A DNA stretch of 47,467 nucleotides, from positions 1-47,467 of the forward strand of contig PULR01000014.1 of assembly GCA_003551005.1 (NCBI GenBank), given 5' to 3'. Origin of the DNA: Mollicutes bacterium. Lineage in GTDB: Bacteria > Bacillota_I > Bacilli_A > Izemoplasmatales > Izemoplasmataceae. Shown here one piece after another: positions 1 to 47,467 of the stretch. Both the position numbers and the translations under genes were made by a program. Under the pieces are notes generated by a model. It was not told the DNA's origin. It searched no databases and worked only from the letters and a program-made list of their open reading frames with translations. Position 1 is the stretch's first letter. Each line of letters begins with the position of its first letter.

Positions 1-764
1 GGGCCTTCCTTGAAGATGCGACCCGTCTGCAAAGCATAGGCATAATTCGAGATTCTAAGCGCCATCAAGGCGTTCTGTTCGACGATTAGTATGGAGATGC
101 CGAGCGCATTCAGTTCATTGATGATGTCGAAAATGTTCTCTACAATCTTCGGAGCGAGACCGAGTGAGGGCTCATCAAGCACGAGCAGGGTCGGACGGCT
201 CATCAGTGCACGCCCGATTGCCAGCATTTGCATCTCGCCCCCTGAGAGGGTCGCCGCCGTCTGCTCCGCTCGTTCCTTGAGGACGGGGAAGAAGTGATGC
301 ACCCGGGCAAGATTGTTGGCAATCATTTGCTTCTTGCTGAGATGGATATCGGGGTCGTTTTCACTAGCGGAGTTGATCTGTTGCATAATCTTCTTATCCG
401 CACGCAGGGATTCATTAACTCTTGAGAGGGGCAGCGTATCCGCTTTCATGGTGAAAGCCCCGATCCGCAAGTTTTCTTCAACGGTCAGGTCTGAAAAGAT
501 CTGACGTCCTTCCGGAACATGGGTAATCCCCTTATAAGCGATGCGCTCAACGCTTTCGCCGACAATGCTCTCACCGTCATAGCGTATATCTCCCTGCAAA
601 GGGGGGACTATCCCGGTAATGGCCTTCAATAATGTCGTCTTTCCGGCGCCGTTCGCACCAAGAATCGCCACAACATTGCCTTTCTCAACGGAGATGTCCA
701 CTCCGCGCAGCGCCTGGACCGGACCATAGGAGACATGGAGGTTGTCGACTTCAAGGATGTTCAT
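1..764 (-). CDS. livF: Branched-chain amino acid-type ABC importer ATPase LivF (C-terminus cut by window edge)
   Basis: This is the second ATPase of a LivFGHM-type importer, which energises uptake on the cytoplasmic face of the membrane. The start is the ATG at 764, overlapping the livG stop as ATGA. Reading from there gives MNILEVDNLHVSYG, a Walker A (GANGAGKTT), the signature LSGGEMQ and a Walker B LLVLDEPSLGLAP. The frame is open to base 1 and ends in ALQTGRIFKEG, the point where LivF proteins normally have about 20 residues left. About 25 extra residues lie between the EENLRIGAF segment and the HHFFP segment, compared with the usual family layout. It is the last visible gene of the leftward operon that starts with the thiolase. 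Family assignment is firm; the substrate is not known. Confidence 0.93.
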   Translation of the reverse strand, partial: MNILEVDNLHVSYGPVQALRGVDISVEKGNVVAILGANGAGKTTLLKAITGIVPPLQGDIRYDGESIVGESVERIAYKGITHVPEGRQIFSDLTVEENLRIGAFTMKADTLPLSRVNESLRADKKIMQQINSASENDPDIHLSKKQMIANNLARVHHFFPVLKERAEQTAATLSGGEMQMLAIGRALMSRPTLLVLDEPSLGLAPKIVENIFDIINELNALGISILIVEQNALMALRISNYAYALQTGRIFKEG

Positions 765-1546
765 GATTCTGCCTCCCCGAGGTACGCTTCCTGCACGGCC
801 TTGTTGTTCTGGACTTCTTTAGGCGTGCCCTGCGCGAGAAAGCGGCCGAAGTTAATGGCGATGACGGTGTTGCAAAGGTCCATGACAAAGCCCATGTTAT
901 GTTCAATCAAGAGTATGGCGGTTTCATACTCCTCATTAATCTTTTTGACAATACCCTCAAGGTGTTTCGTCTCTTTTTCGTTAAGACCTGCTGCAGGTTC
1001 ATCGAGGATAAGCAGGGATGGATCGCCCATCAACGCACGGCCTATCTCGATGAGTTTCATGATGCCATAGGGCTGACCGTGTACATAGGCATCCTTTAAG
1101 TGGTCGATGCCGAGGAAAGCTAAAATACGTTCCGCCTTTTCCTTCAAACGTTTCTCATTACGTTTCAAAGAAGGGAACTGTAAGATGTGATGAATAATGT
1201 TGGATTTCACATCTTTGTGCGCGCCGATTAGAACATTGTCCATAACCGAGGTGTCAGGAATCAGTTCTAGATTCTGGAATGTCCGCGCAATGCCATAGTC
1301 GATGATTTTGTGTACAGGGACCTCGCGCAGGTCCTTATCTTTATTAGCGCCCTGGAGAATCACGATGCCTTCGTAGTTCTTATAGAACTGTGTGATGCAG
1401 TTGAATACGGTCGTCTTTCCGGCGCCATTGGGACCGATAAGTCCAAGAATTTCTTTGCCCTTTATGTGAAAAGAGAGGCTGTCGACAGCTTTCAAGCCGC
1501 CAAAGGACATCGAAAGGTCTTTCACGCTCAGCACGTTTTCACTCAT
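761..1546 (-). CDS. livG: Branched-chain amino acid-type ABC importer ATPase LivG
   Basis: This 261-residue ATPase pairs with LivF to drive the LivHM permease. The sequence shows a Walker A GPNGAGKTT near residue 37, an intact Walker B (LLILDEPAAGL) and the H-loop in LLIEHNMGFV, which is typical of LivG. The signature motif is PYGIMKL; LivG proteins normally have a PYG form here instead of LSGGQ, so this does not imply inactivity. The C-terminus VQEAYLGE is the usual LivG ending. It overlaps livM by four bases and livF by four bases, so translation is probably coupled. No periplasmic-type binding protein (LivK) is present in the window. The company of acyl-CoA enzymes suggests that the transported compound is an organic or fatty acid and not necessarily an amino acid. 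Confidence 0.95.
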   Translation of the reverse strand: MSENVLSVKDLSMSFGGLKAVDSLSFHIKGKEILGLIGPNGAGKTTVFNCITQFYKNYEGIVILQGANKDKDLREVPVHKIIDYGIARTFQNLELIPDTSVMDNVLIGAHKDVKSNIIHHILQFPSLKRNEKRLKEKAERILAFLGIDHLKDAYVHGQPYGIMKLIEIGRALMGDPSLLILDEPAAGLNEKETKHLEGIVKKINEEYETAILLIEHNMGFVMDLCNTVIAINFGRFLAQGTPKEVQNNKAVQEAYLGEAES

Positions 1547-2658
1547 GCCGCATCGCCTCCCTTCGAAGGCTTGTTTTGAAATTTGCTCTGGACGGTATGC
1601 TTAAGTCTGCTGATAATCCTAATCGCGCCGTAGGGATAGAATAGAATTGTCAGAATGATGAGCAGTCCGGTAAATATATCATCAAACCCTCTCAGGCTGA
1701 TGTTCTCAAGCGGGCCGAACCCTTGAAGAAACTCTTCAAACGGAGTGAAGAAGAATTCGGGAATGCCGATGATGATTGCTGCGCCGAGCAACATGCCCGG
1801 CAACGATTTCATACCGCCCACCACGACGATAGCCAGCAGTATCAGGCTTAGTTCCAGATTCCAGTTGCGGTCGACCGAACCGGTCGACTGCATATACGTC
1901 AGGTACAAGATGCCTCCGAAAGCTGCAAAGATCGTCGCGATCATGAAAGCGAGCAGCCGGTATCGGCGGACGCTGATGCCCATGGCAAGGGCGGCATGGT
2001 AGCTTCTGCTGATTGCCATGAAGGCTCTGCCGCTAGGGCTTTTGACAATATTGTGGATGACAACAAAAGCGAGTATTAAGCCGATGGCAACGATTCCCAT
2101 CAGATAGATTCGGTCATCCTGGGCATATCCCGAAAGAGACGTCTCGCCGAAGAATGTAATTTCGCTGATCCGCGCACTTTCACCATAGTTGAACGCCTCA
2201 AAAGAGCGGAAAAGTTCGCCGATGACGTGTGCGACGAAGAGTGTCGCGATGGCGAGATAGATGCCCTGCATCTTGAGCGACAGCACACCGACTAACAGCC
2301 CGAGCCCCCCGGCAAAGATGAGCACGATTAAAGCGGCGAGGAAGTAGTTAACTTCATAGTTTTCCATCAGGATGTGCATGCCATAGGTCGAAATCCCCAT
2401 AAACGCTGCAGTTGCAAGCGAAACCAGCCCGCTGAAGCCGAGCAGAAGATTGAGGCCCAGCGCAACGATGGTGTAGATGAGTATCTGCGCGAAATAATCC
2501 GCATTTGAGGGGGTATCGCCTAGAAGTATGCTTCTGCCGATGAAAAACATGACGGTGCCGAGCAGGATATATTGCATCTGCGGTCGGTCTTTGATATACT
2601 TTATGATTTTTCGAATAGCTTGGGCAAGCACTCGGAGAATCCGTTGGAGGGTCTGCAT
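1543..2658 (-). CDS. livM: Branched-chain amino acid-type ABC permease LivM
   Basis: This 371-residue integral membrane permease carries a hydrophilic, basic N-terminus (about residues 1-28) and then about nine to ten hydrophobic segments. The family hallmark GLNLLLGFSGLVSLATAAFMGI is visible around residue 70, and the cytoplasmic EAA-like coupling loop SPSGRAFMAISRS sits near residue 210. It forms the translocation pore together with LivH. The ATG at 2658 is three bases past the livH stop, and the 3' end overlaps livG. The basic C-terminal tail is ordinary for the family. The identification as LivM is secure from the motif order and from its place between livH and livG. Confidence 0.95.
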   Translation of the reverse strand: MQTLQRILRVLAQAIRKIIKYIKDRPQMQYILLGTVMFFIGRSILLGDTPSNADYFAQILIYTIVALGLNLLLGFSGLVSLATAAFMGISTYGMHILMENYEVNYFLAALIVLIFAGGLGLLVGVLSLKMQGIYLAIATLFVAHVIGELFRSFEAFNYGESARISEITFFGETSLSGYAQDDRIYLMGIVAIGLILAFVVIHNIVKSPSGRAFMAISRSYHAALAMGISVRRYRLLAFMIATIFAAFGGILYLTYMQSTGSVDRNWNLELSLILLAIVVVGGMKSLPGMLLGAAIIIGIPEFFFTPFEEFLQGFGPLENISLRGFDDIFTGLLIILTILFYPYGAIRIISRLKHTVQSKFQNKPSKGGDAA

Positions 2659-2661
2659 GGC

Positions 2662-3588
2662 TTACACCTTCCTTTCCGGTGCCTTGCCGAAAATGCCGAA
2701 TGGCTTGAAATACAGAATGATGAGGATTACCAGATAGATAATCAGATCGGCGATGATGCTTGGCTGACCGAAATACGAACTCATCCCATAGCGACCGGCA
2801 CTCAAAAGGAAACCGATGATGTAAGCTGCGAAGACCGGACCGAAAAATGATTGAAAACCGCCAAAAACAGCCGCAAAGAAAGCGCTGACCTGCGTGCCGA
2901 TGAGCAACCCGGGATTTAATCCGGCAGGGGCTCTGGGAGCGAGTGCAATACCGGCGATGGTCCCTAGCATGGCAGCGACCGCCCAGGCAATCATGGTCAC
3001 AGTCTTTGTTGGAACGCCCATGAGTCTTGCCGCTGTCTCGTTGGAGGCAGTCACGCGTATAGCGAGGCCCCATCTCGTCTTCTGGATGAAAAGGAAGATC
3101 GCGCTCAGAAGGAAGATAGACAGTGCGACGATGAAGATCGTATTCCATTGGATGTTTCGTCCAAGAATCATCACGCGTTCACTCGAGCTTATGAACTGTT
3201 CAGGATACCGAGGAGTGAACAGATCCCCGAGAATACCGATGTTCATGTTCATAATTCCGGTCAGAATCAATATGATGCCGAGTGTGAGAATCTGCTTGTT
3301 GACAGGGGATGCCGTACGGCCAGCGGGACGGATGAACAGCTTGTCAATAATCACGCCTGTAAGAAAAGCCGTGCCCAAGGCAATCAGTGTCGAGGTCCAG
3401 ATACTCAGCCCGGTCGCGTGAGCGATATAGCCAGCTACGAAAGCATTGATAGTCCCGATAGAGCCTTGCGCGAAGTTCGTCGCCTTCGAGGTACGATAGA
3501 TGAGTACAATCCCTAATCCCGCAAGTGCGACAATACTGCCGGTACGCAGACTATTGAAAAGAATCTGAATAATGGTGGAGATATCCAT
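2662..3588 (-). CDS. livH: Branched-chain amino acid-type ABC permease LivH
   Basis: This 308-residue permease has about eight membrane segments. It begins with a segment ending in GSIVALAGLGIVLIYR, followed by ATNFAQGSIG, the LivH form of the usual NFAHG motif. The coupling loop reads TRWGLAIRVTASNETAARLMGV. It is the partner of LivM in the pore. Its start codon overlaps the stop of the KAS-III-like gene (shared bases at 3588), which ties the transporter to the acyl-CoA enzymes in a single message. The spacing inside the operon is so tight that no internal promoter is visible. Confidence 0.95.
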   Translation of the reverse strand: MDISTIIQILFNSLRTGSIVALAGLGIVLIYRTSKATNFAQGSIGTINAFVAGYIAHATGLSIWTSTLIALGTAFLTGVIIDKLFIRPAGRTASPVNKQILTLGIILILTGIMNMNIGILGDLFTPRYPEQFISSSERVMILGRNIQWNTIFIVALSIFLLSAIFLFIQKTRWGLAIRVTASNETAARLMGVPTKTVTMIAWAVAAMLGTIAGIALAPRAPAGLNPGLLIGTQVSAFFAAVFGGFQSFFGPVFAAYIIGFLLSAGRYGMSSYFGQPSIIADLIIYLVILIILYFKPFGIFGKAPERKV

Positions 3589-4613
3589 CAGAATCTACCC
3601 CATTCGACGACCGAAGCGCCCCAGACATAGCCGATGCCGGCCGCAATAAGCGAGACGGTGTCGCCATCGTGCAAGCGGCCATCATCGCGGGCCAGCTTGA
3701 GCGAGAGAATCTGGTCAAGCTGCCCCATGTGGCCGTAATCCTCCAGATACGTCGTGTCCTCAGGATCGAGTCCGAGTTCGGAAACCATCCCCTCGTGTGC
3801 GGAGCGCTTGATGTGGAGGATGGCTAGATAATCAATGTCCTCACGGGACTTTCCGGATTTTTCCAGCGAACGGTCGATGCAGTGGAACCAGTTGGGGACG
3901 CTGACCTCATTGAGGCGTGCCTTCATCTTCTCGGGCTCCATGAGCCGCAGCGATTTCGCCGCCTCTTCGGCGTTCGACGCCGTAACGGGCCGCTTCGTGC
4001 CGCCGATCTCGACACCGGCCGTGCGGGCGAGGGTTCCATCGCCGATGAAGTGCGAGGCGAGCACCCGGTTCTTTCCGAGATTCTTCCTGAGGACAGCGGC
4101 TCCGCCGCCGGCGGAGAGATTGTACATCATCGAGACCGCCGGGTCGGCGTAGTCAATGAAATCGCCGTTTCGATAGCCGCCGGAAATCAGCACCGTCTCG
4201 ATGTCCGGATCGGCGAGCATCATGTCCTTGGCCATCTTGAAGGCCGTCAAGGAGGTCGCACAGCGGTTCTGCAGATCGACGCCCCAGGCGTTATGCGCAC
4301 CGATGGCTCCCTGTACGTAGAGCGCGGAGGTCGTCAGGGGATATTCCTTCCATTCCTCGCCGATGTCGATGATGACATCGACTTCCTCCGCCTTGATGCC
4401 GGCGTCCTTAAGTGCTTCTTCTGCGGCGCGGGCGCCCATCTCCTGGGTGCCATCCGCTTGTGAGGGCACGTAGACTCTGCGAATGCCGAGTTTCTTTACT
4501 ATGTTCTCTTCAGTCCAGTTGCCCTCGGTCGCGGCGGCGATTTCGCCGGCCGAGCGGGTCTGTTCCGGCAAATATACGCCGAGCCCGGCGATGCCTACGT
4601 GGTTGTCGTTCAT
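3588..4613 (-). CDS. KAS-III / HMG-CoA-synthase-like condensing enzyme
   Basis: A thiolase-fold condensing enzyme of 341 residues. I place the start at the ATG at 4613, because GGAGTG lies six bases upstream; a GTG three codons earlier is the longer option. The nucleophile is probably Cys118 in the stretch LQNRCATSLTAF. A His in HIKRSAH (near residue 265) fits the second catalytic position. In FabH the third residue is an Asn in a GNTSA motif; here the same place reads GHMGQ (near residue 294), so this is not an ordinary FabH. Such proteins are annotated as 3-oxoacyl-ACP synthase III in thiolase/SDR clusters. The substrate is unknown; condensation or thiolysis of a CoA ester belonging to the imported acid is an inference from its neighbours. 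Confidence 0.8.
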   Translation of the reverse strand: MNDNHVGIAGLGVYLPEQTRSAGEIAAATEGNWTEENIVKKLGIRRVYVPSQADGTQEMGARAAEEALKDAGIKAEEVDVIIDIGEEWKEYPLTTSALYVQGAIGAHNAWGVDLQNRCATSLTAFKMAKDMMLADPDIETVLISGGYRNGDFIDYADPAVSMMYNLSAGGGAAVLRKNLGKNRVLASHFIGDGTLARTAGVEIGGTKRPVTASNAEEAAKSLRLMEPEKMKARLNEVSVPNWFHCIDRSLEKSGKSREDIDYLAILHIKRSAHEGMVSELGLDPEDTTYLEDYGHMGQLDQILSLKLARDDGRLHDGDTVSLIAAGIGYVWGASVVEWGRF

Positions 4614-4638
4614 GATTAACACTCCTTAATCGTGGCGC

Positions 4639-5358
4639 CTAGAGTCGCATGCCGCCGTTGACGCTCAGCGTGTGCCCGGTGATGTAGCTGGCTTCGTCGC
4701 TGGCGAGGAAGAGGGCCGCGTCGGCGATTTCCTTGGGTTCACCGAGGCGTCCGAGCATGGTCATGCCGGCGAACTTGTCGAGCAAATCCTGGGGGACGGT
4801 CTTGAGGATGTCGGTCATGATGTAGCCGGGGGCGATGGTATTGACGCGGACCGGTACGCCCTTGCGTGAGAATTCCTTGGCCCAGGTCTTGCCGGCGCCG
4901 ATGAGTCCGGCCTTGCTGGCGGCGTAGTTGGCCTGGCCGATGTTTCCGTATTCGCCGACGACGCTCGAGATGTTGATGATGGCGCCGCCGCCGTCTTTCT
5001 CCATGCGGGGGCCGATGTGGCGTGTCAGGTTGAACGCCCCGGTCAGGTTGACCTCAATCACTTTGCCCCATTGTTCGTCACTCATCTTCTTCGTCATGCC
5101 ATCCTGGGTGATGCCGGCGTTGTTCACCAGCACATCAAGACGGCCGAATTCATTGTAGAGTTCCTCGACGAGCCGGCCGGCGGCTTCAGAATCTGTTACA
5201 TCCAGCGCGCGCGAATGAATCGCGTCGGAATCGAAGGATGCTTCTTTGAGGTCGACAGCGATCACGGTCGCCCCTTCTTCTGCGAAACGTTCCGCCATGG
5301 CGCGTCCGAGTCCTTGCGCGCCACCAGTCACCAGTGCGATCTTGTCTTTGAGTCTCAT
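4639..5358 (-). CDS. SDR-family 3-oxoacyl-ACP/CoA reductase (FabG/PhaB-like)
   Basis: A classical short-chain dehydrogenase of 239 residues. The cofactor motif TGGAQGLG is at residues 11-18, NNAG at 79-82, and the active site has Ser131/132, Tyr145 and Lys149 (YAASK). It most resembles reductases that interconvert 3-oxo and 3-hydroxy acyl thioesters using NAD(P)H. A strong AAGGAGG lies upstream of the ATG at 5358, which overlaps the thiolase stop by four bases. Placement between a thiolase and a KAS-III-like protein argues for an acyl-CoA substrate and against the main fatty acid synthesis pathway, since no acyl carrier protein or other fab gene is nearby. The exact substrate cannot be read from the sequence. 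Confidence 0.88.
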   Translation of the reverse strand: MRLKDKIALVTGGAQGLGRAMAERFAEEGATVIAVDLKEASFDSDAIHSRALDVTDSEAAGRLVEELYNEFGRLDVLVNNAGITQDGMTKKMSDEQWGKVIEVNLTGAFNLTRHIGPRMEKDGGGAIINISSVVGEYGNIGQANYAASKAGLIGAGKTWAKEFSRKGVPVRVNTIAPGYIMTDILKTVPQDLLDKFAGMTMLGRLGEPKEIADAALFLASDEASYITGHTLSVNGGMRL

Positions 5359-6572
5359 TGTGAATCCTCCTTGTTCTCAAGTATCAGTGCCGTTCCCATG
5401 CCTCCGCCGATGCACAGGGAAGCGAGGCCGTGGGCGGTGTTGCGTCGTTTCATCTCGTGCAGCAGCGTGACGGCGATCCGGTTGCCGCTCGCACCGACGG
5501 GATGGCCGAGGGCGATGGCGCCGCCATTGACATTGGTCCTGGCCTTCAGCGTGTCGATGTCGACACCGTAGGCGTCCTTGAGCTCCTCGAAGACGCCGAG
5601 GCTCTGGGCGGCGAACGCTTCGTTGAGTTCGAGCAGGCCGATGTCGTTGAACTCGAGACCGGCATAGGCAAGCGCCTGTTCAATCGCGGGCGTGGGACCG
5701 AGTCCCATGACTTCCGGTTCAACGCCGCCCTGACCGATTCCCTTGATGCGTGCCAGGGGCACAAGCCCGTGCCGTTTTACAGCGTCTTCGCTGGCGATGA
5801 GCATGAAGCTCGCGCCGTCGTTGATGCCGGAAGCGTTCGCGGCGGTGACGGTCCCGTCCTTCTCAAAGGCCGGACGCATCCTGGCCATCCGGTTCTCGTC
5901 GACCTTGCGGTTGATATGTTCGTCTTTATCGAAGGTGAACGTCTCCTTGCGCGTCTTGACGGTGATCGGCACGATCTCCTCGTCAAAGCGGCCCGAATCC
6001 TGAGCGGCGGCGGCGCGGCGCTGCGATTCAAGGGCGAATGCGTCCTGCGCCTCCCGTGAGATACCATACTTGCGGACGATGTTTTCGGCGGTCACGCCCA
6101 TGTGGATGCCGTTGAAGGCGTCCGTCAAGGCATCGTCGATCATATGGTCCTTCACCTGGAAACCGCCCATCTTGTGTCCGCCCCGCAGACGGTCGGGGAG
6201 GATGTAGGGGGCTTTGGACATCGATTCGACCCCACCGGCGACGACTAGGTCGGCCTGGTTGGATTGAATATCCGAAAATGCGTTCATGACTGATTTCATG
6301 CCGGAGCCGCAGACCATGTTGACGGCGTAGGCCGGCTTGCTCTTGGGGATGCCCGCGTGAATCGAGATCTGCCGTGCGAGCCCCTGACCGAGACCGGCGG
6401 GAAGAATATTCCCGACGATGACCTCATCAACGACATCCTTTTCAATGTTGGCATCCTCGAAAAGCGCCTCGACGACTCTTGCGCCGTATTCCGAGGGATG
6501 CAACGAGGAAAGAGACCCCATGAACCCACCGATTGCGGTCCGTTTCGCGGCGACGATGTAGACATTCTTCAT
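5355..6572 (-). CDS. Acetyl-CoA acyltransferase (thiolase)
   Basis: A 405-residue biosynthetic/degradative thiolase that joins two acetyl-CoA or cleaves 3-ketoacyl-CoA. The acyl-carrying Cys88 is in NMVCGSGMKS, and the conserved NEAFAAQS, GGAIALGHPVGASG and CIGGGMG blocks are all present, so the active site is complete. It is the first gene of the leftward operon, with AAGGAGGAA ahead of the ATG at 6572. The promoter and two FadR-like operators lie 86-150 bases upstream. Whether the enzyme runs in the synthetic or breakdown direction is not decided by the sequence; the FadR-type control hints at acyl-CoA breakdown. Confidence 0.94.
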   Translation of the reverse strand: MKNVYIVAAKRTAIGGFMGSLSSLHPSEYGARVVEALFEDANIEKDVVDEVIVGNILPAGLGQGLARQISIHAGIPKSKPAYAVNMVCGSGMKSVMNAFSDIQSNQADLVVAGGVESMSKAPYILPDRLRGGHKMGGFQVKDHMIDDALTDAFNGIHMGVTAENIVRKYGISREAQDAFALESQRRAAAAQDSGRFDEEIVPITVKTRKETFTFDKDEHINRKVDENRMARMRPAFEKDGTVTAANASGINDGASFMLIASEDAVKRHGLVPLARIKGIGQGGVEPEVMGLGPTPAIEQALAYAGLEFNDIGLLELNEAFAAQSLGVFEELKDAYGVDIDTLKARTNVNGGAIALGHPVGASGNRIAVTLLHEMKRRNTAHGLASLCIGGGMGTALILENKEDSQ

Positions 6573-6657
6573 AAACGTAGTGTTCCTCCTTCTATAGTGT
6601 GGTTGCTAATTTTGCTTGCATGGAGTATACTCGAGATGCGAAGAACCGTTCAGTTTC

Positions 6658-6691
6658 TGAATGAGTATTCATAATATGAATGGATATTCAC
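6658..6691. promoter_or_regulatory. Two tandem FadR-like operators
   Basis: Two 15-base near-copies lie head to tail, one at 6658-6672 (TGAATGAGTATTCAT) and one at 6677-6691 (TGAATGGATATTCAC). Each is a dyad that fits the operator known for the Bacillus TetR-family repressor FadR (TGAATGA-N-TA-N-TCATTCA), the first almost perfectly. They begin one base downstream of the -10 box of the leftward promoter and so cover the expected transcription start. The divergent TetR gene at 6754 is the obvious repressor. In Bacillus, FadR is released by long-chain acyl-CoA. Confidence 0.82.
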
Positions 6692-6720
6692 ATAGTATCA
6701 CGCATGTTTAACAATGTCAA
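6692..6720 (-). promoter_or_regulatory. Sigma-A promoter of the thiolase-liv operon
   Basis: On the minus strand a perfect -35 TTGACA (6715-6720) is followed by a 17-base spacer and a -10 TACTAT (6692-6697). It drives the leftward operon from the thiolase through livF. The FadR-like operators start immediately after the -10 box. Confidence 0.85.
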
Positions 6721-6753
6721 CGCTTACAACCACATGGTCTGGAGGAAGCAATC

Positions 6754-7368
6754 ATGCATCTCAATATCAAGGAACCCATGACCCGGAATGCCCAGAATAC
6801 GTTCCAGGGAATCGAGCGTGCCGCCATCCGGCTTTTCTATGAAAACGGTTATTACGGCACCACCGTCGCCGACATCACCGAAGCCGCCGGCGTCGCCGCC
6901 GGCACCTTCTACCTCTATTTCCCCAGCAAGCTCGTGCTGTATCAGCACATCCTCATCACGCTGTCGAAAGACATCCGGAGCGAAATCGCCCGGCGTGTCA
7001 AAGGAGCAACCACCCGCTATGAAAAAGAGCGCCTTGGAATAAAGGCCTTCATCGAATACGCCCGTGAACGTCCGGAAATCTACAACATCATCTGGGAATC
7101 GCTGCACATCGACCGCCGGCTGTTCAAAGAGTACTACACCTCCTTCTCCGAGCGCTATGTGAAGGGGTTGGACAAAGCCGCCGAGACGGGGGAGATCCGC
7201 CCGCTCGATACCGAGATAGTAAGTTTCATCCTCATGGGCATCACCAATTTCGTCGCCCTCAAGGTGATCATGGACCTCGGCAGCAACAACCACAATATCG
7301 ACCGCATCGTCGATGTTGTGATGGATCTGCTTGAATGCGGCCTTTTCGAACCGGACAGGAAAAACTGA
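6754..7368 (+). CDS. TetR/AcrR-family repressor, FadR-like
   Basis: A 204-residue TetR-type regulator. The N-terminal helix-turn-helix runs through TTVADITEAAGVAAGTFYLYF (residues about 32-52), ending in the YFPSK that is usual for this family. The rest is a helical ligand-binding domain of normal length. GGAGGA at 6741-6746 supports the ATG at 6754; a second ATG eight codons later is less likely. It is transcribed away from the thiolase operon, and the 181-base gap between them holds two FadR-type operators. From that I infer a repressor of the operon released by an acyl-CoA ligand; the ligand itself is not known. A strong hairpin terminator follows. Confidence 0.88.
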   Translation: MHLNIKEPMTRNAQNTFQGIERAAIRLFYENGYYGTTVADITEAAGVAAGTFYLYFPSKLVLYQHILITLSKDIRSEIARRVKGATTRYEKERLGIKAFIEYARERPEIYNIIWESLHIDRRLFKEYYTSFSERYVKGLDKAAETGEIRPLDTEIVSFILMGITNFVALKVIMDLGSNNHNIDRIVDVVMDLLECGLFEPDRKN

Positions 7369-7377
7369 ACACCGGAT

Positions 7378-7415
7378 AAAAAGCAGGCGACCCTTCAACG
7401 GTCGCCTGCTTTTTT
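7378..7415. terminator. Bidirectional terminator between tetR and the RNA methyltransferase gene
   Basis: A ten-base-pair stem (7383-7392 with 7400-7409) has a seven-base loop, a T6 run on the plus side and an A-run on the other side, so it can end both convergent transcripts. The stop codon of the minus-strand methyltransferase gene falls inside the loop, so the 3' end of that coding region forms half of the stem. Confidence 0.9.
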
Positions 7416-8534
7416 CATTCGCCCTTTCCCGGGCGGTGGTCCATGATATTGATAAAGCCGTGCCTTGATGGGGCCGTTGTAGAGGACGCGCGTCTTGTGG
7501 GCGCGTCCGAGGATTTTCTCGGCGCCGTGGAGGGCGCTGAGAATGAAAAACGAGGCGTGGTTCTCTTTGCGAAGCAGTCTCCCGAGGCCTTCGTGCGCGC
7601 GCCGGGCGGCCTCGATGCGGCCGCCGTAGGGCGGGTTGGTGATGATGACGGCATGCGGGGGAATGCGGAGCGTGTCATGGACATCCTGAATGGTGAACTG
7701 GATGTCCGCATCGACCCCGGCGGCCTCCGCGTTCGCCCGTGCGGCATGAATCGCGGCGTGGGAGACGTCCGAAGCCAGAAGCGGGCCCGGGGCGTTGTGG
7801 TCGATGGCTTTGAGCGCTTCGCGACGCCCCTTTTTAATGGTGTCCGCATCGACGAAAGGGAACTTTTCCAAATCGAATCGGCGATGCAGGCCCGGGGCGA
7901 TGTTGCGGGCGATCATCGCCGCTTCGATGGGAATCGTGCCCGACCCGCAGAACGGATCGAGGAAGGCGCGGTCCGGACTATAGAAACTCAGCTGCACGAG
8001 AGCTGCCGCGAGCGTCTCTTTCATCGGCGCATCAAGCGCGTGTTCACGGTAGCCGCGCTTGAATAGCCCCTCGCCCGAGGTATCCAGCCAGAGTTCTGCT
8101 TGGTCGGCTTCAAGGCTCACAAGCAACCGGTAGCGTTCTCCCTTTTCTTGCAAGGCGGAGACGCTGTGTCCTTCGAGCAGCCGGTCAACGAGCGCCTTCT
8201 TGGTGATGGACTGCAGGTCCCGCAGGCTGTGGAGCTGGCTTTTCTTTGAGCGCGCCTCGACCAGATAGCGCCCCTGCGGCGAAAGCCAGTGCTCCAAGGG
8301 CAGACTGTTAACCCACTCATATAAATCGTCGAACGTCTTGACCTCTCTGCCGGCCAGGACGATATATACGCGGTCGGCGCTACGCAGCCAGAGGTTCGCC
8401 TCAAACAGAGCCCTCACGTCACAATCAAAATACAGCTTGCCGTTCTCGCTGCGTTCAATCGTATGACCGAGCGCGATGAGTTCACGCTTCACAACGGCTT
8501 CAACGCCGAATGCGGCGGTGGCGACACAACGCAC
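7395..8534 (-). CDS. THUMP-domain class I SAM-dependent RNA methyltransferase (YpsC/RlmL-like)
   Basis: A 379-residue N2-guanine-type RNA methyltransferase. An N-terminal ferredoxin-like and THUMP region (about residues 1-160, with the family start RCVATAAFG) is followed by a Rossmann methyltransferase with FLDPFCGSGTIPIEAAMIA and the catalytic NPPYGGR. The long reading frame starts at 8672, but that would overlap the divergent sigma-factor gene. A GTG at 8534 with GAGGGG just upstream gives the start expected for this family. A promoter TTGAAA-18-TATCTT sits upstream. Relatives modify 23S rRNA; the exact target nucleotide cannot be told here. Confidence 0.88.
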   Translation of the reverse strand: MRCVATAAFGVEAVVKRELIALGHTIERSENGKLYFDCDVRALFEANLWLRSADRVYIVLAGREVKTFDDLYEWVNSLPLEHWLSPQGRYLVEARSKKSQLHSLRDLQSITKKALVDRLLEGHSVSALQEKGERYRLLVSLEADQAELWLDTSGEGLFKRGYREHALDAPMKETLAAALVQLSFYSPDRAFLDPFCGSGTIPIEAAMIARNIAPGLHRRFDLEKFPFVDADTIKKGRREALKAIDHNAPGPLLASDVSHAAIHAARANAEAAGVDADIQFTIQDVHDTLRIPPHAVIITNPPYGGRIEAARRAHEGLGRLLRKENHASFFILSALHGAEKILGRAHKTRVLYNGPIKARLYQYHGPPPGKGRMKKAGDR

Positions 8535-8564
8535 ATGAATCCCCTCGCTTTCTGTTCCTGTGTT

Positions 8565-8594
8565 AAGATAAAGGGGGTAGAGTTGATTTTTCAA
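8565..8594 (-). promoter_or_regulatory. Sigma-A promoter of the RNA methyltransferase gene
   Basis: Minus-strand TTGAAA (8589-8594), 18-base spacer, TATCTT (8565-8570). A perfect six-base inverted repeat, AGTTGA/TCAACT at 8581-8596, overlaps the -35 box and might be an operator. Confidence 0.6.
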
Positions 8595-8654
8595 CTGACT
8601 CCCAACAAAATACGCGTTTCGATTGTTTAAAGTATGGAAGCTGGGTGAGGGCCT

Positions 8655-9191
8655 ATGAATCGTCTCGACCAAGCGGTGCGTGCCTTCAAGAAAGGCGACG
8701 AGGCCGCATTCGACACAATATACGAACTGACGCGCAGCGATGTCTACTACACCGCGTTGCTAATCGTCAAGGACGAAAGTCTCGCTGAGGACATTCTGCA
8801 GGAAACATACCTCAAGATGGTCGACAACCTATCAACCTATCAGGAACGCGGCCGATTCAGGGCCTGGATAAGGACCATCGCCAAGCGACTCGCCATCAAC
8901 GCCTACCACCAGCAGCAACGGGACCTCTCGGTCGACGCCTCGCAGACCGGCGAGAATCTCTTCGGAGGCGTCGAAGACCAGGCCGAGGACAGACGTTATC
9001 TCGAAGAACTCTTCCAATCACTCGATGCAACCGAGCAGGAAATCGTCATCCGGCGGGCTGTCCTGCAAGAGAAACATCGAACCATCGCCAAGGAGCTCGA
9101 CCTGCCAATCGGCACCGTCACCTATAAATACAAGCGTTCACTTGAAAAACTGCGGGAAGCCGCCGCTGGAAAGGAGGGGGAGGAAACATGA
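8655..9191 (+). CDS. ECF-family RNA polymerase sigma factor
   Basis: A 178-residue ECF (group 4) sigma factor. Region 2 spans about residues 20-90, with the DESLAEDILQETYLKM segment and FRAWIRTIAKRLAINAY typical of the -10 recognition domain. Region 4 (about 115-170) has a helix-turn-helix around TIAKELDLPIGTVTYKYKRSLEKL. The stop overlaps the start of the next gene (ATGA), which encodes a membrane anti-sigma factor, the usual arrangement for an ECF pair. ECF genes are often self-regulated; AAC followed 17 bases later by CG (about 8593-8615) could be a self-recognised promoter, but this is weak. The inducing signal is presumably extracytoplasmic. Confidence 0.92.
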   Translation: MNRLDQAVRAFKKGDEAAFDTIYELTRSDVYYTALLIVKDESLAEDILQETYLKMVDNLSTYQERGRFRAWIRTIAKRLAINAYHQQQRDLSVDASQTGENLFGGVEDQAEDRRYLEELFQSLDATEQEIVIRRAVLQEKHRTIAKELDLPIGTVTYKYKRSLEKLREAAAGKEGEET

Positions 9192-9982
9192 GGAAAAGAT
9201 TGTTCGAACAGCAGCTGCGAAAGCATGCGGACCGCGCCACGCCGGATGTGCGCGAGGCCATCCGCAGCAACCCGAGATACCAAGCCCACATCGAAGCAAC
9301 CAGGGCTCAAAGGCGGAGCCTGCCCAGGCGACTGTTCGGCAGCCCGAAATTCGCCGTCGGCTCCATGCTGTTCGCCGTTGTGCTGCTCGTTGTCTTCCTC
9401 GCACCCTCGCCGGAAGAGGAGCGCGTGGCCGCCTCCGCCTACTTCGAGTTCAACCCGGCGATCCGCATCGACCTTGACGAGGATGACCGTTTCCTCGGCC
9501 AGGAAGGCATCAACGACGACGGGGAGGCCTTCCTCGATGAACTCGGTCCCCTCGAGGATGAATCGATTGAAGCGGTTATTGAAATCCTCCTCGACCATGC
9601 CGTCGAGACCGGTCGTCTGAGCGAGAAGAACCCTTACCTTCTCTATGACGTCACCGGCGAAGACGACGAACGTCTCGACGAGCTCTCCCGGCAGCTTGAA
9701 GAGCGGATTCCCGAGCACGTCGGCGATCGCATACCGGATTTCGCCATGATGCGGGGCAATCAACACGCCGCAAGCGATGAAGAACGTGAAGACGCCCGCC
9801 ACCACGGCATCGGCGTGATGCGCCTGCGTATGATTGAAACACTCAAGGACGCCGGTGCGGAACAAAGTTTCGAGGAACTCAAGGAACTATCCGTAGGCGA
9901 GCTCCGGAAGCTGCTTGAGGACCACGGAATCGATGAGCGTCCCGGGCCGCCCGGAGATATGCCGGGCGGTCATGGACCATAA
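9188..9982 (+). CDS. Membrane anti-sigma factor with RsgI-like autoproteolytic outer domain
   Basis: A 264-residue single-pass protein. A basic cytoplasmic segment (1-53) is followed by one membrane helix (about 54-72) and an acidic outer region. Residues 82-120 match the pattern of the RsgI middle domain: AYFEFNPAIRIDLDED then a GINDDGEAFLDEL stretch. The Asn89-Pro90 pair is where RsgI proteins are known to cut themselves. After that come helical charged segments and a Gly/Pro-rich tail. The cytoplasmic part does not look like the RsgI N-terminal domain that binds SigI, which fits the ECF partner encoded just upstream. Inference: it holds the ECF sigma factor at the membrane until the outer domain is cut or pulled. 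No zinc-binding anti-sigma motif (HxxxCxxC) is present. Confidence 0.78.
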   Translation: MRKRLFEQQLRKHADRATPDVREAIRSNPRYQAHIEATRAQRRSLPRRLFGSPKFAVGSMLFAVVLLVVFLAPSPEEERVAASAYFEFNPAIRIDLDEDDRFLGQEGINDDGEAFLDELGPLEDESIEAVIEILLDHAVETGRLSEKNPYLLYDVTGEDDERLDELSRQLEERIPEHVGDRIPDFAMMRGNQHAASDEEREDARHHGIGVMRLRMIETLKDAGAEQSFEELKELSVGELRKLLEDHGIDERPGPPGDMPGGHGP

Positions 9983-10011
9983 AAAAGGAAAGGTCCCTGC
10001 CACCCCTTCCC

Positions 10012-10042
10012 TGGACCCTCGCCTCTTCGGCGGGGGCCTTTT
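10012..10042 (+). terminator. Terminator after the ECF/anti-sigma operon
   Basis: A GC-rich stem (GGACCCTCGCC / GGCGGGGGCC with small mismatches) around a TCTTC loop, followed by TTTTCTTA. It lies just inside the end of the convergent SDR gene region. Confidence 0.7.
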
Positions 10043-10054
10043 CTTATGCGCCTG

Positions 10055-10903
10055 TCAGTTTTCCTTATCCCAGCGGACATCCAATGCCGCTTCCGTCGCT
10101 TCGAAGAGTCTTTCGACCTTTGCTTTGTCCCGCGCCTCTTCACTGTAGGGACGCGGCTGTGTACGGTAAAAATACGGCAACGCGCTCTGGGTGTCCTTTT
10201 CATAGACAAGGAAACTGTACGTGTAGACCACGCGCCCAGGGTCGATTGCCTTGCGCGTCGCGAAGCGCCAAAGCAGCCGCCAGCGCAGGGACGTCTCCTT
10301 CGAGCCGATGTCGGTCTTGACAAGGCCCGGATGAACGGCGAATGCACGCATGCCTTTGTTTTCACCGATGCGGTCGTCGAGGGCGATGGTGAACATCAGA
10401 TTGTAGAGTTTCGTGCGCGCGTATTGCTTGAGGGGGCGATAAATCCTGGACTCCGAAAAAGGCGTTTCCGGCATTTCCGCCTTGCGATGAAGCTCGCTGG
10501 TAGTCGAGATCACCCGGCCCCTGCGCTTGCGCAGCACAGGCAGCAACTCGAGCGAAAGCAGGGCGGGGGCGAGATGGTTGACTTGCATCTGCAGTTCATG
10601 CCCGTCCTCTGTGTAGCGCTTCTTTCCCACAAAGACGGCGGCGGTATGGATCACAGCGTCAAGTCCGTCTTCGTAATCGCTTTTGAGCCTCTCTGCGAGG
10701 GAATGAACGTCGGCGAAGGATGCAAAATCGGCGACATGCGTCGTCAGCTTGCCGGGTCCCGCGGAAGACAGTTCCTGCTTGAATGCATCAAGCCGTTTCC
10801 GATTGCGGCCGGTGGCGATCACGTGCTCGCCGCGGTTGAAGAAATAGCGGACGAGCGCCCCGCCGATGCCTCCCGTGGCGCCGCTGATCAAAATCCGTTT
10901 CAT
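10055..10903 (-). CDS. SDR-family oxidoreductase (retinol dehydrogenase-like)
   Basis: A 282-residue short-chain dehydrogenase with SGATGGIGGALVRYF at the N-terminus (cofactor TGxxxGxG form), Ser in VISTTSELH and the catalytic Tyr-Lys in YARTKLYN. The longer C-terminal part after VHPGLVKTDI is like the RDH/WW-domain oxidoreductase group. GGAGGGAAGGCC precedes the ATG. The gene lies 12 bases after a 30-codon membrane-protein gene and downstream of tRNA-Thr, so all three may share a transcript. The substrate is unknown. Confidence 0.85.
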   Translation of the reverse strand: MKRILISGATGGIGGALVRYFFNRGEHVIATGRNRKRLDAFKQELSSAGPGKLTTHVADFASFADVHSLAERLKSDYEDGLDAVIHTAAVFVGKKRYTEDGHELQMQVNHLAPALLSLELLPVLRKRRGRVISTTSELHRKAEMPETPFSESRIYRPLKQYARTKLYNLMFTIALDDRIGENKGMRAFAVHPGLVKTDIGSKETSLRWRLLWRFATRKAIDPGRVVYTYSFLVYEKDTQSALPYFYRTQPRPYSEEARDKAKVERLFEATEAALDVRWDKEN

Positions 10904-10915
10904 GGCCTTCCCTCC

Positions 10916-11008
10916 TCAGGCGGTCAGATAGGCTAAAAGCACGACGAACAGCACGACGAACAGTAGTGCGAAGAGTATTTTCTTGATCAAGGCATACTTC
11001 TCGAGCAT
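10916..11008 (-). CDS. Small single-pass membrane protein (30 residues)
   Basis: A 30-codon gene read from the ATG at 11008, with a strong GGGAGG seven bases upstream. The product starts MLEKYALIKKI and then consists of one uninterrupted hydrophobic helix ending YLTA. The strong ribosome site, charged start and clean membrane helix support a real gene despite its size. It sits between tRNA-Thr and an SDR gene on the same strand. I do not recognise a family. The longer frame reaching to 11110 runs into the tRNA and is not used. Confidence 0.65.
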   Translation of the reverse strand: MLEKYALIKKILFALLFVVLFVVLLAYLTA

Positions 11009-11065
11009 CGAGCGTCCTCCCGGAAAGAAAAAGGCTTGCTGAACACAAGCCGGAATTTGCGAAGA

Positions 11066-11142
11066 TGGTGCCGCTTGCTGGACTCGAACCAGCAACCTCT
11101 TCCTTACCATGGAATTGCTCTACCTGTTGGAGCTAAAGCGGC
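11066..11142 (-). tRNA. tRNA-Thr (anticodon GGT)
   Basis: A full cloverleaf is readable on the minus strand: acceptor GCCGCTT/AAGCGGC, D stem GCTC/GAGC, anticodon loop ATGGTAA with anticodon GGT after the invariant T33, T arm GCTGG-TTCGAGT-CCAGC, discriminator A and an encoded CCA. The outermost anticodon-stem pair (27-43) is A against G, a mismatch. It should read ACC and ACU. Confidence 0.93.
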
Positions 11143-11173
11143 ACATTGCTTTTCCGAACTGTATTCTACCATG

Positions 11174-11203
11174 AAAGTCCCCGCATGAAAAGGGGGACTT
11201 TCA
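11174..11203 (-). repeat. Inverted repeat after the Rieske gene (terminator-like, no clear T-run)
   Basis: GAAAGTCCCC and GGGGACTTTC form a ten-base stem just after the Rieske stop codon. On the minus strand it is not followed by a T-run, so it may be a weak terminator or an mRNA end-protecting hairpin. Confidence 0.5.
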
Positions 11204-11527
11204 CAACTTGACGTAGACTTTGCCGTCCTCGATGACGGTCTCGATCGGTTGGGCGTGTTTCGTCGGCATCGGCAGCGGACCGATCTTGGCCCGTTCGACA
11301 ACCTCGCCGGTCCGTAGATTGAAACGGGCGCCATGTTTTTTGCAGCGGATGACGCCGTCCGCATACTCTCCTTTGAACAAGGAGGCCTTGAGATGGGGGC
11401 AGCGATCATCCAACGCGAAAACCTCTTCGTTATCCGCTAGCAGCAGGATTGGTTTCTCGCCGATGTGGACCAGCATCCGTTTCTCTTTTTTCAGCTTCTC
11501 AAGCTTCGCGACGTAATGTCTCGACAT
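11201..11527 (-). CDS. Stand-alone Rieske [2Fe-2S] ferredoxin-like protein
   Basis: A 108-residue soluble Rieske domain. The two cluster motifs are intact: Cys43-Pro-His45 and Cys62-Lys-Lys-His65, giving two Cys and two His ligands. I chose the ATG at 11527, which has GGGAGGGG seven bases upstream; the longer frame extends through the promoter. Proteins like this serve as small ferredoxins, often NirD- or dioxygenase-ferredoxin-like, passing one electron. No oxygenase or reductase partner is next to it. Its own promoter (TTTACT-18-TATACT) suggests it is made alone. Confidence 0.85.
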   Translation of the reverse strand: MSRHYVAKLEKLKKEKRMLVHIGEKPILLLADNEEVFALDDRCPHLKASLFKGEYADGVIRCKKHGARFNLRTGEVVERAKIGPLPMPTKHAQPIETVIEDGKVYVKL

Positions 11528-11566
11528 GATTACCCCTCCCTGTTCAATTACCTCTGCTTCAATTTC

Positions 11567-11596
11567 AGTATACCACCACCTCACACCAAAAGTAAA
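11567..11596 (-). promoter_or_regulatory. Sigma-A promoter of the Rieske gene
   Basis: Minus-strand TTTACT (11591-11596), 18-base spacer, TATACT (11567-11572), about 40 bases before the ATG. Confidence 0.65.
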
Positions 11597-11606
11597 CGTC
11601 CCGACC

Positions 11607-11634
11607 TTGCAAAACCAGCCTCAGTTGGTATAAT
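11607..11634 (+). promoter_or_regulatory. Sigma-A promoter of the nucleoside kinase gene
   Basis: TTGCAA (11607-11612), 16-base spacer, perfect TATAAT (11629-11634), 44 bases before the ATG at 11678. It is divergent from the Rieske promoter. Confidence 0.75.
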
Positions 11635-11677
11635 ATCCCTTACCGAGCCCCATCACGAACAAGGAAGGAGCCTATCT

Positions 11678-13318
11678 ATGTTCACGCTCACCATCGAAGG
11701 CGTCGAGAAGACTTTTGATAGCAAGGTCCGCCTCATCGACCTGATCGACGACCCCGAACAACGCTACTACATCGCCCTCGTCAACAACCGCATGCGCGAA
11801 CTGTACTACGAGATCGACTACGACGCCACCGTCGAATTCCTCGACTCCCGCCACCCCGAAGCGGTCTTCACCTATGAGGCAAGCCTGCGCTATCTCGTCG
11901 CCATGGCCTTTCACAACCTCTTCCCGCATTATGAGTTCAAGTTCAACTACAGCATCTCCCGCAGTGTGTTCTGCCATATCCTGAACCTCGAGCACCAAAG
12001 CGACATGGGCGATGTCCTCGACGCCCTGCGCCAGGAAATGGAACGGCTCGTCGAAAGCGACCTCCCCATCTACCGCCGCGAGATGAGCAAGGATGAGGCC
12101 GTCGCCTTCTATAAGAAGCACGGCTACGACGACAAGCTCGATGTCATCCAGTACCGGCCCGAGGACACCGTCCACTTCTACGAGTGCGACGGCTACCTCA
12201 ACTACATGTACAACCTCATGGTTCCCTCGACCGGCTATCTCAGCGAGTACCTCCTCCGCGCCTACCCGCCCGGATTTCTGATTCAATACCCAAGAGCCGA
12301 GACGAACGGGGAGATCCCGCCCTTCGAGGACGCGCCGACCTATGGACGGACACTCCGGAACGCCAACCGCTGGGCCGAACTCATCGACGCCAACACCATC
12401 GCCAAGATGAACCGTCACGCCGAAAGCAGGCAGATCGTCGAGTTCGTGCAGATGAATGAGGCCAAGCACAACCAGATGCTCAGCGAGATCGGCGACATCC
12501 TGGAGAAACACAACGATGAAATCCGCCTCATCGCCATCGCCGGACCCTCTTCAAGCGGGAAGACGACCTTCTCCAACCGCCTGCGCGTCGAACTGATGAC
12601 CCGCGGCCTGCGACCGGTGATGATCTCGCTTGATGATTACTACCTCGACCGCGACCAGATCCAGCCCGATGAAAACGGCGAGATCGACCTCGAACACATC
12701 AACACGCTCGATATCGACCTCTTCAACCAGAACATGCTCGATCTGATCCAGGGCAAAGAGGTCGACATCCCCAAGTTCGATTTCATGACCAAGACCCGCA
12801 GCGGTTATCGGAAACTGCGCATCACCGAAGAGGAGCCGATCATCATCGAAGGCATCCACGCCCTCAACGAAACCCTGACGTCACTGATTCCCCAGCACCA
12901 GAAATTCAAGATCTTCATCAGTCCGCAGCTGCAGCTGAACATCGACTACCACAACCCGATCAACATCACCAACCTCAGATTGCTGCGGCGCATCGTGCGC
13001 GACCGGAAATTCCGCAACGCACCGGCCTCGAAGACCATCGGCATGTGGGGGTCGGTCCGCCGCGGGGAGTTCCGTTGGATCTATCCGCATCAGGAAGGCG
13101 CCGACTACATCTTCAACTCCAGTCTGGCCTATGAGCTCGGCGTCATGAAAAAACATGCGCTCGACACCCTGATGGAGATCCCCCGCGAGAGCGAGCACTT
13201 CATCACCGCCAACCGACTCATCAAGTTCCTCAAATACTTCAAGGACGTCGAGGACCATCACGTCCCCAACAACTCGCTGCTGAGGGAATTCATCGGCGGC
13301 AGTTGCTTCGATGATTGA
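11678..13318 (+). CDS. TGS-like / uridine kinase-family nucleoside kinase
   Basis: A 546-residue protein of the two-part family with a threonyl-tRNA-synthetase-like N-terminal half (TGS-type strand pattern FTLTIEGVEKTF, then a second domain) and a uridine kinase/phosphoribulokinase C-terminal half. The P-loop GPSSSGKTTFSNRL lies near residue 288, followed by MISLDDYYLDR, the substrate-side aspartates of uridine kinases. The start at 11678 has GGAAGGAG eight bases upstream; the open frame begins earlier but runs through the promoter. The likely role is phosphorylation of a nucleoside, but the substrate of this family is poorly defined. It is a one-gene transcript with its own promoter and terminator. 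Confidence 0.85.
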   Translation: MFTLTIEGVEKTFDSKVRLIDLIDDPEQRYYIALVNNRMRELYYEIDYDATVEFLDSRHPEAVFTYEASLRYLVAMAFHNLFPHYEFKFNYSISRSVFCHILNLEHQSDMGDVLDALRQEMERLVESDLPIYRREMSKDEAVAFYKKHGYDDKLDVIQYRPEDTVHFYECDGYLNYMYNLMVPSTGYLSEYLLRAYPPGFLIQYPRAETNGEIPPFEDAPTYGRTLRNANRWAELIDANTIAKMNRHAESRQIVEFVQMNEAKHNQMLSEIGDILEKHNDEIRLIAIAGPSSSGKTTFSNRLRVELMTRGLRPVMISLDDYYLDRDQIQPDENGEIDLEHINTLDIDLFNQNMLDLIQGKEVDIPKFDFMTKTRSGYRKLRITEEEPIIIEGIHALNETLTSLIPQHQKFKIFISPQLQLNIDYHNPINITNLRLLRRIVRDRKFRNAPASKTIGMWGSVRRGEFRWIYPHQEGADYIFNSSLAYELGVMKKHALDTLMEIPRESEHFITANRLIKFLKYFKDVEDHHVPNNSLLREFIGGSCFDD

Positions 13319-13326
13319 CGGATCAG

Positions 13327-13376
13327 AAAAAAAGCCCCGCGCGACCTCCCGATGAGAAGAGTGCGCGGGGCTTTTC
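13327..13376. terminator. Bidirectional terminator between nucleoside kinase and GNAT genes
   Basis: The stem AGCCCCGCGC / GCGCGGGGCT (13333-13342 with 13363-13372) has TTTTC on the plus side and an A7 run on the other, so it can serve both convergent transcripts. Confidence 0.88.
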
Positions 13377-13843
13377 TATAGCGGCTTGATCAGGATCAGA
13401 CACGGGTTGTGCTCATCCCAGAGGGTCTTGAACGTCTCGAGCGGATAAAAGCCCATCGCCCGGTAGAACGCGCGAGTCTCCCCATAATGCCTAGAGGGGT
13501 GCGACGAGCACAGGGTCTTGACCTTCAGAAGCTTCACTCCTTCGGCGCTGAGCTCGCGCTCTGCTTTCTTCAGAAGCGCCCGGCCGACGCCCTTGCGCTG
13601 ATGTTCAAGCGGAACGCCCATCAGGTGGATCTCGGCTGAATGCTCGTTGTGCTGCTTGATGGTGAGCAGGCCTGCAAAATCGCCAGACAAATCCGCCCGG
13701 AAGAAACGTAGGAATGCCGCCTCCTCGACGTAGGCCTTCCGGGATTCGGCGATACCGAACCAGGACTTCAAACCTTCAAGCATCCTCCTCGTCAAGCGGC
13801 GACGTTCCTCGACGTCGGTGACGGGGGAGATCTCTGGCTTCAT
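13376..13843 (-). CDS. GNAT-family N-acetyltransferase
   Basis: A 155-residue acetyltransferase. The acetyl-CoA-binding motif A is clear: [26 protein letters not shown], with the Q/R-x-x-G-x-G/A form QRKGVG near residue 82. The C-terminal part [15 protein letters not shown] is the usual GNAT ending strand. It overlaps msrB by four bases and is the last gene of the mnmM operon. The acceptor is unknown. Confidence 0.88.
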
Positions 13844-14268
13844 TTGAAATACTTCACATATTCGCCGTAACCTTCGGCCTCGAGATTCTCAAAGGGGATG
13901 AAGCGCAGCGCGGCGGAATTGATGCAATAGCGCAGCCCGCCCGCCTCGCGGGGGCCGTCGTCGAAGACATGCCCCAGATGCGAATCCGCTTGTTTGCTGC
14001 GGACTTCCGTGCGGCGCATGCCATGTGAATCATCAAAGCGTTCTTCAATCCCGCCGATCGGTGCGGTGAAGCTCGGCCAGCCGCACCCGGCGTCGTATTG
14101 CTCGCGGCTCGTGAACAGCGGTTCGCCGCTGACAATGTCCACATAGAGACCTTCACGGGTGTTGTTGTAGTATTCGTTGTCAAAAGGCGGCTCGGTCGCC
14201 CCTTCCTGCGTCACCGCGTATTGTCTTTTGCTCAGGCGCTTCTTCAGCGCGTCGTGATCTTTTTTCAC
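13840..14268 (-). CDS. msrB: Peptide-methionine (R)-S-oxide reductase
   Basis: A 142-residue MsrB that reduces the R form of methionine sulfoxide in proteins, repairing oxidative damage. The family blocks are present: GCGWPSF (61-67), then [21 protein letters not shown] and the catalytic Cys115 in [11 protein letters not shown]. Cys62 is the only other cysteine, and the two CxxC pairs that bind zinc in some MsrB proteins are absent, so this is the zinc-free type. Read from the ATG at 14268, 12 bases after the membrane-protein gene. Confidence 0.95.
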
Positions 14269-14280
14269 ATCAGACCCTCC

Positions 14281-14802
14281 TCAGCGGATATCGACATCGA
14301 TGTCGTCCTCGTCGTCTTCCTTATTGACGAAAGCGAAGAACGACGTCCGGAAGTATTGCGTCCCGCGGCGGATGACAATCCGGTTGCGGGGGAAGAACAG
14401 GATGTTGATGATGGAGATGAGCAGGAACAAGAGCCATCCCGGATGCCAAAGTCCCTGGGTGAGACCCAGGACGATGTAGAGGATGGTGATTCCGAGCGTC
14501 GTGAGCTTCCGACCGTTGAGCTGTCCGTTGAACAAAAGGTCGGCGAGCGGGATGAGGAAGAAAACGACCCATCCCGGGTGGGCGAGATTAAACCCGAACG
14601 CGAGCCACAAAAAGAGGGTCAGGCTGATCAGAGGCGTCAATTGATAAAGCCGACGCAGTGGGTTGCTCGAGATCAGCACCCAGGAGATCGGGATAAGCAG
14701 AAAGAAAGTCATGCCCAGCGCCCAGCTATCCAGCACGAACCCGCTGAACAGGAACAGCAGCAAACTCACAAGCGGTGTGACCGCAACAAAACGCTCCTTC
14801 AT
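14281..14802 (-). CDS. Polytopic membrane protein with HPGW repeats
   Basis: A 173-residue membrane protein with about six hydrophobic segments and a short acidic tail (EDDEDDIDVD). Two related units are visible, LAHPGWVVFFLIPLADLLF (about 73-91) and LWHPGWLLFLLISIINILF (about 118-136), which suggests an internal duplication. The family is not recognised. It overlaps mnmM by four bases and precedes msrB, so it belongs to this four-gene operon. No catalytic motif is evident. Confidence 0.75.
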   Translation of the reverse strand: MKERFVAVTPLVSLLLFLFSGFVLDSWALGMTFFLLIPISWVLISSNPLRRLYQLTPLISLTLFLWLAFGFNLAHPGWVVFFLIPLADLLFNGQLNGRKLTTLGITILYIVLGLTQGLWHPGWLLFLLISIINILFFPRNRIVIRRGTQYFRTSFFAFVNKEDDEDDIDVDIR

Positions 14803-15353
14803 GCGTCTTTCGCTCCTTTCTTTTCGACCAGCATCGTGTAGGGGGCTTTCTTCTTGTTCAAGGGAAGATATTTGAACACGTTGAAACGCGACCCATCCAG
14901 CTCGGCAAGCAGCTTTTCGACCGCCTGCGCCTCGCGTTCGCCTTCTTCATGTCCGGGGTAGAGCGTCACCGAGAGGACCCCGCGCACCACGAGAATCTCC
15001 AATACATTCCGCAGGGCTTCCACGCTGGTCTCTGCCTTCGTGGTCACGGTCGAGGTCGACCCGGGCAGATAGCCGAGGTTGAACACCGCGGCCTTGATGG
15101 GCTCGGCCACATAAAGCGGGATGTTGACATGCGAATCGCGGATGAAGGTGACATTCGCAAGCCCTGCTGCTTCTATTCGTCCTTGAGCGGCTTCGAGCGC
15201 TTCGCGCTGAATGTCGAAGGCGAACACACGCGCCGCTTTCCGGGCGAGGAAAAGCGTGTCGTGGCCATTCCCCGCTGTCGCGTCGACGACCGTGTCGCCG
15301 GACTCGATGCGGCGGGCCAGCTGGTTGTGCGCAAACGCAATCGGACCATCCAT
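14799..15353 (-). CDS. mnmM: tRNA (mnm5s2U34) methyltransferase MnmM (YtqB)
   Basis: A 184-residue class I methyltransferase of the rRNA_methylase/YtqB type. The SAM motif is DATAGNGHDTLFLA (about 24-37), the acidic end of strand 2 is in VFAFDIQ, and FNLGYLPG takes the place of the NPPY-type motif. In Gram-positive bacteria YtqB has been shown to be MnmM, which methylates the nm5 group on U34 of certain tRNAs. It starts at the ATG at 15353 with GGGGGTGG upstream and heads a four-gene operon (mnmM, membrane protein, msrB, GNAT). Confidence 0.87.
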   Translation of the reverse strand: MDGPIAFAHNQLARRIESGDTVVDATAGNGHDTLFLARKAARVFAFDIQREALEAAQGRIEAAGLANVTFIRDSHVNIPLYVAEPIKAAVFNLGYLPGSTSTVTTKAETSVEALRNVLEILVVRGVLSVTLYPGHEEGEREAQAVEKLLAELDGSRFNVFKYLPLNKKKAPYTMLVEKKGAKDA

Positions 15354-15372
15354 CGGATTCCACCCCCTTTTT

Positions 15373-15381
15373 ATTCTACCA
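15373..15381 (-). promoter_or_regulatory. Extended -10 promoter of the mnmM operon
   Basis: Minus-strand TGGTAGAAT (TGn followed by TAGAAT at 15373-15378), 20 bases before the mnmM ATG. The -35 region is weak, as expected of an extended -10 promoter. Confidence 0.55.
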
Positions 15382-15411
15382 GATGCCTGCCCCTAGGGAA
15401 AGCAGGAGTGC

Positions 15412-15440
15412 TTGCGCATCCGCGCCTCCCGCGATATAAT
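15412..15440 (+). promoter_or_regulatory. Sigma-A promoter of the guanine deaminase gene
   Basis: TTGCGC (15412-15417), 17-base spacer, perfect TATAAT (15435-15440). The expected transcript starts only about 14 bases before the GTG at 15461. Confidence 0.75.
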
Positions 15441-15460
15441 GGTGTGATATCCCAAAAGAG

Positions 15461-15952
15461 GTGATCGACATCGAACGCAAAGATTCGAAACGCATCATGC
15501 AGCTCGCCATCGAACGGGCAAGAGAAACCATGAACGAGGATCTCGGCGGTCCTTTCGGGGCCGCGATCATCGACGATGACGGCAATGTCCTCGCCGTCGC
15601 TTCGAACACCGTGCTCGGCGACAACGACGCGACGGCGCACGCCGAAATCAACGCCATCCGCGCCGCTTCGAAACAAAAAGGCACGCACGACCTCTCCGGC
15701 TGCACGCTCTATACGACCGGCTATCCCTGCCCGATGTGCCTCGGGGCGATCATCTGGGCGAACATCAAGGACATCGTCTACGGCTGCCGCCCCGAAGACG
15801 CCGACCGCATCGGCTTCCGCGACGATTTCATCTACGACTTCATCAAGAACGGCAGCTCCGAGCGCTCGATCCTCAAGATCGACGAGGCCGAGCGCGACGC
15901 GTGTCTCGAACTGTTCAACGAGTACGCCAGGAAAGACAAGGAAATCTACTGA
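15461..15952 (+). CDS. guaD: Guanine deaminase (cytidine deaminase-like fold)
   Basis: A 163-residue CDA-fold deaminase, similar in length to Bacillus GuaD. The zinc site is complete: HAEINAI, then PCPMCLGAI. The ending RIGFRDDFIYDFI is characteristic of guanine deaminase and not of tRNA or cytosine deaminases. It turns guanine into xanthine and ammonia, which would feed the purine operon that faces it across a shared terminator. No ATG lies in a sensible place; the frame upstream closes at 15457 or earlier. The only standard start is the GTG at 15461, which is itself part of the ribosome-site-like AGAGGTGATC. The adeC gene has the same AGGTGATCGAC before a true ATG, and here the matching triplet is ATC. 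Confidence 0.88.
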   Translation: MIDIERKDSKRIMQLAIERARETMNEDLGGPFGAAIIDDDGNVLAVASNTVLGDNDATAHAEINAIRAASKQKGTHDLSGCTLYTTGYPCPMCLGAIIWANIKDIVYGCRPEDADRIGFRDDFIYDFIKNGSSERSILKIDEAERDACLELFNEYARKDKEIY

Positions 15953-15990
15953 CGCACCGCTGAATAGGAATCACACAGCAGTGATGAAGA

Positions 15991-16020
15991 AGGCTCCCGC
16001 AAGCGGGAGCCTTTGTTGTT
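15991..16020. terminator. Terminator between guaD and the purine operon
   Basis: Perfect ten-base stem AGGCTCCCGC/GCGGGAGCCT (15991-16000 with 16003-16012) with a two-base loop. It is followed by a T-rich TTTGTTGTT on the plus side, and by CTTCTTCAT on the minus side just after the ygeW-like stop. It should end both convergent transcripts. Confidence 0.85.
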
Positions 16021-16024
16021 GGGT

Positions 16025-17008
16025 TTACTTATCGCCCATGGTGAGGGCCATGACGGCCTTGGCGGTGTGCAGGCGGTTCTCCGCCTCCTGATAGACGACC
16101 GAACGCTCGCCGTCGATGACGGAGTCCTCGACCTCGTTGCCGCGGTCGGCGGGCAGGGCGTGCATGTAGATGACGTCATCCTTTGCGAGCGCCATCCGCT
16201 CCTCGGTGCATTTCCAGTCGCGGTTGGCTTCAAGCAGGTTGTCCAGATTGACGTCCGTCTGCTTGCCCGACCAGTTGCCCCAGTTCTTGGGGATGACGAC
16301 GTCGGCGTCCTTGAAGGCTTCGTCCATGTCGTGGGTCACGGTGAAGGTGCCGCCGTTCTGCTCGGCGAGCGTTTTCGCCTTCTCGATCGCCCAGTCGGGG
16401 AGTTCATAGCCTTCCGGATGCGCGAGCACGACATCCATGCCGAAACGCGGGAAGAGCAGCGTCTGCGTGAGCGGGACGCTGATGGGCTTCTTGTGGCTGG
16501 TCGCATAAGCCCAGATGATGGAGACTTTGAGGTTCTTGGTGTCTGGTTTCGTCTCGCGGATGGTCATCAAATCCGCCAGTCCCTGCATCGGATGGTACAA
16601 ATCGCACTGCAGGTTCATCACCGGAACGGTGGCGTTGTCGGCCATCTCGCGGATGAACTGGTTGCCTTCCTGCCAGTTGCAGTTGCGACAGGCGATGGCA
16701 TGCCCGTAGGAAGAGAGGATGACGGCGGTGTCCTTGCCGGTCTCGCCGTGCGAGATCTGCATCGTCGAGGTATCGAGGAAGTTGGCATGTCCGCCCAGCT
16801 GGGCGATGCCGGCCTCCATGGAGTTGCGCGTGCGGGTCGATTGTTCGAAGAACATGAGGAAGGACGTCTTGTTCTTGAGGAAGTCGGTGACTTCGTTGTT
16901 GTGGAATTTCTCCTTGAGTTCGGCGGAGACATCAAGCAGCTTCTCGATCTGCGAGACGTCCCACTCCTGCAGGGTGACAAAATGCTTGCCTTTGTAAAGT
17001 GGTTGCAT
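16025..17008 (-). CDS. YgeW-like carbamoyltransferase
   Basis: A 327-residue member of the aspartate/ornithine carbamoyltransferase family. STRTR at 57-61 binds carbamoyl phosphate, HPMQGLAD at 139-146 and HALPADRG near 279 complete the active site. The segment SHGETGKDTAV and NLQCDLYHP follow the pattern of E. coli YgeW rather than ArgF, though YgeW is about 70 residues longer. Inference: run backwards it would phosphorolyse a carbamoyl (ureido) intermediate of purine breakdown to carbamoyl phosphate, from which a carbamate kinase elsewhere could make ATP. It is the last gene of the 17-gene operon, with AAGGAGCG ahead of the ATG. The true acceptor is not known. Confidence 0.82.
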   Translation of the reverse strand: MQPLYKGKHFVTLQEWDVSQIEKLLDVSAELKEKFHNNEVTDFLKNKTSFLMFFEQSTRTRNSMEAGIAQLGGHANFLDTSTMQISHGETGKDTAVILSSYGHAIACRNCNWQEGNQFIREMADNATVPVMNLQCDLYHPMQGLADLMTIRETKPDTKNLKVSIIWAYATSHKKPISVPLTQTLLFPRFGMDVVLAHPEGYELPDWAIEKAKTLAEQNGGTFTVTHDMDEAFKDADVVIPKNWGNWSGKQTDVNLDNLLEANRDWKCTEERMALAKDDVIYMHALPADRGNEVEDSVIDGERSVVYQEAENRLHTAKAVMALTMGDK

Positions 17009-17034
17009 GGTTTGGTTCGCTCCTTTTCAGTATT

Positions 17035-18246
17035 TTATTTGTCGAGTCGTTTCAGATATTGACCGGGAATCACCGCATACATCGCGGCGGCTGCCACAAG
17101 ATGGTCCTTGCGGGTCTTCTCGTTGGGTGCGTGGGCCTCTTCTTCAAAGCCGGGACCGAAGCCGATGGTGGGGATGTCGTAGCGGCCCATGATGGAGACG
17201 GCGTTCGTCGAGAAGGTCCACTTGTCGACGAGCGGCTTCGAGCCCCAGAGGTTCTCATAGGCATCCACGAGCGTCTGGGTGGCGATGTGGTCCTCATCGA
17301 GGACCCAGCTCGGGAAATAGGCGTCCTGCGGATAGACGAGGCCGGTGTAGGAGGGTTCGCGGTATTCGTACATCTCGACCGTCGCCCCGTATTTCCTGAC
17401 CGAAGGCAGCGAGCGGATCTCTTCAAGCGCGCCTTCGTGGCTCTCACCGGCGGTGAGGCGGCGGTCCACCGACACGCTGCAGCCATCCGCGACGGCGCAA
17501 CGCGAGGGCGAGGAGGAGAAAATCTCGCTGACTGTGAGCGTCCCCTTGCCGAGGAAGGCATCGTCCTTGAGATTGCCCGCGAGCTCTTCGAGCTCGCTGA
17601 GGATCGGCCCCATCTTGAAGATGGCGTTGTCCCCGCGCTCAGGGGCGCTTCCGTGACAGCTCACGCCATGCGTGGAGACCTTGATCTCCATCCGGCCGCG
17701 ATGGCCGCGATAGACGTTGAGCGAGGTGGGTTCGGTGATGACGACGAACTCGGGCCGTACGCCGAGCTCTTCGATGATGTAGACCCAGGGGAGCCCGTCG
17801 CAGTCCTCCTCCTGCACGGTTCCTGTCACGAGCAGCGTGTAGTCGTCCTCGAGGCCGAGGTCCTTGATGACTTTCCCGGCGTAGACCATCGAGGCCATGC
17901 CGCCTTCCTGGTCGCTGGTGCCGCGGCCGCCGATCTCTTCGTCGGTCTCGTAGCCTTCGAAGGGGTCGAAGTCCCAGTTGTCGCGGTCGCCGACGCCGAC
18001 GGTGTCGATGTGGGCGTCCATGGCGATGAGGTGCTTGCCGCTACCGATGGTGCCGTGGATGTTGCCCATCTTGTCGATCTCGATCTTGTCGAAGCCGACG
18101 GCCTCCATTTCCTGCTTGATGCGCTGGATGACTTCCCCCTCCTCGCCGCCTTCACTCGGCAGGCGGACCATGTCGCGCAGGAAGCGGGTCATATCCTGTT
18201 CATACTCCTGTGCTTTTTTCAATACAGTTTCGAATGGAATATCCAT
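17035..18246 (-). CDS. ygeY: YgeY-family M20 metallohydrolase
   Basis: A 403-residue M20-type amidohydrolase, the same length as E. coli YgeY. Metal ligands are visible: His79-Ile-Asp81, Asp112 in GTSDQEGG, the general base pair Glu146-Glu147 in VQEEDCDG, and the dimerisation-domain stretch [12 protein letters not shown] with HGSAPERG. The ATG at 18246 has GGAGGAACG upstream; a TTG two codons earlier is less likely. YgeY proteins occur in selenium-linked and purine-degradation clusters and are thought to cut an amide in a late open-chain intermediate. Adjacent genes are a PLP enzyme and a carbamoyltransferase, which fits that late role. Confidence 0.9.
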
Positions 18247-18248
18247 AA

Positions 18249-19634
18249 TCAATCGTTCCTCCTTTTAGATTCAATCTGTTCACGGTACTGCTGGATCTTC
18301 TCGTTGTATTCGAAGACGCGTTCGTATTCTCTCTCCCAGAACTCCTGGCTTTTCATGGTGTCGAGATACTCCTGCTCATAGCCGAACTTGAGCCAGTCGT
18401 CCTCTTTTTGCTTGAAGAGACGCTGCTTGCTTTGTTCATCGCGGGTGTCCTCGATGTAATCGGTGCCGGCCCGCATGAAGATGTCGCGGAACCAGCGGCG
18501 CTGGACGGTCGCACCGGTCTCGAGATAGCGGCGCTCGAGATCCTCGAGGACGCTTTCGTAGCGGTCGAAGCCATCCGTCGCGACGGTGACGACGTTCTCC
18601 TCGGGACCGAGCTTCAGATGCTTCGCCATCTTGATTGCACCGAGGATGTTGGCGACGCCGCTGACGCCGAATGCCTCGCGCAAAGCTTCGGCGGCTTCCC
18701 TCGGGACACCGTGCTCCACAAGCACATCCGTGCCGTCGTGGATGATCTTCAGACCGCGGACCGCGTCGTCATCGGGAATCAAGGCGATGAAGTCGGTCGT
18801 CAGCACGTTGTGGATCAGGGTGCACATCTTGTCGCCGACGCCTTCGATGCGATGCTGGCCGCGACCCCCGTCCATGAGCGTCGAGCATTCATACGGCTCG
18901 AGCGCAACGGTCTTGGATTCGGGGAACGCCTTCTTGATCTGATCGCCCGCCGCGAGCGTGCCGGCGCTGCCGGGGGCGGCGGCGAAACACGCGACGCGGC
19001 CGTTACCGACGTCCTTGGTCGCCTCAAGAGCGCTGTTGCCGGTGACGTAGCGATGGAACCGGTAGTTCGGCATCAGCTCGAACTGCGCGAGCGAGTAGTT
19101 CTTCTCCTGTTTGGCGAGTTCGTGCGTCTTCTCGAGCGTGAGGATGACGTCGGATTCGGTGCCCGGCGTCAAGTCCAGCTTCGCCCCATACCCCTGGATG
19201 CGGTCGTAGCGTTCCTTGCTCATGTTATCCGGCATGATGATGGTTGAATCGAAGCCCATCAGGTTGGTGATGTAGGCGACGCCGATGCCGAAATTGCCGG
19301 TCGACGGCCCGAGGATGTCGTGGTAACCCGGTTTGAGAGTGCCGTCGACAACGCCCTCGATCAACGTCGAATAAGCCGGACCGACTTTGTGCGAACCGCT
19401 CGGGAAATGGTTGCCGAGCAGCACGACGATGTTGGCGTCAACGCCGGTCATGGCCTTGGGCAGGACGACGCGGTTGACCCGGCCATCGTCTTTGCGCCAG
19501 GAGATGTTGAAAAGGTTCATGGGGTCCAGTTCGTCTTTTCTGGCCTCGCGGGCCTGCCTGCGAAGCTCCTCCGACAACGTCTCCGGTCGGAGCATCTCCT
19601 CGTATGTCGGCCCGTAGGGATAGTAATTCTTCAT
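18249..19634 (-). CDS. PLP fold-type II enzyme (cysteine synthase/TrpB-like) at the YgeX position
   Basis: A 461-residue PLP enzyme of fold type II. The cofactor lysine should be Lys83 in [10 protein letters not shown]; the substrate-binding Asn/Gly stretch reads [14 protein letters not shown] and the phosphate-binding glycines are in [11 protein letters not shown]. In E. coli this operon position is held by YgeX, diaminopropionate ammonia-lyase, but YgeX has a different lysine region (AFKMLGGAY), so this is not a plain YgeX. A helical charged C-terminal extension (about 375-461) is longer than in typical relatives. It overlaps the preceding gene by one base (TAATG). Beta-elimination or substitution on an amino acid derived from the purine ring is an inference. 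Confidence 0.75.
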
Positions 19635-20890
19635 TATTCTGTGTCCTCCTTGTCATGTGTGTGCTTCAGATGCGCCTTGAGCGCATCCAGATCCGGCGGC
19701 AGTTTCGTGGGCGGCGGCAGCTTCGTCTTTGCCGTGTCCGGATCCTTGAGCCCGTTGCCCGTGACAATCACGGCAATCCGCGCCGCTTTGTCAATCACAC
19801 CGTCCCTGCGCGCGCGAATGGCGCCGGCCAAGGAAGCGGCGGCCGCCGGTTCGGCGAAGATGCCCTCCCGGGCGCCGAGCGTTTGCATGGCTTGGATGAT
19901 TTCCTCATCGGTGACGGTGACCCATTCGCCGTCGCTCTCGCGGACGGCGCGCAGAGCCTTTTTCGGATTGCGCGGGATGCCGACGGCGATGCTGTCGGCG
20001 AGGGTCCGCTCTTCGCATTCGATTAACTCCCCGCCACAGGCGGCCGCATCGACGAACGGCCGGCAGCCTTCGGCCTGAACCCCGACGATGCGGGGAATCC
20101 GTTCGATCAGGCCAAGCTGCAACAAGTCATAGAAGCCTTTGTAGACACCGCCGATGGTGCAGCCGTCACCGACGCTCACCACGACGTAATCCGGGACGTC
20201 GAAAGCAAGCTGTTCGGCAATCTCGAGGGCGACGGTCTTCTTGCCCTCGACCATGTGGGGATTGATCGCCGCGTTGCGATTATACCAGCCGAATGTCTCG
20301 ATAGCGGCTTTGGAGAGGTTGAAGGCGTCCTTGTAATCGCCTTCGACGCTGATGACCTCGGCCCCGTAGGCGGCCAGCTGGGTCAGCTTGCCCGAAGGTG
20401 CGCGCTCGGGGACGAAGATGAAGGCTTCAAGCCCGAGCCTGGCGGCGTTGCCCGCTAGACTCGAGGCGGCGTTGCCCGTCGAGGAGCAGGCGATGTTGCG
20501 ATGCCCCTCCTCGTCCGCCTTCAAGACCGCGATTGCGGATGCGCGGTCCTTGAGGGAACCGGTCGGATTCACGCCGTCGTCCTTGAGATAGAGCTTCGCG
20601 ACGTCGATCTCCCCGGCGAGCCGCAAGGAATCATAAAGCGGCGTCCAGCCGACGGCGAGCGATTCACCCGCCCGGTCGCCGGAGACGCTCATCAATGGTA
20701 GATAGCGCCACATCGAACGCTCCGTACAGGAGTCGAAATAGGCGGCATCGACCTGCTTGCGCATGGTGTCGTAGTCGTAGATGACATCGAGGATGCCCTT
20801 TTCCCCGCAGGCGGGACAGGTGAGATGCGTCGAGGTCTTCTCGTAAGCCGCCCCGCAGAGCGTGCAGGCATAATGGCTGACATGCTCCAC
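19634..20890 (-). CDS. Threonine synthase-like PLP enzyme with N-terminal zinc ribbon
   Basis: A 418-residue fold-type II PLP enzyme. The N-terminus has a zinc ribbon (Cys9, Cys12, Cys25, Cys28), seen in threonine synthase, cysteate synthase and relatives. The PLP lysine is in NPTGSLKDRAS, followed by CSSTGNAASSLAG and a glycine loop near VSVGDGCTIGG. The start is a GTG at 20890, one base after the adeC stop; the longer frame lies inside adeC. A role in threonine synthesis is unlikely because no other threonine gene is near and it is embedded in a purine operon. It may act in tandem with the next PLP enzyme, which it overlaps by one base. The reaction is unknown. Confidence 0.78.
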   Translation of the reverse strand: MEHVSHYACTLCGAAYEKTSTHLTCPACGEKGILDVIYDYDTMRKQVDAAYFDSCTERSMWRYLPLMSVSGDRAGESLAVGWTPLYDSLRLAGEIDVAKLYLKDDGVNPTGSLKDRASAIAVLKADEEGHRNIACSSTGNAASSLAGNAARLGLEAFIFVPERAPSGKLTQLAAYGAEVISVEGDYKDAFNLSKAAIETFGWYNRNAAINPHMVEGKKTVALEIAEQLAFDVPDYVVVSVGDGCTIGGVYKGFYDLLQLGLIERIPRIVGVQAEGCRPFVDAAACGGELIECEERTLADSIAVGIPRNPKKALRAVRESDGEWVTVTDEEIIQAMQTLGAREGIFAEPAAAASLAGAIRARRDGVIDKAARIAVIVTGNGLKDPDTAKTKLPPPTKLPPDLDALKAHLKHTHDKEDTE

Positions 20891-20891
20891 A

Positions 20892-22616
20892 TCAATCGCC
20901 CCCCGCTTCGGCTTCGATGGCCACATTCGAGAAGGTGCGCACATCAAACAGGCCGTTGTCGGTGAGCTTCAAGTCCGGAATGACGGGCAGCGAGAGGAAC
21001 GCCAGGCTGATGAAGGGGTCGTCGATGGTCTTTGAGAGACCCATCCCGCGGACCTTGCCTTTCATCCGTTCAAGCGTCTGCGCGACAACCTTCGACGGTT
21101 TCGTGCTCATGATGCCGGCGACATCGAGACGCAGATAATCGTCGACAACGCCTTCCTTCGCAAGCACGATGCCTCCCTGGATTTCGACAATCTTCTCCAT
21201 CGCGGCACGCATCGACGCATCATCATCGCCCACGACGACGAGGTTGTGGGAGTCATGCGCAATCGTCATCGCGATGGCGCCGCCTTGGAATCCGAACCCG
21301 CGTACCAATCCGAGACCGTAGTTGTTCGTCCCGTGATGGCGCTCGATGACGGCGAGCTTGAGCCGGTCCTGCGAAGGATCGTGTACATAGGTTCCCTCCT
21401 CGACGTTGACCGTCTCGATGAGGCACCGGGTGGTGATATTCTTCTCGATGAGGCCGATGACTTTCACCCGCTCTTGTTGCAACCGCAGGGTGAAATCGAT
21501 GGCCGCGGGGTCGACGTGCACCGTGTCGCGCACAGCTTCGCCCACCTCCCGCGGCACCTTGAACAACGGCTCTCCATCCTGAGCGACCCGGCGGCCCTCC
21601 TTGTAGACGAGCCGGGGTTCGATGCGCTCCAGACTGTCGAAGACGATGAAGTCCGCCTTGCGGCCCGGGGCGATGGCGCCGTGGCGATCCAATCCATAAG
21701 CATTCGCCGCGTTGAGCGTCGCCATGCGGATGGCCACTAAGGGGGGGACGCCCGCCTCGATCGCGAGGTTGACGTTGTAGTTGATGTGTCCTTCGGCGCG
21801 GATGTCCTCGGGATGCTTATCATCCGTGCAGAAGAGCAGCCGGTCGCTCCATTGCGGATCGAATCCCTCAAGCAGCGTCCGGACGTTGCGCGTGGCCGAG
21901 CCTTCCCTCAGATGCACGTACATGCCCCGCTTGATTCGCTCAAGCAGCTCCTCGACGGTGCTGCATTCGTGGTCCGTCTGCACGCCTGCCGCGACGTAGG
22001 CGTTCAAGTCGTTGCCGAGCACGCCCGGCGCATGTCCGTCAATCGGGGCGGGCTGCATCGCGCGGATCTTGCCGTGGATGTCGTCATCCCCCTCGAGCAC
22101 GCCGGGGTAGTTCATCACTTCACCGAGGCCGAGGACACCCGGCTCCTTCGCGAGGGTCCGGATGTCCTCGACGCCGATCGTGGCGCCGGCGGTCTCGAAT
22201 TCGGTCGCGGGGACGCTTGAGGGGATCATCATGTAGACTTCCAGCGGTGCCTTTTTTGCATTCTCAAGCATGTAGCGGATGCCGTCCGCCCCGGAGACGT
22301 TGGCAATCTCGTGCGGGTCGGCGATGATAGTCGTCGTTCCCTTGGGCAAAATAACAGCGGAGAACTGGGCGGGGGTGACCATCGAGGACTCGATGTGGAC
22401 GTGCCCGTCGATGAATCCCGGGGCGAGATAGGCGCCGGCAAGGTCGATCTCCTCTTTGCCTGAATACTCGCCGACGCCAAGGATGACGCCGTCCTCTACA
22501 GCCACGTCCGCACGCTCGATCTCAAGGGTGAAGACGTTGACGACGCGGGCGTTCTTGAGCACCACTTCGGCGGGATGCCGTCCTCGGGCGATAGTCATCT
22601 TGTGTCTGTCGTTCAT
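20892..22616 (-). CDS. adeC: Adenine deaminase
   Basis: A 574-residue amidohydrolase of the AdeC/AdeA type that converts adenine to hypoxanthine and ammonia. Motifs: GFIDGHVHIESSMV with the metal HxH pair, IADPHEIANV, the DGHAPG loop and FCTDDKHPEDI, all specific to bacterial adenine deaminase; the C-terminal domain has MTIAHDSHNLVVVG. It starts at the ATG at 22616, preceded by AAGGTGATCGAC. It is followed one base later by a PLP enzyme. Its presence in the operon shows that adenine, as well as guanine and oxopurines, is meant to enter the pathway. Confidence 0.95.
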   Translation of the reverse strand: MNDRHKMTIARGRHPAEVVLKNARVVNVFTLEIERADVAVEDGVILGVGEYSGKEEIDLAGAYLAPGFIDGHVHIESSMVTPAQFSAVILPKGTTTIIADPHEIANVSGADGIRYMLENAKKAPLEVYMMIPSSVPATEFETAGATIGVEDIRTLAKEPGVLGLGEVMNYPGVLEGDDDIHGKIRAMQPAPIDGHAPGVLGNDLNAYVAAGVQTDHECSTVEELLERIKRGMYVHLREGSATRNVRTLLEGFDPQWSDRLLFCTDDKHPEDIRAEGHINYNVNLAIEAGVPPLVAIRMATLNAANAYGLDRHGAIAPGRKADFIVFDSLERIEPRLVYKEGRRVAQDGEPLFKVPREVGEAVRDTVHVDPAAIDFTLRLQQERVKVIGLIEKNITTRCLIETVNVEEGTYVHDPSQDRLKLAVIERHHGTNNYGLGLVRGFGFQGGAIAMTIAHDSHNLVVVGDDDASMRAAMEKIVEIQGGIVLAKEGVVDDYLRLDVAGIMSTKPSKVVAQTLERMKGKVRGMGLSKTIDDPFISLAFLSLPVIPDLKLTDNGLFDVRTFSNVAIEAEAGGD

Positions 22617-22629
22617 GTCGATCACCTTC

Positions 22630-23469
22630 TCACAAGGAATGGATGTAGTCTTCGATCAGGTTCAAGGCTACCTGACGACGATACGTCGCTGTCGACCGCT
22701 GATCGTCGATGGGGCGCACGTAGGGGGCGTATGCTTCGCGGATCTCCTGCGAGCGGGCTTTGAGGTCGGCGGCGGTCAGCCCCTGGTATTGTGCCTCGAT
22801 CTCGCGGCGGCGCACGACGGTGGTGTTGACCGCGCCGAGAGCGAGCCGCAGGTCCTTGATGACGTCGCCATCAAAGGCGGCGGCGCCGAGGAAAGAAACT
22901 TTCGAGATGGCGTCGGCCTTGCGGCCGCCGACCTTCTTGAAGCGTTCCGAATCGAAGTCTTCAAGCGGTATCCTGATCTCGCGGATCATCTCGCCGTCTT
23001 CGAACGCGGTGCGCCCGGGGCCGGTGATGGCCTCTTCGATGGGAATTTCGCGCGTCGCATCGGCGCTGTCCAATACGACGCGTGCATCGAGGGCGTAGAG
23101 GACAAGCACGCCATCGGCCGCGGGGGAGGCGTTGCCGATGTTGCCCGCGAGGGTCGCGACCCGGCGCAGGCCGGGTGAGGCCAGCAGGGCGATGCAGCGC
23201 TTGAGGGCCGAAGGGGTGTCGGGGTGGCGTTCAAGCATGTCGTAGCTTGCCAGCGCGCCCACATGAAGCATGTCCCCTTCGCGTTCGATATAGCGGAGCT
23301 CTTCCAGGTTGTAGACATAGAGCGTGTCCTTCTTGAAGGCGACCGGTGTCTCGCTCCACGCGCGGTTTTGGACCATGAGGTCCGTTCCGCCCGCGAGGAT
23401 ATGAAGACTGCCACTCTTGAGGTGCTCGAGCGCCTCGCGGTAGGTCTTGGGAATGATATGCCTCACCAT
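22630..23469 (-). CDS. Molybdenum hydroxylase FAD-binding subunit (second set)
   Basis: A 279-residue FAD subunit of the xanthine dehydrogenase family (E. coli XdhB/YgfM-like). The FAD pyrophosphate motifs are AGGTDLMVQ (about 27-35) and TLAGNIGNASPAAD (about 104-117), followed by the C-terminal CO dehydrogenase flavoprotein domain with the LALGAVNTTVVR stretch. It passes electrons from the 2Fe-2S subunit to NAD or another acceptor. The ATG at 23469 lies inside the end of the 2Fe-2S gene, with AAGGTGAAGG upstream. Together with the next two genes it makes a complete three-part hydroxylase. Confidence 0.92.
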   Translation of the reverse strand: MVRHIIPKTYREALEHLKSGSLHILAGGTDLMVQNRAWSETPVAFKKDTLYVYNLEELRYIEREGDMLHVGALASYDMLERHPDTPSALKRCIALLASPGLRRVATLAGNIGNASPAADGVLVLYALDARVVLDSADATREIPIEEAITGPGRTAFEDGEMIREIRIPLEDFDSERFKKVGGRKADAISKVSFLGAAAFDGDVIKDLRLALGAVNTTVVRRREIEAQYQGLTAADLKARSQEIREAYAPYVRPIDDQRSTATYRRQVALNLIEDYIHSL

Positions 23470-23936
23470 AATCCTTCACCTTCCTTCGCGGCGCGGCGAA
23501 TGGCGGCGATGATCATGTTATAGCCGGTGCAGCGGCACAGATTTCCCGCCAGGCCGTGCCGGATCTCCTCGTCGGTGGGGTCGGGGTTTTCTCTGAGCAT
23601 GCTCTCCGCGGCGATCATCATCCCGGGGGTGCAGATGCCGCACTGGACCGCGCCCTCTTCGATAAAGGCCTTCTCGAGCATCTGATAGCGCTCGGTCATG
23701 CGATAGCCTTCGATCGTGACCACATCACGACCATCGACGCTCGCCAGCGGCAAGAGACAGGAATTGACGATGTGGCCATCGAGCAGGATGGCGCACGCGC
23801 CGCATTCACCTTCGCCGCAGCCTTCCTTCGCACCGGTATGGTTGAGCTTCTCGCGGAGCACATCGAGGAAGCGCAGATTCGGTTCCTCGCGCAGTGTGAT
23901 GCGTTCGCCGTTGAGTGTGAACGTGATATCAGCCAT
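23463..23936 (-). CDS. Molybdenum hydroxylase 2Fe-2S subunit (second set)
   Basis: A 157-residue two-domain iron-sulfur subunit. The plant-type ferredoxin cluster is bound by Cys40, Cys45, Cys48 and Cys60 (CGEGECGAC); the second cluster by Cys99, Cys102, Cys134 and Cys136 (CGIC and CRC). Both sets are complete. It carries electrons from the molybdenum centre to the FAD subunit. It overlaps its partners on both sides (8 bases with the Mo subunit, 7 with the FAD subunit), consistent with fixed-ratio synthesis. Confidence 0.95.
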   Translation of the reverse strand: MADITFTLNGERITLREEPNLRFLDVLREKLNHTGAKEGCGEGECGACAILLDGHIVNSCLLPLASVDGRDVVTIEGYRMTERYQMLEKAFIEEGAVQCGICTPGMMIAAESMLRENPDPTDEEIRHGLAGNLCRCTGYNMIIAAIRRAAKEGEGLW

Positions 23937-26028
23937 TGTGGATCAACTCCATGATATATTCAGGTGTCACGGGCGCCTTGCGGACCCGGCGGCCGATGGC
24001 TTGCTCGATCGCCAGCGCCACGGCCGGCGGTCCGCCGACCAGCGTCAGCTCGCCCACGCCCTTCGCACCATAGGGGCCGAGAGGATAGGGATTGTCCATG
24101 ATGTGGTTCTCGGTCTTGGGCATGTCGACGGCCGTGGGGATGATGTAGTCGGTGAGGTTCTTCTGCTTGAGGGCGCCGCCTTCGTGCTCCATGACTTCGA
24201 GGTAGCCAAGGCCGACCACGCCCTGGGCCTGACCGCCATCCGCCTGACCGAGGACGATGCGTTCATCGATGGCCTTGCCGAGGTCGTAGACGCTCCACAC
24301 ATGCTTGATGTCGACTTCGTAGGTGACTTTCGAGACTTCCACCTCGACGACGTTGACGCCCCACGAATAGGCGGGGTAGGCGTCGCCTTTCATCCGGTCC
24401 TGGTCCCATTCGATGTAATCCGGCTGCTTGTAGCGTTGCATGGCCTCCTGTACCTCGCCTTCGCGCCAGGATTCCTTGAGGTCCTTCGCCGCACGGGCCA
24501 GCAGGCCGCCGACAACCATCATCGTGCGCGAAGCGACCGTGGGGCCGCTGTCGGGGACGTAGCGGGTGTCGGGGTAGGGGAAGAGCACCTGCTCAAGCGG
24601 CAGGTCGAGCACATCGGCGACGAGCTTGCGGAACGTCGTCTTCGGTCCCTGCCCCATGTCGACCGCGGCCACGAGGATGCGCACGGTGCCATCGGCATCC
24701 TTCTTCAGTTTGACGCGGGCCTTGATCTTCTCCTGCTCGCCGCTGCCGGTGAAGCCGCAGCCGTGGAGGAACCAGCTCATGCCGATGCCCTTGAATGTAT
24801 CGGGGTCTTCGTATTCCTTGCGCTTGCGATGGTAATCGGAGATCTCCTCGGCCTTTTTCGACATCTCATCGAGGATGATCGGGTCACGATAGACGCCGCC
24901 GGTCGAGGTCAGATCGCCCTGGGAGACCTGGTGGCGGGTGCGGAACGTGTAAGTATCCTCCCCGACTTCCTTGGCCACGTGATGGATGAACATCTCGATC
25001 GCGAAGATCATCTGCGGCGCGCCGAAACCGCGGAAGGCGCCGTTGGGGACGGTGTTGGTCACATACACGTCGCCGTCCACCCAGACGTTGTCGATGGTGT
25101 AGGCGTTCGTCGCCGCGAGCATCCCCCGGGAGAGCACCACGCCCGAGAGGCCGAGATAGGCGCCGCCATCGAGGCCGACGTGGGCCCTGAGGCCCTGGAT
25201 GTTGTTGTTCTCATCAAGAGCGGCTTCCATGCGCACCTTGGAAGGATGCCGCTTGGTGGTCGCGATCATGTCCTCCTCCCGCTCGTAGATGAACTTGATC
25301 GGCTTTTGGACCTTGCGCAGGGCGACCGCGAGCTGCGTCGCCGTCAGCGAGGGGAATTCCTCCTTGCCTCCGAAGGCGCCGCCGACCGGCGCCTGGATGA
25401 CCCGGACGTCGTCTTCGTCGGCGGCCATGGTCGCAAGCACCGCATTCTTGACGTAGTAAGGGCATTGAATCGAGCCGACCAGCGTGTAGGTGCCTTCATC
25501 CAGATACCCCACGAACCCCTGGGGTTCGATGTAGGCTTGGTCCTGATAGCCGGTTTCGTACTCATAAGAGACGGTCCGCGCGGCGGTCTCGAAGGCGCGG
25601 TCCGGATCGCCCTTGTCGTAGTGGAGGTCGATGGCGCTGTTGGTGAAGCCGAAGGTTGGCTCCAACTCCTCGAACTCGATCTCGACGGCGTCCGCGAGCT
25701 CGGCGACCTTCTCCTTATCAGGACCGACAACCAGCAGAATCGGCTCGCCGATGTAGGCGACTTCCGTCTTTGGGAAGACCGGCCAGTCGTCGTGAATCAT
25801 CTTGACCACATTCTCGCCGGGGATGTCTCGGTGGTCGACGACCACGTAGCCCTTGGGCAGCGAGGGCAGGTTGACCTGCTTGATCCGCCCGCGGGGGATG
25901 GGGGAGCGCACACTCTTGGCGTAATGCATGCCATCAAGCTTGATGTCGCTGGTGAAGGCCGCGGCGCCGGAGATCTTCTCGCGGCTGTCGACCTTCTCGA
26001 TGGAACGGGAAATATCCTGTTTCTTCAT
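23929..26028 (-). CDS. Molybdenum hydroxylase catalytic (Mo) subunit, short form (second set)
   Basis: A 699-residue xanthine dehydrogenase-family molybdopterin subunit. Cofactor-binding blocks are GGAFGGKEE (about 214-222) and NGAFRGFGAPQ, and the base Glu is in YGAKGVGEL near residue 660. The start is the ATG at 26028 with GAGGTGAAGG ahead; a GTG three codons earlier is possible. It is shorter than the other Mo subunit (777) and resembles the Mo part of E. coli XdhD. Hydroxylation of a purine, or the reverse dehydroxylation, is the likely reaction; which purine is not shown by the sequence. Selenium-containing forms exist in this family, and YqeB/YgfJ-like accessory genes in the same operon make that possible here. 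Confidence 0.9.
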   Translation of the reverse strand: MKKQDISRSIEKVDSREKISGAAAFTSDIKLDGMHYAKSVRSPIPRGRIKQVNLPSLPKGYVVVDHRDIPGENVVKMIHDDWPVFPKTEVAYIGEPILLVVGPDKEKVAELADAVEIEFEELEPTFGFTNSAIDLHYDKGDPDRAFETAARTVSYEYETGYQDQAYIEPQGFVGYLDEGTYTLVGSIQCPYYVKNAVLATMAADEDDVRVIQAPVGGAFGGKEEFPSLTATQLAVALRKVQKPIKFIYEREEDMIATTKRHPSKVRMEAALDENNNIQGLRAHVGLDGGAYLGLSGVVLSRGMLAATNAYTIDNVWVDGDVYVTNTVPNGAFRGFGAPQMIFAIEMFIHHVAKEVGEDTYTFRTRHQVSQGDLTSTGGVYRDPIILDEMSKKAEEISDYHRKRKEYEDPDTFKGIGMSWFLHGCGFTGSGEQEKIKARVKLKKDADGTVRILVAAVDMGQGPKTTFRKLVADVLDLPLEQVLFPYPDTRYVPDSGPTVASRTMMVVGGLLARAAKDLKESWREGEVQEAMQRYKQPDYIEWDQDRMKGDAYPAYSWGVNVVEVEVSKVTYEVDIKHVWSVYDLGKAIDERIVLGQADGGQAQGVVGLGYLEVMEHEGGALKQKNLTDYIIPTAVDMPKTENHIMDNPYPLGPYGAKGVGELTLVGGPPAVALAIEQAIGRRVRKAPVTPEYIMELIHNG

Positions 26029-26033
26029 ACCCT

Positions 26034-27128
26034 TCACCTCAATTTATCCATTTCAATGGCATCGGTCGGGCAGACCGACACGCAGAGTCCGCAGCTGAAA
26101 CATTTATCCGGGGCGAACGTGATCCTGTCCTTGAATTCAATCGCGAAATACGGACACGTCTTCACACAAAGCATGCATTCGATGCATTTCTCCTCGATCA
26201 GCGTCGGCAGCTCGTCCTCGTAGCTGGTCGGATTGTCGAGCTCGGTGCCGATGACGTCCTCAACGGAATCGAAGCCGAATTTTTCAAGCACCTTCGGGAG
26301 GTCCCTGATGATTTTGGCATACAGCTGCTTGCCTTTGAGAAGCGCGCCTGAGAGCATCTGCACACCGCTCGCGCCGGCAAGAAGGAACTCGACGACATCC
26401 TCGGCGGAAGCGACGCCCCCGACACCGATGACGGTCAGGTCCGGCTCGGCCTGTTTGATCTTGTAGACCGTCGCGAGCGCGAGGTTCTTGATGACGGGAC
26501 CCGTCGTCCACACGAAACCGTCCTCGGGCGCGTATTCAATGCGCCGTCGGGCGGGGTTGATGTTTATCGTGGGGCCGAGGGAGTTGATCGCGACGACTCC
26601 GTTCGCCCCCGCTTCCTTGATCGCTTTAGCGTAGTTCTCCGCATCGGGGATATGGGGCGAGATCTTCATGTAGAAGGGTTTATTCGTCAAGGAACGGATG
26701 GTGCGCACGGTATCGGCGATCACCGAGAGGTCCGTACCGACGTAGTGGGTCGAGACCTCGAACGCATCCGCGAACGGCTCGAGTCTGGGGATGAGCGTCT
26801 CCATGTCCGCTTTCGAATACCCCACGCTGATGATGAGCGGCCGGTCGTTTTTTTTCCGGTAGGCGGGAAGAAACGTCTCCACCCAGCGTTCCATGGGGTG
26901 TTCGCTCCACAGCTCGCTGTTCATGACGAACTGCCGCCTGGTGTCGGTGTAGATGCAGGGCTTGGGAATCTTAGGTTCCCTGGGGGCGATGGTCTTCGTG
27001 ACCACCGCGCCGGTGCCGGCCTCATCACGCATGAAGGACAGTTTCTCGAGATCCCCGACCAGGGGACCGGAGGCTGGCATCAGTGGATTTTCAAGCGTCA
27101 AGCCGTCGAACTGGGTTCTGAGTTTCAT
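26034..27128 (-). CDS. PreA/dihydroorotate dehydrogenase-like FMN protein with two C-terminal [4Fe-4S] clusters
   Basis: A 364-residue protein with a TIM-barrel dihydroorotate dehydrogenase domain (1-300; GLTLENPLMPASGP at the start, INSLGPTININ and VIGVGGVASAEDVVEFLLAGA for FMN) and a ferredoxin tail binding two clusters (Cys315/318/321/325 and Cys343/346/349/353). It resembles PreA, which reduces uracil or thymine. The loop that in PreA reads NFSCPHG with a nearby catalytic Cys is here VSTHYVGTD (125-133) without cysteine, so the substrate is probably different. No PreT partner is in the window. In the E. coli locus the reductive step is assigned to YgfK; this protein may fill that role by reducing a purine-derived ring, with low-potential electrons. 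That role is inferred. Confidence 0.85.
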   Translation of the reverse strand: MKLRTQFDGLTLENPLMPASGPLVGDLEKLSFMRDEAGTGAVVTKTIAPREPKIPKPCIYTDTRRQFVMNSELWSEHPMERWVETFLPAYRKKNDRPLIISVGYSKADMETLIPRLEPFADAFEVSTHYVGTDLSVIADTVRTIRSLTNKPFYMKISPHIPDAENYAKAIKEAGANGVVAINSLGPTININPARRRIEYAPEDGFVWTTGPVIKNLALATVYKIKQAEPDLTVIGVGGVASAEDVVEFLLAGASGVQMLSGALLKGKQLYAKIIRDLPKVLEKFGFDSVEDVIGTELDNPTSYEDELPTLIEEKCIECMLCVKTCPYFAIEFKDRITFAPDKCFSCGLCVSVCPTDAIEMDKLR

Positions 27129-28432
27129 CGGGATGCTCCCTTCTGGCGTTCAATCTGGTTCCAAAGCTTCTGCGCGGCGTCCTTCGCCGCGGCGTAGGCT
27201 TCTCTCGTGGGTGCGTCGACCTCAAAGTCCTTGACGACATGCTTGCCGCCGATGAAGACATCGCTCGGCTTGAAACTGTTGAAGAGGCCGAAGAACAGAT
27301 GACCGAGCGCGTTGCTTGCACGCATGGGCGTCGGCGGAATGTAGGGCAGCATCAAGAGATCCGCCGCGTATCCTGCCTGCAGCCTGCCGAGCCTGACCCC
27401 GAGCAGCTTTGAGGCGTACGCATACGTCTCATCGAGAATGCGGGCGAGATCGCCGAGGTCGAAGGCCTCCGGGGTTTTTGCCTGTACGTGCGAGGCGAAC
27501 ATCAGAGCCTGATACTCCGTCGTCACCGAGGAGGTGAGCCCGTCGTTGCCGACGATGACGGGGATGTCCCTTTTGCGGAGGGCGGGGTAATCAGGAATGC
27601 CGACGGCGTTGTTCATGTTCGAAGAGGGGTTGAGGGCGACCACGCAGTCGTGCTCGGCGATCAGATCTCGTTCGGCATCGTTGATGTGCAGCGCATGGGT
27701 GAGGATGCTGCCGGGGTTGAGCAGACCGTGCCGTGCGAACCGTTCGACCACCCGTTCGCCGTAGCGCTTCAGGCAGTCCTGCTGGTCGAGCTCGCTTTCG
27801 GCGACGTGGATGTGGATCGGGGTGTCACCCAGCCGTTCCTTCACCCGACGAAGCGTCTCCTCTGAAAGCGAGAGGGACGCGTGGAGACCGAAAAGGCCGG
27901 GCGCATTGGGATGCCGTTCATCGATGAAGGCGCGGTTCTCGGCGAGACAGGCCTCGACATCGAAACGATCGCTGGTCTCGAAGGCGAACGCCCCACGAGC
28001 GCCGACAGTATCGACGACTGCCTTGCGAAGCTTCTCGAGTGAACCCGCGATGGTTCCGCTCGCATGGTGGTCGAGAATGGTGGTGACCCCGTTTTTCACG
28101 TGGTCGACGGCGTTGACGATGCCGCTATGATAGATCGTGTCGTGCTCATGGGAGGCATCGAGCCTCCACCATTGCTTCTCGAGGATGTCCATGAAGGATT
28201 CATACTCGAAACTGTTCTCCCAGCCGCGCGCGAACGCGCTGTAGATGTGCGTGTGCCCGATGACAAGCGAAGGGATGACAAGGTGACCGCTGCCGTCGAT
28301 GATGGTGCAATCATCCCGGTCGAACGCTTCCATCGGTCCTTTCTCGAGAATCGTCTCATCAAAGACGACGTAGCCATGATCGATGTACTCGTCAAAATCG
28401 TAGATCCGTGCGTTGACGATCGCTTTGGGCAT
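27125..28432 (-). CDS. ssnA: SsnA-like amidohydrolase (aminohydrolase)
   Basis: A 435-residue metal-dependent amidohydrolase of the guanine/chlorohydrolase group. Metal ligands are His60 and His62 in GHTHIYSAF, His in HIHVAESE, and the Asp in VIVGNDGLTSS near the C-terminal third. The order and the N-terminal composite domain match SsnA of the E. coli ygeW-xdhD locus. It starts at the ATG at 28432, where GGAGTGA, which includes the hyuA stop, serves as ribosome site. It probably removes an amino group or opens a ring of a reduced purine intermediate; the substrate is not settled. It overlaps the PreA-like gene by four bases. Confidence 0.87.
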   Translation of the reverse strand: MPKAIVNARIYDFDEYIDHGYVVFDETILEKGPMEAFDRDDCTIIDGSGHLVIPSLVIGHTHIYSAFARGWENSFEYESFMDILEKQWWRLDASHEHDTIYHSGIVNAVDHVKNGVTTILDHHASGTIAGSLEKLRKAVVDTVGARGAFAFETSDRFDVEACLAENRAFIDERHPNAPGLFGLHASLSLSEETLRRVKERLGDTPIHIHVAESELDQQDCLKRYGERVVERFARHGLLNPGSILTHALHINDAERDLIAEHDCVVALNPSSNMNNAVGIPDYPALRKRDIPVIVGNDGLTSSVTTEYQALMFASHVQAKTPEAFDLGDLARILDETYAYASKLLGVRLGRLQAGYAADLLMLPYIPPTPMRASNALGHLFFGLFNSFKPSDVFIGGKHVVKDFEVDAPTREAYAAAKDAAQKLWNQIERQKGASR

Positions 28433-28437
28433 GGGTC

Positions 28438-29727
28438 TCACTCCTTTTGTAGATAACGCCCTTCAACGGGGATGAACCGTCCATCCTTCAAGACGAAGCG
28501 GACGCGGAGGATGGTCGATTCGACACTTCCCCTGGCGGGATGGTTCGTATAGGCGCTGTAGTCCGCGGCGCTGTGGTTTTCCTGAATGGTGCGTTCGCCG
28601 AGGCGATACACCATGATATCCGCATCGCTTCCTTCGGCGATCACGCCCTTGCGTGGGTAGAGGCCGAAGGCATGCGCGACATTCCGTGACATTTTATTGA
28701 TAGCCGACTCGCCAAGATGGTAATACATCACATCAAAGGCGTGTTCGACCCCGCCGATGCCAAGCGGGAGCTTTGAGAGCCTGTCGGCTTGCTTCTGCTC
28801 GCTCGTGAAAGGCGCGTGATCGGTGCCGATAGTATTGATATGCGCCGCATGTTCATGCAGCACTCGCCGTTCCGTCTCGCTGCGCAGTGGCGGTGCGAAG
28901 GAGAAAAGTCTGCCCGTTTCACCGCGGAGCTTTTCCGCGTTGAAGGAAAAGTACTGCGGGCAGCTTTCCACGAGGAAATGCTTCCCGATCAACGGTCTGT
29001 ATGCATCGAGCAGCCGCCGCAGGGTCTCGCCGCTGCTGAGGTGCACCATGTAGAGGCGGCCGCCGGTCTCTTGCACAAAGCCTGCGAGTTTCAGCGCTTC
29101 GTCGGTCTCGCTCGAGCTCGGGCGGCTTTGCGGCAGGTGTTCGTGCGTAAATGATTCATCAAGTATGATCTGCTCGTCGTCCTCGATGTGGGCGAGCACG
29201 AGCGGTCCGTCTACGGACCGCTCGAGCAGACGACGAATCTGTGCATCGTAGGTCCGGCGGCCGGAATCGGAGTAGGTGGTGAAAAGCTTGATGGAATCTA
29301 GACCGAGCGACTCCGCCGTATCGACGAAGGCGTCGGCATCCACCGGATTCTTGACGGTGGCGTGCAGGCGGTAATCGACATAGCTGGTGCCGATCTGCTC
29401 CCTGGCCGCATCAAAGTTCTTCTGCAGTTCGGCGCTGTCGCGGGCGGGCTCGAGGAAGTCGATGACCGTCGTGACGCCGCCGTGAATCGCCGCCCGGCTT
29501 CCGCTCTCGAAATCGTCTGCGGTGGAGAGACCGCCGATTTCGAGCAGGAAATGCACGTGCGGGTCGATCAGCCCGGGCAGCACCAGTGCTCCTTCGGCGT
29601 CATAGGCTTCCGCCGCGTCCAGGGTGCGATCGCTGATGCGGGCGATACGGCCGTCCTTCACATATACATTCGTCTGTTTGAAACCCTCACCGAGATAAAC
29701 GTGTCCATGCTTGATGGCAAGGTCCAT
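28438..29727 (-). CDS. hyuA: HyuA-like cyclic amidohydrolase (dihydropyrimidinase/allantoinase family)
   Basis: A 429-residue amidohydrolase that opens cyclic amides. The binuclear metal site is complete: His57 and His59 in DPHVHF, Lys147 in SIKLFTTY (the lysine that becomes carboxylated), the His in LAHIEDD and in VHLSSGE, and the Asp in GTDHAPF. It starts at the ATG at 29727, seven bases after AGGAGG; an ATG two codons upstream is too close to that site. It is the counterpart of E. coli hyuA in the ygeW-xdhD locus. A likely job is hydrolysis of a dihydropyrimidine or imidazolone-type ring made by the PreA-like enzyme, which is an inference from the context. Confidence 0.9.
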   Translation of the reverse strand: MDLAIKHGHVYLGEGFKQTNVYVKDGRIARISDRTLDAAEAYDAEGALVLPGLIDPHVHFLLEIGGLSTADDFESGSRAAIHGGVTTVIDFLEPARDSAELQKNFDAAREQIGTSYVDYRLHATVKNPVDADAFVDTAESLGLDSIKLFTTYSDSGRRTYDAQIRRLLERSVDGPLVLAHIEDDEQIILDESFTHEHLPQSRPSSSETDEALKLAGFVQETGGRLYMVHLSSGETLRRLLDAYRPLIGKHFLVESCPQYFSFNAEKLRGETGRLFSFAPPLRSETERRVLHEHAAHINTIGTDHAPFTSEQKQADRLSKLPLGIGGVEHAFDVMYYHLGESAINKMSRNVAHAFGLYPRKGVIAEGSDADIMVYRLGERTIQENHSAADYSAYTNHPARGSVESTILRVRFVLKDGRFIPVEGRYLQKE

Positions 29728-29729
29728 GC

Positions 29730-30203
29730 TCATGCCTCCTGAGGAACGATTCGGTAGTTGGTGATGCCATATTGTTCGATTACTTGCTCAAGCGCTGACT
29801 GCCGCACGCTCAGATACACGTCAAGACGACTGTCGACCAGCAGGCTAACGACCGCATCGAACCCGTCACCACGAAGTTCGAGCGGACCCACTTCGTCAAG
29901 GAAGAGCGGCTCGATACGGCGTTCGACCAAAGCGGACATCACATTTTCGACCCGCTTTGTCGCCTCGAGGAAGAATCGATAAGGACCGAGGGTCGAAGCC
30001 GCCGGGGAGGGTTCGTTTGAAGCAGTGCGCACAGCCAGCGTGAAACGTTCGCCGCTGCTGAGCCGCTGACACTCGTAGCGAAGCGGGCCGTCCGCACCCA
30101 TGTGCTTGATGGAGACGAACCCATCGCCGCCGAGCTGTTCATGCAGCGTGAGCATGCGGGTGGTCTTGCCGCTGTCAATCCTCCCAGTAACGATATGGAT
30201 CAT
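29730..30203 (-). CDS. THEP1-like P-loop NTPase, probable hydroxylase accessory protein
   Basis: A 157-residue nucleotide-binding protein of the THEP1 type. Walker A is GRIDSGKTT (7-15), and the Walker B strand is PLFLDEVGPLEL near residue 100. The ATG at 30203 lies 29 bases inside the preceding gene and has GGGAG seven bases upstream. In E. coli the same place between the XdhC-like yqeB and hyuA holds yqeC, an accessory gene of selenium-linked hydroxylases; sequence identity to YqeC cannot be judged here. A role in making or inserting the molybdenum cofactor is inferred from its position between an XdhC-like factor and the structural genes. Confidence 0.75.
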   Translation of the reverse strand: MIHIVTGRIDSGKTTRMLTLHEQLGGDGFVSIKHMGADGPLRYECQRLSSGERFTLAVRTASNEPSPAASTLGPYRFFLEATKRVENVMSALVERRIEPLFLDEVGPLELRGDGFDAVVSLLVDSRLDVYLSVRQSALEQVIEQYGITNYRIVPQEA

Positions 30204-31032
30204 CGAGCGTCTCCCTGAGATGGCGATGCCCCGGCTTGTCGTAATGGATGGCGAGCATCTCGGCGGCCACCGAGATGGCGATCTCCTCGGGGCTGCCTCC
30301 GCCTGTATCTAACCCGACGGGCGCGTAGAGGTTTGTCAGGTCGACATCCTCGCCGAAGGTCTCATAGGTCTTTTTCAGATAATCCTTGAGTTTCGTCGGC
30401 GAACAGAGCAACCCGATGTAGCGGGGCGCAAGGTCGAGTTCGAGAATCTTGTTGATGACGTGGTAGTCCTGTTTATGGTTCGGTGTGCACACGACGACGA
30501 AAGATCCTTCCCGGATTCCTTCACGCTCGATATGCTCGGCGAAGGCGAGCGCGTGCTTCTCGTCGGCGTAGGGATAATCCTCGAGAATCGCTTCCCGGTC
30601 GTCGATGACGCTCAGATGGAAAGGCATCGTCTTGAGCACCCTGCCGAGCGCGCGGGAGACGTGCCCCGCTCCGTAGAGGTAGACCCGGGACATCGCCCCG
30701 ATGAACTCATAGAACAGCGTCACCTTGCCGCCGCAGACCATCGGCAGCGATTTTTCCTTCGCTCTTTCAACCGTGACGGCGTCCTCGTTCAACAAATACG
30801 TTTCCATCTTGTTCTCGCGTGTCTTGAGAATGCGGCGCGCCTCCTCGATCGCATGATGTTCGAGCGCACCGCCGCCGACCGTGCCGATGAGCTCGCCGTC
30901 TTCCCCGACAAGCAGCTTGATGCCGATCTTGACGGGGCCTTCGCCACGCTTGTCCACCGCGGTGATGAGCACGGCGTCCTTGCCGGCTTGTTCGTATTCG
31001 ACCAGCCGCTGGTGCAGGGCCTGCTTGTCCAT
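30175..31032 (-). CDS. XdhC/CoxI-family molybdenum cofactor insertion factor (YqeB-like)
   Basis: A 285-residue maturation protein. An N-terminal XdhC/CoxI domain (DGELIGTVGGGALEHHA around residues 45-62, MVCGGKVTLFYE near 100) is followed by a Rossmann domain starting YLYGAGHVSRALG near 119. XdhC proteins bind the molybdenum cofactor, help with its sulfuration and pass it to the hydroxylase. Proteins of this two-domain form mark the selenium-dependent hydroxylase system in Enterococcus and E. coli (YqeB). It follows the first hydroxylase set after a 103-base gap that contains only a small CGGGCATCGCCCG palindrome and a ribosome site. Confidence 0.87.
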   Translation of the reverse strand: MDKQALHQRLVEYEQAGKDAVLITAVDKRGEGPVKIGIKLLVGEDGELIGTVGGGALEHHAIEEARRILKTRENKMETYLLNEDAVTVERAKEKSLPMVCGGKVTLFYEFIGAMSRVYLYGAGHVSRALGRVLKTMPFHLSVIDDREAILEDYPYADEKHALAFAEHIEREGIREGSFVVVCTPNHKQDYHVINKILELDLAPRYIGLLCSPTKLKDYLKKTYETFGEDVDLTNLYAPVGLDTGGGSPEEIAISVAAEMLAIHYDKPGHRHLRETLDDPYRYWED

Positions 31033-31135
31033 TGTAATTCACCCTTCCACACTTCGGGCATCGCCCGGTTTTACAAAGCGACGGAAAGCGAACGTCCTGT
31101 CGATGCAGGAGTTCTTTTCCTTCCCGCCTCCTGGA

Positions 31136-33469
31136 TCACGTATCGGTCCTGGACTCTTTTAATGCAGCAACAATCTTCTCGGGCGTGATCGGCAATGAAC
31201 GGATGCGGACGCCCAGCGCGTTCTCGACGGCGTTGGCGAGTGCCGCCGGGGGCGTGTCGATGCCGATCTCGGCGACGGACTTCGCACCATACGGCCCGCT
31301 ATCTTCATAGCTGTCGGCGAATTCCGTCGTCAGTTTCTTGACGGTATAATTATCGGGGATCTTGTAGTTGAGGAAATCCTTGCTGATGAGCTTGCCTTTC
31401 TTGCTGTAGTGTTCATCCTCCGTCAAGGCCATGCCGATGCCCTGGACGATGCCGCCTTCAATCTGGCCGCGGGCGAGGGCCGGGTTGATGGTCGTTCCAC
31501 AATCTACGACGCTGACATAATCGAGGATGTCGAGTTCTCCCGTCTCACGGTCGATTTCAATCTCGACGAACCCCACCATGAACGGCGGCGGGGACTTAGT
31601 CCCGTAATAACTGCCGGTCGTGGTCAGCTGTTTCTGGTCTTCGTTGTAATACAGCTTCGTCGCGAGCTCGCCGAGGTCGATGCCGGGCGAGCCATCCTCC
31701 GCTTCAAAGCGGCCGTCTTCGTAGATGATCGCCTCCGGGGAGGTCTGCATCGAGCGGGCGGCTTCCTCGACGAGCCGGCTGCGCATCTGCTGTGCGGCCT
31801 TGAGCACGGCGTTGCCCGAGACGTAGGTCGTGCTCGAGGCATAGGCGCCGACGTCGAAGGGAGTCAGATCCGTATCGGAGGAGTAGACCACCATCTTCTC
31901 AAGCGGCACTTCGAGCTGTTCCGCCGCAATCTGCGCGAGGATGGTATCACTGCCCTGTCCGATGTCGGTCGCGCCGACGGTGAGGTTGAAGAAACCGTCG
32001 TCGTTGAGCTTCAAGGTCGCGGCCCCCATGTCGATATAGGGGATGCCGCTGCCCTGCATTGCAATCGCCCCGCCGATGCTGCGGATTTTATGTTCCGAGA
32101 CTTCGCGGCGGGGGGATTTCTCCTCGTAGCCGATGAGTTCCATCCCCCGCTTGACGCAATAGTCGAGCTTGCAGGATTCCATGTCCATCGCGGTGCCCTC
32201 GGTGCCTTCGCCCATGACTTCGAAGATGGGCGAGGTCTCCCCTTCGAGGATCATGTTCTTCTGCCGCAGAGCCATGGGGTCCATGCCGAGCTTGTCCGCG
32301 ACCTTGTCGATGGCGCTTTCCAGCGCGAAGTTCCCTTGCACCGCCCCGTAGCCGCGGAAAGCGCCGGAGGAGACATGATTCGTGTAGACGACATCGCCGG
32401 CGAACCGCACGGCGTCGACCTTGTTGTAAAGCGGGAGCACTTTCGAGCCGGTGACCATGTAGACGGTGAGCGCATGTTCACCGTATGCACCGGTATCGGA
32501 GAGCCCCTGGAGGTCGAGGGCCGTCAGACGTCCGTCCTTCGTGGATCCGATGCGGATATTGAGACGCATCGGATGACGTGTATAGGAGGATTCGAACACT
32601 TCCTGACGCGTATAGGTGAGTTTGCTGGGGCGTCCGGTGCGGAGCGTGACGGCTGCGGCCAGCATCTCACCATGAATCGCCTGCTTGCCGCCGAAGCCGC
32701 CGCCCACTCGCGGTTTGATGACACGGATGCGGCTGATGGGGACTTCCAGCGTCTGCGAGAGGATGCGACGGACGTGGAAAGGGGTCTGCGTCGCGCTGAA
32801 AAGCACCAGCCGGTCCTGATAATCGATGTGGGCGTTGACAGTGTGCGGTTCGAGCATGGTGTGAGCCTGAGCCTGCGTATAGAAGGTCTCTTCCACAACA
32901 ACGTCGCTTTGCGCGAGCGTCTGCTCCACATCCCCGATCTCCATGTGATAGCTCGCCGCGACATTCCGCTCGGGGTCGAAGCCGATGGGGAACATCTCAT
33001 AGACTTCTTTTTCCGGATGGATGATGGAGTCGTGGCCCTTGGCGGATTCGAAATCCAGCACGGGTTCGTAGACTTCGTATTCGACATCGATCGCATCCAA
33101 AGCGGAGAGGGCCGTCTCTTCATCGACGGCGGCGACGGCGGCGACTTCGTCACCGACGTAGCGGACGTATTCATCGAGCACGAACTTATCGTGCGGCGAA
33201 GGTTCAGGATAACCCTGACCGGCGCGGGTGAAGGGGTTCCGCTTGAAATCCTTGTGGGTCAGGACGATTTCGACCCCTTCCATGGCCTCTGCGGCCGAGG
33301 TGTCGATGGAGGCGATGCGGGCGAAAGGATGCGGGCTTCTTAAAACCTTGATGGTCAGGGCGTCAACCGGAGCGAAATCATCGGTATAGGCCGGTCGTCC
33401 CATCATGATACCCTTGCCGTCGACGGAGGGAAACTGGGTGTTGACCGTCTTGAACGTCTTCTTCTTCAT
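31136..33469 (-). CDS. Molybdenum hydroxylase catalytic (Mo) subunit, XdhA-like (first set)
   Basis: A 777-residue molybdopterin subunit of the xanthine dehydrogenase family, near the usual XdhA length. Cofactor blocks are GGGFGGKQA (about 254-262) and GAFRGYGAVQG, the VGATDIGQGSDT loop, and the base Glu in YGAKSVAEIG near residue 733. The N-terminal a/b hammerhead domain is intact. With the next two genes upstream it makes a full Mo/2Fe-2S/FAD enzyme. Xanthine or hypoxanthine is the expected substrate because adenine and guanine deaminases feed these compounds, but other N-heterocycles are not excluded. It starts at 33469, overlapping the 2Fe-2S gene by four bases. Confidence 0.92.
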   Translation of the reverse strand: MKKKTFKTVNTQFPSVDGKGIMMGRPAYTDDFAPVDALTIKVLRSPHPFARIASIDTSAAEAMEGVEIVLTHKDFKRNPFTRAGQGYPEPSPHDKFVLDEYVRYVGDEVAAVAAVDEETALSALDAIDVEYEVYEPVLDFESAKGHDSIIHPEKEVYEMFPIGFDPERNVAASYHMEIGDVEQTLAQSDVVVEETFYTQAQAHTMLEPHTVNAHIDYQDRLVLFSATQTPFHVRRILSQTLEVPISRIRVIKPRVGGGFGGKQAIHGEMLAAAVTLRTGRPSKLTYTRQEVFESSYTRHPMRLNIRIGSTKDGRLTALDLQGLSDTGAYGEHALTVYMVTGSKVLPLYNKVDAVRFAGDVVYTNHVSSGAFRGYGAVQGNFALESAIDKVADKLGMDPMALRQKNMILEGETSPIFEVMGEGTEGTAMDMESCKLDYCVKRGMELIGYEEKSPRREVSEHKIRSIGGAIAMQGSGIPYIDMGAATLKLNDDGFFNLTVGATDIGQGSDTILAQIAAEQLEVPLEKMVVYSSDTDLTPFDVGAYASSTTYVSGNAVLKAAQQMRSRLVEEAARSMQTSPEAIIYEDGRFEAEDGSPGIDLGELATKLYYNEDQKQLTTTGSYYGTKSPPPFMVGFVEIEIDRETGELDILDYVSVVDCGTTINPALARGQIEGGIVQGIGMALTEDEHYSKKGKLISKDFLNYKIPDNYTVKKLTTEFADSYEDSGPYGAKSVAEIGIDTPPAALANAVENALGVRIRSLPITPEKIVAALKESRTDT

Positions 33470-33918
33470 TTTTCATCACCTAGATAGGCCTTGATTGCTT
33501 CGTGCTGGGATTGATAACCGGTACAGCGGCACAAATGCCCCACAAGATGGCGGCGGATGGTCTCATCATCCGTATCGGACTCTTTTTCCTGCATGGCGTG
33601 GACAGTGAGCGCGATGCCGGGGTTGCAGAAGCCGCACTGATCCGCGCCGGTCTGTCCGAATTCCTCGGCCAAAGCGGAGGCCGTCTCGGGGATGCCTTCG
33701 ACGGTCGTGACGGCGCGCTGGTCGGCGCGGACGCTGAGAAAGGCGCAGGAAGGTATCGGGTCGCCATCGACAAGCACGGTGCAGACACCGCAGCTCGTGG
33801 TGTCGCAGCCGCGGCGGACGCTTTTGTATCCGAGTTTTTTCAAAGTGTCGACAAGATAATCGTCGGGGCTGACCTCGACACTGCGTCGACGCGCGTTCAC
33901 AGTCAATTCAATCTTCAC
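33466..33918 (-). CDS. Molybdenum hydroxylase 2Fe-2S subunit (first set)
   Basis: A 150-residue two-cluster iron-sulfur subunit. The first cluster uses Cys38, Cys43, Cys46 and Cys58; the spacing CDTTSCGVC matches, and the second uses Cys95, Cys98, Cys130 and Cys132 (CGFC and CRC). It shuttles electrons from the Mo site to FAD. The gene overlaps both the Mo and FAD subunit genes. It differs clearly from the other 2Fe-2S subunit in the operon, so the two sets are not a recent duplication. Confidence 0.95.
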   Translation of the reverse strand: MKIELTVNARRRSVEVSPDDYLVDTLKKLGYKSVRRGCDTTSCGVCTVLVDGDPIPSCAFLSVRADQRAVTTVEGIPETASALAEEFGQTGADQCGFCNPGIALTVHAMQEKESDTDDETIRRHLVGHLCRCTGYQSQHEAIKAYLGDEK

Positions 33919-34708
33919 AATCTCTCACCTCTTCAATCGCTCGTTTCGTATAGACATAAGCAACGTGCTCGCGGTAGGCCTTCGAGGCCCGGGGGTTGTC
34001 CCCGTACTTCAGTGAAGCGACCGCGCGCGCCGCCTTTTCGATAGTCGCTTCATCAATGGTATCAGCTGAGTTGAGGATTTCCATCGCCTCTTCCCCCAGC
34101 GTCGCCGCGCTCGGTCTTGACCCCACGGCGATGCGATATCCTCGCTGTGTAGTAACAACGGCGAGGTTCAAGGCGGCGAAGTCCAAACGCGTCTTGCGAA
34201 CCTTCTTGAAGTAGCCCGGACCGAGCGAACGGGGAACAATCACACTTTTCAGGATGTCCGCCGTGCGTCCTTTCTTCTTGAGAAAAGCTTCCAGCGAGAT
34301 ACGGCCTTCTCCATAGAAATCAAGCTCCGCCCCCATGGCCAGCAGGGGAGTGAGCACATCCGAGAATCCGTATTTGCCGACAACACTGCCGCCCACGGTG
34401 GCGAGGTTACGGAATGAAAGTCCCATGACGGCGCCGGCCGCTTGCGAGAGGATGCCGCTTGCGAGCGCGGCGATGCCGGAGTCCGCTTCGATCGCGGATA
34501 ATGGGGTCATGCTGCCGATTTCGATGGTATCCTCGCCGGCGACAATCCGATCGAGACCGAGCGCGCTCAAGTCGATGGCCGTCTCGAGTGTCCGGCTCGA
34601 CATCTTCAACCAGCCGCCTCCTGCCACGACCATGTTCTTCCGGTCTTCCTGCAGCAGTTGGTAGGCCTCGTCCAGGGATTCAACCCTGCGGTACGTCTTG
34701 AATTTCAT
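33908..34708 (-). CDS. Molybdenum hydroxylase FAD-binding subunit (first set)
   Basis: A 266-residue FAD subunit. The first FAD motif is VVAGGGWLKMS (about 27-37), a variant of the usual AGGTDL form, and the second is TVGGSVVGKYGFSDVLTPLL (about 103-122). The start is the ATG at 34708, with AAAGGGGACC upstream, and it overlaps the mocA stop (ATGA). The altered first motif and shorter C-terminus set it apart from the second FAD subunit. It probably serves NAD or ferredoxin reduction for the 777-residue Mo subunit. Confidence 0.88.
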   Translation of the reverse strand: MKFKTYRRVESLDEAYQLLQEDRKNMVVAGGGWLKMSSRTLETAIDLSALGLDRIVAGEDTIEIGSMTPLSAIEADSGIAALASGILSQAAGAVMGLSFRNLATVGGSVVGKYGFSDVLTPLLAMGAELDFYGEGRISLEAFLKKKGRTADILKSVIVPRSLGPGYFKKVRKTRLDFAALNLAVVTTQRGYRIAVGSRPSAATLGEEAMEILNSADTIDEATIEKAARAVASLKYGDNPRASKAYREHVAYVYTKRAIEEVRDCED

Positions 34709-35277
34709 GTATGGTCCCCTTTCTGCCAATTTAAGGCTTTGCGGTAGTCTTCCGGTGTATCGACGTCGAAGAGCACACCGGGGTCTTCCACCGTTACTTC
34801 TGTGAGCGGGTGATTCTTCCTGAAGGTCTTCAGATTCGCCGTTTCTGAGAGTGCGAGAATGTCAGGGGCCAGCGCTTTTTCAATGAAGAGGGGGTGGCCT
34901 CTTCTTTTTCCGTGTTTTGGCACCCGGATCGGTCCTTGCGCTTCCAGGAGCGCCCGGTAGGTAGAAAACCTAACGAAGGGAATATCTCCGGGAAGCATGA
35001 AAAAATCGTCCCCTATCTGCCGGACACCACACTGTACGGAGGTGAACATGCCTGCCTCGAAACGCGGGTTGTGCACAATCACGACATCAGCCGCGTCCTC
35101 GAAGAGGCGTTCAACCTCCTTATGGTAGCGGCCGCTGACAACCACCAATCGGTCGACATGAGGACGCATGCTGTTGACGGTGTGTTCGAGCAACGGAATC
35201 CCGTCGATGTCGAACAGCATTTTATTTTGTTTGGCTCGCGACGAATAGCCGCCAGCCAGGATTATTCCATGAGGCAT
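34705..35277 (-). CDS. mocA: Molybdenum cofactor nucleotidyltransferase MocA-like (YgfJ-like)
   Basis: A 190-residue MobA-like NTP transferase. The nucleotide motif LAGGYSSRAKQNKML (residues 6-20) and PGDIPFVR, which holds the metal Asp, are both present. It should add CMP (or another nucleotide) to molybdopterin for the xanthine dehydrogenase type of cofactor. I chose the ATG at 35277; AAGGAG is 12 bases upstream, a long spacing, and a second ATG at 35310 sits before that site. It is the first gene of the 17-gene operon, so the message begins with cofactor synthesis. The E. coli locus has the same gene as ygfJ/mocA. Confidence 0.88.
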   Translation of the reverse strand: MPHGIILAGGYSSRAKQNKMLFDIDGIPLLEHTVNSMRPHVDRLVVVSGRYHKEVERLFEDAADVVIVHNPRFEAGMFTSVQCGVRQIGDDFFMLPGDIPFVRFSTYRALLEAQGPIRVPKHGKRRGHPLFIEKALAPDILALSETANLKTFRKNHPLTEVTVEDPGVLFDVDTPEDYRKALNWQKGDHT

Positions 35278-35332
35278 GCAGTTCCGACGCTCCTTTTTTT
35301 GTAACCGCATTCATATATTTGCATTTCCCTTT

Positions 35333-35361
35333 ATAATAACATATCCAGCGGTATATTTCTA
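35333..35361 (-). promoter_or_regulatory. Candidate promoter of the 17-gene purine operon
   Basis: Minus-strand TAGAAA (35356-35361), 17-base spacer, TATTAT (35333-35338), about 55 bases before mocA. The spacer contains an imperfect dyad, ATATCCAGCGGTATAT (35341-35356), that could bind a regulator. The -35 box is a four-of-six match, so this is tentative. Confidence 0.45.
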
Positions 35362-35403
35362 TATGGTTTCCCGGCGGACTCGCTCCTTAAATGAAATATT
35401 CAG

Positions 35404-35431
35404 TTTGTCTTCCAAGTATTCATGGTATAAT
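35404..35431 (+). promoter_or_regulatory. Sigma-A promoter of the membrane protein gene at 35475
   Basis: TTTGTC (35404-35409), 16-base spacer, perfect TATAAT (35426-35431), 43 bases before the ATG. Confidence 0.6.
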
Positions 35432-35474
35432 AATTACTTGTGAAAATTCATAAGACAAACATCTGGAGGGCAAG

Positions 35475-36320
35475 ATGTTTATTCTGGCAAGATCTCTCAA
35501 ACTGGTTATCGTGCACTATCTGGAAATCATGCCGCACTATCTCATCGCCATGTTCATCTTTCTTGCTGTTTTCGGCGCAATCCCGCTGCTCGGCGGAATC
35601 ATCGCCTTGCCGCTGCTAGTCGGAGTCGCTTCGCTTTTCACCCATGTCGCCAAAACAAGGGAGGATTATCCCGGACTTCCCCACATGATCGGCTATCGAG
35701 GCGACACGTTGCTTCGAAACGTGTTGAACCTCGGCATCCCTTACATCATCTTCCCTTTTCTGGGCCTGGTGTTCTGGTACACCGACTGGACGACCCCGGC
35801 CTACTGGGTGGCTGGTCAAGAGTGGATTCCGGATATCGCGTGGCGGCCGTTTGAAAACATAATCGGTGTCTTCGCGCTTATTCCCCTCATCTACTTATTG
35901 CCGTGGTACCTCTTTCTAACGCCTCTCTCGATGACGCCCTTTCTACTTGCAGACCCGGAATTCGACCCTGAACGCGGGAGTGCCCTCAAACAAAGCGCCC
36001 GCATGCTGATCGGCAGCTATTTGAAGCTCTATCTGCTTCGTTTCACTTTTCTGCTTTGGTTCATCTGGCTTGGTGGCGGCGCCCTGTTAGCTGCGGTCCT
36101 CTTCGTCGCAGCCGTATTCGGAGGAGAGTTTTCAATCACCGGTCCGTTCATCGCCATCTATTTCATTACCATCCCCCTCACGTTCCTGATCATCCTTCCC
36201 TGGTACCACATGCTGCACGCCCTGCTGTATGACAATATCCGAACGAAGGCTAAGAAAAAGGCCGCACCCTTGGAGGATGCGACCGCGCCTTCGACGGCCG
36301 AAGGATTCTCCTACGATTAA
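35475..36320 (+). CDS. Polytopic membrane protein (DUF975-like layout)
   Basis: A 281-residue membrane protein with about five or six hydrophobic segments. The middle part FDPERGSALKQSARMLIGSYLKLYLLRF, an amphipathic stretch before a membrane helix, resembles DUF975-type proteins, but this is not certain. The C-terminus is cytoplasmic-looking and charged (RTKAKKKAAPLED). GGAGGG precedes the ATG at 35475. It is divergent from the purine operon, with about 200 bases between, and ends at a strong terminator. No enzyme motif is present and the function is unknown. Confidence 0.75.
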   Translation: MFILARSLKLVIVHYLEIMPHYLIAMFIFLAVFGAIPLLGGIIALPLLVGVASLFTHVAKTREDYPGLPHMIGYRGDTLLRNVLNLGIPYIIFPFLGLVFWYTDWTTPAYWVAGQEWIPDIAWRPFENIIGVFALIPLIYLLPWYLFLTPLSMTPFLLADPEFDPERGSALKQSARMLIGSYLKLYLLRFTFLLWFIWLGGGALLAAVLFVAAVFGGEFSITGPFIAIYFITIPLTFLIILPWYHMLHALLYDNIRTKAKKKAAPLEDATAPSTAEGFSYD

Positions 36321-36354
36321 TGCTCATGAACAAACGCCTACAAGGAAAAATTTA

Positions 36355-36379
36355 CCCGCGACTTGGTCGCGGGTTTTTT
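36355..36379 (+). terminator. Terminator after the membrane protein gene
   Basis: CCCGCGAC (36355-36362) and GTCGCGGG (36366-36373) with loop TTG, followed by T6. A textbook intrinsic terminator. Confidence 0.92.
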
Positions 36380-36415
36380 CTAACCGGACATCGACGGACG
36401 GCTTTCATGCCAGGA

Positions 36416-36506
36416 TGGCGGAGGGGAGGGGATTCGAACCCCCGCGACGCTTTCACGTCCTACCAGCTTTCCAAGCCGGCCCCTTCAGCCACTTGGGTAC
36501 CCCTCC
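36416..36506 (-). tRNA. tRNA-Ser (anticodon GGA)
   Basis: Minus-strand cloverleaf: acceptor GGAGGGG/CCCCTCC, anticodon arm CCGGC-TTGGAAA-GCTGG with anticodon GGA, a long class II variable arm (ACGTGAAAGCGT), T loop TTCGAAT, discriminator G and encoded CCA. It reads UCC and UCU. Confidence 0.96.
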
Positions 36507-36513
36507 GTATAGT

Positions 36514-38031
36514 TCAGCCGTCCGCTGATGTCTTGTCGCCGGCTTCTGCCTTGAACGTCTCAAGAACCGTCGGGATCATGCGGATGATGTCGCCGGAAAG
36601 CATTCCTTCCTCGCCGACTTCCTTGACGGCCAGCCTGCCGGCCTCTCCGTGCACGATCGCTCCGAGGGCGGCCGCCTCGAAAGGTTCTCGTCCGCTCCCC
36701 ATCAAGCTTGTAATCACACCGCTGAGCACATCGCCGCTGCCGGCCGTCGCCATGCCGGGATGGCCGGTCTCGACCGCATAGAAGCGTCCTTTCTGAGCGA
36801 TGAGCGTCACCGGCCCCTTGAGCAGGATGGTCGAATGGGTCTTTTGAATCGCTTTTTCAAGCGCGCCAAGCGGGTCTTCGACGATGCTTCCCGCATCCGT
36901 GTCGAGCAGCCTTGAAAGCTCCCCGGCGTGCGGGGTCAGGACGGTGCGGTGCGAAGCCGACCCCTTCTCAAGCGCGCGGAGGTGCGAAAGCCCATCGGCG
37001 TCGACCAGCAGCGGCACGTCGGCTTCGAGAAGCCGCTTGAGTGTCTTGCGCTGCTCAGCGTCCAGGCCCGCGCCGACCCCGAAACAGACGCTGTGCACGC
37101 CTTCGAGGGGGAGTTCCTCAGCGGCCCGGTAGCTGGATGCCATGACCTCCGGTGGCGACGGGAATGGCTCGACGCCCTTGAAATAGGCGGCACGGACCAG
37201 CCCGGCGCCGCTTCTGAGGGCGGCCGAGGCGGCAAGCGTCACGGCTCCGCGCATGCCTTCCGCCCCGCCGGCGACGAGGATGGAGCCGTAGTGGTACTTG
37301 TGGGTGTTGCGGCGCCGCGGCGGGATACTTCCCTTGAATGTCTTGACATCGACATACTGACGAAGCGGGACGTCCTCATGAAGAATGCCGACATCAACCA
37401 CGGAGCGCTCACCCTGATAGTCTAACGCATCTCCGAGAAGATTTCCACCCTTAAAATGCTGCACGATCAGGGTGTGGTCGGCCTTGATGGCATCACCAAG
37501 CGCCAGACCGTTTCCCGCATGAAGTCCGCTGGGCAGATCGATGCTCACTACCCGGACCCTGGCTTTATTGACGGACCGGACCGCCTTTGCCATCGCGCCT
37601 TCAAGGGGGCTTTCAAGGCCGATACCCAGCAACGCATCGACCACGACGTCGGCATGTTCAAGCGCCGGGCGAAGCTGTGTCTCAACGTCCGTGGAATCTA
37701 AAAACTGTACCGGAACATCCGCTTCAATCTTTTCAAGCATCCGCCCGCTCTCTTTCGAGAGCCGTGCGGGGTCGCCGATGATGTACGCCTGCGTCTCGTA
37801 CCCGGCTTCCCTGAGATGTGCGGCGATGCCGAGACCATCCCCGCCGTTGTTGCCGGGTCCGCATAGACAAATCACACGGTCGCTGCTTTGCATCAGGCCC
37901 TTCTCGAGAGCTGTTCGGCCCAGCCGAGAAGCGGCCCGCTGCATGAGCGCGAAACCGTCAATCGCTTCGCGTTCGCAGGTGAGGGCGTCGAGGCGACGCA
38001 TCTCCTGAGGGGTCACGAGGTAGCCAGCCAC
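36514..38031 (-). CDS. nnr: Bifunctional NAD(P)H-hydrate epimerase / ADP-dependent dehydratase
   Basis: A 505-residue fused repair enzyme. The N-terminal half (about 1-215) is the YjeF-N epimerase with CLCGPGNNGGDGLGIAAHL; the C-terminal half (about 235-500) is the ribokinase-like dehydratase with VAGGAEGMRGAVTLA, TPHAGE and the ADP/catalytic GSGDVLSGVI. It repairs hydrated NADH and NADPH. It starts with a GTG at 38031, supported by GGAGGAGATGCA. It follows upp by 13 bases, so the two are likely cotranscribed from the upp promoter. Confidence 0.95.
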   Translation of the reverse strand: MAGYLVTPQEMRRLDALTCEREAIDGFALMQRAASRLGRTALEKGLMQSSDRVICLCGPGNNGGDGLGIAAHLREAGYETQAYIIGDPARLSKESGRMLEKIEADVPVQFLDSTDVETQLRPALEHADVVVDALLGIGLESPLEGAMAKAVRSVNKARVRVVSIDLPSGLHAGNGLALGDAIKADHTLIVQHFKGGNLLGDALDYQGERSVVDVGILHEDVPLRQYVDVKTFKGSIPPRRRNTHKYHYGSILVAGGAEGMRGAVTLAASAALRSGAGLVRAAYFKGVEPFPSPPEVMASSYRAAEELPLEGVHSVCFGVGAGLDAEQRKTLKRLLEADVPLLVDADGLSHLRALEKGSASHRTVLTPHAGELSRLLDTDAGSIVEDPLGALEKAIQKTHSTILLKGPVTLIAQKGRFYAVETGHPGMATAGSGDVLSGVITSLMGSGREPFEAAALGAIVHGEAGRLAVKEVGEEGMLSGDIIRMIPTVLETFKAEAGDKTSADG

Positions 38032-38044
38032 TGCATCTCCTCCT

Positions 38045-38665
38045 TCATTTCGTCCCGAAGAGCCGGTCGCCGGCGTCGCCGAGACCGGGAACGATGAATT
38101 TCTCTTCGCTCAACCGTTCATCCAACGCGGCCAGATACACTTTCAGCTGCGGGCAGTGACGACGGATGTAATCCAGTCCTTCCGGGCAGCCCACGATACC
38201 GATATAGCGGATGTCGGAAGCGTCCTTCGTGAGAAGAATCTCGACGGATTCCTTCAAGGTGCCGCCGGTCGCCAGCATCGGATCGAGCAGCAGCACGACC
38301 TTGTCGGAGAGATCGTCCGGCAGCTTGGCATAATATTGTCTCGGTTTCGCATCCTCCGCGCGATAGAGCCCGATATGACCCACACGGGCATGGGGGATGA
38401 GGGAATGGATGGTCGAGACCATCCCCAGTCCCGCTCGCAGAATCGGGACGATGACGACTTCCTGGTCAAGCACGCGCACATCTGCCTCGCCGAAAGGCGT
38501 CGTTACCGACGCCTCCCGCGTGCGCAGATCCTTGGTCGCTTCATAGCTCATCAGACCGGAGAGCTCGCTCATGACTTCGCGGAAGGTCTGCATCGACGTC
38601 CGTTCATCACGGAGCATCGCCAGCTTGTTCTGAATCAACGGATGATCGTAATACATGACATCCAT
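38045..38665 (-). CDS. upp: Uracil phosphoribosyltransferase
   Basis: A 206-residue enzyme that makes UMP from uracil and PRPP. It has the family start YYDHPLIQNKL, the VPILRAGLGM block, the PRPP loop LLLDPMLATGG and the C-terminal GLGDAGDRLFGT, all diagnostic. The frame is open from an ATG at 38686, but that codon sits at the expected transcript start; the ATG at 38665 has AGGTG upstream and gives the usual N-terminus. A perfect TATAAT lies about 25 bases before it. Pyrimidine salvage here is separate from the purine operon. Confidence 0.96.
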   Translation of the reverse strand: MDVMYYDHPLIQNKLAMLRDERTSMQTFREVMSELSGLMSYEATKDLRTREASVTTPFGEADVRVLDQEVVIVPILRAGLGMVSTIHSLIPHARVGHIGLYRAEDAKPRQYYAKLPDDLSDKVVLLLDPMLATGGTLKESVEILLTKDASDIRYIGIVGCPEGLDYIRRHCPQLKVYLAALDERLSEEKFIVPGLGDAGDRLFGTK

Positions 38666-38690
38666 GGCATGCACCTCGGCTTTCATAACT

Positions 38691-38719
38691 ATTATATCTA
38701 CTCTGCACCCTCCCTACAA
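38691..38719 (-). promoter_or_regulatory. Sigma-A promoter of upp-nnr
   Basis: Minus-strand TTGTAG (38714-38719), 17-base spacer, TATAAT (38691-38696). Confidence 0.75.
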
Positions 38720-38733
38720 GGGAAGCGGACATG

Positions 38734-38759
38734 AAAACCCCGGAGCCTTAGCTCCGGGG
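38734..38759 (-). terminator. Terminator of the [FeFe] hydrogenase operon
   Basis: The nine-base stem CCCCGGAGC/GCTCCGGGG (38738-38746 with 38751-38759) has a four-base loop and TTTT on the minus strand. It sits just after the hydrogenase stop and before the upp promoter. Confidence 0.9.
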
Positions 38760-38766
38760 AGGAATG

Positions 38767-40482
38767 TCAGTTGCGTTTCTGATAGTGCGTGTGCAGAAGC
38801 TTATGCGAACGTTCCCCGAGGGGAGCTTCGAGATATTCTTCATACAAGGTCGTGATTACGGGGTTCTTGTGGGATTGGCGGATCTCCATCCTGGAATCGA
38901 CACGATAAGTGGCGTCTATTCGCTCCTGGCGGGTGGCGTTCGTCGTGTTGTAGGGCTGTCCGCCGCCGCCGATGCAGCCGCCGGGGCAGGCCATGATTTC
39001 AATGAACGCATAGGGGGAGTCGCCTTGCTTGACTTCTTCCGCAAGCTTGCGGGCGTTGGAAAGCGAATGGGCGACGGCGACGCGCACCGTGTTGCCGCCG
39101 AGCTCGACCTCGGCCTCCTTGATGCCCTCAAGACCGCGGACGTCCTCGAAGTCGAGCTGCTTGAGCGGTTCCTCATTGACGACTTCGCTGACCGTCCGTA
39201 GCGCCGCTTCCATGACACCGCCGGAAGCACCGAAGATGGCGGCGGCGCCGCTCGTGATGCCGAAGGGGTCGTCGAAGCTCGAGGGTTCGAGCTCATCGAA
39301 GTCGATGCCCATCTGTCGGACCATCTTGCCCAGCTCACGGGTGGTGAGCACCGTGTCGACATCAGGGTTCTCTCCGTCGACGCGCATCTCTTCACGGGAT
39401 GCTTCGTATTTCTTCGCGGTGCAGGGCATGACGGAGACGACATGCAGTTTTTCGGGGTCGATGTCTTCCTTCTTCGCATAATAGGTCTTCGCGAGTGAGC
39501 CGAACATCTGCTGCGGAGACTTGCAGGTGGAGAGATTATCAAGCAGTTCCGGATACTGCTGCTCGGCGAAACTGATCCAGCCCGGGCAGCAGGAAGTGAA
39601 CATCGGCAGCGTACCGCCCTCCTTCACGCGCTCGAGGAGCTCGTGCCCTTCCTCGAGGATGGTGAGGTCCGCGGTGAAATCGGTATCGAAGACGCGGTCG
39701 AATCCGAGGCTGCGAAGCGCGGAGACCATCTTCTCCGTCACGATCGCGCCGGGGCGCGCGCCCATCTCTTCCCCGAGCGAGACGCGCACAGCCGGGGCGA
39801 CCTGGACGATGACGTGCTTGTCTTCGTCATGCAGAGCCTCCCAGACTTCATCCGACTTGTCTTTTTCCGTGATCGAGGCGACCGGGCAGACGCTTGAGCA
39901 CTGTCCGCAGAAGGTGCACTCTTGATCGGAGAGGTATTTCCCATAGGCGGGCGTAATCTCCATTTCGTTGCTGCGGCCCATGTTGTCGAGGACATGGATG
40001 CCTTGCACGTTCTTGCAGACGTCCACGCAGCGGCCGCACTTGATGCAGCGGTTGGGATTGCGGGTGATGGATGGATTCGCCGTGTCGAGCGGGCGCTCTT
40101 CAAGCACGTTCTCGAAACGGTTCTCATCAATCCCCAGTGTGTTCGCGAGCGTCTGCAGTTCGCAGTTCATGTTCTTTTCGCAGGCTGTGCAGTTCGCATC
40201 GTGGTTCGCAAGAATCAGCTCCGTGAGGACTTTACGGGCGTTGAGAACCCGCGGGGAGTTCGTGCGGATCTCCATTCCGTCCCAGACGGGTTCTGAACAG
40301 GCGGTTTTCAACCCTTTCTGACCGACGATCTCCACCGAGCAGACCCGGCAGTCGGACTTGATGTCCAGATCCGGATAATAGCACAGGGTGGGGATCTTGA
40401 TATTGTTCGCTTTCGCGGCTTCAAGAATCGTCGTGCCCTCTTCGACCGTCAGCGGCTTGCCGTTGATCTTTATGTTTGGCAT
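38767..40482 (-). CDS. hydA: [FeFe] hydrogenase large subunit (HydA, NADH-linked trimeric type)
   Basis: A 571-residue catalytic subunit. In order: a [2Fe-2S] domain (Cys34, 45, 48, 62), a His/Cys [4Fe-4S] site (Cys98, 101, 107), two [4Fe-4S] clusters (Cys146/149/152/156 and 189/192/195/199), and the H-cluster domain with TSCCPGW (Cys299), MPCTAKKYE (Cys354) and MACPGGCIGGGG (Cys499, Cys503). All H-cluster ligands are present. It starts at the ATG at 40482 with AGAAGGAGA upstream; the longer frame lies inside hydB. The domain order fits the trimeric NADH-linked, often electron-bifurcating, hydrogenase. It would release excess electrons as H2. Confidence 0.96.
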   Translation of the reverse strand: MPNIKINGKPLTVEEGTTILEAAKANNIKIPTLCYYPDLDIKSDCRVCSVEIVGQKGLKTACSEPVWDGMEIRTNSPRVLNARKVLTELILANHDANCTACEKNMNCELQTLANTLGIDENRFENVLEERPLDTANPSITRNPNRCIKCGRCVDVCKNVQGIHVLDNMGRSNEMEITPAYGKYLSDQECTFCGQCSSVCPVASITEKDKSDEVWEALHDEDKHVIVQVAPAVRVSLGEEMGARPGAIVTEKMVSALRSLGFDRVFDTDFTADLTILEEGHELLERVKEGGTLPMFTSCCPGWISFAEQQYPELLDNLSTCKSPQQMFGSLAKTYYAKKEDIDPEKLHVVSVMPCTAKKYEASREEMRVDGENPDVDTVLTTRELGKMVRQMGIDFDELEPSSFDDPFGITSGAAAIFGASGGVMEAALRTVSEVVNEEPLKQLDFEDVRGLEGIKEAEVELGGNTVRVAVAHSLSNARKLAEEVKQGDSPYAFIEIMACPGGCIGGGGQPYNTTNATRQERIDATYRVDSRMEIRQSHKNPVITTLYEEYLEAPLGERSHKLLHTHYQKRN

Positions 40483-40501
40483 GGTTACATTCTCCTTCTT
40501 T

Positions 40502-41758
40502 TTAGGATTGCGGATGCTCGATGACATCGATGTAGTGGTCGCGGAAATACTGCAGCGTCGAGAATATCGCTGTCGGGGCGCTTTGGCCGAGACCGCACAG
40601 GGAGGTCTGGTGCATGACCCGTGAGAGCGTCTCGATGTTGAGCAGGTCTTTTTCACTGGCCCGGCGCTCGACAAAACGTTCGACAAGTTTCAGAAGCTGA
40701 AGGTTCCCCTCCCTGCAAGGCGTGCATTTGCCGCAGGATTCATGTTCGAAGAACTCGCCGATGCGCTTGAGCACATCAAAGACGTCGACTCGCTCGTCCA
40801 TGACGATGATCGCGCCGGCGCCGGTCTTGGAATCGAAGTTCTCGAACCGGTCGAAATCGATGGTCAGATCGAGCATGTATTCGGGGATGATCGGTCCGCT
40901 TGCGCCGCCGAGCTGGACCATCTTGATCTTGCGTCCATCGGCGGTCCCGCCGCCCAGCTTCTCGATGACGTCCCGGATGGGGACGCCGAAGGGCACTTCG
41001 TAGACGCCGGGATTGGCGACATTCCCCGAAAGCGACACCAGCTTGGTGCCGCTTGAAGAGTCCGTTCCGATATCGGCGAAGGCTTCGCCGCCCATCCTGA
41101 GGATATGAGGGAAGTTCGAGAACGTCTCGACGTTGTTGATCAACGTGGGCTTGCCATACAGCCCGACCTGCGTGGGGAAGGGGGGCTTGACCCGTGTGCG
41201 TCCGGGCTTGCCTTCGATCGACTCGATGAGGGCGAACTCCTCGCCGCAGACGTACGAACCCGCGCCGGAGCGAATCTCGATGTCGAAATCGAAGCCGCTG
41301 CCCAATATGTTCTCGCCCAGATAATTGTGTTTGCGGGCCTCGTCGAGCGTCCAGCTGAGGATGCTGTGGGCGGTGTCGTACTCGCCGCGAAGATAGATAT
41401 ACCCTTTTGTCGCACGGGTGGCGTAGGCGGCGATGACCATCCCTTCAATCATCTGATGGGGATCATGCTCCATCAGATAGCGGTCCTTGAAATTCCCGGG
41501 CTCGCCTTCGTCCGCGTTGCACACGACATAGCGCACCGTCTCCTCTTCCTTGGCGATCCCCATGAGCTTGATGTGGGCGGGGAAGGCCGCGCCGCCCCGG
41601 CCGCGGAGCTTGGATTTCTCGATTTCCTCGATGATGGCGATGCGCTCCATGCCGATGGCCTTCTTGAGCATCTCGTAGCCGCCGGCCTGCAGGTAATCAT
41701 CAATCGAGAGCGGATTGATCCGGTCGATGCGTTCGGTCAGCAGTTTGTGTTCTAGCAT
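40502..41758 (-). CDS. hydB: NADH-binding flavoprotein subunit of the hydrogenase (HydB/NuoF-like)
   Basis: A 418-residue NuoF-like protein binding FMN and NADH. GRGGAAFP is at 53-60, followed by CNADEGEPGNFKDR (FMN), and the [4Fe-4S] ligands are Cys342, Cys345, Cys348 and Cys388 (SCGKCTPC). It lacks the N-terminal 2Fe-2S domain and the C-terminal ferredoxin domain found in some longer HydB proteins, so the enzyme here is a minimal form. It sits between the NuoE-like and HydA genes, overlapping the former by one base. It exchanges electrons between NADH and the catalytic subunit. Confidence 0.94.
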   Translation of the reverse strand: MLEHKLLTERIDRINPLSIDDYLQAGGYEMLKKAIGMERIAIIEEIEKSKLRGRGGAAFPAHIKLMGIAKEEETVRYVVCNADEGEPGNFKDRYLMEHDPHQMIEGMVIAAYATRATKGYIYLRGEYDTAHSILSWTLDEARKHNYLGENILGSGFDFDIEIRSGAGSYVCGEEFALIESIEGKPGRTRVKPPFPTQVGLYGKPTLINNVETFSNFPHILRMGGEAFADIGTDSSSGTKLVSLSGNVANPGVYEVPFGVPIRDVIEKLGGGTADGRKIKMVQLGGASGPIIPEYMLDLTIDFDRFENFDSKTGAGAIIVMDERVDVFDVLKRIGEFFEHESCGKCTPCREGNLQLLKLVERFVERRASEKDLLNIETLSRVMHQTSLCGLGQSAPTAIFSTLQYFRDHYIDVIEHPQS

Positions 41759-42213
41759 TACGTATTCCCCCGATATTCAGAGATGATGGCCTTTAGCTTG
41801 TCCACACTGAGGTTCGTGTAGGTCTTGTCGTTGATGCGGATGGCAGGCGCACCATCGCAATGTCCGAGACAGCTGGTGTGTTCGAGTGTGAATTTCTGAT
41901 TTTTGGTCGTATCGCCCACCTGTACTCCAAGCAGCTGCTCGAGCGTGCGCTGGACCGTGTTCCCGTCGTTGAGATAGCAAGGCACGTCCTTGCAGATCTG
42001 GATGATGTTCTCCCCCCTGGGGCGCGTCGAAAAGAACGTGTAGAACGTGATCACGCTCCAGACCTTGCTTTCGGTAACGCCAAGATGTTCAGCGATGCGT
42101 CGGATTTCGTCTTCACCGATATGGCGGTCGGCTTTTTGTTTCTGGTATTCGAGGAGCACTTCAATCAGATAGTCCTCCTGCCTGGGGTATTCCTTGAGGA
42201 TGTTTTCCAGCAT
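41758..42213 (-). CDS. hydC: NuoE/HydC-like [2Fe-2S] subunit of the hydrogenase
   Basis: A 151-residue thioredoxin-fold iron-sulfur subunit. Cluster ligands are Cys74, Cys79, Cys115 and Cys119 (CKDVPC and CLGHC). The N-terminal helical region is of normal length. It is the first gene of the hydrogenase operon, driven by a TTGACA/TATAAT promoter, with AAGGAGGAAA before the ATG at 42213. It completes the HydABC trimer with the two following genes. Confidence 0.94.
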   Translation of the reverse strand: MLENILKEYPRQEDYLIEVLLEYQKQKADRHIGEDEIRRIAEHLGVTESKVWSVITFYTFFSTRPRGENIIQICKDVPCYLNDGNTVQRTLEQLLGVQVGDTTKNQKFTLEHTSCLGHCDGAPAIRINDKTYTNLSVDKLKAIISEYRGNT

Positions 42214-42286
42214 ACCGTTTCCTCCTTCGTTTGATGAAAGCGTCCGTGCAGACGCATGTTAAGCGCTTCCTAAATATCCATCCTAC

Positions 42287-42316
42287 ATTATAAGGCCTGT
42301 ATGACAGCTATGTCAA
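42287..42316 (-). promoter_or_regulatory. Sigma-A promoter of the hydrogenase operon
   Basis: Minus-strand perfect TTGACA (42311-42316), 18-base spacer, perfect TATAAT (42287-42292). A GGAAGCGCTT segment downstream (about 42259-42268) is palindromic at its core but does not match a standard cre site. Confidence 0.85.
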
Positions 42317-42338
42317 TGCCGCATCCTGCACCAATTAT

Positions 42339-42364
42339 AAAAAAGGGCACGTCTATCGCGTGCC
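42339..42364 (-). terminator. Terminator overlapping the end of the guanylate kinase-like gene
   Basis: GGCACG/CGTGCC stem (42346-42351 with 42359-42364) followed on the minus strand by T6. The TAG stop of the gene lies in the loop, as at 7395. Confidence 0.8.
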
Positions 42365-42898
42365 TTCGGGAAAATGTTTTCGATACAGATTGTGAATCTC
42401 GCTGGCTAGTTCTTCGAGTGTCTTGTTCCGGGTCCGCACGAGATGGTCGAGACGATCCAGTCTGGCAGGGTCGAAACGCTCATCGTCGACCTCGAGCCGG
42501 TGTTCAATGTCATCAAGGGCGTCGCCTCTGGCAATCATCCTCTGCGCCCGGACGGACTTCGGTGCTTCTAGGAAAAAGATAGTCAGCCGTCGACCGAGTT
42601 TCGCATTGAGGACGTTCGCACCTTTCGTGTCGACGATCAGCACCCGGTCGGAACGAATCTCCTCCCTCGGCGTTCCATAGTAATTGCCGCCGTAGGTCGC
42701 GGTCTCGATGAAATACCCTTCGGCGCGGCGACGTAAAAAATCCCCGACGGTGAGGAAATGATAATCCACGCCGTCGAGTTCCCCTGCGCGTCGCTCCCGG
42801 GTCGTACAGGTCACGAGCTTTTGAAAGCCGTAGCGATGGATGATGATTTTCGCAATTTCTGTCTTGCCGCTTGCACTTGCACCGATGAGTACTAGCAT
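42353..42898 (-). CDS. Guanylate kinase-like P-loop protein
   Basis: A 181-residue kinase-like protein. The P-loop is GASASGKTE (6-14), followed by the GMP-kinase-like stretches TCTTRERRAGELDGVDYHFL and FIETATYGGNYYGTP, which in guanylate kinase bind the nucleotide acceptor. The start at 42898 has AGGTG seven bases upstream; a TTG seven codons earlier opens the frame. It lies alone between the ion-channel gene and the hydrogenase operon, and it may be a second, specialised guanylate kinase or a paralogue with another substrate. The main Gmk of the cell usually sits next to rpoZ, which is not the case here. Confidence 0.8.
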   Translation of the reverse strand: MLVLIGASASGKTEIAKIIIHRYGFQKLVTCTTRERRAGELDGVDYHFLTVGDFLRRRAEGYFIETATYGGNYYGTPREEIRSDRVLIVDTKGANVLNAKLGRRLTIFFLEAPKSVRAQRMIARGDALDDIEHRLEVDDERFDPARLDRLDHLVRTRNKTLEELASEIHNLYRKHFPEGTR

Positions 42899-42949
42899 CC
42901 AGTCACCTCGATGTTTCAATTTTAGCAGATTCCCACCCGCCTGTGAAGG

Positions 42950-44758
42950 TCATAATCTGAGCAACACGAGGGAATCCTCCGCATCGAGTGCGAGCGGCTG
43001 TTCATGCAGGTTTCCTGTGAACATCTCGAGGGAATCGTTGCCCAGGACCCCAAGACAGGTGAACGCTCCTCCGGAAGCTTCGATGAGTCCGGCGACGAAC
43101 GCCTTGATGCTGCTGAAGGTCCGTTTTGTCTCCATGCCGAGGACCTCGCGGACCTTGGCGGTGTGGATCGCGACAGCATCCGTGTGGCTCCCGGACGGGT
43201 CAATGGTGAGCAAATCCTCATAGAATGGATGCGTTTCAGGAAAGAGCACCAGCTTGCCGAGCAGTAAAGAAATCAGACGGTTGCTGATGATGGTGTTGTC
43301 GACGTTGAAACGCTTGATGAGCGTGTCGTTCTTCGGATCAAGCAGTTCGACAATGATGTGGACGTTGGGATTGTCGATGTGCGCTTCAAGGAACAGCAAA
43401 CTGTCGATGACGTTCGCATCCAGCGCATCGGACTGTGCATTGGGCTCGCTGAGCAACAGGACCGTCGCCGGCGTATCCAGCGCATTCAGCTTTTCAACGA
43501 AGTCCCGGTCGCGGGCGTCCGAGAGAGTCTCGGCGGTAAATTCGCTGCCGTGCAGATCCGCGTAGAGCTGGAATGTCTCCTCGATAAACCGTTTTTTGTT
43601 GTTCTCCCCGACGAGGAAGACATGTCGCGCCACACGTTCGCTGTCCGGCGTGAAGGACAAGGTTTCAGCCTGGATGGCTTCAGTAGCGAGTGTGTGCTTG
43701 CTTGTGTTGTCCGGGGCCAGGACAAAAAGCGAATTTCCTTTCCGTTCAAGCGGCAGGGCGTGGGAATGGCGATGCAGACAAGCTTCGAAGGAAACATCCT
43801 CAAGCGCGTAGACTTCGGAATTCTCGAAAGAGAAAAGCTCCAGATAGACATCCTCCATCGCCTTCTCGATGATGGTCTGGGCCATGATCTGTCCCAGCCG
43901 TCGGTCGAAACAGATGGCGAGCACTTCCACGCCGCTCGTCACAAAACGGCTGGCGATGGTATCAATCTTGCTGCGGGTGCTGTAATCGCCAATCTCAACG
44001 ATGACCTTTGGTTTCTTGGGCAAGCGCAGCCTCGCTAAGGCAAGCGTGAGTTTGATGACATTCAGGTCGCTTCGCTCATAGGATTCGACGGCCGTCTCCT
44101 CGAGTTCCTTGTTCATGACCAGAATGCTTTCCGCAGAAGTGATGCTGCAGTCTGCGAGCTCCGAGCCGGACAGAGGGTCCCCCTGCTTGTAAAGCACATT
44201 CAGCCGCGGGCGATGCTCGGTCTCCGGAACGGCCTCCAGGACTTGGCGAATCGCTCGTTCCGCCTCCCGTTTGTCCGTTTCAGCAAGAATCAGCACATCC
44301 ACCCGGCGGCTCTTGACATGGAGCAGGTCGGCGAGCAGCTCGGGGACTTTGCTGTTCCAGTTCAACACGAGGATGTGGTTCTTCAAATGCACCTTTCCGG
44401 ACGTTGTCCGTTTCATCTCGAAATAATCTTTGAGTGCATTGGTCGTCAGGGCGATGATGGTCCCGCTGAACAGCACCAGTCCGATGATCAGCACCAGCAC
44501 GGCGAGGAAGAGAGTCTGAGGCTGATCGATCTCCAGGATGGCGTTGGGCGTCAGCATCCACGTCACACTGCCCAGCGCAAAGGCATCGAGGAATCCAGCG
44601 AACGAATCATCAATGAGCAGCGCGATCCATGCCGCAACCAACAAAATGACGACATTCAATGCCAGCACCATGAGGATGATCGTCAATCTCGGGTGTCGAT
44701 GGGTCGTGACGCTCAGCGCGCTGCGGGCGTTGGAAATCTTCCGACGGATTTTCTTCAT
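42950..44758 (-). CDS. CASTOR/POLLUX-like ion channel protein with TrkA-type domains
   Basis: A 602-residue membrane protein. Two membrane helices (about 25-47 and 83-107, the second ending SGTIIALTTNALKDYF) surround a possible pore region (GSVTWMLTPNA). The cytoplasmic part has two Rossmann-like RCK domains: the first begins NHILVLNWNSKVPELL near 128 and the second VFLVGENNKKRFIEE near 385. This fits the CASTOR/POLLUX family known from plants and also present in bacteria. GGAGG precedes the ATG at 44758; the longer frame adds 11 residues. A role as a gated cation channel is by family; the ion and the ligand are unknown. Confidence 0.85.
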   Translation of the reverse strand: MKKIRRKISNARSALSVTTHRHPRLTIILMVLALNVVILLVAAWIALLIDDSFAGFLDAFALGSVTWMLTPNAILEIDQPQTLFLAVLVLIIGLVLFSGTIIALTTNALKDYFEMKRTTSGKVHLKNHILVLNWNSKVPELLADLLHVKSRRVDVLILAETDKREAERAIRQVLEAVPETEHRPRLNVLYKQGDPLSGSELADCSITSAESILVMNKELEETAVESYERSDLNVIKLTLALARLRLPKKPKVIVEIGDYSTRSKIDTIASRFVTSGVEVLAICFDRRLGQIMAQTIIEKAMEDVYLELFSFENSEVYALEDVSFEACLHRHSHALPLERKGNSLFVLAPDNTSKHTLATEAIQAETLSFTPDSERVARHVFLVGENNKKRFIEETFQLYADLHGSEFTAETLSDARDRDFVEKLNALDTPATVLLLSEPNAQSDALDANVIDSLLFLEAHIDNPNVHIIVELLDPKNDTLIKRFNVDNTIISNRLISLLLGKLVLFPETHPFYEDLLTIDPSGSHTDAVAIHTAKVREVLGMETKRTFSSIKAFVAGLIEASGGAFTCLGVLGNDSLEMFTGNLHEQPLALDAEDSLVLLRL

Positions 44759-44818
44759 ATGATTCGGCCTCCTTGAGTGGTCCGGTTTCACTTTGTGGGC
44801 ATCGTCAGGCGGTTTTCT

Positions 44819-44847
44819 TTGCGTGTTCCTTACGAAAGGGTTATAAT
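44819..44847 (+). promoter_or_regulatory. Sigma-A promoter of the alpha/beta hydrolase gene
   Basis: TTGCGT (44819-44824), 17-base spacer, perfect TATAAT (44842-44847), about 45 bases before the start codon. Confidence 0.75.
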
Positions 44848-44891
44848 GAAAACAGGATGATTGAATGGTCCTTGGAATGGAGTGAATGGCA

Positions 44892-45767
44892 ATGGAGCAA
44901 CCCAGAAGGATTGAACTTGAAAACGGCGAAACCCTGGCTTATCGTCACCGAGAAGGGGGAAGCGTCCCGCTTGTGCTTCTGCATGGCAATCTGAACGCCT
45001 CCGTACAGTGGGACCTGCTCTTCGAGCATCTTGATGAAAGATTCACGCTCTACGCTCCTGACCTCCGAGGATTCGGCGAGTCCTCCTACGAATCCCCGAT
45101 TGAAACCATGGAAGATTTCGCCGAGGACGTCCGGCTGTTCGTCGATGCGCTCGGCCTACAGACATTCCATCTGGCCGGTCTTTCCATTGGCGCAGCGGTG
45201 GCGATGCGTGTCACCCTCGATGTACCAAAGCGAGTCGACAAACTGATACTGCTCGCCTCGGCGCCGGCGCATGGACGCATCATCCGTAAGCGGCGTCTTC
45301 TCGGAATGCTCCGAGGGAATCCGCCCATTGATTCACTGCAAGACATGCGCAAACACGTCAAACCCCTCGAACGCCTACGCAACCAAGGCAACCCCTCCGG
45401 CTTAAAGCGAGTCCTCAACGCTTCAATCTACACCAAGGACAAACCTCATGACCGTCGTTACGACGCCTACATCGACGCGCTCCTCAAACAGCAGAACCTA
45501 CCGGAGGTGAACCTCGCCCTCGCCCGCTTCAACATCACCGACCGGCATAACGGGTTGCGAGAAGGAACGAAAGAAGCCGCTTCAATCAAATGCCCCGTGC
45601 TGATGCTCCATGGGGATTCGGACCGGGTCTTCCCGGCCCACGAAGCGGAAACAACACGAGCCGCTATCGGGGAGAATGCAGAACTTGAAATCCTCAACAA
45701 CACCTCGCATGCCATCCTCGTCGACGCCGTGCGGACAATCCGTGATCGCATCGATGCCTTCCTTTAA
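44892..45767 (+). CDS. Alpha/beta hydrolase
   Basis: A 291-residue alpha/beta hydrolase. The oxyanion-hole strand is LLHGNLNAS (about 28-36), the nucleophile Ser is in AGLSIGAAV, the acid in LHGDSDRVFP and the His in TSHAILVDA, so the triad is complete. The ATG at 44892 has GGAG at a better distance than the in-frame ATG two codons earlier (44886), which is only three bases from it. It has its own promoter and terminator. The substrate is unknown; the compact cap resembles small ester or peptide hydrolases. Confidence 0.85.
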   Translation: MEQPRRIELENGETLAYRHREGGSVPLVLLHGNLNASVQWDLLFEHLDERFTLYAPDLRGFGESSYESPIETMEDFAEDVRLFVDALGLQTFHLAGLSIGAAVAMRVTLDVPKRVDKLILLASAPAHGRIIRKRRLLGMLRGNPPIDSLQDMRKHVKPLERLRNQGNPSGLKRVLNASIYTKDKPHDRRYDAYIDALLKQQNLPEVNLALARFNITDRHNGLREGTKEAASIKCPVLMLHGDSDRVFPAHEAETTRAAIGENAELEILNNTSHAILVDAVRTIRDRIDAFL

Positions 45768-45787
45768 ATAAAAAACAAGAACAAACA

Positions 45788-45830
45788 GCCCCGGGCGCGT
45801 CCATGAAGGACGCTCGCCGGGGCCGTTTTT
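45788..45830. terminator. Bidirectional terminator between the hydrolase and the DUF1295 gene
   Basis: A long GC-rich stem (GCCCCGG..GCGTCC with GGACGC..CCGGGGC) followed by TTTTT on the plus strand and by a T-rich stretch on the minus strand. Confidence 0.88.
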
Positions 45831-45834
45831 AGAA

Positions 45835-46728
45835 TCAACCGCTCCTGCGGGTGAAAAGCTGCGTGATTTTCCTGCCTTCCGGCAGCGGAATCAGCAGCGA
45901 GACTTCTTCTTCGTACTGTGCATAGCCTTCATACGAAGACAGCCGACGTTCCATTAGCGGAAGACTGATCGAGAGGAACATCAGCAGATTGACAATCGGA
46001 CCGATGACGAGGAGATAGGCATCCCCCGCGACGCCCAGCATCATCACATACACGCCGAACCACATCAGAATCTCGCCGAAGTAGTTGGGATGACGGCTGA
46101 ACCGCCAAAGCCCCTCCCGACAGATGACACCCGGCTGTCTCCGGTGGAAACGGCGCAGCTGCTCATCGCTCAAGAGCTGGATGCCGGTTGCACCAAGCGA
46201 GAGGGCCGCGCCCAGCACGACAAGCAGGGACAGGCCCGGCTCGGCCTGCAGGAATGCGTATGCCGGCAGCATCACCAAGAAGACGACTAGCGTCGGCATC
46301 ACGTGCAGTCCGAACAGATTGATGAACACGAACACCCGGGGGTAGCGCCTGCGGAACATCGCGTAGCGCCAATCCTCATCGGCGAGTCCCGACCAGCCGC
46401 GGGCCCAGTTGATAGTCAGCCTTATACCCCAGGCGAAGATGATGAAGACCATCAGCGCACTGGCCGGGTTCCACGAATCCACATAGACCAACACGAGCAC
46501 CATCGGCGCAACGCTCCAATAAGGGTCGTAGATCGACGTGTTGTGATGCAGCGTGCTCATCGTGAAGACGAACAGCGTCGCGGCAAGGTCCGCAAGGAAG
46601 ATCCGCAGCAGGAACGATTCAACATCGACGCCATGATAGGTTCCAAACGCGGCCAAAAACGCCACGAGATAAATCGCCCCCACACGCAGAAACGCCAGCA
46701 CCCGTGTCTTGGAGAAAGCGGGCTTCAT
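45835..46728 (-). CDS. DUF1295-family membrane protein (steroid 5-alpha-reductase/ICMT-like)
   Basis: A 297-residue polytopic membrane protein with about seven helices. The family block DEDWRYAMFRRRYPRVFVF is followed by the C-terminal RHPNYFGEILMWFGVYVM, the pattern shared by steroid 5-alpha-reductase-like and isoprenylcysteine methyltransferase-like proteins. The reaction is unknown. The ATG at 46728 overlaps the thpR stop by four bases, so it is the second gene of a thpR-led operon. Confidence 0.85.
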   Translation of the reverse strand: MKPAFSKTRVLAFLRVGAIYLVAFLAAFGTYHGVDVESFLLRIFLADLAATLFVFTMSTLHHNTSIYDPYWSVAPMVLVLVYVDSWNPASALMVFIIFAWGIRLTINWARGWSGLADEDWRYAMFRRRYPRVFVFINLFGLHVMPTLVVFLVMLPAYAFLQAEPGLSLLVVLGAALSLGATGIQLLSDEQLRRFHRRQPGVICREGLWRFSRHPNYFGEILMWFGVYVMMLGVAGDAYLLVIGPIVNLLMFLSISLPLMERRLSSYEGYAQYEEEVSLLIPLPEGRKITQLFTRRSG

Positions 46729-47264
46729 CCTTCAAGCCTCTTCGTGTGCAGCGCTTTGTAGATGGGTCCCTTTTCGCCCCGCTGCGATTCCATCAGGGAA
46801 ATCCGCTTGACGATGGTCGAAAACGGCGTGAACTGCTCAGAAATCCGCTGCCGTTGTGTATCGGGGACGTGCACGCGTCTCGCGAGGGTCACATGCGGGC
46901 GGAACGGCTTGCGATCGAGCTCGTAGCCCGCATCTTCAAGGGCGGAGACGAGTTGTTTGTGCAGCTTCGTCAGATTGCGGTTCGGCTCGATGCCCACCCA
47001 GTAGATCCGACCGGGACGGGGCGGATCGAAGGTGCCGATGCGTTCGAACCGCAGCGGCAGGGGATTCGCCTGTATGCCATCGAGAATGTTTTTGAGGTCT
47101 TCAATGTCACTTTCGTCCCGCTCACCTAAAAATGCAAGCGTCAGATGGTAGTTCTCTTTCTCGACGAACTTCCCGCTCTTGGCATGACTCCTGACATGGT
47201 GTGCGATCTCTCCTAGCGCTTCATGAACGTGGCTGTCGAATTCGACGGCGATGAACAATCGCAT
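46725..47264 (-). CDS. thpR: RNA 2',3'-cyclic 3'-phosphodiesterase
   Basis: A 179-residue 2H phosphoesterase of the ThpR/LigT type. The two catalytic motifs are His40-Leu-Thr42 and His124-Val-Thr126. It opens 2',3'-cyclic phosphates at RNA ends. The ATG at 47264 has GGGAGGG upstream and gives the conserved start RLFIAVEF; the open frame continues 34 codons further through the promoter. Its extended -10 promoter TGGTATAAT lies about 40 bases upstream, and the end of an IS element lies only 40 bases beyond that promoter. Confidence 0.93.
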   Translation of the reverse strand: MRLFIAVEFDSHVHEALGEIAHHVRSHAKSGKFVEKENYHLTLAFLGERDESDIEDLKNILDGIQANPLPLRFERIGTFDPPRPGRIYWVGIEPNRNLTKLHKQLVSALEDAGYELDRKPFRPHVTLARRVHVPDTQRQRISEQFTPFSTIVKRISLMESQRGEKGPIYKALHTKRLEG

Positions 47265-47298
47265 GCCATCCCTCCCTATATCAAGTTCTCCTATTTTT

Positions 47299-47307
47299 AT
47301 TATACCA
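47299..47307 (-). promoter_or_regulatory. Extended -10 promoter of thpR
   Basis: Minus-strand TGGTATAAT, a TGn extension and a perfect -10 box at 47299-47304. The -35 region is weak. Confidence 0.65.
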
Positions 47308-47383
47308 TATGCCATTCCCCTTCCGGCATGAAAAAAGGGTCCCGCTTGTGAACCGCTCCCCGTCAAGTAGACAGTGGAAATAA

Positions 47384-47467
47384 TTAAACAGATGCCAAGG
47401 CCTGATTCCGATATTGCATCGGGGTCAGGCCTTTTAATGCAGGTGAAAAGCGTTGCGTGTTATAGAA
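47384..47467 (-). CDS. IS3-family transposase OrfB, C-terminal fragment
   Basis: The last 27 codons of a transposase enter from the right edge. They read FYNTQRFSPALKGLTPMQYR and end LASV followed by TAA at 47384. The YN-x-R-x-x-x-x-L-x-G-x-x-P-x-x-Y-R pattern is the typical end of the rve integrase domain in IS3/IS150 transposases. The catalytic DDE residues are outside the window, so it is not possible to say if the element is intact. Confidence 0.85.
   Translation of the reverse strand, partial: FYNTQRFSPALKGLTPMQYRNQALASV
47397..47435. terminator. Terminator-like hairpin inside the IS transposase end
   Basis: AAGGCCTGA (47397-47405) pairs with TCAGGCCTT (47425-47433), with an inner CCGAT/ATCGG stem, and is followed by TTTT on the plus side. 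It is part of the coding sequence and could stop transcripts that cross the IS boundary. Confidence 0.55.

Follow-up and report, generated by a model that had tools for sequence, protein, structure and literature searches.

In the reductive route of anaerobic uric acid degradation, YgeW or UacY and then YgeY remove two ureido groups; the resulting 2,3-diaminopropionate (DAP) is cleaved by YgeX to pyruvate and ammonia (PMC12507026). The biochemistry of this pathway, which is tied to gout and hyperuricaemia, was worked out only in 2025, and its last step has been assigned to YgeX. The stretch of DNA analysed here (47,467 nt, referred to as the window) carries an operon of this kind in which two other PLP fold type II enzymes, here termed ThrCL and CysKL, occupy the position of YgeX, raising the question of how degradation is completed in this organism.

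The operon and its host genome

The genes on which the analysis is based are the following.

15461..15952, plus strand: small CMP/guanine-deaminase-type protein, convergent to the operon (weak TadA match; position kept in many relatives)
16025..17008, minus strand: OTC-type carbamoyltransferase, 327 aa, in place of knotted YgeW (TIGR00658 255 bits, cut-off 281; TIGR03316, YgeW, 196 bits, cut-off 500)
17035..18252, minus strand: YgeY, M20 hydrolase, yielding DAP in the published pathway (TIGR03526 671 bits, cut-off 321.5)
18249..19634, minus strand: CysKL, 461-aa cysteine-synthase-like PLP fold-II enzyme with an HRIEG[IV]GDK motif and a helical C-terminal extension
19634..20890, minus strand: ThrCL, threonine-synthase-like PLP fold-II enzyme with an N-terminal Cys4 ribbon, in the YgeX slot
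20892..22625, minus strand: adenine deaminase (TIGR01178 615 bits, cut-off 472.5)
22630..26037, minus strand: xanthine-dehydrogenase-type molybdenum hydroxylase, three subunits
26034..27128, minus strand: UacX-like (PydA/DHOD-type) reductase (DHOD and PreA family matches; role by comparison with PMC12507026)
27125..28441, minus strand: SsnA-like aminohydrolase (PRK07203 336 bits, cut-off 444)
28438..29733, minus strand: HyuA-like hydantoinase (TIGR02033 231 bits, cut-off 393)
31136..34729, minus strand: second Mo hydroxylase (XdhD-like) with Fe-S and FAD subunits

The window thus resembles the published reductive uric acid cluster in its two Mo hydroxylases with accessory genes, UacX-type reductase, SsnA, HyuA (these last two scoring under their curated cut-offs), carbamoyltransferase and YgeY, and differs from it in having ThrCL and CysKL for YgeX and an OTC-type enzyme for knotted YgeW (PMC12507026); a profile search of the window recovered neither of these two markers. 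Conversely, neither ThrCL nor CysKL occurs in the E. coli urate cluster, which spans 30 kb. The operon is best explained as encoding the reductive uric-acid pathway as far as DAP. Two further observations were made. An NTPase_1 family protein (29730-30203), also present in two other loci (L111, L116), lies within the operon between HyuA and an XdhC-type chaperone. At 38767-42213 there is an NADH-dependent [FeFe] hydrogenase of group A6, accompanied by a NuoF-like subunit and a neighbouring small ORF, as a possible electron source or sink for the urate reductases.

The host genome (1.35 Mb, 97% complete) has Izemoplasmatales MAGs as its close relatives, and this order includes known DNA degraders that possess xanthine-degradation loci (PMC8289736). 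The loci of Extended Data Fig. 9 of that paper, in which deaminases and xanthine dehydrogenases were noted, are very likely the same as those described here; its text mentions neither threonine nor ureido compounds. Four PF00291 proteins are encoded in the genome, namely ThrCL, CysKL, a separate CysK and OrtB. The last of these, an OrtB-like 2-amino-4-oxopentanoate thiolase subunit located elsewhere (G000:C50:4866-5783), hints that this small genome may encode fermentation of ornithine, and its separate location ruled out OrtB as the identity of CysKL.

Identity of ThrCL and CysKL

A preliminary description of the locus had reported a threonine-synthase-like protein with a Cys4 ribbon, followed by a 461-residue enzyme with a PSGSHK motif and a charged C-terminal extension, the two genes overlapping by one base ahead of ygeY and standing where a DAP lyase is expected; all of these features were recovered. 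The most plausible start codon of ThrCL is a GTG at position 20890, one base past the stop of the adenine deaminase gene, although its longest open reading frame (437 aa) extends from a TTG at 20947. The protein carries a CxxC...CxxC ribbon at its N-terminus. CysKL starts with ATG, has PSGSHK at residues 78-83 and continues beyond about residue 362 as the charged helical extension. Base 19634 is common to both genes (a TAATG overlap), and the CysKL gene in turn overlaps ygeY.

Neither protein groups with YgeX. ThrCL and CysKL share with this DAP ammonia-lyase the PLP fold type II, the position adjoining ygeY in a uric-acid cluster and presumably the same substrate pool, but no protein of the genome exceeds the curated cut-off of the YgeX model (TIGR03528, 532 bits), the best match reaching 34 bits. 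The lysine region of YgeX (AFKMLGGAY) is missing from both, in keeping with the preliminary description, its AFK..GG and TDGN segments being represented by SLKDRAS and STGN in ThrCL and by SHKVGPA and STGN in CysKL. Neither therefore has a counterpart of the TDGN aspartate, which we take to serve the D-isomer of DAP. In the tree, which we rely on for its tight clades alone as the deep joins between long branches are unsure (program warning), YgeX forms a clade with SH-aLRT 100 that includes neither ThrCL nor CysKL, and the placement of the second enzyme within the YgeX clade, which would have spoken against the earlier reading, was thus not found.

ThrCL has the fold, catalytic lysine and GNGLKD motif of threonine synthase (ThrC; TIGR00260/PRK08197), is 35-38% identical to solved ThrC proteins, and its zinc-ribbon region falls under the PRK08197 model. 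It matches the PALP family with an E-value of 1e-81, scores 300 bits with PRK08197, slightly below the cut-off of 303, and 220 bits with TIGR00260, above the cut-off of 167, as a consequence of which annotation pipelines would call it ThrC; all 19 ThrCL proteins examined match the latter model. The structure predicted for it (pLDDT 83) is closest to the solved folds of ThrC (6nmx/1v7c), and its fold-II relatives include serine racemases. ThrCL nevertheless differs from ThrC in its pocket, in sitting in a catabolic operon and in having no homoserine pathway to serve. ThrCL sequences form one clade (SH-aLRT 99) apart from true ThrC sequences, and an alignment of 25 ThrCL with 6 true ThrC sequences revealed 33 differing positions. 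Pocket positions that are constant in true ThrC are altered in all 25 (GNAGN to GDGC[ST], and ATAI to ADSI), and NS..R is replaced by AA..L/M; residues D241, C243, D298 and R306 of ThrCL correspond to N, G, T and A in true ThrC. Several of the ThrC pocket residues presumably hold the substrate phosphate, as in solved ThrC complexes.

The preliminary description had held that its reading would fall if ThrCL were the sole ThrC of the organism. Taken literally this is the case, as the genome holds no ThrC homologue besides ThrCL, but it does not overturn the reading, because homoserine dehydrogenase is missing, the pocket is changed and other carriers have a separate true ThrC. The homoserine dehydrogenase model (PF00742), which matched in 14 of 14 control genomes, found no such enzyme in the window genome, nor in 13 of 14 further relatives that were sampled and carry ThrCL. 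A second, true ThrC accompanies the ThrCL of the CysKL locus in eight of 12 genomes searched, the eight being Clostridia-type; the complete chromosome of Mycoplasmatota strain zrk2 has ThrCL alone. These same results, together with the separate CysK in the window genome and the recurrence of the ygeY linkage across genomes and families, leave hardly any credence for the view that the operon by chance contains an ordinary threonine synthase (ThrCL) and a surplus cysteine synthase (CysKL), even though the score above the TIGR00260 cut-off and the status of ThrCL as the only homologue are what this view would expect.

CysKL is likewise remote from its named relatives. It matches PALP with an E-value of 4e-24 and lies far under every curated cut-off (135 bits against 344 for cysKM), as does a longer paralogue, CysKLd (86-89 bits on the CysK/CysM model, cut-off 344); both belong to a clade of their own on a long stem (SH-aLRT 100). 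The predicted structure (pLDDT 84) has the CysK structure 8srv as closest solved fold (TM normalised to target 0.81). CysKL shares with the CysK/cystathionine beta-synthase core its fold and the equivalents of K41 (the PLP lysine), N71 (Asn loop), Q142 and S272, and on account of these retained residues it is probably catalytic. In contrast to CysK, to which it is about 30% identical, it has about 40 extra N-terminal and about 100 extra C-terminal residues, and HKIQGIGAG is replaced by HRIEG[IV]GDK, placing E264, D268 and K269 where CysK has Q, A and G. The label 'TrpB-like', given to it earlier, has just an HK dipeptide in its favour, and as sequence and fold place the protein beside CysK this identity was discarded.

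Distribution of the pair

Both proteins are present in 15 of 21 related genomes and both are missing from the other six (Fisher p ~2e-5 before any correction for relatedness), which indicates that the pair is conserved and not a chance association. Among 395 genomes of the Bacilli, YgeY was found in 59; 50 of these encode CysKL, in 48 instances within 40 bases of ygeY (as read from coordinates), and eight more encode CysKLd, such that 58 of the 59 have one form or the other, whereas a YgeX-like protein occurs in only two. ThrCL lies directly ahead of CysKL and ygeY in nearly all loci of Izemoplasmatales, Acholeplasmatales and Erysipelotrichaceae. In family f10, six loci (one cut by a contig end) have the order YgeY-ThrCL-CysKLd-HyuA and are devoid of YgeX, while three loci of family f5 carry CysKLd-YgeX with YgeY, from which it appears that ThrCL and YgeX take each other's place. 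In one Izemoplasmatales locus ThrCL-YgeY is accompanied, slightly further on, by CysKLd-YgeW. An OTC-type carbamoyltransferase replaces YgeW in most Bacilli loci with CysKL, the knotted YgeW being found in f5, f10 and one Izemoplasmatales genome; a rule by which short CysKL goes with the OTC type and the long paralogue with knotted YgeW held in Bacilli but broke in Clostridia-type genomes. Not all Bacillota lack YgeX, since EF_2579 of E. faecalis is listed as such (PMC2276186).

In the Clostridia-type phylum (that of genome G408) the CysKL family occurs in 86 of 398 genomes. For 80 CysKL-positive genomes of this phylum ThrCL was detected in 67, often on another contig, the two genes frequently lying far apart, and YgeX in 16, two of which lack ThrCL; about 11 contain neither ThrCL nor YgeX. 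Another two genomes, of Desulfosporosinus type, likewise have CysKL and YgeX without ThrCL. ThrCL, CysKL and YgeX are all present in at least 14 genomes. The expectation that the pair would co-occur with ygeY and a carbamoyltransferase was upheld across Bacilli and Clostridia-type genomes. The idea that two enzymes jointly stand for one held for ThrCL, which behaves as an exchangeable stand-in for YgeX, but not for CysKL, which accompanies ThrCL, YgeX or the two together. As genomes with YgeX but without ThrCL still carry CysKL, ThrCL and YgeX look like alternative partners, and CysKL like the partner of either.

The proposed end of the pathway and its alternatives

The best hint to function is that genes of serine metabolism repeatedly adjoin ThrCL or CysKL, suggesting serine as the product. 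The glyA gene adjoins ThrCL in eight loci (L051, L071, L086, L261, L262, L264, L271, L273), sdaB-sdaA, encoding L-serine dehydratase, adjoins CysKL in six (L056, L071, L242, L245, L262, L264), and ridA lies between CysKL and YgeX in L063. Among 155 CysKL loci, which are not independent as some contigs were counted twice and neighbours are related, glyA was found in 14 and sdaAB in eight. This linkage was seen in Clostridia-type genomes only, and none was detected within the window. CysK-type enzymes catalyse beta-replacement and ThrC adds water at C-beta, so that on chemical grounds either enzyme could convert DAP to serine.

From the observed position, conservation and co-occurrence of the pair, the lost threonine-synthase context and pocket residues of ThrCL, the retained catalytic residues and the serine-gene linkage elsewhere, we infer substrate, product and division of labour as follows: DAP is quite possibly, if still short of probably, converted to serine or pyruvate through ThrCL and CysKL. 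ThrCL would perform a YgeX-like step in which the beta-amino group of DAP is removed through a PLP-bound aminoacrylate, and CysKL would act as a beta-replacement enzyme of CysK descent, its nucleophile probably being water, to give L-serine as an intermediate. Serine hydroxymethyltransferase (GlyA) would then cleave this serine, or L-serine dehydratase (SdaAB) would convert it to pyruvate by deamination. Against this stand the genomes that hold ThrCL, CysKL and YgeX together, which simple replacement does not explain, and the fact that E. coli manages with YgeX alone.

An alternative that we regard as unlikely, yet worth considering, is a stereochemical division, whereby the pathway delivers D-DAP, ThrCL accepts the L-isomer only and CysKL serves as a racemase or D-specific enzyme, a helper not needed by E. 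coli, whose YgeX is active on both isomers (PMC12507026). HyuA is D-specific and R-configured intermediates have been proposed (PMC12990295), and the serine racemases among the relatives of ThrCL fit this scheme; however, CysKL also accompanies YgeX, and the STGN loop shared by both proteins weakens a D/L split. It is improbable that ThrCL and CysKL form a single hetero-oligomeric enzyme, with one subunit catalytic and the other delivering substrate or regulating: overlapping genes, matched gene order, the co-occurrence in 15/21 and 67/80 genomes and the extra helical extension of CysKL are compatible with such a complex, but the catalytic lysine is kept in both proteins, and their separation in Clostridia-type genomes and the presence of CysKL with YgeX and without ThrCL argue against it. 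Quite improbable, too, is an earlier role for CysKL, in which the ureido group of albizziin or a similar amino acid would undergo beta-elimination or replacement, leaving only ThrCL to act on DAP. The relatives of CysK include O-ureido-L-serine synthase, and two loci (L281, L283) have CysKL, YgeY and a carbamoyltransferase with neither ThrCL nor YgeX nearby, but most loci encode YgeY for the removal of that ureido group, and in L242 and L245, which have no ygeY, CysKL stands next to serine genes.

Conversion through serine by both enzymes is accordingly retained as the preferred reading, and the pair would represent a variant end of the known urate pathway, its enzymology being predicted from sequence. 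The two proteins are almost always together and may well finish the breakdown through serine in the Bacillota that carry them, for which the published end would then be incomplete. It is conceivable, albeit doubtful, that most reductive urate-degrading Bacillota end the pathway by an undescribed two-enzyme PLP route from DAP to L-serine, feeding one-carbon and glycine metabolism and hidden under the names 'threonine synthase' and 'cysteine synthase'. No account of the pair in purine degradation came up in the literature searched, and none of the terms looked for occurs in the C. difficile urate paper. The survey of Fig. 3g in PMC12507026 counted any PF00291 neighbour as YgeX, so ThrCL and CysKL would have been lumped with it. 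A substantial fraction of the Bacillota carriers, among them Erysipelotrichaceae of the rumen and Izemoplasmatales of sediments, lack YgeX and have the conserved pair, with the result that counting YgeX would miss them and counting PF00291 would misname them. Their end product, and hence energy yield and the link to serine and glycine, may differ, and two widespread families now labelled threonine or cysteine synthase would be given a function that can be tested.

A broader role for CysKL is possible in view of the genomes with neither ThrCL nor YgeX and the 29 of 155 loci without a purine gene nearby. CysKL or its long paralogue lies among non-purine genes in L244, L247, L252, L255, L280, L286 and L298, and the family may thus have a second role. 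A third CysKL subgroup (~45% identity) lies directly after ssnA in L290, L291, L292 and L294, purine clusters without ThrCL or YgeX nearby. Finally, regulator-like proteins of about 600 aa that have an N-terminal region in common are encoded between YgeX and YgeY in L063 and L075 and before CysKL in L281.
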